64,000 nt of DNA. Origin: Aspidapion aeneum. Lineage: Eukaryota > Arthropoda > Insecta > Coleoptera > Brentidae. Below the pieces are notes generated by a model. The model was not told the DNA's origin. It saw only the letters and a program-made list of their open reading frames with translations, and did no database searches. Position numbers and translations under genes: made by a program. Each line of letters begins with the position of its first letter. Position 1 is the stretch's first letter. The stretch covers positions 137,737,624-137,801,623 of the forward strand of contig OY755038.1 of NCBI GenBank assembly GCA_963576565.1, written 5' to 3'. This document shows positions 1 to 64,000 of this stretch, piece by piece.

Positions 1-111
1 TACAAATTTAAGTATTTAAATTTTATAGTTAGAATTTATTTAGGTTTAGTGTAGTATTAGGTTGACGTATTTTATGGTTGTATTCTTAATCTAGGTTTTA
101 GTTGCGTTATC

Positions 112-430
112 TGTGACAAACTGGTATGCGAACGGTCCGTCTAGAAAAGGACTGGAATGATTCCGAATCGAACAAGGATGGAAGGGTTCTCGAATAGTAG
201 GCAGCCCCTTATATATAAGGCCGGACGTCGTGCATCAGTGAGTCAGTCACAGATAACGTACTGTAGTGGTCGTGAGATATTAACACGAAGTTAATAGACC
301 GATTATAGTAGTGAATTATCAGCGAGTTATTAGTAAGTGTAAGTGCGTGTTTTTGTACATAATTATCAAAATAAATTGACATATCGTTTTTTTTTACATT
401 TACGAGTTTTATTTGAAGCAGTGAACCCGT

Positions 431-434
<4 letters not shown>
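112..434 (+). mobile_element. solo-LTR-like sequence
   Basis: The segment begins TGTGAC and ends GTAACA, the usual TG...CA ends of an LTR. It holds a TATA-like box (TATATAAG, about 212-219), initiator-like CAGTGAGTCAGT sequence about 30 bases downstream and an AATAAA signal at 370-375. The order promoter, initiator, poly(A) signal is what an LTR has. No purine-rich tract precedes it and no matching target duplication is visible, so it could be a solo LTR or one end of an element that leaves the window on the left. Its family (Ty3-like or other) cannot be told. Confidence 0.5.

Positions 435-470
<36 letters not shown>
435..470. repeat. (AT)n microsatellite
   Basis: An uninterrupted run of alternating A and T abuts the end of the LTR-like segment. 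It may hide a target-site duplication. Confidence 0.95.
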
Positions 471-474
<4 letters not shown>

Positions 475-1966
475 TTTACCAATTTTTTTAAGAACCAAGC
501 CTTGCCGGGAAAAACGGTTAACTCTTTGTTATAGAGATTAAATTATCTTTTGTGCATAGTTATAATATTAAGTGAACCGTTAATAAACATGGGTCGTCCA
601 AAAACTTAATTAATTTTTTTAAAACTAAACTTGCGTATATTTTTTGAGCGTTCCCCGTTAACAAAAACCCACTACATACATATCGTTTTAAACATAATTT
701 TATTTTCAACAAAATAGAGTAAAACAAGATTTTTTATTATTTATTTCAAAACAAGATTTTTCGGAAAGGTTAGTTTTTAGGAAAATTAAATAAAAAAAAT
801 TAAAATAATAATCTTAATATGTAGACGCCCCTGAATTATCAATACTAGCTTTAACACATTTTGTGCTACGCCGTTTAACAGAACATTTTATTTTTTCGAA
901 AAAAGTATATTAACATTTTTCCCTAAAATGCTCACTTTTTTTGAAAACTACATAAAACCTAAAACAACATGATTTTTTTTTCGTGATCTTAAAAAATAAC
1001 GCCAATTTATGGATGCCAATTAAGTGCTAACCGTGGACTTGGCCCACTTAGGTGATACATCGTTTAAAAGATAATTTAATTTTCTACAATAAAATTAATT
1101 AAACAATTTCTGTAAAATGCTTAGCTTTTGAGAAAATGACATAAAACTGAATAATTTCGGTTTATTTTGCATATACTATGGAAATACATAGGAAACGAGT
1201 GTACTGCTAATACTTTACGGTTAGTAACTCAGCAAAAGTACTACCCAGAGACCTTAGTGATGTCTCAATTTATAGGTTATTAGTTGTTCTCTATTTTATG
1301 TTATTACAGATTTTCTCAAAAATAAGCAGTTTTGAAGTTAAGGGCCACTAAAAAACAAAATTGGTCAAAATCCAAAATGGCGGCGAAATATTTAGCTTCA
1401 TAACTCAAAAACCATTCGACTGGCAAATAAACATGCAAAAGTGTTTTTGTATGAAATTTTTTGTCTTTAACTTTTGTTTAAAACTTTTTTTTCTAAAACG
1501 TACAGTAACCAAGTAATTTTAAAAATACCCTTTTTATGCACACTAAATCCAAGATGGTGGGGAAAGCCGGCCGCCTTTAAGATCGAAAACTTAAGTTTTA
1601 TTTTAGAAATCCAATGTCAACAATATATGTCAAAATCGCGACTACACCACCTTTTGCAAGCTAAAATTCTGTAATGACTGGACTATTTGCCCTCCCCCAA
1701 TAATAGTGTTCTTGTGCGTCCAGAAGTCGAGGTAGTTACACATTTAACACGATTCAAATCTTAAAGTAAAGGCCGTCTTCACAGCCGTTTTTGAATCGCC
1801 CTTACTCAAATAACCAATTTTTGCTTGTATTTATTTTTTAGCTTTACATTTTTAAAACTTACCATTTTAAAAATAGCAAGGAATACAAACATGTTGCATT
1901 TGTGTTTCTCTATGCAAGTATGTAATAAAAAACATAACAATAAATAAAAATCCTGAAAAATCACTA
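471..1966. other. AT-rich non-coding stretch
   Basis: No gene is recognised. Several phrases (ACGTTTTA-type and 'aaaacctaaaa' motifs, GCGTCC) recur here and at 18.1-19.4 kb, so this is probably decayed repeat DNA. The short open frames here carry no recognisable domain. Confidence 0.5.
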
Positions 1967-2095
1967 TTATGTGTATTTTTTTAACCGAACATTCAAACGG
2001 ACTACAGACCAAAGCTAATTTTTTTCGAAATTATGTGTATTTATTTAACCGAACATTCAAACGGAATACAGACCGAAGCAAAATTTTTCATGATT
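1967..2095. repeat. 64-bp tandem duplication
   Basis: The phrase ttatgtgtattt followed by ttaaccgaacattcaaacgg occurs from 1967 and again from 2031, a period of 64 bp, with a few differences between copies. It lies beside a 114-codon minus-strand open frame (2057-2401) of uncertain nature. Confidence 0.7.
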
Positions 2096-3277
2096 GAATT
2101 TAACCCAGGAATGCGAATAAATTATATGTGTTGAACGACGCGCCACGAAATCCGGGCAATAACCTCGGCCGGTATTGGGATTCTTATCCAAGTTCTTCTG
2201 AAAACGGCAGAGGCCATTTATTAAGTCCCCGACTGTACATAGTAAAAGCTTGAAAAAATCCTCAATCGTCATATAAAATGATTTTTCAAAAAAAAAACGG
2301 AATAAATCAAATCCCGTTTTAACCTGCTTACCTATCCAAACCACACGAATCATGAATAGCTCAAGGTGAAATAATATCCCAATATATAACCAGATGATCA
2401 TGTTAAAAAAATAGAACCCATACTATATGCTCAAAACAATATTTAAAAAAATTCAGCATGTAGCCGATAAAAGTTTTCCACCCGATAATATTAGGAAAAA
2501 AAATATAAACAATTATTAACGTATTAATAGGACTGCAACTCTCTAATAACGTTAAAATCTAATTTTTAAAAATTTATTCTACATAGATGTAAACCACGGT
2601 CGACGCGGATTTGTCAGTCATCAGTCAGTCTGTCCAAAGATATTAAACATAGTCAGAACATTTCCGTTCGGACCCAGCCGGTCACGTGACCTCGCAGTCA
2701 GACTAGGATACCATCAACCGGTCACAATAAGACGAAACCGTCGGACCATAAAGGTTATGGTCACAAAGACCCTACGATCGGACCGAAAGGTGTCTTTCTT
2801 TGGTATCGGTACCTTAGAAAAAAACTTTTAAAAAAATTCAGTATGTCAGTGACTTAAAATAAAATTCAAAAAAATATCCCTTTGCCAATAATAAATAAAT
2901 TGAAGTAGGCCGTCAAAAAAGAAATTGATTTTATGTGGTTGTTGGAAAATTGTTGGGGAAGGTATGAGAAAGAAAAAAATGATTCGGTATTAGATCGGAA
3001 AAAAATCACATGCGCAGGTCTAAGACGACACTACTAAAAAAAATTATAGCCAACTATTACCAAAACATCAAACAAACAAATTGAATAGGGTTGAAGCTCA
3101 TATTTCCGCCGTTAATCAAATTTAAAATTTCAAGCAACAATGTTTTATGTACGCACCGCGACCAATATTTTTTTTTAAAATTAGGTTAATGTATCATTTT
3201 ATCTCCATTTCTATTGTTCCAGAGATATAAAATTAATTCAAGCTAATGAGGCCCCTTCCAACAACTAGAAAAGAAAA
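2096..3277. other. unassigned stretch with a 114-codon minus-strand ORF
   Basis: A minus-strand open frame at 2057-2401 contains FFEKSFYMTIEDFFKLLL, faintly like the N-terminal region of PIF/Harbinger-type (HARBI1-like) proteins. The match is too short to call and nothing of a catalytic domain follows. The block at 2590-2810 is less AT-rich than its surroundings but shows no frame or RNA that I recognise. Confidence 0.3.
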
Positions 3278-4213
3278 CCCAGAACCAAAATAAAATACCT
3301 TATTTTCTTACTATTTAAATAAGAAAAAGAATACCACCGTCAATTAGCACTTTGTACAATGTTCAGCAAAGCAAGGCCTAACCCGAACTCATTTTATCAA
3401 CATTTCTCCAATTCCCCAGAATCTTATGATTTCCATTCTAATCACATCTGGACCCTAATACCTTTTTAAAAAGTTTAAGCGCCCACAGGCGTAACCATGT
3501 CTTATTTCAAAATAGGGCAAAGATATTTCAAAGCACCCTGTGAGAGTACCATGAGATCATGTTCAGGTTAGTGTTAACTAACCAAACAAAAAAGAAAGAG
3601 AAAATTATTTTTGCATTCACTTGTACATAAGAGTTATTTTATTCTCAAGATAAGTTATATATATATTATCTATAATGTAAAATATAAAATCTGTCTGACT
3701 TTTATTTACCTTTTTTTATTTCAAATCTGACATCCATCTGACTCACCCAGAACCAAAATAAAATACCTTATTTTCTTACTATTTAAATAAGAAAAAGAAT
3801 ACCACCGTCAATTAGCACTTTGTACAATGTTCAGCAAAGCAAGGCCTAACCCGAACTCATTTTATCAACATTTCTCCAATTCCCCAGAATCTTATGATTT
3901 CCATTCTAATCACATCTGGACCCTAATACCTTTTTAAAAAGTTTAAGCGCCCACAGGCGTAACCATGTCTTATTTCAAAATAGGGCAAAGATATTTCAAA
4001 GCACCCTGTGAGAGTACCATGAGATCATGTTCAGGTTAGTGTTAACTAACCAAACAAAAAAGAAAGAGAAAATTATTTTTGCATTCACTTGTACATAAGA
4101 GTTATTTTATTCTCAAGATAAGTTATATATATATTATCTATAATGTAAAATATAAAATCTGTCTGACTTTTATTTACCTTTTTTTATTTCAAATCTGACA
4201 TCCATCTGACTCA
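3278..4213. repeat. perfect 468-bp tandem duplication
   Basis: Two adjacent copies (3278-3745 and 3746-4213) start with cccagaaccaaaataaaata and end with catccatctgactca. By eye they are identical throughout, so the duplication is recent or kept alike by gene conversion. No long frame crosses the unit. Confidence 0.9.
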
Positions 4214-5120
4214 CTAAAAACTCCTCATGACAAAACTTATCAATACATTATAACAATTAAATACTTAACATTTCTTCTTCAAAAAATTCAGGACGTGAAA
4301 ACACGCAACATTTTTCTTCCTCTTCTTCAAATTCATGACGTAAAAAACTTCTCGGTTTAGGAGCAAGAAGCGCATTTTGATTCGACTTTTAATTTTTTGA
4401 TTTACTTCCATGTATTTTTACATTTCTTTAGTATCTACAGTAATGCGCTAGGCCAATTTTGTATCAACTGAATTTTTAGTTGTGTCCATAGTGACTTTTT
4501 CTGTAGCAATGATTGGCTGTATTAACTCATTTTGCAATATATTTTGATTTAAAATATTTACTTCCACTTACATTTCTGACATTTTCACAAAATAATTTAT
4601 GTTGTTTAATGCTGCCAGTTATTTTTGTTTATTGTTTTATTTTGAATTTTTTGGAAAACCTAACCTTAAAGTTTTGATATTTTTGGGCTTTCAGCAAAAA
4701 CCTTCAAAAAAGAAAGTCTTGTTTGGGAAAAATTCCGATCAGGTGATAATTTCTCTCTTTGTTGAAAGTTATTTTCTTTTTGATCACCTGATCATTTTGG
4801 TAAAATCATGCGCGTTTTTTGCTCACGCTGGGAGTTTGAGGTGCCACCCTGTGTTTGACAGGGGAATGAAGAAACTCACTTCCGACTAAAAACTGAAAGA
4901 AGTCACACGTGTTTTTGGGTTGAAGACCGAAATTCCAGCCAAAAGAAAGGGCCGCGGCCGGTGAAACTGATGCTGAATTAAAGAAGGTAAGCTTCTAGCA
5001 TGTTGCCGATTTTTTTCTGTGTTTTTAGTTTAGTAGACTGTTTTCCCAGACGGGGCGAATTTAACTTTGGTGTTATTTTTTTGGGATATCTCTAGTTTTC
5101 TCCCCTTCAGGGCTCACTTG
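4214..5120. other. unassigned AT-rich stretch
   Basis: The longest open frame (4599-4889, plus) has no recognisable domain and biased low-complexity content. I see no RNA gene or mobile-element hallmark here. Confidence 0.4.
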
Positions 5121-5254
5121 TTTATTTGACCCATCGAACCGAGTCTATATGTTAACGTCAGTTTCAGTAACATTTGCCTTATTTAAGTTTATTTGACCCA
5201 TCGAACCGAGTCTATATGTTAACGTCAGTTTCAGTAACATTTGCCTCATTTAAG
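5121..5254. repeat. 67-bp tandem duplication
   Basis: The unit beginning tttatttgacccatcgaacc occurs at 5121 and at 5188, a period of 67 bp, with a single visible difference near the end (ccttattt against cctcattt). Confidence 0.9.
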
Positions 5255-5739
5255 TTTACAGTTGTGTGATTGGCGTTTGCGTCAATAGAAGATATTAGTG
5301 GTTTTAGTCCCATTATCATCATTTAATTATTTTACTAATTTGTTGAATATCCTCCACTTTCTTCTCAAATGCGTCTATATGTTCATCTTTATTGCTTTTT
5401 ACCGGTTATACCTATTTCTTTATATTCCTTTCTGTCTTTTTAATAAGACATTTATTTTCAATAACCTTTTTTCACATACTTCTATATTACATTCATCGCT
5501 TTTGTCTTTCTTTTCTTGAACACACATTGAATTTTCTTCACTTTGTAAAATAATAAACGCTTTAATACTTGTTTCCACTTTATTTTCACTGATAATCATA
5601 CAGATGTAATCGACAATCATGTTTAACTCGGTATCATTTTATTTTTTAATTTTGTCTCTATTTTCTTCAGCTTGGCGTATATTTGACTCGTGTGGTATTG
5701 CTTATCGACTGGAGCAAGCCTGTTGAATGTCAAATTGCT
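5255..5739. other. unassigned AT-rich stretch
   Basis: Short, low-complexity open frames on both strands only. No domain or RNA gene is recognised. Confidence 0.4.
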
Positions 5740-6300
5740 AAAGTTTCTCTGCAAGAAGCAGAACAATTTTTTGGAGTAAAATCAAATATTCTCCATCTGT
5801 AGGCAGAATAATCTCCCGTTATTTGTTTATCTTGCATTAACTCATCTTGACTACTATCAACAAAAGATTTAGCATCGCTATTGCTACCGCTAGAATATGT
5901 GGCATCATCTCTGGGTATTGGCGAACGTTGTTTTCTTGGTCGTTTTTCTCGGCGGACTTGTTTTGAGATGCATCATTTGATTGAAAACTATTTAAATCAT
6001 CAATCAAGCTCAAGCTTTCCCCCTCGGTCTTGCTGTCATTAACCGATGTTCCAAATTCACTGTCACCGGCTGCTATTTGCTGCACACGGCTTCTTGACAT
6101 AGCTGGACCCTTCCGTGGCACCGGATTTCCCATCAAATTAGGTACTTTTAACTCGGGCATGGAACCCAAAATCTGAACGACAAGTGGATCATCGATATGG
6201 TTGTTTGACAGGTCCAGAACCGACATCGACAGCTCAAAAAGATTTTTTAGATGTTCAAAGTCTTAGAAAGTTTTTTGACATAGTTCTGACCCATGTTCAG
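5740..6300 (-). pseudogene. DNAAF1-like leucine-rich-repeat protein fragment (broken)
   Basis: Reading the minus strand from about 6300 down, a segment LNMGQNYVKKLSKTLNI is followed by a stop, then in another frame by SVLDLSNNHIDDPLVV and GSMPELKVPNLMGNP. This is the arrangement of the last leucine-rich repeats of dynein axonemal assembly factor 1 (DNAAF1/LRRC50, the Drosophila dtr product), which acts in the cytoplasm in pre-assembly of ciliary dynein arms. An acidic, Ser-rich tail follows, and a second frame change near 5930 leads to the segment SFVDSSQDELMQDKQ. There is no complete gene: the frame changes at least twice, one stop is internal, and upstream repeats are missing. It is either a decayed genomic or retrotransposed copy or an exon remnant. 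The assignment rests on recognising the repeat motif, not on a search. Confidence 0.6.
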
Positions 6301-6660
6301 AGAATGAAGTTGTTTCATTGAATCTTTTTGTGAACGATTTCTACGGGTTTATCTAAAAACGCCTTGCACCTGGTGCGGTGATCAATTGACTGGATTTATT
6401 CAAATTTTGCATTTACATGACAGGAAGTACACTTGCTGTGGTAGTCGATCGCTGACTCTGGGTTTCCACATCTTGTCTTGTGTCTAACTAAAAAAAGATA
6501 GGTAGTAGTATTACCTGATCAGCCTAGTTCGAACCACACCTGTAAAAAAAATTGCTACTCTAGTGCCAAACTCACCTCTGCACTCCACTTTACAAAAACA
6601 ATTATGTTTTTTTCTTTAAAAAAAATAAAAAGAAATTAAAAAGCGAAGATTTATGGCTTG
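6301..6660. other. unassigned stretch before BEL element 1
   Basis: No gene recognised. It may include further decayed coding sequence upstream of the DNAAF1-like fragment on the minus strand. Confidence 0.3.
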
Positions 6661-6665
6661 ATATT

Positions 6666-7476
6666 TGTTTCGGTTTCGCAAAAAACCTCTTTCTTTTATT
6701 CTAATTTTTATTATTTGTTCAGAACATTTTATTTTTATTTTTTAAAACTCATATTTTGGGTTACAATTGGGTATAATTGGGTTGTAGTTTTACTCAATAG
6801 GTTAAGTTAAATTTAAAACTTACAAACTAGCTATAAACTATCAATTTGGCATAGTTTAATATTTAAATTCCAAACGCATTTAATAATATATTTCTAATTT
6901 TAATTCAATCCTCATATTACTACCGCCCTCTGCATATTTTAATTTAAATCGCGTTTTTATTCTTTTTAATAAAATTAGAATTCTAAATTCTTTTTATTAG
7001 AAGTGATGCGATTTTCCTATAGAGGGCGAAGAAACACGCCGCAAAAACAGGACAGAACCTAAATGTCGGTCGCCATACACACACGCTCTCGATCGGAATA
7101 TTTTGAACGATCAACGCTTTTATAAAAAATGGTAAACTCTAAAAACCATTAAATTCCTCTAAAACTCCAAACATTGAAACTCGGGAGTGCTGGACCGCTA
7201 TAGAAGACTTCTGGCGAATCTGGTGCACCAGTTGGAAGAGATCAAGACATCACCGGTAAGTCCCTCTCCTATAAGATCGCATCATTAATATTTTTCTATT
7301 ATTTCGCTCTTAAATAGTCAACATATACCAATATTATTTTTATGTCTCAATTAAATTTCACTTCAGAAAGGTACGATTTCGCGTGCGTTCCTATACCCTT
7401 CAAATGAAAGCGAAGGACTTGTATAAATACAGTCCACTAGGTAAACCACAATTTTTTGAGCTATCGGAGTGAGACA
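6666..7476 (+). repeat. 5' LTR of BEL element 1
   Basis: It runs from TGTTTCGG to GAGACA and is matched by the 3' LTR over its whole length. A TATAAAT box lies near 7425, shortly before the LTR end. A splice-donor-like CGGTAAGTCC occurs near 7255. The sequence just after the LTR (tgatcacttcgatcgcc) is where the primer site should be, but I cannot match it to a specific tRNA. Confidence 0.93.
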
Positions 7477-7910
7477 TATTTTTGATCACTTCGATCGCCG
7501 GATTTTGATTTTTATTAGTTTGAAATTAAAAAATCATCCTTTCTAAAGTGAAACGCAGGTAATATTGGTAATAACATGAAGACTGTTTTTTACAAGAATT
7601 TTTAAATTTTAAAATATAAAAATATAAATTTATTTACTGCTCGTGTAGTAGGTAACGCCATATCAGTTTTTTTTATAAAATCCTTGGTCTCGACAGGCTA
7701 ACAAAAAAGGTTTATTCGGTTGTTTTGGATCACTGATCTGAGGTCACCTCGCTATAAAGATAAACGCATATATTTTCAGGAATTCTTTCAGTGGTATACT
7801 GAAAAAATGACTACGTTTATATCGCTTCTATAAATATTTTTAAAAAATTATAAAAATATTTTTAAATTATTTTTGCTTTTAAAATAGCTTTGATTTACAG
7901 TTTAATTTTA

Positions 7911-7982
7911 ATAAACGCTTTTTATAAACGCTTTTTATAAACGCTTTTGATATTCGCTTTTAATATACGCTTTTATTATAAT
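7911..7982 (+). repeat. short tandem repeat ahead of the gag start
   Basis: Three to five imperfect copies of an 'ataaacgctttt' motif stand directly before the ATG at 7988. Their position suggests slippage in the leader; a role in translation or packaging is only a guess. Confidence 0.7.
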
Positions 7983-7987
7983 ACAAA

Positions 7988-10420
7988 ATGGCAGCTGAGA
8001 AAATCAAGAAAATTAAAGTTTTTCGAGATATGGAGGAATCCAATGTTAATGAAATTTTAGCAGTAGCCCTAGAAGCTAAAACTGACGCCACAAAACGCAA
8101 TACTTTTAAAATTCGCTTTGAAGAACTTGAAGATATTCGCGCGGAGTTTTCAAAAAAGCATTCTACTTTGCTAAATGAAATTTTTGCTGATAAAAATGAA
8201 GTCGAATCAGCTAGGAAAAAACTTCACGATTTTCAGAAAAGTGTCACGCAAATTCAAGAAATTTTTAATGATCTTTTTCAAACTTCTGCACAGGCTTCTA
8301 GTGGCAATCGCCGTCTTACCATGAATCCACATTCTCCGGGTGGTTCGCAACAAAATGACAATATGTCTTATCATTTACCGAGGATCGATTTAATTAAATT
8401 TAATGGAGAATTGAATCAATTTCCAGCTTTTTATGATTTGTTTAAAAGCTTGATTCACGACAATCCAAATATTCCAAATATGCAAAAATACTCTTTGCTT
8501 GTTACAAATTTGGAAGGTCCTCCAAAAGAATTGGTCACTCAATTACCCCTCTCAGACGCGAATTATCCTATTGCTTTTGAACAATTAGTAAAACGCTATA
8601 AAAATGATCGCCTCTTAGCCCAAACATATTGGAATGCCATTGAAAACGCTCCAAAAGTTAATTCTGAAGACCCTTTAGCTCTCAGAAATCTACTTGATAT
8701 TTTTTCAAAAAATCTCGAGGCTCTTAAAACAGTTGGTTTAGAACCTGATTTTTGGGATTTTATTTTAGCGCAAAAACTGCTTAAATCGGTTGACCATAAT
8801 ATTCAAACCCGCTTTGAAGTTTTTCACGGAAAAACTACGGAAATTCCTTCCTATAGGAGTATCTACAATTTCTTTGATCAACATTGCAACGTTCTTTTTA
8901 CTGTAAACGCTAGTTCCTCATTTAATATGGAAGTTTCTCTTAGAAATAAACCCGCAAAATCGCAAAATAATAATTTTAAAACGCAATCCACTCATCAATA
9001 TAACACGCGACAATCTCCACGTGCCTTTTTTGGTACAAATAATTCGCCGCAAAATCAAACCCCTCAAAAATTAAAATGCCCTATTTGCTCAAGCGATCAC
9101 GCTTTAAGTTTATGTCCAAATTACGTTTCTAAGTCTCCTCAAGAAAGATTTAATTTTCTGAAGGATAAAAAATGGTGCATAAATTGTACTTCTAATATGC
9201 ATCGCACTTTCCAATGCAAAATCACACATTCATGTCGATTTTGCCGGAAACGACATCACAGTTCTTGTCACTTTAATACTCTCGATATAAACGCACCCAC
9301 TGCCACTGAAACAATTTCAGGCGTCGCGACGTCCAGCAGCGAAGCGCGCATACAGCAACAACCAACGGTCGAAAATTTCCAAAATAACGGTGGTGCATGC
9401 TATTCGTCTTATATGAATAATTCCGCTGTACTTTTATCAACCGCGATTTTTGAAATCAAAGATGTTAGGGGAAATTTTCAGACTGTTAGGGGAGTTTTGG
9501 ATACTGGGTCGCAGCTCTCATTTTTATCCTTGAAATGTGCAAATAAATTAGGGTTACCCCGCGTAGACGTGACTACTGAAGTCCAGGGGATTGGTGACAC
9601 GCATTTACAGTCAAAATTGGGTTCTGTAAATTTAATTATCAGGCCTTGTAATGACACGCAAACTTTATCGGTTAATACTATAATTTTGCCGCAAATATAC
9701 TCTTCAGTTCCTAGCAGTGAGATTAAAATAAATGACTGGAAAATAGTTAAAAATTTGAATCTCGCGGACCCGAACTTTTATAGACCGGGAGCTATTGACA
9801 TTTTAATCGGAGCTGATTTGTTTCCTTATATAATTCAAGATGGACGAATTTTTGGAAATAATCAGGAACCGATTGCGCTAAATACCATTTTTGGATATAT
9901 TTTAATGAGAAAAGTTAATTCTCTCGCTACGCAGCAAATTTCACAATCATTTTTTTGTCAAATTTCAAATAAAATGCTAAATGATTCGCTTATAAAATTT
10001 TGGGAAATAGAAAATATCCCTGAAACGAAACGTATTCTTTCACCTCAAGATGATATGTGTGAAAAAATATTTCAAAATACGGTATCTCGTAATGATGAAG
10101 GCCGCTATACTGTAACTCTTCCTTTTCGCGATAATATTGAACCGATTTTTCCAAATAGTCGTGATCTTGCGCTAAAGAGATTTCTCTCGCTAGAAAGAAG
10201 GTTAATAAAAATGCCGGAAACTTATAAAAAATATTCCGATTTTATGGAAGACTATTTAACCCTTGATCACATGGAATTAATCGAAAACCGGGAAGTTAAA
10301 GAAAAAAGTTATTACATTCCTCATCATCATATTGAACGCCCTGAAAGCTTATCAACTAAGTTCGAGTCGTTTTTAATGCGAGTACAGTTATGCAATCAAA
10401 TAACCAAAACCTCTCCTTAA
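7988..10420 (+). pseudogene. BEL element 1 Gag, protease and start of reverse transcriptase
   Basis: The frame starts at an ATG after the leader and encodes an 810-residue piece of the polyprotein. Residues 1-100 are charged and look coiled-coil. Residues about 125-290 are the Gag region typical of BEL elements (DUF1759-like). From residue 364 there are Cys/His clusters (CPICSSDHALSLC, CINCTSNMHRTFQC, CRFCRKRHHSSC) of zinc-knuckle type that would bind RNA. The aspartic protease motif VLDTGSQLSF has its Asp at residue 505; this domain (DUF1758-like) would cut the polyprotein. The reverse-transcriptase domain begins near the end, and reading leaves the correct frame around 10360. The last 20 or so residues are out of frame and not meaningful. 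Confidence 0.9.
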
Positions 10421-12504
10421 ATGATACTCTTTACGCTGGTCCTAAATTGCAAAAGGACATTTGCAGCATTTTACTTAATTTTCGATTACACGAAGTAGCT
10501 CTTTGTTGCGACATTTCTAAAATGTTTCGTGGAATCTTAATTGCACCTCAGCACCAGGATTATCAAAGAATCCTGTGGCGTTCTAATAACTCTGAACCTA
10601 TTCGCGATTATCGTTTAAAAACTGTGACATACGGTACTACCCCCGCTCCTTATTTAGCTCTTAGAGTTTTACAGCAATTGCCTGAAGATGAAAAACAAAA
10701 TTTTCCTCGCGCTTCTCAAGTCTTAATGTCTGACAATTTTGTCGATGACTTTGTAACTGGCGCTAGCTCCGTACAAGAAGCTATTTCGCTTCAAAAAGAG
10801 CTATCTTGTTTGCTTAACTCTGGAGGCTTTAAGCTTCATAAATGGGCTAGTAATAACAAAAAAGTTTTAGAAAACTTGTCTGAACCCGATATAAACCCAA
10901 CCGCGCTTTCTTTAGATACGGACGAGACCACTAAAATTTTAGGTCTTAGATGGCAGCCTTGTTCTAATTATTTTTCTTACTCGGTAGAACCCTTGAGTCG
11001 CGAATGTACCAAACGCAATATACTTTCTAAAATTTTTAAAATATATGACCCTTTAGGTTGGCTCGCGCCAGTAACCATTTTAATAAAATGTCTAATTCAA
11101 GAATTTTGGAAACTTAAATTAGACTGGGATTCCGAAGCACCTGTTGAAATTATTCGACTTTGGGAACGTTATAAATCGGAACTACCCTTACTCAAAGATT
11201 TTCGCTTGCCTAGATTTATAAATAGTTTTTCTGGTAATGCACGCATTGAAATAATCGCATTTTCGGACGCTAGTAATAAAGCTTATGCCGGAATAGTATA
11301 TTTACGCGTTATTTACAAAAATGAAATATCAGTTTACCTTTTATGCTCTAAAACTAGAGTTGCTCCTCTCAAATTTACAAGTATTGCAAGACTTGAATTA
11401 GCCGCTTGTAATCTTGTGGCTGATTTAGTTCACTTTGTTTTAACCACTTTTGAGTCCCGCTTGAAAATACATCAAGTTTTTGCTTTTAGTGACTCACAAG
11501 TAGCACTTTCTTGGATAAGAGCGCACCCTTCTAGGTGGAAAACGTTCGTTCAAAATCGTGTTACACAAATTCAAGATAAAGTACCACCCAAAAATTGGTC
11601 ATACATCTCAACGTCACAAAACCCCGCAGATGTTGCTTCAAGAGGAGTTTATCCCAGTGAATTAATTAATCACAAATTATTTTTTAACGGCCCTGATTTT
11701 TTGAGACAATCTTATGAATACTGGCCTAAAGACTGTGAACTAAATGACTCTCCTGAAACTCTTTTAGAGGAGAAATCATTGCCTAATTTAACTTTAATTG
11801 CAACGCAAAATACAGCTCCTAATTTTTTGGACACGCTTTTAATGGAAAACTCTAATTTTTCTAAAATGTGTAGAGTTTTAGCCTATGTTTTACGCTTTTT
11901 AAATAATAAATTTTTCTTAAAACCGCCTAATTTAAAAATTAATGAAGATTTTCTGACATTTGTTGAAATAACAAACGCAATTCATTTACTCATAAAAAAT
12001 GAACAGTCAATTTATTTCTCAGAAGAAATTCACGCTTTAAAAGACAACTTAAAACTAAATAAATCAATGCAAAAATTAAATTTATTTTTAGATCCTCACG
12101 ATTTAATCAGAGTAGGGGGCAGATTGCATCACTCCTCTCTGCAATATGACAAGAAACATCAAATTTTATTACCACGCAAGAGTAAACTCACCCTCATGAT
12201 TATCGAACATTTCCATATAAAATATCTTCATGCAGGAGTGAGGACGGTACATTTTTTGCTTAGTCAATTGTACTGGATCATTGCCGCAAAACGCGAAATT
12301 GCACATGTTTTATCAATATGTATAATATGTTTTAAATGCAATCCTAAGTCGGTTCAGCCTATGATGGGTTTATTACCGTTTCCCCGCGTATCTCAGTTGA
12401 GAGCATTTTTGCACACCGGTGTTGACTACGGAGGTCCAATAAATATAGTCATCATCGTGGAAATCGTACTACGAAGGCTTACATATGTCTGTTTGTTTGC
12501 CTAA
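10390..12504 (+). pseudogene. BEL element 1 reverse transcriptase, RNase H and first part of integrase
   Basis: This frame overlaps the previous one by 31 bases and picks up the polyprotein after a single-base shift. It opens with the conserved LSLNDTLYAGPKLQKD block of reverse transcriptase. The catalytic motif is FVDD at residues 117-120, a variant of the usual YVDD. RNase H begins with FSDAS (Asp at residue 293), and a later FSDSQVALSW block supplies the next acidic position. A His/Cys zinc-binding segment typical of integrase (HFHIKYLHAG ... CIICFKC) occupies about residues 605-650, followed by the start of the catalytic core with VDYGGP. The frame is then lost again between about 12440 and 12500. 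Together the products would copy the element RNA and insert the DNA. Confidence 0.9.
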
Positions 12505-12539
12505 GTACTAAGTGCATTCATATAGAAATAGCAAGCGAT

Positions 12540-13280
12540 TTGACCGCTGATTGTTTTATTGCTGCGCTTCGCAGATTTGTTTCGCGCCGAAACTACGTAT
12601 CCGATTTGTATAGTGATAATGCAACTAACTTTTTCTCAGCTAACCGCAAGCTTTTACAGCTTGATTCTACGCGTCCCATTAAATGGCATTTTATCCCGAG
12701 TAATAGTCCAAATTTTGGAGGACTTTGGGAGTCAGGAATCAAGTCAGTTAAAAAACACTTGATGCGCTTAATAGGACATCAAATATTAACTTTCGAAGAA
12801 CTATACACTGTAACTTGTCAAATCGAAGCTATTTTAAACTCGCGTCCTCTCACTGAAATTTCTAGCGATACAAATGATATTTCCGCGCTGACCCCAGGTC
12901 ACTTTTTATCTCTGGAACCGCTAAGTGCCGTTCCTGACGCAAACTTTATTGATATTAAAATAAATCGTCTCACGCGTTGGCAGCTCCTCCAACGAATCCA
13001 CCAAGATTTTTGGAGACGCTGGCAACAAGAGTATCTCCATACTCTACAACAAAGGAGTAAGTGGTTGGAACCCACTTCAACTCCTGAAGTTGGACGCTTA
13101 GTTATAATTAAAAACGATTTATTACCGCCCCTTCAGTGGCAACTCGGCAGAGTGGTTGAAATTTTTCCCGGTAAGGATGGGATAAATCGAGTAGCCTCTG
13201 TCAAAACCAAGGATAGTTTGTTAAAGAGACCAATCTCTAAACTGTGTCCTTTACCTATTGGCCCCTTGGAAAATGCATAG
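12540..13280 (+). pseudogene. BEL element 1 integrase core and C-terminal domain
   Basis: This third frame continues the integrase. SDNATNFF carries the second catalytic Asp and GGLWESGIKS the catalytic Glu of the DDE triad. The first Asp lies at the end of the preceding frame. The C-terminal part (RWQLLQRIHQDFW ... YLHTLQQRSKW, then a beta-rich GRVVEIFPGKDG tail) is the DUF5641-type domain common to BEL/Pao integrases. It ends 18 bases before the 3' LTR. There is no credible start codon of its own; it is a detached piece of the polyprotein. Confidence 0.9.
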
Positions 13281-13298
13281 CATTATCGGCCGCCAGTA

Positions 13299-14111
13299 TG
13301 TTTCGGTTTCGCAAAAAACCTCTTTTTCTTTTATTCTAATTTTTATTATTTGTTCAGAACATTTTATTTTTATTTTTTAAAACTCATATTTTGGGTTACA
13401 ATTGGGTATAATTGGGTTGTAGTTTTACTCAATAGGTTAAGTTAAATTTAAAACTTACAAACTAGCTATAAACTATCAATTTGGCATAGTTTAATATTTA
13501 AATTCCAAACGCATTTAATAATATATTTCTAATTTTAATTCAATCCTCATATTACTACCGCCCTCTGCATATTTTAATTTAAATCGCGTTTTTATTCTTT
13601 TTAATAAAATTAGAATTCTAAATTCTTTTTATTAGAAGTGATGCGATTTTCCTATAGAGGGCGAAGAAACACGCCGCAAAAACAGGACAGAACCTAAATG
13701 TCGGTCGCCATACACACACGCTCTCGATCGGAATATTTTGAACGATCAACGCTTTTATAAAAAATGGTGAACTCTAAAAACCATTAAATTCCTCTAAAAC
13801 TCCAAACATTGAAACTCGGGAGTGCTGGACCGCTATAGAAGACTTCTGGCGAATCTGGTGCACCAGTTGGAAGAGATCAAGACATCACCGGTAAGTCCCT
13901 CTCCTATAAGATCGCATCATTAATATTTTTCTATTATTTCGCTCTTAAATAGTCAACGTATACCAATATTATTTTTATGTCTCAATTAAATTTCACTTCA
14001 GAAAGGTACGATTTCGCGTGCGTTCCTATACCGTTCAAATGAAAGCGAAGGACTTGTATAAATACAGTCCACTAGGTAAACCACAATTTTTTGAGCTATC
14101 GGAGTGAGACA
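13299..14111 (+). repeat. 3' LTR of BEL element 1
   Basis: It starts TGTTTCGG after the short segment cggccgccagta that should include the second-strand primer, and ends GAGACA followed by atatt, the target duplication. It is 813 bp against 811 bp for the 5' copy. Confidence 0.93.
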
Positions 14112-14116
14112 ATATT

Positions 14117-16023
14117 TGTAGCAAAAAACTTATTGAATTGAAAAAAACAAAATAAAAATATTTTGACTCTTGGAGTTACTTTATATTTATTTTTGGGAAT
14201 TAAAAATAAAATCTTACTTATTGAAAAAAACATATTTTCTCCCTGTTAGTAGGTAAACAGGAGCCAAGTGCAACTAAAAAAAATACCATGTTTGGGCGTC
14301 AGTGATAGGGAACCGGTATTGCCGAAGCAAAAGGCACTGGACACCATCCTAGCAAAAGTGCTTCTTAAAACAAAAAAAAAAAGGATAATGCAATCAGAGG
14401 GGAATTGGCAATAAAAAGTATGTTGGAAAATACTTTTATTTTTAGATATTTGAAAAAAAGGTAAATAATCAAGTAGGTAAATAATCGAGTAGAGTACAAA
14501 TTATAAAATAAAAATTAATTATAAGAAAAATTGAGAGAATAGAGTAATGGTATGGTATTTCGTAATGTAGTTATAACATATCCTCCTAACGCAGGTCACT
14601 TTACGTTAGGGGAGTGAGCAAGATAATTTTTTGTAATGTAACATTTGTAGTTCCCAAATCAAAAACAGAAAAATATATATTTTAATTTGTAGGTTTGCTT
14701 ATCTCATCTGGTCGTCAGCATCGCCTGCAGATGGTGGGACTCCCCACCAGGCTGGACATCTCTCGATTGCAGACATCACAAAGTATCTGCTATCTTTATG
14801 CAAACATCTCGCTATTTTTAAGGTGGCATTTAAATGCTAATATAATAACATTTAAATGCTAATATAATAACTACTACTTAACCTATAAGCCGAAAAGGCC
14901 AACATAAAGAGACAAGGCAAGTGATCCAGCCGCGACAATTTGGTAGTTTGGAAAACGAAATAATCAATCTCATTTATACTTCGCCGGAAGGGCACGGCCA
15001 GTCCGTCATCTGGACTATGGCGAAAACATGGTTGGAATACCCGGCCGGATCTAAAAGGTTAAACGTCGCCGTCTAGCACGCACCATGTTGAATTTTTCTG
15101 CCAAAAAGAAACAATCAATCACCCGTCGGGAAAAAGGTAAAAAACAAATCTCACTTGTTTAATTGCGCATGTGTTCAGTGCTGCCAACAGTCTTCAAAGT
15201 CCGTTTTATAAACGTGACAACTCGTAACGAACCATGGTTACTCGCAAAAGAAAACTCTAGTGGCTGGCAAAATCAAGTCGCCAGAGTAAGTAAAATAGGA
15301 ACCAGGAAACCTGTTTTTGACTTTTAGAGAGAGGTAATTTTTATTGTGGTTAAATCAAAAAGTAAACATTCGGGGCAAATTTTCTTCTAAAGGCGAAAAA
15401 CCGGGCTGACAGAACCACTTTAGTGTAGGCCTCGAGATTCAGGGTCGATGGAGCTAAACGAAAAATTATGATGTAAAAGAGGCCCAGTGTCCCAAAGAAG
15501 ATGGGAATACAGGCAGTTATTTAAGGTAAGACGGCCCTCCACCTGTAAAGGCTACGCCCACTCGGCCAGAACATTATCGACAACCTATTTCTTAAGCCAT
15601 TTTTGACTGACTTTGTAATGCACCTTCGTTACAAAAACCAGGACCGTTACAAACTGCTAAATTTTTTAATCAATTTGCGGAATATAGTAGAACACATTTT
15701 TTTAATAATTTGTGTTAACCCCAAAACTTTGTAGGAGATTTTGTTTCTGATATTTACAAAAAACTGTCAAGGCACATTTGGAGTGTGCTAATGCGCTAGA
15801 AAGGTGTTTCTTTTTTAGGTGCTACCTAGGCTAAAGTTATCAGAGCAATATGTGTGTTTAAGCGCTAACTAGTGCGGTTTGAACACAGTGCATATTTTAA
15901 CCATTTTTAGCACGCAGAACAGTCAATATCTGAAAAACTAATAAATAAAAAAACAAGCCTACGGCAAACAATTAGCAAATAATAAAGTGGTCTGCTAGCT
16001 TAAGACACGTTTATACTATTTAC
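14117..16023. other. unassigned stretch between BEL element 1 and the candidate exon
   Basis: No protein domain is recognised. A short tandem repeat of 'atttaaatgctaatataataac' stands near 14827-14870. The block 14700-15560 is richer in G and C than its surroundings and might be intron or regulatory DNA of the gene suggested by the minus-strand exon, but nothing proves this. Confidence 0.35.
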
Positions 16024-16137
16024 CTGCAGGAATGGAATAGTCACCCTCTTCAACTATTTCGGCATAATCCTCCAAAACTATAGGGGTGCTTGAATTTTCC
16101 GTACATGTTTCTGTATTTTTATTTGGAATGTTAGGCT
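16024..16137 (-). CDS. candidate internal exon of an unidentified host gene
   Basis: On the minus strand a pyrimidine-rich tract ending ttttttag meets a 114-base segment that is open in one frame, and the segment ends at CAG followed by GTAAAT, a good donor site. The exon has 2 bases before and 1 base after a block of 37 complete codons, so phase is kept. The encoded peptide includes TPIVLEDYAEIVEEGDYS, acidic and not low-complexity, unlike the surrounding AT-rich DNA. I do not recognise the protein. No neighbouring exon was found, so the next ones would lie outside the window or beyond the inserted elements. It could be a chance arrangement. Confidence 0.4.
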
Positions 16138-16881
16138 CTAAAAAATGATAACAGAGGGTTTTATTTACAGTTTGACTGATTATTGTCAAATCTATAAATT
16201 TAAGATATTCTTAAATTTTAAACTCAATGGTATGGGTGACTTTAAAACTAATTATTATTACTATATTTGTTATTAATTTTTATACCACATAACTGAACTT
16301 GATAAAAGAACGTCGTTGCATAGTCGTCAAAAAACTATCTTTTTAAGAAAATAAAAAATTATTACCGCCAGGTCACATGGAAATTTAAGATAATAATTCC
16401 CTTCGTCCGTTATTAACTTTTAAATGACACGTTACAACTCTATAAAATAATTACGTCAATAATCGCTGAAAAAATAGACAACCATCTGGTACAACAAGAT
16501 ATCTTAACCAGTCGCGGCGCGTGATAAAAAGATTTCGGGGTGCACACCAAAAAATAAAAATAAAAATTGCGGCGCAGGCAAAAATCTTTTTTCAGTGCCA
16601 CGCTAACTGTTTGGGCCTTCGAGTGGGCCGTCATATCATATAATTTAGAGCAAATAATTAAAAAATTAGATATTTAGTTAGATATTAGTTTTTATAAATA
16701 AATAATAAATTATCACACCTAGCTTATTTTCTCCTCTAATGGCAAAGATGAAAATTTATTTAAATATTGCACGCTAATGCTATCAAAATTAGAAACTTCC
16801 GCCATTGTCAAAATTCCCCAGATTAATATATTTACATTTTCGTAATAAAAAAAAATTGTGTGTGCTTAAGACCACACGGCA
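16138..16881. other. unassigned AT-rich stretch
   Basis: Nothing recognised. It would be intronic if the candidate exon just downstream on the minus strand is real. Confidence 0.3.
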
Positions 16882-17130
16882 GAAGTGTAAACTTCAACAA
16901 GGCGAAATTAATAATACTGGCCCATAACATATTCTGCAAAGCGGACCGAACCGAACTCTTCTGTGTACTGGCCTTCATCTGCATCATCATATCGCTCGCT
17001 GAATGTTTCTCACAGTTAGTCGACTCGAGCCGATTTCACCCGAATGAGCGTTATATAGCCGAGCCTGACGGCTCAGTTGAATTCACTATCCACCAAAACT
17101 GCTAAACGCGCCTAAAGAAGTTTACACTTC
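16882..17130. mobile_element. possible MITE-like unit
   Basis: GAAGTGTAAACTTC at 16882-16895 is matched by its exact reverse complement at 17117-17130, and the similarity extends inward to an AGGCG/CGCCT pair. The 249-bp span is less AT-rich than its flanks and contains an 81-codon open frame of no recognised family. Flanking target duplications are not clear. Confidence 0.3.
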
Positions 17131-17739
17131 AAAAACTACAAACATGTAAAACATCAATATTTTTATTTTTTGCATACTTAGTACTTAAAATTTCAACTCT
17201 ACTCAGTATTATATAATATAATGATTACTTAGTACCGAATACAAAATATCTGATACTTGAATAGGAAGTATCAGTCGATACTTGCAAAAGTAATCGTTGC
17301 ACACACAACTACTAAGTGCACGAATTAAAAGTGCCGGTAATCTGCTCTAACATGCAACGCGAACCGACGACGCAGGGGTCATCACGGGGGTGCGGGCGGC
17401 ATTGAGGCTGGTCTTTGTGTTCGCGCAGTGCAGTAGGAAGGTTCAGATTCTATGTACTGTAAAATTCTATTGGGACATGTCGTCCTCTCTTTCTATATTT
17501 CGTAATTAGCATACGACATAACATCTAGGGTGCATAGAATTTGGTTCCAGTAAATAACAGCGTTGTTTGCATATACGTAGTATTCCTTATATGGTTGTTT
17601 GATGGAGAGTTTGAACACGAATACAAACACATACATCAGGTATTAATTCCTAGAGTATATTCCAGTCTTTAGTGAATTTCTTTTGGTATAATTATGAATC
17701 AAATTAAGGAATGATCAAAGTTTAATATTTTTTTAAGTA
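17131..17739. other. unassigned stretch with a short GC-rich block
   Basis: A block at about 17340-17440 is markedly rich in G and C and contains several CpG dinucleotides. It could belong to the 5' part of the LINE whose reverse-transcriptase fragment follows, but no coding sequence is visible in it. Confidence 0.3.
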
Positions 17740-18118
17740 AAATTTGGGAGTGCACGTGCACATGTACACTTATGGAGAAACCGCCACTGATCTTAACAGA
17801 AGAACAAAAAGGATGCAGGAAAAAATCACAGGGATGTAAAGAACAACTGATTATTGACGAAGTAATAATACAAGATGCCAAACATAGATCACGGAACATC
17901 GCAGTGGCATGGATCGATTATCAGAAAGCATTCGACTCTCTACCACACAGCTGGCTATAAGTTGTAAAAAATCGACAAAAATATAATCAAATTCCTCGGT
18001 GAATGCATGAACTCCTGGAAAACCACTCTTAATCTCACACTGAACAACAGAGAAATAACGACTGATGAAATCAATATTAAAAGCGGTATTTTTAGGGTGC
18101 CGCTGTTAAGCCCAAATT
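17740..18118 (+). pseudogene. LINE reverse-transcriptase fragment
   Basis: From an ATG at 17772 the frame reads LTEEQKGCRKKSQGCKEQ and then AVAWIDYQKAFDSLPHSW. This is the fingers/palm start of a LINE reverse transcriptase, with the Asp of the FD motif. After a stop and a shift the same protein continues with NIIKFLGECMNSWKTTLN and INIKSGIF up to about 18118. The catalytic [FY]xDD motif is absent because the fragment stops before it. The wording of the motif recalls R2/R4-like site-specific LINE families, but the clade is not settled. This is a short, 5'- and 3'-truncated relic. Confidence 0.75.
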
Positions 18119-19067
18119 CACAAAGGTGTACATTCAAAATATATATTTGTATAACTAAAAAATAAGATCATTTTAGTTTTTTTTAATGGCCGCAATAACC
18201 TCCAAAAACCCCCCAGAGTCCCCAAAATCTGAAAGTTTTTTAAAATTTTCTTAAAAAATAAGTTTCTAAGAGAAAATGTTTTAATATACTTTGTTGTAGA
18301 CAATAAAATTCCCTTTTTAGCAAGGTATAATTCAATAAAGTTAGGCTGACAACAAACTCTCCAGCAGCGTCCGTTAAATGAACTTATTTAAAAAAGTTGA
18401 AAAAATACACATGTTTTTCCCAATATTTATTCGATTTTGTTTAAAACTAATATCTATAGGAAAACATGTGTTATATTTTGTTATAGTCAATAAAATTTCC
18501 TTTAAAACGATGTATAACATTATCGGATTGGTTTCATAATGAAAACTTTAGGGGCATTCGTAAATTAAATCAATTAAAAAGAAACAGAAAATAAACTAAA
18601 TGTTTTATCTAATTTTCTCCGAAATGATATAAGAAATATGAAAAACTATGACCATATTTTATTATAGACAGTAAAGTTCCCTTCTCAACTGTGTGAAAGT
18701 CGGTGGGGTTTGACTTGTAACAAACTCTCCAACGACGTCCGTAAATGGGGGTGATTTAAAAAAATAATTAAAAAAAAAACATGTTTTTCACACGTTTTGT
18801 TTAATTTTATTAAAAACAAAGCTTAGTATCAAAAAATGTGTTCTTTACTTCACAATAGACAATAAAAGTTCCATTCGAACGGAGTATAACAAAGTTATTT
18901 TATATTTAAGATCACCAAACTAATCAAATTTTTAGTTTTTATCCAACATTCGTAAAAATTAAGCTTCCTACGACAAAATGTCGTCTTAACTTTTCGGTGG
19001 ATAATGAAATTTCCTTTTAAAAGGTGTGTCACAAAATGTGATAGAAGTTATGGCTAAGTCTCCAGGG
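18119..19067. repeat. diverged tandem repeat, period roughly 170-190 bp
   Basis: A phrase close to 'gacaataaaatttcctttt' followed by 'ggtgtataac' recurs near 18300, 18488, 18665, 18855 and 19003, with 'acaaactctccaacgacgtccgtaaat' between. The copies differ greatly. Related phrases occur at 600-1350 and inside the macro-repeats. Confidence 0.55.
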
Positions 19068-19849
19068 ATGTCCGTATATTTGGGTCACTCCCAAAAATTA
19101 CCAAAAAACATATTTGTATAATTTCCTTAAAACAAAGGGCTGTAGAATATAATAAGGTAAAAAGTATTTTTTTTTAAATAGACTAAATATGTAATAAAAA
19201 TTGATTATTTTGGTTATTTTTGAAAATTTATTTTTATAAATACGCCCCTGTAGGTTTACCTGTGACATAAACCCCACGTTATATTAAAGCTTTTAAAAGG
19301 AAATTATATTTTCTACAATAACAAAAGTGTCATTTTTGAGTAAATTTTATAAAACCTAAAATAAACATGTTTTTTCAAAATAATCAAAATTTACGGACGC
19401 CACCAGAGCTACTTGCTTTTCCTAACCTCATCGACCAATACATCGTTGAACAGGGGTCTTTTCTTAAAAAGATAGCGGCTTAGGAACTGCAAAAAAGTGA
19501 AAAAGCAAAAATTTCGATTTACTATTGTGGCTGCAAAAATCTACATAGTTTTTGAAAAATCGTCAAAACTCATAATTTTAAAAATTCAATTGGAAAGTTA
19601 CCTAACATTCCTTTGGGCCTCGCTCATGCTAAAAACTTATTTCTTTAGGAAAAAATTCAAATTCACTTTTATCCACTGCATTTGAATGTAATATACCATT
19701 ATTATTGTTTTGCGAAATATTTTTAAAACGTTAAAGTTTAGGATCCGTGACTAAAAAGAATCCGTGACTAAAAAGAATCCGTGACTAAAAAGAACAAAAA
19801 TATTCGTGGATAAGCAGGTATAAAAAGGTTTGGTTTCTCTTGTATTTTT

Positions 19850-19960
19850 TCCGTGGTCAGCTCAAAAGCTGTACACTCACGGGGTCCAAGACCTAATGAA
19901 CACCTATTAACTGTTTCGCTATAAACCTCATCTTACGATATTGGTAAGAGAAATAAAAAA
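19850..19960 (-). repeat. hammerhead-type module with the catalytic core deleted
   Basis: The module has the conserved hairpin and 'ggggtccaagacctaat' arm, then jumps from the stem III/GAAA region (attaactgtttcg) straight to 'ctataaacctcatcttacg'. The CUGANGA half and stem II are missing, so no ribozyme is possible. The same deletion is seen near 36360-36450 and 50945-51030. Confidence 0.7.
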
Positions 19961-21436
19961 TAATGCCTGCGATACCTTATTATTTAAACACATGTAGCGT
20001 CATCTACCAAATATTAAAGAAAAAATACAAGAAAAACAAAACCTTTTTGTATATGCTTAACCACGAAAAATTTTTGTTTCTTTTTAAATATATTTATCCA
20101 AAAATTAGCCTGGAAGCTTGAAATTGGACACTGATTTAAAAATAAACCATGTGTCATTTAACAAATTTTTACCTTATATGAAATTAAAGTACGTTATAAA
20201 TTAGTCAAAACTAAGTTTAATTTATTTAATAACTTATTATTTGCCTTTGTCAGCCCCTTATTGCTTTAAAAAATATTAAGGTCACTTTTATCCGTTGCAT
20301 TTGTCATGTAAAATACTACCTAATATTAGTTTTTGCCAAACATTTTGCATAATATATAGTCCAAAGAATTAACCTAGGAACTAAAAATTAGACACTGTCT
20401 TAAAAATGACATCTGTTATTTTGCAAATTTTACTCTGCTCTTTTAAATGAAAGTATACTATACTATAGTTTAATGTGGCATTTGCGAATTTCTTGATATC
20501 TACAAGAGAATTTTTATTTCTGGTTACTTTGTTAAGCGCGCTCTATGAAAATGACAAAACTGTTGCCTGCTTATTATGTAAAAAGGTCGGAGTAAACGAA
20601 TGGTATGGTTTTGAAGATATTGTAATTTTTTTAAAATAAAAATACTTGAAATTTATGGAGCTTTTTAAACATTTCGCGTTAAATTTCAAAAACCATAGGT
20701 CCCAGATAATTTTTTATAATGTAACGAATTGTAGCTCCCACTCCTCTCATGCTACAAAAACAGTGCAGTATAATATTTTATTTGGTTAACTCTTTACCAA
20801 TATTGTATATAAATTTCTCGATTTAGTATTTTTGACTGCAAAAACCTTGCATAGTTTTTGAAAAATCCTCAAAACTCAAAAACTAATCTTAAAAACCAAC
20901 TCTACAGTGACCGAACACTCTCTTAGGTCTACAAATGTTTAAAATAAGGTTACAATTGGTTAAACTGTTTTGGAGTAATGACCAGATATATTTTAAAAAA
21001 CGGCAAAAAAACAGTTAAATTCTGACCAATTTTACCGTATAGTGAAAATACGTCACTGCAGGGGTCCAGAAAAGCAACAAAATGGGGCACATGTCTCTTT
21101 CCGATCTGGCTGAAAAACAATAGGCTTCCTGACCACACATAAGAGTATACTTGTGCAAAATTTCAAGTTTCTAGAGTAACCCCCTGGACACTTATGGTGT
21201 GTCAACGGAGGTACATCAAAAAAAGTCACTTTTTGACGGTTTTTTCCCTATTTCCCCTACTTGAGATTTTCCGATTTGTCTCAAAATAGACACTTTTGGT
21301 CTCCCGTAAGTTCTTAATCAGTGTGCCAAATTTCATCCTTCTACGTCAAAGCGTTCCCAAGTACGCGTCAAAATTCGAGCGTGGTACCGTAGGGGTGCTA
21401 GCGACGGAATAATAATAATAATAATAAAAATCATGT

Positions 21437-21660
21437 TACGGCCGAGGCGCCTCAAGTAATTGATTTTCGCCACAAGCGAAAATCAATAAACATACGGATG
21501 ATTTTCGCTACGCGAAAACATCCGTAAATTAGTTTATTAACAAATTTGCTTCGCAAACAAATTTGTGTTGAGAAAAATTTGCTTCGCAAATTAGTTTATA
21601 AACAAATTTGCCTCGCAAATTTGTGTTGAGAATAATTTGCTTCGCAAATTTTTTACATCC
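21437..21660. repeat. cluster of perfect hairpins, copy A
   Basis: A series of near-perfect inverted repeats follow one another: ATTGATTTTCG...CGAAAATCAAT, ACGGATGATTTTCG...CGAAAACATCCGT, and several copies of AAATTTGCTTCGCAAATTT separated by 'gtgttgagaa'. Each would fold into a stable DNA cruciform or RNA hairpin with a very small loop. Confidence 0.85.
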
Positions 21661-23624
21661 AACACTTTTAAAACTGTTGCAGCATTGATTTTCGCTAAGC
21701 CTCTCGCCTGCGGCGAGATTTTGTGTTTAGTTATTTATAAAAAATATGTTTAACAGTGTTTCCATTTATATCGTACAATAACATTTTAGGGATTGGAAAC
21801 AAAATCATTGTCTACAAGTTTCAAACCAAGAATTTGGAAAATTATTATTGGTTCATAAATTTGTGTTAATAAAATTTGCTTCGCAAAGTTACTTTTGTCA
21901 ATAAGTTGCTTTGCAAATTTAATTTACCAGTATTAATTTAAGTTAATATGGAACTCATACAAGTTATTAAAAAGTGCATTTTTCATCCCTTAAATGTGTA
22001 ACTCTCGGTTTGCTCATGCGACAGACTCACGGTCTCAAAAAATTACATATTTTCCTTGATACTTAATCAAGTATCATTTCCTCATAAATTAATTAATCTT
22101 TTATTCTATAAAATCTATAAAATCCGTTTAGTGGTTCTTTAAATAATTGTTATTCCAACTGTTGCTTTAACTTCTGTCTGCAATAATTTCCTTATAAATT
22201 CACTGAACCGATTTCAATATTAAAAACAGAAATATTGCTCTTTGAACAAAACTATTGAAATTTTCCTACATTTTTAAATCCAAGATGTTGGAAAAAAGTC
22301 AAGTTTGCCCTTCTTGGAAGGATCATTTCTTTGTATGTTGCGAGGATTTATTTTTATATGATTAGTACCTCGTTGTGAGTGGTGGATTTTATAAATATAT
22401 TCAAAAAAGGGTCGAAAAATTTCTCGTAATATAAGAAACAACTATCCTTTATGGAGGGTCAAATTCGATTTAGTAAGCCATATTATATTTAGAGTTGGCG
22501 GAGAATTTCGCCATGATGCTTTTTATTTTATTGTCGGTTTAGTAATAATGAATTTATGAGGAAATGAATGCACATAGAAATGGCAAGGCAATCGCATAAT
22601 CTGTAAAACTTTTCCGTAAAAAATCAAAAAATTTTCAATAAATATAAGAATAAACAGCCATTTTAAAAAGTAAAGTTTTTATGCCCGCCATTTTGGATTT
22701 TACAATGACGGCAAATTTTAATAGTGATCTTTTAAAAGCAATCAATCTGTTCCACTTTATATTTTATTAAAATCGGTTCGGCAAAAATTTATTTATGAGG
22801 AAGACAGGATTTAGAAGACAACGTTACAACCGATAAAACAATATAGTTGAAGAAAAAATCAATTTTTAGAGAGTGAAATCGTTTTTAACGATTCAGATCT
22901 CGTTGTGCTTAACAAAGATAGAGCTTTTCTACAAACAAAAAAAATATCCAAAATTTCCACACATTTCCAACTTAAGAATAAACAAGCCTCTTTTAAGGGT
23001 CAGGATGATGGACAAAAATATACTTTTACACAAATGTCCGATCAATCAATCCCTGCCAACTACTCTTTGCTTTGGTAAAATTGGTGTTATAGTTGGAAAG
23101 TTATACCAAAAAACATTTTGTCGGGTTTTTTTGCCCACCAGGTATATTTGAAAAGCGCTGACTTTTATAAATTGGTTATTTTCAGACCAAAATGATACTT
23201 TCAAATATCTTAAAATTCTTACCATAACATACAAACATTTAACATAATATCAGGGTGTAATAATAGCAAACTTTAGTAGGTGGTAGAAAAGATCAAAAGA
23301 AGGATTGTTTCTTATTATATTTTGCATCATACTTCTTTATTTGTTAGATAAAGGGTGCCAAACTTAACAGCTATTTTTTTTTTGTTATAACTTCCTTAAA
23401 AATCATTACGGAAAATCGACAATTTCTGAAATTATGCATGACAATAAGGGTAATAATTAAATGGTAAAATTATTTGAAAATAAATAGAAATACTCAACAT
23501 TATTACCAAAAATCGTTAAAATATGGTGCTAATATTATTATTTTATATTTGTTTTAAGGGGCCATTAGACATGTACAAAAATCTATTTCAATTTCTTTTG
23601 TGTAAATTTAATAGCTCATAAAAA

Positions 23625-23639
23625 TATTAATTCTTAAAA
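23625..23639. repeat. left 15-bp flanking duplication of the satellite insertion
   Basis: The sequence tattaattcttaaaa stands here and again at 34331-34345. The uninterrupted site is present once in the macro-repeat copy at 40645-40659. The last few A residues could also belong to the inserted unit. Confidence 0.8.
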
Positions 23640-23784
23640 ATCAAACAAGTTTCATGGCTAATCGGGCAAAAAGGAGTTTTTTGTTTCCCTTTTATTTTTC
23701 CGTGGGTAGCTTGAAAGCTTAACCTCACGGGGGTCCAAGATCTAATGGACACCTAATAAGTGTTGACAGTTAACCGTTTCGTCC
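23640..23784 (-). repeat. partial 514-bp unit at the left end of the insertion
   Basis: The segment from 'atcaaacaagtttcatggc' to 'ccgtttcgtcc' matches the 514-bp unit, stopping inside stem II of the hammerhead. The rest of this unit resumes at 27217 beyond the inserted 3.4-kb element. The ribozyme strand is minus. Confidence 0.9.
23751..23784 (-). ncRNA. hammerhead ribozyme, 3' half, split by an insertion
   Basis: It contains stem I 3' strand, the GUC site, stem III with UUAA loop, GAAA and one strand of stem II. The other half (CUGAGGAG and the stem I 5' strand) lies at 27217-27244. The halves together give the same 62-base length as intact copies. Confidence 0.85.
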
Positions 23785-26700
23785 TGTGGTCTATTAAAAT
23801 GCGTTGGGTGACATTTGTGGCAGCTTAAAGACGTTGCCGCCATTTTGTGACACTATAATTAGAATAATAACAATTTGCCAATTTGTGACACAAAAAACCC
23901 ACTGAATAATTAAACAAATATCTGGAAGCAGAACTGTATTTTCCAGCTAGGTAAAACATTGATATGCCCGGTAACTTTTATACAGTGGAGAAGGGGGGGG
24001 GGGGGGTTCAGAAATAAGAAAATTTTACGTGCGCCACAGTGTTTTAATATCAATGTTTTACAAAGAAGATCTTAATTAAAATACAGTTCAACCCAAACGT
24101 TGTAGCCAAACAATGAAACTCTACTTACTTCCGATGCTTCCAGAGTATTTATGTAATTAAGAATAACCAAAAAAAAATAAACAGAATAAAATTCTAAAAG
24201 ATTGAATTAAGATGACAAAACTAGAAGCACTTTACAGGTAGATGGACTCCTTTAACAGGTCATAGTGTACCTACATCTGAGTCAGTAGTGTGAGACTCGG
24301 TTATATAAATGATTGTTAAAAAAAATACACTTCCAAAATCGTTCCATCATAGGGGAGATCTGGACCAAATATCTGTTGTCATCATTCTACGTTAGGTAGA
24401 ATGAGACAGACAGCAACCCAGTCCGAGATCTACCCCATGAGGTAAAAATGTGTAAAGAAACCGCTAAAAAAAAATAACCTCATCTCTCTTTTTATCTCTG
24501 CAAAGTTGGTCATTGGGTTGTACAAATAACACAAAGATTTAGTTCATCTTGTTGATTTTAAAGGTAAAGCTAAAAAAAATACTGGAGACATGAACTATGC
24601 AAAAAAATTAAACAAGTTCGGGCCAAAGTAGCAAGGCGCTTTAACTTTGACAGAGAAATTGTCTTAAATTAATGAAATGAAGGAAAACAAGTCAACTTAG
24701 TAAATACGCCGCAAAATTGTGGTTATGACGTCATACCGTTACCTTGCGTTTACAAGCAATGTTGAAATTATACTGTGAAAAATCATATATGAAAAGATAC
24801 GTCTAAATTATATTAAAAATTTATATTATGTCTAAATTATATTGAAGATTTATGTGAAAGATTATATCTGAAGCTTACTCCTACCTTGGTCCTTGATTAT
24901 TTTATAATTGTTGATGTTTTATTTTGCAAACCTGGAGTTCTGTTGTCCAGACATCTCACCACTGCACCGGGTCCTGCCCTGTTCTGTCCGCGCCTTCCCT
25001 AGTGCCCGCTTAGCACATCACGCTAGGGTAGCACATGGTTGTGAGAAGGTTGCTGATTCTTGCCCGAGCATAAAAACCCTGTGGAAAATGAAATGTTTCA
25101 GTTTCCTGGAATTCGTCTATTTTGCACGAAGTTCCCCTACACCGAGTAATTTAAATCGAGAACCCCATGTCGACTGAATAAAATAAAGTAGATTTAAACA
25201 GATTAACTAAAATAACCCTAACGTACCTTTCCCAGGGTTACAACTGGCTCGTCGATGGAACAGAACCTCGTTCCACCAGCGCAACTGTCCCGTCGATGGA
25301 ATGGACGGTACTGTAACCAAAGGAGAAAACAATATATAGTTTTTATCCAACACGTGGTTAAAAGAAAAATATAAAAACGCAAAAAAATTCCCCACGTCTT
25401 TTGTCAAAAAAAGTACATTTCACATGAAAAATAATTACAATTTGGGAGGCAAATATTATCTTGAAGAGTCCCCAAATTATAAAAAAAATTTAAAAAATAA
25501 AATCGAACTTACCACTGCTCTTTCCCGTACAAATGGCGTAGGCCGACTTAAATCCCCCTCAAAAGGGTGCAAGCGTCACTTTAGATTTCGCCTAAACACG
25601 ACGGACTCACTCTTCACACTCTCTGGGACAGAACCTGCAGTTTTTGCAGTGCCACTAACCAAAAACAATGGCGATCCCAGAGACCTGTTGCCGACCCAGC
25701 CAAAATTCGTTAGCAAAGAGACCAGGCACTTTGTCGAGAACACAAAAATAATGAAGCCACCGGAAACCGTTCGTAGACTTGGTGGGGACAGGAAAACGCA
25801 ATACCAACCTAATTTTCCCGGTTAAATTCAAATAAAGGATGCAAACCTATTTATAAAAAAAACTGTTTCGCCAAAAAATCTCTAACTTCGGTCGCAAGAC
25901 TGGAAGAAAAAACCCGCGGTTTTCAAACTAACCAATGAGGAAACACAACAATAGTCCCGTACCGGTATATAGGGGGCAGCACCGACCAAGGGGAACACGT
26001 AACACGCGCATCAGGTGTTGTCGGATCTATTTCCACGGTTGGAATTTTTATAACAAGGACGTCGAGACACCCTCCATACATAGACCGAACATTTGCCTAC
26101 CGGACCCCTGCCGACATAGCAAGTAGGAGGAAAATAACCAGACGGACTATAAGAAGCTCAGCACTGAAACCATCAACTGTAAAATCAATTACTGGAGATC
26201 AGAGCTTGCATCAAACCCAGGAATATTCGAACACTCAACCAATTCCCATATGAGTAAAGCTATACTAAGTGTAGAATTTAGTTGTATTTTAGTTACAGTT
26301 TTAGTCAAAAGTTTCCTTTGTTCTTTATATATGTTTTCTCTAAGATTCATATGGTTTGACGCCATTCTTGTAAAACATTTCTACATTAATAAAGTTGTTT
26401 CTGATCTTGAACCTAAAAATACCCATTGAACTACTGCTCAAACTCGGCACAAGAGTGTTCAGATGTTAAGTTTGCTCACCACTAGCCAGCCCTACAAACC
26501 CTTCAATCCGACTAACTGAGCTAGTTATTAACTTTATTTAACTATGATTATATATAAATTTATATAATATAAAAATACGATTTTGTTTATTTTTTTAGTC
26601 CTGGTTTTTATTCCTCGTTTATCTTCCATTTACGAAAGTGCATAACTCGTATTTATTTTATCTTCTCCTTATCAAATTAATAAAGATATCAAAGTGGGCG

Positions 26701-27212
26701 GAGCCTCGGTTGTTACTGGTCAAACCGTGGACCTAAATATGTTTTCGTGCTATCACAACTAGCTGAGGTTCGGATTGTCCCAATATCCTCGAAAATAAAC
26801 GTAAGGGAATGAAATGTTCATCTAAATGTTTCCTTCCTGTTACTGAAACCATTTGTGATGCGGCAACGCCGCCATTCCCCAGCAGAATCGCTGTTTATTG
26901 TCATGACCGTCAACGAAAACTATGAAATTTCAGATAAACAAAACAATCAAAAGTTTTTATGTGATTTTCCCGAAACCTGTGATCCTAAATTCCAATTACG
27001 ATGTCCAGATAATGCGATGTGCGTAGTGTCCACAGTAATTCGATGGAATGTCTCCTTTATAAGGTAACTTTTTGGACACTATATAACCTCCAAACCTAGC
27101 TCTATAAAATACCCTTAATTTGTGTACAGAAAGACGAGTCGAAGAGCCTTGATTATTTACCTGAATAAACAAATATGTAACGTTGCCTTAAACGTAAAAA
27201 TGACACGTTACA
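23785..27212 (+). mobile_element. 3.4-kb TG...CA element inserted in a hammerhead
   Basis: The element starts TGTGGTC and ends CGTTACA and is flanked by GTCC at 23781-23784 and 27213-27216. That is a 4-bp duplication of one stem II strand of the ribozyme. These are marks of an LTR-type integrase product, yet no matching terminal direct repeats and no reverse transcriptase, protease or integrase are visible. It could be a non-autonomous element, an unusually long solo LTR, or a class II element with weak inverted ends (TGT and ACA). Contents include a run of 12 or more G near 23995, poly(A) signals near 26390 and 26680, open frames of 63-133 codons without known domains, and one exon-like segment near its right end. 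Confidence 0.6.
26876..27062 (+). CDS. exon-like cysteine-rich ORF inside the 3.4-kb element
   Basis: A pyrimidine-rich tract ending cattccccag is followed by an open frame and then by AAG with GTAACT, a donor-like site at 27062/27063. The peptide includes FLCDFPETCDPKFQLRC followed by PDNAMCVV, whose spacing of Cys, Phe and Asp faintly recalls the first half of an LDL-receptor class A module; the Ca-binding DxSDE end is not there. I do not assign a function. It may be a captured host exon or chance. Confidence 0.3.
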
Positions 27213-27696
27213 GTCCTTATGGGACTCCTCAGAACACTGCTGGTCAAGTGACAAATCTTGCGAAGTTAATCAGACGGTTTTGTCTCTAATTAAATGTAAT
27301 TAGTGAGCGAACTATAGCAAGAGGCGCCATCTACCGAGATACGAGAGAAACAAAAAACCAAAAGCAGGGAAAAACACTGCTATACAATATCGATCAATGA
27401 AAAGATCGAATGCAAATAAAAGAAAACAACTATAGTCCGTGACCTACGACAGCTCTTTGTCTTTTCAGGCCGGATCAACGCATTTTGCATTTTTACCCGT
27501 CATCAAGACAGTGAGCGTCAATCAACGGAATTTTTAAGCCAAATAATACTAACAAACGTGAAATTTCATACCCGTGAATTTAAAAATCAAACAAGTTTCA
27601 TGGCTAATCGGGCAAAAAGGAGTTTTTTGTTTCCCTTATATTTTTCCGTGGGTAGCTTGAAAGTTTAACCTCACGGGGGTCCAAGATCTAATGGAC

Positions 27697-27758
27697 ACCT
27701 AATAAGTGTTGACAGTTAACCGTTTCGTCCTTATGGGACTCCTCAGAACACTGCTGGT
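27697..27758 (-). ncRNA. type I hammerhead ribozyme
   Basis: Read on the minus strand: stem I AGUGUU/AACACU, core CUGAGGA, stem II GUCC/GGAC with loop CAUAA, GAAA, stem III CGG/CUG with loop UUAA, and GUC cleavage site. Cleavage is predicted between 27711 and 27710. CUGANGA and GAAA are the invariant parts of the family, and N at the fifth position is allowed. Confidence 0.92.
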
Positions 27759-28210
27759 CAAGTGACAAATCTTGCGAAGTTAATCAGACGGTTTTGTCTC
27801 TAATTAAATGTAATTAGTGAGCGAACTATAGCAAGAGGCGCCATCTACCGAGATACGAGAGAAACAAAAAACCAAAAGTAGGGAAAAACACTGCTATACA
27901 ATATCGATCAATGAAAAGATCGAATGCAAATAAAAGAAAACAACTATAGTCCGTGACCTACGACAGCTCTTTGTCTTTTCAGGCCGGATCAACGCATTTT
28001 GCATTTTTACCCGTCATCAAGACAGTGAGCGTCAATCAACGGAATTTTTAAGCCAAATAATACTAACAAACTTGAAATTTCATACCCGTGAATTTAAAAA
28101 TCAAACAAGTTTCATGGCTAATCGGGCAAAAAGGAGTTTTTTGTTTCCCTTATATTTTTCCGTGGGTAGCTTGAAAGCTTAACCTCACGGGGGTCCAAGA
28201 TCTAATGGAC

Positions 28211-28272
28211 ACCTAATAAGTGTTGACAGTTAACCGTTTCGTCCTTATGGGACTCCTCAGAACACTGCTGGT
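28211..28272 (-). ncRNA. type I hammerhead ribozyme
   Basis: All helices and core bases match the copy at 27697, 514 bp away. Confidence 0.92.
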
Positions 28273-28724
28273 CAAGTGAAAAATCTTGCGAAGTTAATCA
28301 GACGGTTTTGTCTCTAATTAAATGTAATTAGTGAGCGAACTATAGCAAGAGGCGCCATCTACCGAGATACGAGAGAAACAAAAAACCAAAAGCAGGGAAA
28401 AACACTGCTATACAATATCGATTAATGAAAAGATCGAATGCAAATAAAAGAAAACAACTATAGTCCGTGACCTACGACAGCTCTTTGTCTTTTCAGGCCG
28501 GATCAACGCATTTTGCATTTTTACCCGTCATCAAGACAGTGAGCGTCAATCAACGGAATTTTTAAGCCAAATAATACTAACAAACGTGAAATTTCATACC
28601 CGTGAATTTAAAAATCAAACAAGTTTCATGGCTAATCGGGCAAAAAGAAGTTTTTTGTTTCCCTTATATTTTTCCGTGGGTAGCTTGAAAGCTTAACCTC
28701 ACGGGGGTCCAAGATCTAATGGAC

Positions 28725-28786
28725 ACCTAATAAGTGTTGACAGTTAACCGTTTCGTCCTTATGGGACTCCTCAGAACACTGCTGGT
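28725..28786 (-). ncRNA. type I hammerhead ribozyme
   Basis: All helices and core bases match; this is the last complete copy before the inversion point. Confidence 0.92.
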
Positions 28787-29500
28787 CAAGTGACAAATCT
28801 TGCGAAGTTAATCAGACGGTTTTGTCTCTAATTAAATGTAATTAGTGAGCGAACTATAGCAAGAGGCGCCATCTACCGAGATACGAGAGAAACAAAAAAC
28901 CAAAAGCAGGGAAAAACACTGCTATACAATATCGATCAATGAAAAGATCGAATGCAAATAAAAGAAAACAACTATAGTCCGTGACCTACGACAGCTCTTT
29001 GTCTTTTCAGGCCGGATCAACGCATTTTGCATTTTTACCCGTCATCAAGACAGTGAGTGTCAATCAACGGAATTTTTAAGCCAAATAATACTAACAAACG
29101 TGAAATTTCATACCCGTGAATTTAAAAATCAAACAAGTTTCATGGCTAATCGGGCAAAAAGGAGTTTTTTGTTTCCCTTATATTTTTCCGTGTTAGTATT
29201 ATTTGGCTTAAAAATTCCGTTGATTGACGCTCACTGTCTTGATGACGGGTAAAAATGCAAAATGCGTTGATCCGGCCTGAAAAGACAAAGAGCTGTCGTA
29301 GGTCACGGACTATAGTTGTTTTCTTTTATTTGCATTCGATCTTTTCATTGATCGATATTGTATAGAAGTGTTTTTCCCTGCTTTTGGTTTTTTGTTTCTC
29401 TCGTATCTCGGTAGATGACGCCTCTTGCTATAGTTCGCTCACTAATTACATTTAATTAGAGACAAAACCGTCTGATTAACTTCGCAAGATTTGTCACTTG

Positions 29501-29562
29501 ACCAGCAGTGTTCTGAGGAGTCCCATAAGGACGAAACGGTTAACTGTCAACACTTATTAGGT
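29501..29562 (+). ncRNA. type I hammerhead ribozyme (class A unit)
   Basis: Stem I AGUGUU (29507-29512) pairs with AACACU (29549-29554). The core CUGAGGA is at 29513-29519, stem II G29520-C29523 pairs with G29529-C29532, and GAAA is at 29533-29536. Stem III is 29537-29539 with 29544-29546, and the cleavage site GUC ends at 29548. A further ACC/GGU pairing extends stem I past an internal loop. Confidence 0.93.
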
Positions 29563-30014
29563 GTCCATTAGATCTTGGACCCCCGTGAGGTTAAGCTTTC
29601 AAGCTACCCACGGAAAAATATAAGGGAAACAAAAAACTCCTCTTTGCCCGATTAGCCATGAAACTTGTTTGATTTTTAAATTTACGGGTATGAAATTTCA
29701 CGTTTGTTAGTATTATTTGGCTTAAAAATTCCGTTGACTGACGCTCACTGTCTTGATGACGGGTAAAAATGCAAAATGCGTTGATCCGGCCTGAAAAGAC
29801 AAAGAGCTGTCGTAGGTCACGGACTATAGTTGTTTTCTTTTATTTGCATTCGATCTTTTCATTGATCGATATTGTATAGCAGTGTTTTTCCCTGCTTTTG
29901 GTTTTTTGTTTCTCTCGTATCTCGGTAGATGGCGCCTCTTGCTATAGTTCGCTCACTAATTACATTTAATTAGAGACAAAACCGTCTGATTATCTTCGCA
30001 AGATTTGTCACTTG

Positions 30015-30076
30015 ACCAGCAGTATTCTGAGGAGTCCCATAAGGACGAAACGGTTAACTGTCAACACTTATTAGGT
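30015..30076 (+). ncRNA. type I hammerhead ribozyme (class B unit)
   Basis: Core, stems II and III and the GUC site are intact. Stem I reads AGUAUU, giving one A-C mismatch opposite AACACU. Confidence 0.9.
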
Positions 30077-30528
30077 GTCCATTAGATCTTGGACCCCCGT
30101 GAGGTTAAGCTTTCAAGCTACCCACGGAAAAATATAAGGGAAACAAAAAACTCCTTTTTGCCCGATTAGCCATGAAACTTGTTTGATTTTTAAATTCACG
30201 GGTATGAAATTTCACGTTTGTTAGTATTATTTGGCTTAAAAATTCCGTTGACTGACGCTCACTGTCTTGATGACGGGTAAAAATGCAAAATGCGTTGATC
30301 CGGCCTGAAAAGACAAAGAGCTGTCGTAGGTCACGGACTATAGTTGTTTTCTTTTATTTGCATTCGATCTTTTCATTGATCGATATTGTATAGCAGTGTT
30401 TTTCCCTGCTTTTGGTTTTTTGTTTCTCTCGTATCTCGGTAGATGGCGCCTCTTGCTATAGTTCGCTCACTAATTACATTTAATTAGAGACAAAACCGTC
30501 TGATTATCTTCGCAAGATTTGTCACTTG

Positions 30529-30590
30529 ACCAGCAGTATTCTGAGGAGTCCCATAAGGACGAAACGGTTAACTGTCAACACTTATTAGGT
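30529..30590 (+). ncRNA. type I hammerhead ribozyme (class B unit)
   Basis: Same structure as the copy at 30015, with the A-C mismatch in stem I. Confidence 0.9.
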
Positions 30591-31042
30591 GTCCATTAGA
30601 TCTTGGACCCCCGTGAGGTTAAGCTTTCAAGCTACCCACGGAAAAATATAAGGGAAACAAAAAACTCCTTTTTGCCCGATTAGCCATGAAACTTGTTTGA
30701 TTTTTAAATTCACGGGTATGAAATTTCAAGTTTGTTAGTATTATTTGGCTTAAAAATTCCGTTGATTGACGCTCACTGTCTTGATGACGGGTAAAAATGC
30801 AAAATGCGTTGATCCGGCCTGAAAAGACAAAGAGCTGTCGTAGGTCACGGACTATAGTTGTTTTCTTTTATTTGCATTCGATCTTTTCATTGATCGATAT
30901 TGTATAGAAGTGTTTTTCCCTGCTTTTGGTTTTTTGTTTCTCTCGTATCTCGGTAGATGACGCCTCTTGCTATAGTTCGCTCACTAATTACATTTAATTA
31001 GAGACAAAACCGTCTGATTAACTTCGCAAGATTTGTCACTTG

Positions 31043-31104
31043 ACCAGCAGTGTTCTGAGGAGTCCCATAAGGACGAAACGGTTAACTGTCAACACTTATT
31101 AGGT
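31043..31104 (+). ncRNA. type I hammerhead ribozyme (class A unit)
   Basis: Stem I is fully paired (AGUGUU); all core bases are present. Confidence 0.92.
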
Positions 31105-31556
31105 GTCCATTAGATCTTGGACCCCCGTGAGGTTAAGCTTTCAAGCTACCCACGGAAAAATATAAGGGAAACAAAAAACTCCTCTTTGCCCGATTAGCCA
31201 TGAAACTTGTTTGATTTTTAAATTCACGGGTATGAAATTTCACGTTTGTTAGTATTATTTGGCTTAAAAATTCCGTTGACTGACGCTCACTGTCTTGATG
31301 ACGGGTAAAAATGCAAAATGCGTTGATCCGGCCTGAAAAGACAAAGAGCTGTCGTAGGTCACGGACTATAGTTGTTTTCTTTTATTTGCATTCGATCTTT
31401 TCATTGATCGATATTGTATAGCAGTGTTTTTCCCTGCTTTTGGTTTTTTGTTTCTCTCGTATCTCGGTAGATGGCGCCTCTTGCTATAGTTCGCTCACTA
31501 ATTACATTTAATTAGAGACAAAACCGTCTGATTATCTTCGCAAGATTTGTCACTTG

Positions 31557-31618
31557 ACGAGCAGTATTCTGAGGAGTCCCATAAGGACGAAACGGTTAAC
31601 TGTCAACACTTATTAGGT
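31557..31618 (+). ncRNA. type I hammerhead ribozyme (class B unit, variant)
   Basis: Core intact. Stem I has the A-C mismatch, and the outer ACC is changed to ACG (cttgacgagc), weakening the outer pairing with GGU. Confidence 0.88.
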
Positions 31619-32070
31619 GTCCATTAGATCTTGGACCCCCGTGAGGTTAAGCTTTCAAGCTACCCACGGAAAAATATAAGGGAAACAAAAAACTCCTTTT
31701 TGCCCGATTAGCCATGAAACTTGTTTGATTTTTAAATTCACGGGTATGAAATTTCAAGTTTGTTAGTATTATTTGGCTTAAAAATTCCGTTGATTGACGC
31801 TCACTGTCTTGATGACGGGTAAAAATGCAAAATGCGTTGATCCGGCCTGAAAAGACAAAGAGCTGTCGTAGGTCACGGACTATAGTTGTTTTCTTTTATT
31901 TGCATTCGATCTTTTCATTGATCGATATTGTATAGCAGTGTTTTTCCCTGCTTTTGGTTTTTTGTTTCTCTCGTATCTCGGTAGATGGCGCCTCTTGCTA
32001 TAGTTCGCTCACTAATTACATTTAATTAGAGACAAAACCGTCTGATTATCTTCGCAAGATTTGTCACTTG

Positions 32071-32132
32071 ACCAGCAGTATTCTGAGGAGTCCCATAAGG
32101 ACGAAACGGTTAACTGTCAACACTTATTAGGT
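32071..32132 (+). ncRNA. type I hammerhead ribozyme (class B unit)
   Basis: Core, stem II, stem III and GUC intact; A-C mismatch in stem I. Confidence 0.9.
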
Positions 32133-32584
32133 GTCCATTAGATCTTGGACCCCCGTGAGGTTAAGCTTTCAAGCTACCCACGGAAAAATATAAGGGAAAC
32201 AAAAAACTCCTTTTTGCCCGATTAGCCATGAAACTTGTTTGATTTTTAAATTCACGGGTATGAAATTTCACGTTTGTTAGTATTATTTGGCTTAAAAATT
32301 CCGTTGACTGACGCTCACTGTCTTGATGACGGGTAAAAATGCAAAATGCGTTGATCCGGCCTGAAAAGACAAAGAGCTGTCGTAGGTCACGGACTATAGT
32401 TGTTTTCTTTTATTTGCATTCGATCTTTTCATTGATCGATATTGTATAGCAGTGTTTTTCCCTGCTTTTGGTTTTTTGTTTCTCTCGTATCTCGGTAGAT
32501 GGCGCCTCTTGCTATAGTTCGCTCACTAATTACATTTAATTAGAGACAAAACCGTCTGATTATCTTCGCAAGATTTGTCACTTG

Positions 32585-32646
32585 ACCAGCAGTATTCTGA
32601 GGAGTCCCATAAGGACGAAACGGTTAACTGTCAACACTTATTAGGT
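32585..32646 (+). ncRNA. type I hammerhead ribozyme (class B unit)
   Basis: Core, stem II, stem III and GUC intact; A-C mismatch in stem I. Confidence 0.9.
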
Positions 32647-33098
32647 GTCCATTAGATCTTGGACCCCCGTGAGGTTAAGCTTTCAAGCTACCCACGGAAA
32701 AATATAAGGGAAACAAAAAACTCCTTTTTGCCCGATTAGCCATGAAACTTGTTTGATTTTTAAATTCACGGGTATGAAATTTCAAGTTTGTTAGTATTAT
32801 TTGGCTTAAAAATTCCGTTGATTGACGCTCACTGTCTTGATGACGGGTAAAAATGCAAAATGCGTTGATCCGGCCTGAAAAGACAAAGAGCTGTCGTAGG
32901 TCACGGACTATAGTTGTTTTCTTTTATTTGCATTCGATCTTTTCATTGATCGATATTGTATAGAAGTGTTTTTCCCTGCTTTTGGTTTTTTGTTTCTCTC
33001 GTATCTCGGTAGATGACGCCTCTTGCTATAGTTCGCTCACTAATTACATTTAATTAGAGACAAAACCGTCTGATTAACTTCGCAAGATTTGTCACTTG

Positions 33099-33160
33099 AC
33101 CAGCAGTGTTCTGAGGAGTCCCATAAGGACGAAACGGTTAACTGTCAACACTTATTAGGT
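33099..33160 (+). ncRNA. type I hammerhead ribozyme (class A unit)
   Basis: Stem I fully paired; core intact. Confidence 0.92.
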
Positions 33161-33612
33161 GTCCATTAGATCTTGGACCCCCGTGAGGTTAAGCTTTCAA
33201 GCTACCCACGGAAAAATATAAGGGAAACAAAAAACTCCTCTTTGCCCGATTAGCCATGAAACTTGTTTGATTTTTAAATTCACGGGTATGAAATTTCACG
33301 TTTGTTAGTATTATTTGGCTTAAAAATTCCGTTGACTGACGCTCACTGTCTTGATGACGGGTAAAAATGCAAAATGCGTTGATCCGGCCTGAAAAGACAA
33401 AGAGCTGTCGTAGGTCACGGACTATAGTTGTTTTCTTTTATTTGCATTCGATCTTTTCATTGATCGATATTGTATAGCAGTGTTTTTCCCTGCTTTTGGT
33501 TTTTTGTTTCTCTCGTATCTCGGTAGATGGCGCCTCTTGCTATAGTTCGCTCACTAATTACATTTAATTAGAGACAAAACCGTCTGATTATCTTCGCAAG
33601 ATTTGTCACTTG

Positions 33613-33674
33613 ACCAGCAGTATTCTGAGGAGTCCCATAAGGACGAAACGGTTAACTGTCAACACTTATTAGGT
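33613..33674 (+). ncRNA. type I hammerhead ribozyme (class B unit)
   Basis: Core intact; A-C mismatch in stem I. Confidence 0.9.
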
Positions 33675-34126
33675 GTCCATTAGATCTTGGACCCCCGTGA
33701 GGTTAAGCTTTCAAGCTACCCACGGAAAAATATAAGGGAAACAAAAAACTCCTTTTTGCCCGATTAGCCATGAAACTTGTTTGATTTTTAAATTCACGGG
33801 TATGAAATTTCAAGTTTGTTAGTATTATTTGGCTTAAAAATTCCGTTGATTGACGCTCACTGTCTTGATGACGGGTAAAAATGCAAAATGCGTTGATCCG
33901 GCCTGAAAAGACAAAGAGCTGTCGTAGGTCACGGACTATAGTTGTTTTCTTTTATTTGCATTCAATCTTTTCATTGATCGATATTGTATAGCAGTGTTTT
34001 TCCCTGCTTTTGGTTTTTTGTTTCTCTCGTATCTCGGTAGATGGCGCCTCTTGCTATAGTTCGCTCACTTATTACATTTAATTAGAGACAAAACCGTCTG
34101 ATTAACTTCGCAAGATTTGTCACTTG

Positions 34127-34188
34127 ACCAGCAGTGTTCTGAGGAGTCCCATAAGGACGAAACGGTTAACTGTCAACACTTATTAGGT
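34127..34188 (+). ncRNA. type I hammerhead ribozyme (last, mixed unit)
   Basis: Stem I fully paired (AGUGUU) and core intact. The unit combines class A and class B markers elsewhere and has private changes (cattcaatc, cacttatta, ggtgccc). Confidence 0.92.
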
Positions 34189-34794
34189 GCCCATTAGATC
34201 TTGGACCCCCGTGAGGTTAAGCTTTCAAGCTACCCACGGAAAAATATAAGGGAAACAAAAAACTCCTTTTTGCCCGATTAGCCATGAAACTTGTTTGATT
34301 TTTAAATTCACGGGTATGAAATTTCACGTTTATTAATTCTTAAAAGAATTGAGAAATTTATACCTATTCCAAAGATTATTTGGCCACACTGTAACCTATC
34401 TATATTTTCTTGGAAAAAAGCAACGTTGTTCAACTTGATATTTTAAAAATTCATCGTTTTTCCCTACTCCCAACAAAAAATGCTATAACTTGGCCAAAAG
34501 TTATTTGAACTTTTTGTCTGCTTTGGACCTTCCGCACCATCTCTTAAAGAATAGGTTCATCATTTAAATTACACCCTGTATTTTAGGTATCATATTTTAA
34601 TTATATTTTATAAAAAGCCAAGGCCCAAAAGTAGGTATCCATTTCCTGTTTACTGGGTATCCAATCTGAAGGCTTGCGTATCCAAATTGATACACAATAT
34701 AGTCTAAAAAGATGCCTTGCAGACTGATAGGAACTATGACAAAACTATAGGAAAAAACAAAAAACCCGAAACGGGGGTCCAAGATCTAATGACC

Positions 34795-34857
34795 ACCTAT
34801 TAAGTGTTAACAGTTAACTGTTTCGTGCTTTAAGGACTCTTCAGAACACTGCATGGT
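34795..34857 (-). ncRNA. hammerhead-like motif of the 450-bp subfamily
   Basis: On the minus strand: stem I AGUGUU/AACACU, CUGAAGA core, GAAA, stem III CAG/CUG with UUAA loop. Stem II reads GUCC against GCAC, so it has a C-C mismatch, and the cleavage triplet is GUU instead of GUC. Activity is doubtful but not excluded, since NUH triplets can be cut. Confidence 0.7.
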
Positions 34858-36239
34858 CAATGTAACACCTTTGTAAAGTTAGAGAGACGGTATATAAATC
34901 TCATCTTACGATATTGGTAAGAGAAATGAAAACTAATGCTTGCAATACTGTATGCTTTATACACTATGCCCATGGAAAAATAATTTAATAAGTTCTCCAA
35001 TATACATTTTAAAATGAAAAGTTTTTACTAGTTTGGAAAAGTTTTCTTAAATATTTCGCGAAATATATTGCGAAATATATTTAAAACGTAAAGGATTTTG
35101 ATGTCCGTATATTTGGGTCACTGTCAAAAATTACCAAAACATTTTTTTATAGAATTTTTTTTGAAAGCAAAGGGCTGTAGTATATAATAAGGTAAAAAGT
35201 AGTTTTTTTTTAAATAGACAAAATATGTAATAAAAATTGATTATTTTGGTTACTGTTGAAAATTTATATATATAAGTACGCCCCTGTAGGCTTACCTGTG
35301 AAATAAACCCCACATTATATTAAAGCTTTTATAAGGAAATTATATATTCTACAATAAAAACAGTTTAATTTTTTAGTAAATTTTATAAAACCTAAAATAA
35401 ACGTGTCTTTTCGAAATAATCCCAATTTACGGACGCCACTGAAGAGCTACTTGCTTTTCCTAATCTCATCGACCAATATATCGTTCTTTTCTTAAAAAGA
35501 TAGCGGCTTAGGAACTGCAAAAAAGTGAAAGGGCAAAAATTTCGATTTAGTATTGTGGCTGCAAAAATCTACATAGTTTTTGAAAAATCGTCAAATCTCA
35601 TAATTTAAAAAATTCAATTGGAGAGTTATAGTTTTTGCAAAGTCACCTGAAATGCTCCTAATACGGGGTTCTATCGATTTCATGAAATTTTTCTTCAATC
35701 TGCCCTTCAAAAGTTATGCATATTCATATAAAACTTCCTGGTATAATTTCAACCCTACCGACAGAGAAAAGGCGCGACTCTTTGAGGTCCGAGCACAAAG
35801 TTTGTGTTTTCTGACCGACCCAGCACAGGTGGATAAAACATACCTGATTGGCAGATTTTTTTGAGATCCGCTTTTAATTGCTTTCAGGTTTTGGTTTCTG
35901 GACCCCTTTAGTCGGCAGTATGCAGAGTTAGAAAATAAATCAGTGTCGTTTCTGTAGGTGTAGGAATAGAAAGTTTTATTATCTATTTTTATTTCTTTAG
36001 TTTACGCCATAATTAAATGAAATAATTTTCATGAGTATATCTACCGCCGCCCATGTCACTTTCTTTAAAGGATATGCCGATGGTCGGCTTTAAACTTTGT
36101 TCAACTGACTTTGCAAAAACTATACCTAACTTTCCTTTGGGCCTCGCTCATGCTAAAAACCAATTTCTTTAAGAAAAAAATCAAATTCACTTTTATCCAC
36201 TGCATTTGAAGGTAATATCCCATTATTATTGTTTTGCGA

Positions 36240-36470
36240 AATATATTTAAAACGTTACAGTTTAGGATCCGTGACTAAAAAGAATCCGTGACCAAAAAGA
36301 ACAAAAATATTCGTGGATAAGCAGGTATAAAAAGGTTTTGTTTCTCTTGTATTTTTTCCGTGGGCAGTTCGAAAGCTGTACACTCACGGGGTCCAAGACC
36401 TAATGGACACCTATTAACTCTTTCGCCAGAGAGACAGATATAAATCTCATCTTACGATATTGGTAAGAGA
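36240..36470 (-). repeat. hammerhead-type module with the catalytic core deleted
   Basis: It holds the 'ccgtgggcag...cacgg' hairpin and 'ggggtccaagacctaatggacacc' arm, then 'attaactctttcgccagagagacag' where the CUGANGA half should be. It is matched almost exactly at 50840-51035. Confidence 0.75.
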
Positions 36471-38596
36471 AATTAAAAATAATGCATGCGCTACCTTATT
36501 CTTTAAACACATGTAGCGACATCTACCAAATACAAAAGAAACTTTGCCCACGAAAAAATACAAGAGAAACAAAACCTTTTTGTATATGTTTAACCACGAA
36601 AATATTTTGTTTCTTTTTAAATATAGTTATCCAAAAATTACCCTGGAAGCTTGAAATTGGACACTGATTTAAAAATAAACCATGTACCATTTAACAAATT
36701 TTTACCTTATATTAAATTAAAGTACGTTATAAATTAGTCAAAACTATGTTTAATTTATTTATTAACTTATTATTTGCCTTTGTCAGCGCCTTACAACTGC
36801 TAACTGTTATTATCACTGTACTTTAATAATAATTTATCGAATAATTTAATTGAATTTTAAGATAATATAATAAAAGTGCCTTTTTATTGCTAAAATATGT
36901 AGCTCTCACTCACTTTTATCCGTTGCATTTGTCATGTAAAATACTACCTAATATTAGTTTTTTCCAAACATTTTGCATAATATATAGTCCAAAGAATTAC
37001 CCTAGGAACTTAAAATTAGACACTGTCTTAAAAATGACATCTGGTATTTTGCAAATTTTACTCTGCTCTTTAAAATGAAAGTATTACTTTACTATAGTTT
37101 AGTGGCATTTGCGAATTTCTTAATATCTACAAGATAATTTTTATTTCTGGTTACTTTGTTAAGCGCGCTCTATGAAAATGAAAAAACTGTTGACTGATTA
37201 TTATGTAAAAAGGTCTGAGTAAGCGAATGGTATAACTTACGTCAAAATCTAAGGCATAGTTTTGAAGATATTGTAATTGTTTTAAATAAAAATACTTGAA
37301 ATTTATGGAGCTTTTTAAACATTTTGCGTTAAATTTCAAAAACCATAGGTCCCAGATAATTTTTTAAAATGTAACGAATTGTAGCTCCTGCTCCTCTCAT
37401 TCCACAAAAACAGTGCACCAAGAGTTTCATTTTTAACCAATTTGTCTATAATATTGTATTTCGTTAACTCTTTACCAATATTTCTCGCGGTATATAATTT
37501 AAAAATAAACCTACGGACATAAAATTTGCCATAACTTAAAAATGACATGTCACTTTATGGATTTTGTTCTGCTCTTTAACTTGAAATTAATCTTATTATT
37601 ATTGCAATAATATTTTTAAAAATATTTGCAAATTCCTTTAATTTTATAAGATTTTTATTAATTTTGGACCATTTTGATAAATGTTAAGTGCCCTACACCA
37701 GCGCCCTCCATTAAGGTTAAAACTATAAATAAAGTTTTATGTAGAAAGGTTCCGCGAAGTGAGTAGTGTAGTTTTTGTCCAATTCGGACCCACTGTTTTA
37801 AAGATATCGCAATTTTTGTAAAAATGCGTGTTATTTCTGTTGAGATTTTTGCGTGTTTTTTAATATTTATTTCTCAAACTCAAAAACGGTATAACTTAGA
37901 AAAATCGAACTTTTTAAAAAATATATTTTGGTATTTTCTTAGAAAGATAGCAGTTCGAGAACTGTCAAAAAGTGTAAGGGCAAAAAAATTTCTCGATTCA
38001 GTATTTTTGAATACAAAAACCTTGCTTAGTTTTGAAAAATCCTCAAAACTCAAAAACCAAACACTAATTTTAAAAACCAACTATACGGTTACCGAACACT
38101 CCCTTAGGTCCGCAAATGTTTAAAATTTGGTTAAAATGGGTTAAACGGTTTTGGAGTAATGACCAGATATATTTTAAAAAACGGCAAATAAACAGTGAAA
38201 TTCTGACCAATTTTATTGTATAGTGAAAATGCGTCACTGCAGGGATTCAGAAGAACCCCAAAATGGGGCACTTGACTTTTTCCGATATGGCTGAAAAACA
38301 ATAGGCTTCCTGACCACACATAAGAGTATATTTGTGCAAAATCTCAAGTATCTAGAATCATCCCCTGGACACTTATGGTGTGCCAACCGAGGTACATAAA
38401 AAAAGTCAGTTTTTGACGGTTTTTCCCCTATTCCTCTACTTGAAATTTTCCGATTTGACCCAAAATTGACATTTTTGGTTTCCCGTAAGTTCTTAATCAG
38501 TGCGCCTTTCATCCTTCTACGTCAAAGCGTTCCCGAGTAAGCGTCAAAATTCGAGCGCGATACACTAGGGGTGCTAGGGACGGAATAATAAAAAAA

Positions 38597-38672
38597 ATAA
38601 CTTCGCAAACAAATTTGTGTTGAGAAAACTTTGCTTCGCAAATTAGTTTATTAACAAATTTGCTTCGAAAAC
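38597..38672. repeat. hairpin cluster, truncated, copy B
   Basis: Only the AAATTTGCTTCGCAAATT-type hairpins remain. The ATTGATTTTCG and ACGGATGATTTTCG pairs of the other copies are missing, replaced by a direct jump from the 'gacggaataataa' phrase. Confidence 0.75.
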
Positions 38673-41437
38673 TTTTTACATTCAACACTTTTAAACCTGT
38701 TGCAGCATTGATTTTCGCTAAGCCTCTCGCCAGCGGCGAGATTTTGTGTTTAATCATTTATAAAAAATATGTTTAACAGTGTTTCCATTGATATCGTATA
38801 ATAACATTTGGGGGATTGGAAACAAAATCATTGTCTACAAGTTTCAAACCAAGAATTTGAAAAATTATTATTAGTTCATAAATTTGTGTCAATAAAATTT
38901 GCTTCGCAAAGTTACTTTTGTCAATAAGTTGCTTTGCAAATTTAATTTACCAGTGTTAATTTAAGTTAATATCGAACTCATACACAGTTATTAAAAAGTG
39001 CATTTTTCATCCCTTAAATGTGTAACTCTCGCTTTGCTCATGCGACAGACTCACGGTCTCAAAAAATTACATATTTTCCTTGATACTTGATCAAGTATCA
39101 TTTCCTCATAAATTCATTAATCTTTTATTCTATAAAATCCGTTTAGTGGTTCTTTAAATAATAATTGTTATTCCAACTGTTGCTTTAACTTCTGTCTACA
39201 ATAATTTCCTTATAAATTCACTGAACCGATTTCAATAATAAAAAAAGAAATATTGCTCTTTGAACAAAACTGTTGAAATTTTCCTACATTTTTAAATCCA
39301 AGATGTTGGAAAAAAGTCAAGTTTGTCTTTCTTGGAAGGATCACTTCTTTGAATGTTGCGAGGATTTATTTTTTTATGATTAGTACCTCGTTGTGAGTGG
39401 TGGATCTTATAAATATATTCAAAAAAGGGTCGAAAAATTTCTCGTAACATAAGAAACAACTATCCTTTATGGAGGGTCATATTCGATTTAGTAAGCCATA
39501 TTATATTTAGAGTTGGCGGAGAATTTCGCCATGATGCTTTTTATTTTATTGTCGGTTTAGTAATAATGAATTTATGAAGAAATGAATGCACATAGAAATG
39601 GCAAGGCAATCGCATAATCTGTAAAACTTTTCCGAAAAAAATCAAAAAATTTTCAAAAAATATAAGAATAAACAGCCTTTTTAAAAAGTAAAGTTTTTAT
39701 TTCCGCCATTTTGGATTTTACAATGACGGCAAATTTTAATAGTGATCTTTTAAAAGCAATCAATCTGTTCCACTTTATATTTTATTAAAATCGGTTCGGC
39801 AAAAATTTATTTATGAGGAAGACAGGATTTAGAAGACAATCGTTACAACCTAAAAAACAATATAGTTGAAGAGAAAATCAATTTTTAGAGACTGAAATCG
39901 TTTGTAACGATTCAGATCTCGTTGTGCTTAACAAAGATAGAGCTTTTCTACAAACAAAAAAAATATCCAAAATTTCCACACATTTCCAACTTAAGAATAA
40001 ACAAGCCTCTTTTAAGGGTCAGGATGGTGGACAAAAATATACTTTTACACAAATGTCCGATCAATCAATCCCTGCCAACTACTCTTTGCTTTGGTAAAAT
40101 TGGTGTTATAGTTGGAAAGTTATAACGAAAAACATTTTGTCGGGTTTTTTTGCCCACCAGGTATATTTGAAAAGCGCTGACTTTTATAAATTGTTTATTT
40201 TCAGACCAAAATGATACTTTCAAATATCTTAAAATTCTTACCATAACATACAAACATTTAACATAATATCAGGGTGTAATAATAGTAAACTTTAGTAGGT
40301 GGTAGAAAAGATCAAAAGAAGGATTGTTTCTTATTATATTTTGCATCATACTTCTTTATTTGTTAGATAAAGGGTGCCAAACTTAACAGCAATTTTTTTT
40401 GTTGTTATAACTTCCTTAAAAATCATTACGGAAAATCGACAATTTCTGAAATTATGCATGACAATAAGGGTAATAATTAAATGGTAAAATTATTTGAAAA
40501 TACATAGAAATACTCAACATTATTACCAAAAATCGTTAAAATATGGTGCTAATATTATTATTTTATATTTGTTTTAAGGGGCCTTTAGACATGTACAAAA
40601 ATCTATTTCAATTTCTTTCGTGTAAATTTAATAGCTCATAAAAATATTAATTCTTAAAAGAATTGAGAAATTTATACCTATTCCAAAGATTATTTGGCCG
40701 CAGTGTATCCTTAACCTATCTATATTTTCTAGGAGAAAAGCAACGTTGTTCAATTTGATATTTTAAAAATTCATCGTTTTTCTCTACTTTCTCAACTTAA
40801 AAAATGCTATAACTTGGCCAAAAGTTATTTGAACTTTTTGTCTGCTTTGGACCTTCCGCACCATCTCTTAAAGATTGGTTCATCATTTAAATTACACCCT
40901 GTATTTTAATTACACCCTGTATTTTAGGTACCAAAAGTAGGTATCCATTTTCTGTTTACTGGGTATCCAATCTGAAGGCCTGCGTATCCAAATGGATACA
41001 CAATATAGTCTAAAAAGATGCCTTGCAGACTGATAGGAACTATGACAAAACTATAGGAAAAAACAAAAAACCCGAAATTATAATTTACTCCCCTTCCGTA
41101 TACATGTAAAGTTATGTAAAAGTAATATTACTTCCAGAAACACTAGAGAGCTGAGATTTGACAGACTGACAGTAACTAAGAGAAATATATATAATAATTG
41201 AGATAAAAGTATAGCCAAGTTCTCCAATATACATTTTAAAATTAAAGGTTTTTACTAGAAAAGTTTTCTTAAATGTTTTGCGAAATACATTTAAAACGTA
41301 AAGTTTGGTACCCGTGAATAAAAAAAAAACAAAAATTTTTTGTGGATAATCGGGTGTAGAAAGGGTTTGTTCCTCTTGTGGTTTTGCGTGGGCAGCTCGA
41401 AAGCTGGGCACCCACGGGGGTCCAAGATCTAATGGCC

Positions 41438-41500
41438 ACCTATTAAGTGTTGACAGTTAACTGTTTCGTGCTTAAAGGACTCTTCAGAACACTGCATGGT
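41438..41500 (-). ncRNA. hammerhead-like ribozyme of the 450-bp subfamily
   Basis: Minus strand: stem I AGUGUU/AACACU, CUGAAGA, GAAA, stem III CAG/CUG (UUAA loop) and GUC site are all present. Stem II (GUCC/GCAC) has one C-C mismatch. Cleavage would fall just 3' of the GUC. Confidence 0.75.
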
Positions 41501-41587
41501 CAATGTAACACCTTCGTAAAGTTAGAGAGACGGTATATAAATCTCACCTTACGATATTGGTAAGAGAAATGGAAAATAATGCCTGCA

Positions 41588-41593
41588 ATACTG
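41588..41593. repeat. target duplication of BEL element 2, left copy
   Basis: atactg here is repeated at 49578-49583 directly after the 3' LTR. The uninterrupted site is visible in two sister repeats. Confidence 0.85.
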
Positions 41594-42066
41594 TGTTAGC
41601 TCCCGCTAAATTTCGCGGTGTTTGTAAATTTTAAAACCACACAATTGAATGACGGACAGAGTGCATTTTCGCGCATTTTGGACATGCGCACCAAGAATCA
41701 GGGAGATCCTTTTTCGACCGCCTCGAGAAATGGCGTGTTAATTTACTTTCTCCAACTATTTCAAATTTCTACACTTGAAAGTGCTCGATTTTGGTGTACT
41801 GAAGCATAGAACTAGAAACTTCAGCCCTTCAGCTACGTGGTGACATCATTAGATCCAAACAGGGGCCCCTTGGAACGTGGAGAAATTGGCTGCAAACTGG
41901 TGAGTGCTTTGTCTCTGATTTCCGTTGTGTGGTACCCACAATTAACCTATGGACCTTTTAATTATTTCGTAATTTCATATCAATATATTTATGTTTGTTC
42001 GCGCTTTCATTAATTAAAATATATACAGTCCATTGCAGTTATCGTTTTTCTAACTGCGGGCAAACA
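41594..42066 (+). repeat. 5' LTR of BEL element 2
   Basis: 473 bp, TG...CA. The first 58 bp and last 40 or so bp are matched exactly by the split 3' LTR. Confidence 0.9.
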
Positions 42067-42070
42067 TAAG

Positions 42071-42087
42071 TGGTCCTTCGAACCGGA
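42071..42087 (+). promoter_or_regulatory. primer-binding site, tRNA-Tyr type
   Basis: TGGTCCTTCGAACCGG starts four bases after the LTR. It is complementary, with one mismatch, to the 3' end of animal tRNA-Tyr (CCGGCTCGAAGGACCA), which I know from general tRNA sequences. Confidence 0.7.
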
Positions 42088-42317
42088 TTATTTAAAATTT
42101 ACTCCATACGACGGTATTAATAAGTCGGCCATTTTCACGCCGAGATCAAGGCCTTGAATTTTGCCAATCGAATTGAAACGAGAGAGATTTTCGCTCGACC
42201 TTCGGTAGCGGCGCAGTTCACGTGTTTTTCGGTCCGCTGCTATGGTAACGTACCGTGGTCATTCAGTAAACAAATCGAAGCAATCAAAACAAACAAGCAC
42301 ATGTTCAGTGTGTTAGG

Positions 42318-42600
42318 TGTGTTTCATATCATTTCGATATTTAAAACAATTTTCATCAATTGCGATAAATTAGTGCATATTTTCGACAATTCGTCATTTT
42401 TCTATTTCAGAAGCATTAATTTAGCGTTAGTTGTATATTTACCGACATTTCTGTGATTAGATGTGTTCCATATCATTTCGATATTTAAAACAATTTTCAT
42501 CAATTGCGATAAATTAGTGCATATTTTCGACAATTCGTCATTTTTCTATTTCAGAAGCATTAATTTAGCGTTAATTGTATATTTACCGACAATTTTGTCA
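42318..42600 (+). repeat. 144-bp tandem duplication in the leader of BEL element 2
   Basis: 'catatcatttcgatatttaa' starts at 42325 and again at 42469. The copies end just before the gag start at 42617, so the leader has been lengthened by one unit. Confidence 0.88.
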
Positions 42601-42616
42601 TTTCAAAGGTAAAATC

Positions 42617-45600
42617 ATGTCTGTCAAAAAAGTCGTGCAAAAACGCAAGGGTTTTTTATCTGCGATCACCGAGTGTTATGTGTTTTCACAGACCGCGGCA
42701 ACAGACGAAAAAGCGAGAAACGAGTTTCAAGTAAGGTATTCCGATTTGGACGAAACCTTCGATAAATGCATGCTGGCACATAATGATGTCATTATATTGA
42801 TAGACGACTCGGAAGACGAGGGGTTTAAAACGCAGGATGCGATCCTTTCAGAAGCTCGTAAATATTTTTATGCGTGTAAGGGGGTTTACTCTAAAATATT
42901 TACGGTTGAGGCCCCATCCTTTTCGGGATAATATGTTCGACAAACCGAAACTCCAAAACTCAAAGAGTTAGGTATTCCCATATTTCGAGGTGATAAAAAA
43001 TTATGGCCAAGCTTTTTCGATCTTTTTAATAACATTATAGATCAAAATCAAAGTCTAAGTAACGTTCGAAAACTTCAATATTTATTTTCATATCTCGAGA
43101 ATGAGCCTTTAAAATTGATATCAGGGATTAGCTTATCTGATCAAAATTATAAAAGTGCTTACGACAAATTAGTCAATAGATATCAAAACAAGCGAGACCT
43201 CGCAAATGATGCTTTAAGCACAATTATGAACTCCACCTTAAAAAACGAGTCAGCTAAAGAATTGCGTAATTTAATTGACACCTTTTCTGAATCCCTAGAA
43301 ATTTTAAAATCACTTAGCTTTGACGTTGACAGTTGGGACTTTATTATTTTTTTCATTTTGTTAGAAAAATTGGATATTCCGACGCGTTCAAATTTCGAAA
43401 TGAGTCACGCCAATACTAATACCGAAATTCCCACTTTTCAGTCACTTTTTCAATTTCTAGAAAAAAGATGTAAAGTTTTGGAATCACTTCCTCAATCAAC
43501 AGCACCCAAAAAGGTGCCTACCTATCAAAAATCAAATTCTATGCAAAATCAGTTTGGGCAAAAGCCTACCTATCAAAATTCAAATTCTATGCAAAATCAG
43601 TTTGGGCAAAAGCCTACTTATAAATCATCCAATTCGCCTTTTATAGGACTGGCTGGCACCTCAACTAATTCAAGTACGGGAATAAAATGTTTCCGGTGTA
43701 ATCAAGGTCACGTGCTTTCGAAATGTCAAACATTTCTTGATCTCTCACCTATCGATCGCCTATCTTTCGTCAAGCAGAAAAAATTATGTCTAGCGTGTTT
43801 TCATCCCTTGCATGGGGTAGATACGTGCAAATCAAAATATTCATGCAGGACTTGCAATAGTAAAAGGCACCACACTTTAACTCATATCTTAGAAACTAAT
43901 CAAGAGTCTGGAAGCCAAGATACTAGTCCTGTCACTCACACACCACCTGTCAATAATCTTCATGTGTCATTAAATACCTCAGGACCTTCAGGTACCTTTC
44001 TTTTATGCACCGCCATAATAGATGTTATGGACGGTTGCGGAAATTTTCAACCTGTAAGGGCACTGCTTGATTCTGGATCACAGACAGGATTCATCAGTGA
44101 AAAGTGTATTCAGCGTCTTAAACTTCCTAGGCGAAGTTACACCACTGAAATATTCCGATTAAATCAAATGTCTTCTTTTACTCCCAAAGGACTCGTTCAA
44201 TGTCACATTAAGCCACAAGGACAGGTCACTCCTTTACTTAATTTCGAAGCAATTGTCGTTCCACAATTATGTTCCAATATGCCTACATTCACTTTGAACG
44301 ATAATCAGTGGAAACACTTGGAAAACCTTAAACTTGCCGACCCATCTTATTTTAAATCTAGACCTGTGGACCTAGTTATTGGTTGCGAGCTATTCGCACA
44401 GATATCCAAGGAGGGCAGGTTTCTTGGACAAATAGGGCAACCTTCAGCCCTTGAAACTATCTTTGGCTGGGTCGTCATGGGAAAAGTTGACGAAGTAGGT
44501 AGTCTTACGGAACGAACCAGTTGTTTTTTACCGAGTCATTCACCTCCTTTAGAGGTCATTCTCCCTAGGTTTTGGGAAATCGAACATTTGCCTAAAAAAC
44601 AAATCTTATCAAAGGAAGAAAAACAAGCAGAATAAATTTTTACTGCGAGTGTAGTACGGCAACCGAGCGGTAGATTCATGGTAGATCTTCCGTTTAAAGA
44701 TAAAATAAACCCTGACCTAGGAAATACTTATCCGCAAGCTTATCGTAGATTTTTACTTCTAGAGAATAGATTACTCAAAAATCCTGATCTGTACACCGCC
44801 TATTCAAGTTTCATGCAAGACTATATCGATTCTAATCATATGAGTTTAGTTTTATCTAGTCAACCAAAAGTCGACGTATCATGTTTTTTAGCACATCATT
44901 GCGTACTAAAGCCGGAAAGCTTAAGTACAAAATTAAGGGTAGTCTGGGATTGTTCGGCAGTCACCCCAAAAAATATTAGTCTCAATGACACGTTGTTATC
45001 GGGACCGAAACTTCAAAAAGATATTGCTTCTTTACTCCTTACGTTTCGTCTTAATCCTATTGCCTACATTGCTGATATCAAACAGATGTTCCGTCAAGTC
45101 CCTATCAATCCTTATCACCGACCTTATCAAAGGATATTGTGGAGGTTTTCTCCACAGGACCCACTTTCAGTGTGGGAACTTTCTACTGTCACTTTTGGCA
45201 TGACATGCTCACCTTTTCTAGCCATGCGTACCTTAAATGAGCTGGCAGAGAGAGAAAAGGAACGTTTTCCAATGGCTAGTGGTGTTCTAAAAACGTCAAT
45301 TTACATCGACGATATCTTGGGAACTAGCCCTTCGCTTTCTGAAGCCCTTTCCCTTCAGACGGAACTCAATGATTTGTTGAAGTCGGGAGGATTCGAACTT
45401 AAAAAATGGGCAAGCAATTGTCCTGAGTTATTGGCAACATTGCCAGAATCCGATCGTCAAATGCCTCCCTCCTTTGACAAGGATGAACCACACTTTATCA
45501 AAGTTTTAGGCCTTCAGTGGCATCCAAAACACATTTTTTCTTATCAATGCCGAATGAAGGACAAACCCCCAACTAAACGTTCTATTTTATCTATCATAGG

Positions 45601-47878
45601 AACAATCTTCGATCCCTTAGGTTTTCTTTGTCCCTTGTTGCTACAAGCAAAATTTATTTTGCAACAGTTATGGATATCGAAAATAGGCTGGGACGAAGAA
45701 CCAGATTCTTCTATCATCGACTCTTGGAACAAACTTCGTTCTGAATTCCCGCTTCTTTCCAATTTTCAATTACCCCGACAAATCAAACTGTCAAAAACCA
45801 ATACCTGTCAAATCATCGGCTTCTGTGACGCTTCAATTCGAGGCTACGCAGGCGTCGTATATTTTCGTGTAGAAGAGGAAAATAATATATCTGTTTCTCT
45901 CATATCTGCAAAATCTAGGGTCGCGCCTATAAAGTCACAAACTTTGGCTAGGCTAGAACTCCTAGGCGCATTTCTTTTAAGCGAATTAATTGACTTCGTT
46001 TTATCTAGCTATGAAGGAAAAATAACTTTTACAAATATCGTTACTTTCTGCGATTCGCAAGTCGTATTGCACTGGCTTTCATCCCCTCCTAATCGCTGGC
46101 AAACCTTTGTTGGAAATCGAGTCAGTAGAATCCAAGAAATCCTTCCCTCAAACTCGTGGCGCTACATTCCTTCTGCTTTAAATGCAGCCGATATTGCGTC
46201 ACGAGGGGCCACCCCTTCACAGCTCATGTCACATGACATGTGGTGGAACGCACCGTCGTTTTTGTGGTCTCCCGAAAACGAATGGCCCGATTTTCATAAA
46301 TCAAAAATGCCGATTGATTTCGGAGATATTAATCTGCAGGAAAAGCCAAAGGTCTGTTGCAATGCGATAATTGATGTCAACTTCTTACATCAGCTTCTTA
46401 TCAAATATTCATCTATATCAAAAATTCAACATATCATTTGTTATGTCCTTCGAATAGTTAACCTTTTTCAAAACCATTCCTATCAAAAACCCACCAAGCC
46501 ACCGGACCAAAAAATTATTTTTGAAAATATTGTTTTTCCTACCACCGGTGAGATGCAAAGTGCGTTATACCTTCTTATCAAACGCGTTCAAGGTTCTTGT
46601 TTTTCTGAGCTTTTTTCCGCGTTATCTAAGGATAAACCAATACCGAAACCTTTCCGAAAACTTTCACCTTTTCTTGATGAAAATAATATCATTAGAGTCG
46701 GTGGCAGATTACAAAAATCTGACCTTTTGTCTTATTCTGCAAAACACCCCGTCTTACTTTGGAGTAACCATCGTTTAACTACTCTTCTTATCGAGTCCAC
46801 TCATCGACAATACCTTCATCCTGGGTTTAAAACATTACATAATCTGCTTTTACAGCAATTTTGGATATTATCTGCCAGACGGGCAATTCAAAGAACCATA
46901 TCCAAGTGTTTGCAATGTTTTAGAATCAACCCTAAACCCTATAGACCGCCCATAATGAGTTCACTTCCCGCTCATCGAATCAATCAACTTAAAACTTTTT
47001 CGAGTGTAGCTATCGACTTTTGTGGACCTTTCTTTGTGATTCCTCATCGTTACCGTGGTTGTAAAGCTTTCAAATCGTATGTCTGTGTGTTTGTCTGTAC
47101 GGCCACACATTGCGTGCATTTGGAATTAACCATGGAACTGTCCACCGAAGGGTTCGTAGGTGCATTCCATCGATTCATTTCCAGACGTGGAAGCGTGACG
47201 CAATGCTGGTCAGATCAAGGCAGTAATTTTATAGGGTTTCGTAACCAATAACTTGATTACGCAAGAAGTGCAGCCACCAAACTTTCTATTCGCTGGCATC
47301 TGGGACCTCCTCTCAGTCCACATTTCAATGGCCTGGCAGAAGCTGGCGTCAAAAGTTTTAAAACTCACTTTGTTCGAGTAGTCGGCGACCAGAAGTTGTC
47401 CATCATGGAAATGTCCACCCTTACATGTCGCATAGAAGCCGTACTTAATAGTCGCCCTTTATCTCCTGCCCCTTCAGACCCACACGATCTTCAACCTCAT
47501 ACCCCTGGGCATTTTTTGACCCTTGAATTCCTTAATTCAGAAATTCCGGAGTCAGATTTGTCCGAGGTTCCCCTAAATCGGCTCTCGAGATGGCAACTAA
47601 TCCAAAAACTACATAATGATTTTTGGAAACGGTATTCTGTAGAGTATTTGCATACGCTACAACAGCGACACAAGTGGGCTGATTCGTCCCCAAATATCAA
47701 ATTAAATGATTTGGTTATCACAACAAGTGATCACAGCCAATCACCTTTGAAATGGCCGGTCGGTCGGGTCATCGAACTGCATCCCGGCGGAGACGGTCAG
47801 GTGCGTGTTGCGACGGTACAAACGGTTACCGGTGTTTACAAGCGGCCAGTTGTAAAACTGTGCCTCTTGCCGAATTAA
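42617..47878 (+). pseudogene. BEL element 2 Gag-Pol polyprotein, one frame with three TAA stops
   Basis: The ATG at 42617 (MSVKKVVQKRKG) opens a frame that stays in phase for 5.26 kb to a natural stop at 47876-47878. It is interrupted only by TAA at 42929, 44633 and 47249; there is no frameshift. Gag comes first, with zinc knuckles CFRCNQGHVLSKC and CLACFHPLHGVDTC. The protease Asp is in LLDSGSQTGF (about residue 484). Reverse transcriptase follows with YIDD at 45302-45313, RNase H with FCDASIRGYAG, the integrase zinc-binding segment (HRQYLHPGF ... CLQCF), and the integrase catalytic residues in AIDFCGP, WSDQGSNF and LAEAGVKS. The DUF5641-type end is RWQLIQKLHNDFW. Readthrough of TAA is unlikely; nonsense decay is simpler. 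Confidence 0.92.
43517..43630 (+). repeat. 48-bp in-frame repeat in Gag of BEL element 2
   Basis: A 16-residue unit (PTYQ.SNSMQNQFGQK) occurs at 43517-43564 and 43565-43612, with a partial third copy after. It lies in a Gln/Asn-rich linker before the zinc knuckles. Confidence 0.9.
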
Positions 47879-48133
47879 AAGTAATTTTAATTTTTTCTAC
47901 CTATTGAAGTCAATTATTACAATAGGTAATTCTTTATTATTATTTTTTTTAATTTTGTTTGTTTTGACTTTTTCGGGTTTTCGTTATCTCTAAATAAACT
48001 TACGCTACTTATCTGTTTTTCATTCATTTATATTTATCGGTCGATCATTTTTTTTTATCTATATCTGTCCGGCTGATATTCTAAAATTGTGTGTTTTGGA
48101 GGGCAGTTATGTTAGCTCCCGCTAAATTTCGCG

Positions 48134-49018
48134 GTGTTTGTAAATTTTAAAACCACACAATTGAATGATGGACAGAATGCAATTTTGGCTCATTTTGACA
48201 ACGACCCATCAACAAGCGTGAGAAGAGCTTCTAAAGAGTTGCGCATTCCAAGAGAAATCATCCGAAGAACGTTGAAGTTTGACGGTAGACGTGCTTTTCA
48301 TTTATCGCGTACCCAAGAATTACTTCCTGGAGATGCAGAAAGGCGTATCCAATTTTGTGAATGGTTTTCGCATGCCATTGAAGTTGACAGAAACTTTTCA
48401 CAATTCATTTCGTGGACGGATGAAGCCATGTTTACACGATGTGGGATATTTAACATTCATAATACCCACCTTTGGGCACATGCAAATCCTCACGCAATGG
48501 TCGAAGATAATTTTCAAAATAGGTTTAGTGTTAATGTGTGGGTAGGGTTAATAGGGAATTCTCTCATAGGACCCCATTTTTTGCCACACAGAGTAAATGC
48601 ACAAGTTTTTTTGGATTTGCTTCAAAATCATTTGTTTAATTACCTGGATGAGCTATCCATTCTTACCCGAAGAAGAATGCAATTCCAATTGGATGGGTGC
48701 CCAGCCCATTTTGGCATAGAAGTGCGTGATTGGCTAAACAATAATTATCCTAACCGATGGATAGGTAGAGGGGGCCCAACGGCTTGGCCTGCTAGGTCAC
48801 CCGACCTCACCCCCCTAGATTTTTTTCTTTGGGGTACTTTGAAAGAAATGGTGTACAGAAACCCACCAAGAAACAGGGATGACCTCATAGCATCAATCCA
48901 AGCTTGTTGCAGAGCCATAACTCCAGCACAAATTGCTGCTGCTACCAGAGCAGTTCGACGAAGATGTACTAAATGCATTGAAGTGAGGGGCAACCATTTT
49001 GAAGCGTTTTTAAATTAA
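48134..49018 (+). pseudogene. 5'-truncated mariner-like (DD41D) transposase joined to LTR sequence
   Basis: The long open frame has about 15 codons of LTR sequence followed by the C-terminal 280 residues of an ITm-superfamily transposase. Visible parts are an HTH segment (TSVRRASKELRIPREIIRRT), the linker LSRTQELLPGDAERR, and catalytic Asp residues in SWTDEAMFTR, FQLDGCPAHFG and LTPLDFFLWG. I count 41 residues between the second and third Asp, the DD41D spacing known for rosa-type mariner relatives. The frame has no ATG before the catalytic domain (it opens with GTG), and the N-terminal DNA-binding region is missing, so no working enzyme is expected, although the catalytic residues are all there. 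It cuts and joins transposon ends in intact relatives. Confidence 0.85.
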
Positions 49019-49532
49019 TAAATAATAATCCATTTATTTGTGCAGTTTCTTTAATTTAAAAAATTTATTGGCTTAATTATTTTATTTTTTTTGCAACAAA
49101 TTTAAACATTTTCAATTTTTTTCTCCACAATGAAGCATTGTACGAAAAAAAGTAAGGTGACATTTTTTTTACTTAAATTGGACAGTGAACTCAAAAATAA
49201 TTTAAAATTTAAAAAAATCCATTGGCGTATCATTTTTTTCTTCAAAAATTCTAAAAGTCACCACCCGTGCGCACGCCCGTGGCGGGCCTACAATGTTGCT
49301 TTATAAAGAAAAGTATGCAGCTCTATTAACCTTTATTCTGTACCAAATTTAAAGTTGTTGTCCAAGGTAGTTTTCTAGATAATAATTTTTTTCGTTTTTT
49401 TTAAGAAAACTTTGACACCCTGTATTTTCTTTACAAAGCATTTTTCGACCTATGTTGTATAGACTTTTTTTAATTATTTTTGAACGCCCAACGCGCTGGT
49501 AAAGTTTGGTCCCTTAAGATCGGGTCACCCTG
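49019..49532 (+). mobile_element. 3' end of the mariner-like element
   Basis: Non-coding tail of the transposon. It ends with cgggtcaccctg followed by TATACAG of the LTR, which fits a terminal inverted repeat beginning CAGGGTGACCCG next to a TA target. The partner 5' inverted repeat is absent. The tail also contains 'gacaccctgtatttt', resembling ends of other Tc1/mariner elements. Confidence 0.6.
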
Positions 49533-49577
49533 TATACAGTCCATTGCAGTTATCGTTTTTCTAACTGCGGGCAAACA

Positions 49578-51371
49578 ATACTGTATGCTTTATACACTAT
49601 GCCCATGGAATAATAATTTAATAAGTTCTCCAATATACATTTTAAAATGAAAAGTTTTTACTAGTTTGGAAAAGTTTTCTTAAATATTTTGCGAAATATA
49701 TTGCGAAATATATTTAAAACGTAAAGGATTTTGATGTCCGTATATTTAGGTCACTGTCCAAAATTACCAAAACATTTTTTTATAGAATTTTCTTGAAAAC
49801 AAAGGGCTGTAGGATATAAAAAGGTAAAAAGTAGTTTTTTTTTAAATAGACAAAATATGTAATAAAAATTGATTATTTTGGTTACTGTTGAAAATTTATA
49901 TTTATAAGTACGCCCCTGTAGGCTTACCTGTGAAATAAACCCCACATTATATTAAAGCTTTTATAAGGAAATTATATATTCTACAATAAAAAGTATAATT
50001 TTTTAGTAAATTTTATAAAACTTAAAATAAACATGTTTTTTCGAAATAATCCCAATTTACGGACGCCACTGAAGAGCTACTTGCTTTTCCTAATCTCATC
50101 GACCAATACATCGTTCAACAGGGGTCTTTTCTTAAAAAGATAGCGGCTTAGGAACTGCAAAAAAGTGAAAGGGCAAAAATTTCGATTTAGTATTGTGGCT
50201 GCAAAAATCTACATAGTTTTTGAAAAATCGTCAAATCTCATAATTTAAAAAATTCAATTGGAGAGTTATAGTTTTTGCAAAGTCACCTGAAATGCTCCTA
50301 ATACGAGGTTCTATCGATTTCATGAAATTTTGCTTCAATCTGCCCTTCAAAAGTTATGCAAATTCATATAAAAACTTCTTGGTATAATTTCAACCCTACC
50401 GGCAGAGAAAAGGCGCGACTCTTTGCGGTCCGAGCACAAAGTTTGTGTTTTCTGACCGACCCAGCACAGGTGGATAAGAGACACCTGATTGGCAGATTTT
50501 TTTGAGATCCGCTTTTAATTGCTTTCAGGTTTTGTTTCGGGACTCCTTTAGTCGGCAGTATGCAGAGTTAGAAAATAAATCAGTGTCGTTTCTGTAGGTG
50601 TAGGAATAGAAAGTTTTATTATCTATTTTTATTTCTTTAGTTTACGCCATAATTAAATGAAATAATTTTCATGAGTATATCTACCGCCGCCCATGTCACT
50701 TTCTTTAAAGGATCTGACGATGGTCGGCTTTAACCTTTGTTCAACTGACTTTGCATAAACTATACCTAACATTCCTTTTATCCACTGCATTTGAAGGTAA
50801 TATCCCATTATTATTGTTTTGCGAAATATATTTAAAACGTTACAGTTTAGGATCCGTGACTAAAAAGTATTCGTGACCAAAAGGAACAAAAATATTCGTA
50901 GATAAGCAGGTATAAAAAGGTTTTGTTTTTCTTGTATTTTTTCTGTGGGCAGCTCGAAAGCTGTACACTCACGGGGTCCAAGACCTAATGGACACCTATT
51001 AACTCTTTCGCTAGAGAGACAGATATAAATCTCATCTTACGATATTGGTAAGAGAAATGAAAAATAATGCATGCGATACCTTATTCTTTAAACACATGTA
51101 GCGACATCTACCAAATACAAAAGAAACTTTGCCCACGAAAAAATACAAGAGAAACAAAACCTTTTTGTATATGATTTAACCACGAAAAATTTTTGTTTCT
51201 TTTTAAATATAGTTATCCAAAAATTACCCTGGAAGCTTGAAATTGGACACTGATTTAAAAATAAACCATGTACCATTTAACAAATTTTTACCTTATATTA
51301 AATTAAAGTACGTTATAAATTAGTCAAAACTATGTTTAATTTATTTATTAACTTATTATTTGCCTTTGTCA
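49578..51371 (+). repeat. macro-repeat copy C, second part
   Basis: It continues the macro-repeat interrupted by BEL element 2 and is collinear with 34946-36780, including the core-deleted hammerhead-type module at 50840-51035. It ends at 'tttgcctttgtca', where the older LINE has inserted. Confidence 0.85.
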
Positions 51372-51499
51372 ATATACTTTAAATTTAATAAAAAATAAAT
51401 CTTCTACTGGCATAGATGGTATTTCCTTAAATATACTAAAAGAATTACCTTTTATTGCAATTAAAACATTATCTGAAGCTATAAATCATTAATTATATA

Positions 51500-51548
51500 G
51501 GTGGTAGACGCTTTTTACTCATTGGGCGTCGACCGGTGAGATACCACC
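51500..51548 (+). promoter_or_regulatory. structured 5' end of the LINE
   Basis: GGTGGTA at 51500-51506 is complementary to TACCACC at 51542-51548, and an inner GACGC/GCGTC pair lies between them. A third related block (AGTGGTATCACCAC, about 51571) could pair alternatively, and TACTCA pairs with TGAGTA downstream. This could be an internal promoter, a translation element or a 5' processing ribozyme. Confidence 0.5.
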
Positions 51549-51626
51549 ATGCCAGAAGTGAGTAGCGCTAAGTGGTATCACCACGTTCCGCTACTGCGCT
51601 GGCAGTCCGGTTCCAACAATGAGTAA
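51549..51626 (+). CDS. short upstream ORF of the LINE (25 codons)
   Basis: The ATG directly after the TACCACC block opens MPEVSSAKWYHHVPLLRW and ends with TAA nine bases before the main ATG at 51635. It could be a remnant of a first ORF or a leader peptide that affects initiation of the main ORF. It has no recognised domain. Confidence 0.35.
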   Translation: MPEVSSAKWYHHVPLLRWQSGSNNE

Positions 51627-51634
51627 CAGATAGC

Positions 51635-54622
51635 ATGATGGCGCCTCCAGGATCAAAATATTCCGGAGGTAAAATACCCGACCACTCGGATCTCCGGGCG
51701 TCGGGTGATCCTGGGGGTCCTTCATGCAAAGATATTAAAAGAAGACCAAAAACTCAACTCAGAATTGATTTTAGCAATATAAGAGGATTAAGTACCAACA
51801 TGAATTCAGTTCACCAACATCTTGAAGAACAAAGACCTGACATCCTTGTTCTCACCGAAACTAAAATCAGTTCTGCAACACCTATTGTGAACTATCTTTA
51901 TCCCGGCTATGACCTACACCACCGATTTCGACATAATTTTGGGATTTGTGTGTACATTAAAAATGACCTTTCATGTCATCGAGAGGAGAAGCTAGAACCA
52001 GCGAACCTCGATATCATATGGCTGAAATTCACCTCAAAGTCATCGACCAAGTTCATTTGCTGCCTCTACCCACCGCCAAGTAACACCGAGTATCAAAACT
52101 TTTTTGCGACATTATCCGAAAACTGTGATAGGATACAGTCTAACTATCCACATGCGGAAATTGTTTTTTTAGGCGATTTCAACGTCCACAATATACCCTG
52201 GCTAAAACACCACAACAAAACAGATAATGAAGGCAGGGAAGCAGAAGCTTTTGCCATAAGTTGTGGTCTAACGCAGCTTGTCGATGAACCTACCCGTATC
52301 TCAGAAAGGGGTGAATTTGCAGCGCTTTTAGACTTGTTCCTAACTACAAATCCTGACTTGTACACAATTCAAGTAGATCCCCCACTTGGTTCATCCGATC
52401 ATAAACTTATAAGAACAAAGTGCGAAATGTTCATACCGCCAAGCCAACAATCACTTCCTCGTAAAATGTGGCACTATAAATCGGCAAAATGGAATGACCT
52501 TAAACAGTTTTACCTGGATTTTCCATGGCAAGAGGTCTGCTTTAAAACAGCTGATCCCACTATTTGCTGTAATGAAATAACAAAAGTAATCTTATCTGGA
52601 ATGGATGCATATATCCCACATACAATAAAACGCAGAGCTAATGCAAAACCTTGGTTCAACAGCCAGTGTCAAACGGCTGTACAGAAAAAACACAGAGCAT
52701 ATAACCTCTGGAAACGACAACAAACCGCTCAAAACAACACAGAATTTATAGAAGCCAGAAATAGTTGCAAAATTACTATTGACGCCGCCAAAGAAACATA
52801 CAATCAAAGAATAAAAAACAGGTTGCTGAATTGTCCAAGTAGTTCTAGGTCCTTTTGGTCTCTTGCAAAAGCCGTTGGATCAAACTTCACCAAGTCATCC
52901 ATACCACCACTTACAGATAAAAATACTCACTTAGCCACAACATCAGAGGAAAAAGCCAATATGCTGGCCAAAATCTTTTCCTCCAACTCAAACCTAACAG
53001 TGCCAAATGGAAAAACTCCACCGTTCATTGAAAGGGTTTCCCACAGTATGCCAGAGGTACCCTTTTGTCACAGAGGAATACGAAAATCCCTTAAAAAGTT
53101 GGATACAAACAAAGCAATGGGTCCAGATGGCATTCCCGCGATAGTACTCAAAAATTGTGCTAGCGAACTCACCCCAACTTTCGCAAAATTATTCAATTTA
53201 TCTTATAGGCAAGGAGTATATCCATCATCATGGAAGTCTGCCGCAGTACAACCCATTCCAAAGAAAGGAAAAAAGACAGATCCGTTAAACTATAGACCAA
53301 TTGCTCTACTTCCGGTGATATCAAAAGTAATGGAAAGAGTTGTGAACAATCACCTAACCAAGTACTTGGAAAAATACAAAATTATCAACGACAAGCAATA
53401 CGGATTTCGAAAATATAGGTCAACTGGCGATTTACTTACATACGTCACACACTTGTGGCAAAAAGCGATTGAGTTGCGAGGTGAAACAAGAACAATTGCC
53501 TTAGATATATCTAAAGCATTCGATAAAGTCTGGCATGAAAATCTGCTCAACAAGCTCAAAGCAGCGGGATTGTCGCCGAGACTTTGCACTTGGTTTGAAA
53601 GTTACCTTAAGGATAGATCCATTTATGTTGCACTGGATGGCCGGAACTCCAACTCTTACCAAATAAATGCTGGTGTGCCACAGGGAGCAATCCTTTCGCC
53701 AACACTTTTTCTGATTTACATAAATGACCTCATAGATAAAACAGTAAATCCGCTTTATTGCTTTGCAGATGATGGCAATGTAGTCTCCTCAGTCATACCA
53801 CCCACTCAGTGTCTATCCGCACGTGAATTCCATCATCTTAGACTAACTCAAATATCGCAGATAAATAACGACCTGGAGATAATAGAGGACTGGGGCAACA
53901 AAAACCTTGTACAGTTCAACGCGCAGAAAACCCAAGCAGCCCTGTTTTCAAAAAAGACCAGCACCGGTGAGCCAAACATCATGCTATCTGGAAGTGCTGT
54001 CACATTGCAGAGCCAGTTGAACATCTTAGGAGTCACTGCAGAGACCAACATGTCTTGGCACAGTCACGTGGCAGATATAGCTAAAAGGGCGTCCCAAAAG
54101 CTTGGGGTGCTATTTCGTACAAGACATCTGTATACACCAAGCCAACTGCTGGCACTCTACAAAGCCCAGATTCGACCAACTATGGAGTACTGCTCACATA
54201 TATGGAGTGCGGCACCCAAACATACCTTAATGCTATTGAACACGGTGCAAAAGCGAGCTATCGGGCTGATCAATGACCCCGCACTTACCCGTAGCTTGGA
54301 TAGTCTCGAACATCGAAGAACTGTGGGCGATCTCTCTCTCTTCTACAGGTATTATCACGGAAAATGCTCTAAAGAGTTGGCACGTATGATCCCCCCGGGA
54401 GTAGCACCTACTAGGCGAACACGTCAAACAGACGGTAACCATCAATTTACTGTCAAAATAGAGGCACCAAGAACCTCATTATATCAGAATTCATATCTCT
54501 GGAGAACAGCATCGCTGTGGAATAAACTCCCTGCGACAGTTTTCCCTGCAGGTTACAACCTGAACCGTTTCAAAACCAACACACACCAACATTTCCGCGC
54601 ACTTGCCGCTTGTCGAGCGTGA
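51635..54622 (+). CDS. LINE endonuclease-reverse transcriptase, intact
   Basis: 995 residues, uninterrupted. Residues about 45-260 form an APE-type endonuclease that nicks the target DNA: SNIRGLS, LTETKIS (Glu75), LGDFNVH (about 180) and GSSDHKLI (about 252) are its catalytic blocks. Reverse transcriptase occupies about 480-780, with DGIPAIVLKNC, NYRPIALLP, LDISKAFDKVWH, GVPQGAILSPTLF and the catalytic FADD at 710-713. The C-terminal 200 residues follow the usual LINE pattern (WSAAPKHTLMLLNTVQKRAI, SLWNKLPA). There is no RNase H domain and no Cys-rich zinc finger at the end. The first of two adjacent ATGs was taken as the start. Length and intactness suggest recent activity. Confidence 0.93.
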   Translation: MMAPPGSKYSGGKIPDHSDLRASGDPGGPSCKDIKRRPKTQLRIDFSNIRGLSTNMNSVHQHLEEQRPDILVLTETKISSATPIVNYLYPGYDLHHRFRHNFGICVYIKNDLSCHREEKLEPANLDIIWLKFTSKSSTKFICCLYPPPSNTEYQNFFATLSENCDRIQSNYPHAEIVFLGDFNVHNIPWLKHHNKTDNEGREAEAFAISCGLTQLVDEPTRISERGEFAALLDLFLTTNPDLYTIQVDPPLGSSDHKLIRTKCEMFIPPSQQSLPRKMWHYKSAKWNDLKQFYLDFPWQEVCFKTADPTICCNEITKVILSGMDAYIPHTIKRRANAKPWFNSQCQTAVQKKHRAYNLWKRQQTAQNNTEFIEARNSCKITIDAAKETYNQRIKNRLLNCPSSSRSFWSLAKAVGSNFTKSSIPPLTDKNTHLATTSEEKANMLAKIFSSNSNLTVPNGKTPPFIERVSHSMPEVPFCHRGIRKSLKKLDTNKAMGPDGIPAIVLKNCASELTPTFAKLFNLSYRQGVYPSSWKSAAVQPIPKKGKKTDPLNYRPIALLPVISKVMERVVNNHLTKYLEKYKIINDKQYGFRKYRSTGDLLTYVTHLWQKAIELRGETRTIALDISKAFDKVWHENLLNKLKAAGLSPRLCTWFESYLKDRSIYVALDGRNSNSYQINAGVPQGAILSPTLFLIYINDLIDKTVNPLYCFADDGNVVSSVIPPTQCLSAREFHHLRLTQISQINNDLEIIEDWGNKNLVQFNAQKTQAALFSKKTSTGEPNIMLSGSAVTLQSQLNILGVTAETNMSWHSHVADIAKRASQKLGVLFRTRHLYTPSQLLALYKAQIRPTMEYCSHIWSAAPKHTLMLLNTVQKRAIGLINDPALTRSLDSLEHRRTVGDLSLFYRYYHGKCSKELARMIPPGVAPTRRTRQTDGNHQFTVKIEAPRTSLYQNSYLWRTASLWNKLPATVFPAGYNLNRFKTNTHQHFRALAACRA

Positions 54623-54666
54623 TAGGGATCTCCTTGCGAGTGCGCATACCCATAAAAAAAAAAAAA

Positions 54667-56044
54667 ATTATTGGGATATTTTCCTTCTTGCCTTAAACTT
54701 GCTAAAATAATTCCAATATATAAAGGAGGTGATAAAAATACACCATCTAATTTTAGGCCAATATCTCTTTTATCAACTCTTTCAAAATTAATAGAAAAAC
54801 TTATCAAATCGCGTTTAGAATTATATTTTTGTGAAAATAATATGATTAATATTAATCAATTTGGTTTTCAGAGAAATAAAAATACAAATGATGCAATATT
54901 CTTTTTTATGAAAGAATTATTAAACAGTATTAATGATAATGAACATGCGGCTGCAATTTTTTGTGATATTTCTAAAGCTTTTGATTGTGTTAATCATGAA
55001 ATTCTTCTTAAAAAATTATTTATTTATGGAATAAGAAACAACGCTTTAAGTTGGTTTAAATCATACTTATCTAATCGCCTTCAATTTGTGTCAATAAAAA
55101 ATTTAAATTCAAATAAAAATAATATTCAATGTGGTGTTCCTCAAGGTTCAGCACTAGGACCAATACTTTTTTTAATTTACATTAATGATTTACTAAATAT
55201 TAAAATTTATGGTTATTTTACAATATTTGCAGATGATACTACTATTCTTTGGAAAAATAAAAATATAGATGTTCTCTGGAATAATATAAAAAATGATATT
55301 ATTTGTATAAAAACTTGGTTTGAATCAAACTAACTATCCCTTACTTTTTCAAAAACATATGTAATTGGTTTTAAAGAAATATCTCAACAAATTATAAATA
55401 TAAATAATAATAAAATTAATCCTATAGATAATATTAAATTTTTAGGACTTAACATAGACGAAAATTTAAAATTTCAAAACCATATTCATAATTTAAATAA
55501 AAAATTAAGTTCGGGTTGTTATTGTGTAAAAATTATTACAAATGAATTAGGTAAATCAATAGGCAGAAATGTATATTTTTCTTTAATTGAATCAAACTTA
55601 CGATATGGCATTCCTTTCTGGGGTACATGTTCAATGTATTTATTTAGATCAGTGTTTATTCTTCAAAAAAGAGCAATTAGGTATTTATGCAATGTAAATT
55701 CTAGATATCACTGCAAAGACTTGTTTATCAAAAATAATATTTTGACTCTTCCTTGTTTATATATTCTTGAAACAATTTGTCTGATAAATAAACATCTAAA
55801 TTACTTTGAAATAAACCAAAATACTTATTCAACGAGACAAGTTAATAATCTTACATTACCTATACCACATTCATTTTTATTTAAAAAATCCATAATTTAT
55901 AACGGTATAAAATTGTATAATAATTTGCCAAACAATATAAAACTTAATAATAACTATAACATATTTAGAAATAAGTGCAAGGATTTTCTTATCACTAAAG
56001 CTTTTTATTCAATTAACGAATTTCTTGATCAGAGTTACAATTAA
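54667..56044 (+). pseudogene. reverse-transcriptase part of the older LINE
   Basis: From GYFPSCLKLAKIIPIYKGGDK the frame continues with NFRPISLLSTLSKLIEK, FCDISKAFDCVNHEILL, CGVPQGSALGPILFLIYIND and the catalytic FADD. It has one in-frame TAA at 55331, after which the same frame goes on to 56044 (LRYGIPFWGTC, FILQKRAIRYLC, LYNNLPNNIKL). The codon content is extremely AT-rich, unlike the younger LINE inside it. The domain start lies before the insertion, at 51372-51496. The protein is broken by the insertion and the stop. Confidence 0.85.
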
Positions 56045-56096
56045 GGAATAATTTCAAACTTAAAATTCCCAATTATTATAAAAAAAAACAAGTAAA

Positions 56097-56099
<3 letters not shown>

Positions 56100-56186
<87 letters not shown>
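56100..56186. repeat. A-run and (AT)n microsatellite in the LINE tail
   Basis: About 15 A residues and then about 35 TA repeats stand in the 3' UTR of the older LINE, before its 'tttga' tail. Confidence 0.95.
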
Positions 56187-56188
<2 letters not shown>

Positions 56189-56349
56189 CAAACAACATAA
56201 TTAAACCACTTATTGGATGGATTTATATATTTTATATTTTTTAAATGATTTTTTCTATTATTATTATTAGTTATGTATTTGCTTTGTCTACAAAGTTTTA
56301 TCCTTTATATAAGACAATAAAGCTTGATTTGATTTGATTTGATTTAATT

Positions 56350-58800
56350 TGTTATCACTGTACTTTAATAATAATTTATCGAATAATTTAATTTAATTTT
56401 AAGATAATATAATAAAAGTGCCTTTTTATTGCTAAAATATGTAGCTCTCACTCCGGTCAAGCAAAAAACTTATTGCTTTAAAAAATATTAAGGTCACTTT
56501 TATCCGTTGCATTTGTCATGTAAAATACTACCTAATATTAGTTTTTGCCAAACATTTTGCATAATATATAGTCCAACGAATTACCCTAGGAACTTAAAAT
56601 TAGACACTGTCTTAAAAATGACATCTGGTGTTTTGCAAATTTTACTCTGCTCTTTAAAATGAAAGTATTACTTTACTATAGTTTAATGTGGCATTTGCAA
56701 ATTTCTTAATATCTACAAGATAATTTTTATTTCTGGTTACTTTCTATGAAAATGAAAAAACTGTTGACTGATTATTATGTAAAAAGGTCTGAGTAAGCGA
56801 ATGGTATAACTTACGTCAAAATCTGAGGCATAGTTTTGAAAATATTGTAATTGTTTTAAATAAAAATACTTGAAATTTATGGAGCTTTTTAAACATTTTG
56901 CGTTTAATTTCAGAAACCATAGGTCCCAGATAATTTTTTATAATGTAACGAATTGTAGCTCCTGCTCCTCTCATGCCACAAAAACAGTGCACCAAAAAGA
57001 GTTTCATTTTTAACCAATTTGTCTATAATATTGTATTTCGTTAACTCTTTACCAATATTTCTCGCGGTATATAATTTAAAAATAAACCTACGGACATAAA
57101 ATTTGCCATAACTTAAAAATGACATATGTCATTTTATAGATTTTCTTCTGCTCTTTAACATGAAATTAATCCTATTATTATTGCAATAATATTTTAAAAA
57201 ATATTTGCAAATTCCTTTAATTTTATAAGATTTTTATTAATTTTGGACCGTTTTGATAAATGTTAAGTGCCCTCCACCAGCGCCCTCTACATTAAGGTAA
57301 AAACTATAAATAAAGTTTTATGTAGAAAGGTTCGGCGAAGTGAGTAGTGTAATTTTTGTCCAATTCGGACCCACTGTTTTAAAGATAGCGCGATTTTTGT
57401 AAAAATACGTGTTATTTCTGTTGAGATTTTTGCGTGTTTTTTAATATTTATTTTTCAAACTCAAAAACGGTACAACTTAGAAAAGTCAAACTTTTATTTA
57501 GAAAATATTTTGGTATTTTCTTAAAAAGATAGCAGTTCGAAAACTGTCAAAAAGTGTAAGGGCAAAAAAATTTCTCGATTCAGTATTTTTGACTGCAAAA
57601 ACCTTGCATAGTTTTTGAAAAATCCTCAAAACTCAAAAACCAAAAATTAATTTTAAAAACCAACTATACGGTTACCGAACACTCCCTTAGGTCCGCAAAC
57701 GTTTAAAATTTGGTTAAAATGGGTTGAACAGTTTTGGAGTAATGACCAGATATATTTTAAAAAACGGCAAATAAACAGAGAAAATCTGACCAATTTTATT
57801 GTATAGTGAAAATGCGTGACTGCTGGGATTCAGAAGAGCCCCAAAATGGGGCACTTGACTTTTTCCGATCTGGCTGAAAAACAACAGGCTTCCTGACCAC
57901 ACATAAGAGTATACTTGTGCAAAATCTCAAGTTTCTAGAATAATCCCCTGCACACTTATGGTGTGCCAACAGAGGTACATCAAAAAAAGTCACTTTTTGA
58001 CGGTTTTTCCCTATTTCCCCTACTTGAAATTTTCCGATTTGACCCAAAATTGACATTTTTGGTCTCCCGTAAGTTCTTATTCAGTGAGCCACTACGTCGA
58101 AGCGTTGCCAAGTAAACGTCAAAATTCGAGCGCGATACACTAGGGGTGCAAGGGACAGAATAAAAAAAATAAAAATAATGTTACGGCCGAGGCGGCTCAA
58201 GTAATTGATTTTCGCCACAAGCGAAAATCAATAAACATACGGATGATTTTCGCTACGCAAAAACGTCCGTATCACAAATTTGCGAAGCAAATTTGTGTTA
58301 AAAAAAATTTGCTTCGCAAATTAGTTTATTAACAAATTTGCTTCGCAAACAAATTTGTGTTGAGAAAAATTTGCTTCGCAAATTAGTTTATAAACAAATT
58401 TGCTTCGCAAATTTTTTACATCCAACACTTTTAAAACTGTTGCAGCATTGATTTTCGCTAAGCCTCTCGCCTGCGGCGAGATTTTGTGTTTAATTATTTA
58501 TGAAAATATATTTAAATGTACTTCTATTGGTATGGTACAATAACATTTGGGGGATTGGAAACAAAATCATTGTCTACAAGTTTCAAACAAAGAATTTGGA
58601 GAATTATTATTGGTTCATAAATTTGTGATAATAAAATTTGCTTCGTTACTTTTGTCAATAAGTTGCTTCGCAAATTTAATTTACTAGTATTAATTTAAGG
58701 TTAATATCGAACTCATACACAGTTATTAATAATTGCATTTTTCATCCCTAAAATGTGTAACTCTCGCTCATGCTACATGCCCATGGTTTTAAAAAATTAC
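56350..58800 (+). repeat. macro-repeat copy C, third part
   Basis: Collinear with 36805-39020, up to 'gtgtaactctcgct'. After about 58800 similarity stops, so the AT-rich 3' part seen in copies A, B and D is missing here. Confidence 0.85.
58195..58420. repeat. cluster of perfect hairpins, copy C
   Basis: The same series of inverted repeats as in copy A (ATTGATTTTCG..., ACGGATGATTTTCG..., AAATTTGCTTCGCAAATT), with one extra hairpin unit and small differences in number and order. Confidence 0.85.
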
Positions 58801-59084
58801 ATATTTTACCAATTTGTTTATATTTTGTAATGTTTTGCAATATTTGGGGACACGCAGTGCCCCGCCAAGTTAGCGCAAATTATCTTTTCTTAAAACATTT
58901 CAGCCCATATTTCACCTATCTATAATTCTAATTCGGCATGATCAACGAAATTTAAACTTTGCACAGTTGTAGAACTTGACAGAGTTAACACTCCATCCAA
59001 GTTTCATGGACTTCCATAAAGCAGTAAAGTAGTTACGGAATTTGAAAAAACGTCGAATTTGCCACACACTCACTAATGTATAGA
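58801..59084. other. unassigned stretch between macro-repeat copies C and D
   Basis: No gene is recognised. It contains 'acacgcagtgccccgccaag', locally GC-rich, and otherwise AT-rich sequence. Confidence 0.3.
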
Positions 59085-59525
59085 TCATCAAAATTCTACT
59101 GTACTTCCAGATATACTACAAAGCTGAAATTTGGCAGACTTATAGAAATTATGACCAAACCCATGGAAAAAATCTAAAAACCCCAACATTTTTATTTACT
59201 CCCCTCCCCTATACATTTAAATTTATGTAATTAATACATGTAAAGTTATGTAAAAGTAACATAGCCAACTTCTCAAAACGCTAGAGGACTAGGTTTTGAC
59301 AGACTGATAGAAACTAAAAGAAATCTATAGGAAAAAAATCGAAAACTTCAACATTTTAATTTACTTCCCTCCCATATACATGTAAAATTATTTAAAACTA
59401 ACATTGCCCACTTCTAGAAACTCTAGAGAGCTGAGCTTTGGCGGACTGTTAAGAACTATGACAAAACTATAGGAAAAAATTTAAAAACATCAAAACTTTT
59501 ATTTGCTTCACGCCCCTGTACATCT
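59085..59525. repeat. three diverged tandem units of about 145 bp
   Basis: Phrases 'gctgagatttggcagact', 'gaactatgacaaaactatagg' and 'tttatttactcccctccc' recur three times with a period near 145 bp. A single unit of the same type stands at 41020-41140 in copy C. Confidence 0.7.
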
Positions 59526-59774
59526 TAAGTTATATATATATATATATATATATATATACTATATACATTTTAAAATTAAAGGTTTTTACTAGTTTGGAAA
59601 AGTTTTCTTAAATGTTTTGCGAAATATATTTAAAACGTAAAGTTTGGTACCCGTGAATAAAGAAAACAAAATTTTTTCGTGGATAATCGGGTGTAGAAAG
59701 GTTTTGTTCCTCTTGTGTTTTTCCGTGGGCAGCTCGAATGCTGTACACCCACGGGGGTTCAAGATCTAATGGCC

Positions 59775-59837
59775 ACCCATTAAGTGTTGACAGTTAACTG
59801 TTTCGTGCTTAAGGGACTCTTCAGAACACTGCATGGT
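59775..59837 (-). ncRNA. hammerhead-like ribozyme of the 450-bp subfamily
   Basis: CUGAAGA core, GAAA, stem III CAG/CUG, GUC site and fully paired stem I (AGUGUU/AACACU) are present on the minus strand. Stem II (GUCC/GCAC) has a mismatch. Confidence 0.75.
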
Positions 59838-60238
59838 CAATGTAACACAATTGTAAAGTTAGAGAGACGGTATATAAACCTCATCTTACGATATTGGTAA
59901 GAGAAATGAAAAATAATGCCTGCAATACTGTATGTTTTATACACAAGTTGCGACATCTACCGAATACAAAAGAAATTATGCCCATTGAAACATACTTTAA
60001 TAAGTTTTCTAATATACATTTTAAAATGAAAAGTTTTTACTAGTTTGGAAAAGTTTTCTAAAATACTTTGCGAAATATATTGCGAAATATATTTAAAACG
60101 TAAAGTTTAGTACCCGTGAATAAAGAAACCAAAAATTTTTCGTGGATAATCGGGTGTAGAAAGGTTTTGTTTTCTCTTGTGTTTTTCCGTGGGCAGCTCG
60201 AATGCTGTACACCCACGGGGGTTCAAGATCTAATGGCC

Positions 60239-60305
60239 ACCCATTAAGTGAGTGTTGACAGTTAACTGTTTCGTGCTTAAGGAACCCTTCAGAACCGTGC
60301 ATGGT
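60239..60305 (-). ncRNA. degenerate hammerhead motif
   Basis: The core reads CUGAAGG instead of CUGANGA, stem I is disturbed (GGUU against AACACUCA with a 4-base insertion), and stem II is altered. GAAA and stem III remain. It is probably inactive. Confidence 0.6.
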
Positions 60306-62274
60306 CAATGTAACACCTTTGTAAAGTTGAAGAGACGGTATATAAATATCATCTTACGATATTGATAAGAGAAATGAAAAATAATGCCTGCAATACGGTA
60401 TGCTTTAAGCACAAGTGGCGACATCTACCGAATGCAAAAGAAACTATGCTCATGGAATAATACAAGAGAAACAAAACCTTTTTATATACGTTTAGCCACG
60501 AAAAATTTTTGTTTTTTTTTAAATATTTATCCAAAAATTAGCCTTGGAATTGGACACTGATTCAAAAATAAAATGTTAATTATTTAACTAAGTGTAATTC
60601 ATTTAATGACTACTCATTATTTGCCTTTGCCAACCCCTTACAACTGATGCTATTATCACTGGACTTAAATAATAATGTAATTTAATTAAAGTGCCTTTTT
60701 ATCGCTAAAGTATGTAGCTCTCGCTCCCCTCATGCTAAAAACTTGTTGCTTTAAAAAAATATTAATGTCACTTTTATCCTTTGAATTTGGCGTGTAAAAT
60801 ACTAATATTAGATTTTGCCAAACATTTTGCCTAATTTATAATCCAAAGAATTAACCTAGGAACTTAAAAATAGACACTGACTTAAAAATGACATCTGGTA
60901 TTTTGCAAATTTTACTCTGCTCTTTAAAATGAAAGTATTACTATACTATAGTTTAATGTGGCATTTGCGAATTTCTTAACATCTATGAACCGACAATTTT
61001 TAATTTTGGTTACTTTGTTAAGCGCGCTCTATGAAAATGATAAAACTGTTGACTGATAACTATGTAAAAAGGTTCGAGTAAGCGAATAGTGTAACTTCCG
61101 TCAAAATCTGACGTATGGTTTTGAAGATATCGTAATTGTTTAAATAAAAATACATGAAATTTATTGAGCTTTTTAAATATTTTGGGATAAATATCAAAAA
61201 CTATCGGTCCAAGATAATTTATTTTATAATCAAACGAATTGTAGCTCCGGCTCCTCTCATGCTACAGACTCAATGCATCAAAAAAAGTTTTAATTTCAAC
61301 CAATTTGTGTATAATATTCTATTTCGTTGACGTTTTACAAATATTTTTCGCGGTATTTGATCAAAAAATAAACCTAGAAACTAAAAATTTGTCATAACTT
61401 AAAAATAACATATGTCATTTTATAGATTTTTGTCTCTTCTTTAACATGAAATTAATCCTATTATTATTGCAATTATATTTCAAAAAATATTTGCAAATTC
61501 CTTTAATTATATAAGATTTTTATTAATTTTGGACCGTTTTGATAAATGTTAAGTGCCCTACACCAGCGCCCTCTACATTAAGGTTAACAACTTAGAAAAG
61601 TTGAAATTTTTTTATAAAATATTTTGGTATTTTCTTAAAAAGGTAGCAGTTCGAGAACTGTCAAAAAGTGTAAGGGCAAAAAAATTTCTCGATTCAGTAT
61701 TTTTGACTGCAAAAACCTTGCATAGTTTTTGAGAAATCCTCAAAACTCAAAAATCAAAAACTAATTTTAAAAACCAACTATACGGTTACTGAACACTCCC
61801 TTAGGTCCGCAAACGTTTAAAATTTGGTTACAATGCATTAAACAGTTTTGGAGTAATGACGAATTTTATTGTATAGTGAATATGCGTCACTGCAGGGATT
61901 CGGAAGAGCCCCAAAATGGGGCACTTGACTTTTTCCGATCTGGCTGAAAAACAATAGGCTTCCTGACCACACATAAGAGTATACTTGTGCAAAATCTCAA
62001 GTTTCTAGAATAATCGTCTGGACACTTATGGTGTGCCAACGGAGGTACATCAAAAAAAGTCACTTTTTGACGGTTTTGCCCCTATTTCCCCTACTTGAAA
62101 TTTTCCGATTTGACCCAAAATTGACATTTTTGGTCTCCCGTAAGTTCTTAATCAGTGCGCCAAATTTCATTCTTCTACGTCGAAGCGTTCCCGAGTAAGC
62201 GTCAAAATTCGAGCGCGATACACTAGGGGTGCTAGGGACGGAATAAAAAAAAAATAATAAAAATAATGTTACGG

Positions 62275-62505
62275 CCGAGGCGGCTCAAGTAATTGATTTT
62301 CGCCACAAGCGAAAATCAATAAAGATACGGATGATTTTCGCTACGCGAAAACATCCGTATCACAAATTTGCTTCGCAAATTTGTGTTAAAAAAAATTTGC
62401 TTCGCAAACAAATTTGTGTTGCGAAAAATTTGCTTCGCAAATTAGTTTATAAACAAATTTGCTTCGCAAATCTGTGTTGAGAATAATTTGCTTCGCAAAT
62501 TTTTT
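62275..62505. repeat. cluster of perfect hairpins, copy D
   Basis: ATTGATTTTCG...CGAAAATCAAT, ACGGATGATTTTCG...CGAAAACATCCGT and several AAATTTGCTTCGCAAATT hairpins in series, as in copies A and C. Confidence 0.85.
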
Positions 62506-63777
62506 ACATCCAACACTTTTAAAACTGTTGCAGCATTGATTTTCGCTAAGCCTCTCGCCTGCGGCGAGATTTTGTGTTTAATTATTTAGAAAAAAATGTT
62601 TAACAGTGTTTCCATTTATGTCGTACAATAACATTTTAGGGAATTGGTTTCAAACCAAGAATTTGGAAAATTATTATTAGTTCATAAATTTGTGTTAATA
62701 AAATTTGCTTCGCAAAGTTACTTTTGTCAATAAGTTGCTTTGCAAATTTAATTTACCAGTATTAATTTAAGTTAATATCGAACTCATACACAGTTATTAA
62801 AAAGTGCATTTTTGCGACAGACTCACGGTCTCAAAAAATTACATATTTTCCTTGATACTTAATCAAGTATCATTTTCTCATAAATTAATTAATCTTTTAT
62901 TCTATAAAATCTATAAAATCCGTTTAGTGGTTCTTTAAATAATTGTTATTCCAACTGTTGCTTTAAATTCTGTCTGCAATAATTTCCTTATAAATTCACT
63001 GAACCGATTTCAATAATAAAAAAAAAATATTGCTCTTTGAACAAAACTATTGAAATTTTCCTACATTTTTAAGTCCAAGATGTTGGAAAAAAAGTCAAGT
63101 TTGTCCTTCTTGGAATGATCATTTCTTTGTATGTTGCGAGGATTTATTTTTATATGATTAGTACCTCGTTGTGAGTGGTGGATCTTATAAATATATTCAA
63201 AAAAGGGTCGAAAAATTTCTCGTAATATAAGAAACAACTATCTTTTATGGAGGGTCAAATTCGATTTAGTAAGCCATATTATATTTAGAGTTGGCGGAGA
63301 ATTTCGCCATGATGCTTTTTATTTTATTGTCGGTTTAGTAATAATGAATTTATGAGGAAATGAATGCACATAGAAATGGCAAGGCAATCGCATAATCTGT
63401 AAAACTTTTTCGAAAAAAATCAAAAAATTTTCAAAAAATATAAGAATAAACAGCCTTTTTAAAAAGTAAAGTTTTTATGTCCGCCATTTTGGATTTTACA
63501 ATGACGGCAAATTTTAATAGTGATCTTTTCAAAGCAATCAATCTGTTCCACTTTATATTTTATTAAAATCGGTTCGGCAAAAATGTATTTATGAGGAAGA
63601 CAGGATTTAGAAGACAATCGTTACAACCTGTAAAACAATATAGTTGAAGAAAAAATCAATTTTTTGGGACTGAAATCGTTTTTAACGATTCAGATCTCGT
63701 GCTTAACAAAGATAGAGCTTTTCTACAAACAAAAAAAATATCCAAAATTTCCACACATTTCCAACTTAAGAATAAAC

Positions 63778-63938
63778 AGTATTCGTTCGATCGCAGTTCA
63801 GTACGGTTATATTGCATCGTACCTGCATGATAGTACTAACGAGGTCAAAGTCGAAGTTTGTTTTGTTTACAATAAACCTCGCGCGCGAAAAACCTGTGTT
63901 AAAAATCTATATACAATGTGTATTATAAATAATATATC
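63778..63938 (+). other. start of a new element or gene, 5' leader
   Basis: A sharp junction with macro-repeat copy D at 63777 is followed by 'agtattcgttcgatcgcag' and then 'cgcgcgcgaaaaacctg', different in composition from the repeat. The start recalls the CA(G/T)T initiator-like 5' ends of jockey/I-type LINEs and LTR leaders. A 5' end of a mobile element is the likeliest reading. Confidence 0.4.
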
Positions 63939-64000
63939 ATGTTTAAAAGCAAAAAAAGTGTACCATCACCTGTGAAACTTGTTTTAAAAATTAGCGAAAA
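63939..64000 (+). CDS. N-terminus of an unidentified ORF, cut by the window end
   Basis: An ATG at 63939 opens MFKSKKSVPSPVKLVLKI, without a stop before the window ends. The basic N-terminus would suit an ORF1/Gag-like nucleic-acid-binding protein of the element starting at 63778, but 20 codons are too few to tell. Confidence 0.35.
   Translation, partial: MFKSKKSVPSPVKLVLKISE

Follow-up and report, generated by a model that had tools for sequence, protein, structure and literature searches.

Does the hammerhead-bearing repeat at this locus form an ordinary satellite, or does it belong to a mobile element? The window, that is the whole 64-kb stretch of DNA analysed here, and copies sampled across the same genome allow a clear answer to this part of the question: the repeat is a mobile element and not ordinary satellite DNA. 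As to how it moves, we suggest, and consider it quite likely, that it is a non-autonomous hammerhead retrozyme of ∼514 bp which uses the machinery of Penelope-like elements (PLEs), probably via a circular RNA and with priming on both cut strands.

The array as one insertion

The array constitutes one whole retrozyme insertion with two inverted arms (23634–34331), interrupted by a later insert of 3,427 bp (23786–27212). It is flanked by a target-site duplication of 8–15 bp, with the left copy at 23625–23639 and the right copy at 34331–34345 (both plus strand); its exact edge is ambiguous because TTAAAA is common to the target and the unit. A neighbouring copy of a large repeat provides a paralogous empty site in which the target is present once (40645–40659, plus strand).

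The left arm is on the minus strand and consists of an outer piece (23634–23785), ending at about position 131–137 of the unit (the class A start site, see below), and an inner piece (27213–29192) with its inner end at unit position 61. The right arm (29191–34331, plus strand) comprises 10 × 514 bp within a base or two; its inner end corresponds to unit position ∼157–159 and its outer end to 156/157, the class B start site. Both arms meet head-to-head at 29191/29192, where unit position 61 is joined to unit position ∼157 with a 2-nt overlap, TG. The later insert has GTCCT on both sides and is located within stem II of the leftmost, fourteenth hammerhead, separating the cut-site half (23759–23785, minus strand) from the other half (27213–27238). 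The span of 27217–34330 given in the sequence-only reading is therefore too short: its left limit is the edge of the later insert, and the array extends to 23634 on the left and to 34331 on the right. The anatomy of the insertion, which is our main finding, was absent from that reading.

It is unlikely that the inversion at 29191 is a fold-back artefact of assembly: the two arms meet at unequal unit positions, their variants differ, and the same arrangement recurs in a further array (L060) and at 25 sampled loci. A match to MIR5048 found at this junction scored 94 bits (cut-off 160) and is regarded as an artefact caused by the inversion of the arms.

Any two of the 11 measured units show no more than eight differences, and the GC content is 38.5%. 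Within the array there is no stop-to-stop frame of 120 aa and no open frame combining reverse transcriptase (RT) and GIY-YIG as in an autonomous PLE. As in non-LTR retrozymes, the array has no LTR and no coding frame, and the insertions end inside the unit. The units of the right arm carry shared haplotypes, and two pairs of units are identical; a monomer circle as the sole template of the present right arm is therefore rejected. Since a mismatch variant fills six of its units, the long right arm probably grew later in part by exchange at the DNA level, and exchange of mutated units after the insertion is possible.

In addition, the window contains older diverged relatives on the minus strand. 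Homology ends at unit position 157 in three of them, at 41294–41534 (77%, with a hammerhead-like core and a C·C mismatch in stem II), 59633–59871 (78%) and 60096–60339 (76%); a partial one is found at 34771–34891 (83%).

Hammerhead cores and their fold

The thirteen complete cores (three on the minus and ten on the plus strand) all contain CUGAGGA, the stem II GUCC-CAUAA-GGAC, GAAA and GUC, and all 11 units measured from cut site to cut site, in both arms, are exactly 514 bp long, as the sequence-only reading had stated. A looser pattern (CTGANGA, GAAA and a minimum of 3 bp in stem II) yielded those thirteen and no further match on either strand of the 64 kb. All thirteen have the make-up of a type I hammerhead (CUGANGA...GAAA...NUH, three helices, stem I open). 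The claim that every complete unit is canonical with a 6-bp stem I applies to seven cores, in which this stem is intact (AGTGTT): 27705–27752, 28219–28266 and 28733–28780 on the minus strand and 29507–29554, 31049–31096, 33105–33152 and 34133–34180 on the plus strand. It does not apply to the other six, all in the right arm on the plus strand, which have an A·C mismatch (AGTATT) in stem I: 30021–30068, 30535–30582, 31563–31610, 32077–32124, 32591–32638 and 33619–33666. At this position G is probably the older state, because it is found in three of the four diverged hammerhead-bearing copies of the window; the fourth differs there. Stem III, previously given as 3 bp, has 4 bp once the A-U pair at the core is counted, including one G·U. 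Thus, the earlier description stands with respect to cores and spacing and has to be corrected with respect to stem I, stem III and span. Judged from their sequence, transcripts of the seven intact copies could plausibly be cut to 514-nt monomers.

No Rfam family was matched at its gathering score. At a relaxed E-value seven copies matched Hammerhead_1 (RF00163) with 24.7 bits (E 0.016, cut-off 34) and six matched Hammerhead_3 with 24.8 bits (E 0.081, cut-off 48.5), the latter by using a remote upstream strand. Taken literally, covariance-model scores that are all below threshold are what the sequence-only reading had named as its refutation; we do not read them in this way because every core position is present. 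The type III assignment of the six copies relies on AACCGUC ∼65 nt upstream and is treated as a chance or recent pairing, because its partner ACGGUU reads ACAGUU in the four older hammerhead-bearing copies, in which the pairing is lost. The circular monomer has a strong predicted fold (z −3.8); relative to the minimum, the hammerhead costs 4.3 kcal/mol. Within the array, one of the 15 variable columns falls into the hammerhead, whose variability is not clearly lower than that of the remainder.

Copies across the genome and their ends

The exact 25-base hammerhead core occurs 9,465 times in the genome (1.29 Gb) and its reversed control not once; chance can therefore be dismissed. Same-strand spacings of the cores elsewhere in the genome are 513–532. 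An exact 27-base core pattern was absent from viral and GTDB contigs, a search in which records near the source genome were possibly excluded. The first 100 listed cores fell into 71 clusters, and the first 40 clusters were fetched as a sample. Because these loci were chosen by the exact core, the sample partly presupposes a template that continues across the cut site, and copies from cleaved linear RNA, starting at unit position 1, would be missed. The sampled insertions are 112–1,542 bp long, in 37 of 40 loci less than two unit lengths, and all are exceeded by the array of the window.

Twenty-five of the 40 loci are two-armed, and all 25 are head-to-head (−/+). The outer ends gather around two points of the RNA, ∼125 and ∼157 nt beyond the cleavage site. 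Using windows drawn after the end positions had been seen (class A, 110–140; class B, 150–185), 58 of the 65 3′ ends of the 40 loci fall into 67 of the 514 positions. One A and one B end are found in 19 of the 25 two-armed loci, two ends of the same class in none, and one classed and one other end in six. Among the single-armed loci the 3′ end belongs to A or B in 14 of 15; the remaining one, a fragment of 112 bp, belongs to neither. Together with the window and L060, a further multi-unit inverted array that ends in B on one side and in A on the other and has a duplication of 17 bp, 41 of 42 insertions end at one or both of the two sites; 21 of them use both, one per arm. The name satellite used in the sequence-only reading is thus misleading, as the sampled loci show a dispersed mobile element with two preferred 3′ ends.

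Segments more than 95 bp away from the piece with the fetched core were left out of these counts (one group each at L009, L024, L046 and L047, two at L013). At L047 an older plus-strand piece (73%) lies 110 bp before a minus-strand piece (99%), tail-to-tail, and the pair is taken as two insertions. The class A list has 31 rows, two of which, L035 and L038, are poorly anchored (7/15 and 9/15).

Target-site duplications of at least 11 bp were found for 17 of 20 insertions with A and B ends, including that of the window, for four of 21 other insertions and for none of 246 controls with mismatched flanks. Over the 20 A/B insertions the median duplication length is 12 bp, and the duplications of the 18 with at least 9 bp have an A+T content of 88%. 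Of the arms long enough to hold the core, 18 of 51 were copied over 470–600 nt. Inner ends accumulate at the start sites (115–165), in 10 of 51 arms (p 0.027) and at 84–102 in eight of 51 (p 5e-4), both windows having been chosen after looking.

A Penelope-like element of the same genome

The same genome harbors a PLE, of which two copies, 98% alike over 2.4 kb, have frames of 627 and 551 aa. Pfam was run on one of the two copies; the 627-aa frame contains RVT_1 and GIY-YIG together, and the PLE frame gave no match to a solved structure. As PLE frames usually have 800–900 aa (PMC3846280), both copies are probably 5′-truncated. The PLE has a minimal hammerhead, inverted arms and a duplication that, read by eye, measures 11–13 bp. 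All nine 3′ ends that could be resolved by eye, from eight of the nine copies looked at, lie +59 to +62 (four) or +92 to +98 (five) after the hammerhead cut. These two sites are ∼35 nt apart, and in the one two-armed copy that was read each arm has one of them. BLAST revealed no similarity of the retrozyme unit to either of the two PLE copies, so that this PLE family is not established as the partner.

Mode of mobilisation

The retrozyme has two adjacent start sites, inverted arms with one tail and a short AT-rich duplication, as would be expected for mobilisation by a PLE. In vitro, a PLE enzyme begins at two neighbouring internal sites, cleaves AT-rich DNA and elongates both strands (PMC11167929); the two-site ends of the PLE of this genome agree with that result. 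We suggest that transcripts of tandem copies would self-cleave at GUC and that the monomers would be ligated to circles. A PLE reverse transcriptase/GIY-YIG endonuclease would bind the RNA downstream of the ribozyme and cleave AT-rich DNA with a stagger of ∼12 bp. The 3′ end of each cut strand could then serve as a primer on the sense RNA, ∼nt 125 past the cleavage site being the priming point of one and ∼nt 157 that of the other; copying would run 5′-ward through the ribozyme, often halting after about one lap, and the two cDNAs would be joined head-to-head. We infer the cleavage, the circularisation, the identity of the enzyme and the priming of both strands on one RNA molecule; for the RNA circle it is the lap length that speaks. 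Against the PLE reading stand the six of 25 two-armed insertions with one end outside A and B, as well as the three of 20 A/B insertions and 17 of 21 others that have no duplication of 11 bp.

Spread of a satellite through unequal crossing-over and through reinserted circles of extrachromosomal DNA would account for a long tandem array composed of whole units, and for the shared haplotypes and identical unit pairs of the right arm. Moreover, an exact 48-mer with the broken stem I (only this form was counted) occurs 37 times in the genome, six of them in this array, so some growth of the array took place at the DNA level. As a general explanation it is nevertheless highly improbable and largely refuted by the preferred ends and the target-site duplications: the insertions are dispersed, mostly shorter than two units and flanked by ∼12 bp duplications, there is a paralogous empty site, and every two-armed locus of the sample is head-to-head. 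It remains a local contributor. Mobilisation of the RNA by an APE-endonuclease LINE, with L1-type twin priming as the source of the inversions, is also improbable. The second priming point in twin priming of L1 is not known to be fixed, whereas here the second site is ∼32 nt away from the first and, in 19 of 25 cases, an insertion uses each of them once; the same two-site ends are seen in the PLE of the same genome, a comparison that covered PLE copies. No paper in the collection searched combines a hammerhead with twin priming. The window does contain a frame with endonuclease/exonuclease and RT domains (51623–54622), and 15-bp duplications and 5′ inversions have also been reported for L1 (PMC4245944, PMC2912911).

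The hammerhead could also be a fossil in an element that moves by a PLE-type 3′ region, with self-cleavage uninvolved. The broken stem I of six window copies, the C·C mismatch in stem II of older relatives and the low Rfam scores would agree with this, as would the finding that mutants of a PLE ribozyme did not alter insertion in vitro (PMC11167929). We regard it as unlikely: the exact 25-base core is kept in 9,465 copies (the count of 37 48-mers covers the broken-stem form), and the hammerhead is more alike than its flanks in three of four older hammerhead-bearing copies (p 0.005–0.012, uncorrected and non-independent; p 0.16 in the fourth). In addition, the circular monomer is predicted to be strongly folded, with the hammerhead at a cost of 4.3 kcal/mol, and the arm lengths peak near one lap.

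Wider meaning

Returning to PLE-driven mobilisation, we tentatively propose a generalisation to which we give somewhat less than an even chance: animal hammerhead 'satellites' and retrozymes would generally be Penelope-type parasites, and one circular RNA would be copied simultaneously from both 3′ ends of a staggered cut, one strand per fixed site ∼32 nt apart, with each polymerase held to about one lap by the other. If true, simultaneous copying from two ends yields the head-to-head form and accounts for the tail on one arm, a form that an earlier study attributed to antisense RNA priming itself (PMC3846280). For the head-to-head puzzle of PLEs described there, priming of both strands on sense RNA is a possible answer. 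The enzyme that moves animal retrozymes has so far been open and PLEs merely proposed, as a strong candidate for completing the mobilisation (PMC7229834); PLE-type ends on a retrozyme point to a likely mobilising enzyme of this element class. With thousands of copies in a single genome both questions can be tested by counting, and the end test can be repeated in the repeats of coral, mussel, axolotl and cricket.

Comparison with known systems

Besides its W elements, Schistosoma reportedly has another hammerhead repeat, Sj-alpha. The W elements share with our repeat a hammerhead in repetitive DNA and signs of mobility; W25.2 has a possible target-site duplication, but the available text does not place it in one of the four hammerhead families and likewise describes no two-site end rule (PMC8490949).

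The satellite pDo500 of Dolichopoda cave crickets is also a ∼500-bp repeat with one hammerhead per unit, and most of its sequences have a G·U in stem III as here (PMC2837043). It is described in the text available as a satellite without insertion ends or duplications, a comparison by description. A double hammerhead has been proposed for pDo500; here a near-palindrome, ACGGUUAACUGU, was seen by eye. The kinship in kind with pDo500 and animal retrozymes that the sequence-only reading had suggested for a type I hammerhead in a ∼500-bp repeat is supported.

With metazoan non-LTR retrozymes (Cervera & de la Pena 2020, PMC7229834) the repeat shares a type I hammerhead in each unit, tandem copies, low GC, thousands of copies, a predicted structured circle and target-site duplications of more than 4 bp (8–15 bp in the window). 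The unit of 514 bp is slightly longer than the 150–450 bp of those repeats, and two-armed, head-to-head insertions whose 3′ ends are fixed at two sites go undescribed for metazoan retrozymes in the available text of that study.

From PLEs the retrozyme of the window differs in having no coding frame of 120 aa and a full type I hammerhead with a 4-bp stem III instead of the minimal form. In PLEs the inverted pLTRs optionally have a 31-bp tail on one of them, and duplications of 8–10 bp occur in several cases (PMC3846280). With Penelope/Poseidon elements (PMC11167929, PMC3846280) the retrozyme shares two internal start sites ∼30–40 nt apart downstream of the hammerhead, inverted head-to-head arms with a tail on one arm, and short AT-rich target-site duplications.

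Results

The 514-bp repeat is a real hammerhead element. Thirteen complete hammerhead cores lie in the window, three on the minus and ten on the plus strand. All 11 full units measured between successive cleavage sites are exactly 514 bp long; they vary in 15 columns, and no two differ at more than eight positions (unit position 1 is the base that follows the GUC cut). Stem II (GUCC/GGAC with the loop CAUAA) is the same in all 13 hammerheads, as the sequence-only reading had it, and so is the GAAA with the stem III hairpin ACGG-UUAA-CUGU, which includes one G·U pair. The 6-bp stem I that was ascribed to every complete copy is unbroken in seven of them (AGUGUU/AACACU); the other six, all in the right arm, have AGUAUU with an A·C mismatch. 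This mismatch is probably the derived state, since three of four diverged hammerhead-bearing relatives within the window have AGTGTT. Genome-wide there are 37 exact copies of the mismatch 48-mer, six of these in the window array, where the variant was amplified, probably at the DNA level. Rfam, which had been named as a check on the hammerheads, gave no match for those of the window at gathering scores and, at a relaxed threshold, sub-threshold matches to the correct clan.

The unit was compared with four older copies that bear a hammerhead. In three of them the 48-nt hammerhead resembles that of the unit more closely than the flanks do (p 0.005–0.012, uncorrected), and in the fourth this is not clear (p 0.16); the four copies belong to mutually repeated segments and are not independent. 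The fifth row of this comparison (p 0.86), the fragment at 23.6 kb, was left out of the count because the insert described below cuts its hammerhead.

To call the repeat a satellite is the wrong frame, as the window array is an insertion with insertion ends, a target duplication and an empty site. A BLAST search of the window with the unit finds repeat sequence (99% identical) as far left as 23634–23785, sharing its register with the array at 27213. The two are separated by an insert of 3,427 bp (23786–27212, GTCCT flanks) that splits one further hammerhead and in which no long terminal repeats were found; it has a 5-bp duplication at its borders and sits inside the hammerhead. A paralogous segment, 40420–41077, matches the sequence on either side of the complete structure and is without the insertion: the left flank is matched up to 40659 and the right flank from 40645 on. 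The insertion has a copy of the target (T)ATTAATTC(TTAAAA), 8 to 15 bp, on each side, and the empty site has a single copy. The two inverted arms meet at 29191/29192, and the right arm both starts and finishes at unit ~157 and is therefore ten units long, within a base or two.

Other elements in the window

A large repeat of about 5–6 kb is present in about four same-orientation copies, roughly 80–97% alike and invaded by other elements (19067–23639; 34943–41077; 49576–51371 with 56349–58807; 59130–63778); no stop-to-stop frame of 120 aa was listed in it. Three unit relatives on the minus strand (19779–19915, 36296–36417, 50914–51002) are missing the ~75-bp hammerhead stretch; they keep its flanks and have an internal inverted repeat. 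Seven window frames were searched against Pfam and four matched, DUF1759 twice and RVT_1 twice; among the frames of the window we recognise BEL-, mariner- and Jockey-like elements, a mix that may point to an arthropod. Two ~819-bp stretches in direct orientation, 99% alike (6666–7481 and 13299–14117), flank frames at 7982–13280, presumably of BEL type, and are probably the LTRs of a young element. Two back-to-back reverse transcriptase frames (RVT_1) at 51623–56044 apparently split one copy of the large repeat, and a perfect 468-bp tandem duplication lies at 3277–4214.

Ends of the insertions

In the 1.286-Gb genome (149 contigs) the exact 25-base core has 9,465 copies and its reversed control none. 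Among the first 100 cores listed, neighbours less than 1 kb apart were oriented −+ in 13 cases, +− in none, ++ in 10 and −− in 6. These 100 cores form 71 clusters, the first 40 of which were sampled; part of one of the remaining 31, the array L060, was sampled in addition. Two arms were found at 25 of the 40 loci, head-to-head in every case. At locus L047 an older piece (73%) on the plus strand lies 110 bp ahead of a 99% piece on the minus strand and was counted as a separate insertion.

The outer ends, which correspond to the 3′ side of the RNA, cluster in two narrow windows, A (unit 110–140) and B (unit 150–185), both set after viewing the ends; nearly all lie at 124–132 and 156–170, respectively. 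Together A and B span 67 of 514 positions and contain 58 of the 65 3′ ends. One A and one B end are combined in 19 of the 25 two-armed loci, and AA and BB do not occur; five of the remainder pair A, and one pairs B, with another position. The 15 single-armed loci have their 3′ end at B (eight), at A (six) or at neither (one). The window insertion (ends 131–137 and 157) and the L060 array (161 and 127, 17-bp duplication) fit the same rule.

With the window included there are 20 A/B insertions, and in 17 of them the longest exact flank duplication is at least 11 bp (median 12); the others are L036 (6 bp), L038 (none) and L040 (9 bp). Such duplications were found in 4 of 21 other insertions and in none of 246 mismatched flank pairs, eight of which reached 9 bp.

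RNA template

Fifty-one arms, window included, were of sufficient length for the core. Copied lengths peak near one unit (470–600 nt in 18 of 51), and inner ends are concentrated in two intervals, 115–165 with the start sites (10 of 51, p 0.027) and 84–102 (8 of 51, p 5e-4), both being set after viewing; no inner end is 5 nt or less away from the hammerhead cut. This is the pattern expected if the template were a circle and copying were blocked after one lap. The evidence for this is moderate, because the sample was chosen by the core and some arms cross several units. Fold prediction gives a well-structured circular monomer (z −3.8 relative to 60 dinucleotide-shuffled sequences; −133.9 kcal/mol for the sense and −117.3 for the antisense strand), and forming the hammerhead is predicted to cost an AGUGUU unit 4.3 and an AGUAUU unit 9.5 kcal/mol. 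Animal retrozymes are reported to be abundant circles (PMC7229834).

Stops at unit 84–102 are seen from either priming site, and copying stopped three times at exactly unit 317.

A resident Penelope-like element

The genome has at least 91 matches to PF01541 (GIY-YIG). In one copy of the resident Penelope-like element (PLE), L049, RVT_1 (E 4e-7) and GIY-YIG (E 7e-6) match a frame of 627 aa; in a second, L050, which is 97.8% alike to L049 over 2.4 kb, GIY-YIG matches a frame of 551 aa. L049 is head-to-head, a 680-bp stretch recurring inverted at 98%, and has a minimal hammerhead (CUGAAGA...GAAACGUC) near each end; its flanks have (CT)ATACAATTAAT in common. Judged by eye, it ends 59 nt past the hammerhead cut on the right and about 94–98 nt on the left, and L050 ends at about +94–98. 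Seven more copies were inspected and six were readable: three have their end at +59..62 (agreement by script 64, 66 and 64) and the other three at +92..98 (by script 97, 98 and 98), ends being readable no further than 98 because the reference string was 98 long. The resident PLE thus ends at either of two sites about 35 nt apart, and the two arms of the single two-armed copy read differ in the site they use. BLAST found no similarity between the retrozyme unit and the PLE.

Discussion

Retrozyme and PLE resemble each other in having two end sites, spaced 32 nt apart in the retrozyme and about 35 nt in the PLE and used one per arm in 19 of 25 two-armed retrozyme loci and in the single two-armed PLE copy read. 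Each RNA has a short stem whose two halves enclose site A, and site B follows about 17 nt beyond this stem. The stems, CCCG 99–102/CGGG 137–140 in the retrozyme and GUCCU 33–37/AGGAC 73–77 in the PLE, appear in the predicted folds, and this common layout is suggestive.

The best reading of these sequences is that the element is a retrozyme which would be moved by Penelope-type machinery. The retrozyme ends, the resident PLE ends and the in vitro PLE work agree. A purified Anolis PLE enzyme initiates at two neighbouring internal sites, cleaves AT-rich DNA and extends both DNA strands (PMC11167929). For rotifer PLEs, PMC3846280 describes inverted pLTRs with an optional 31-bp tail on one pLTR, and duplications of 8–10 bp in several cases and none in others. 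This published work fits the ends of both the retrozyme and the resident PLE.
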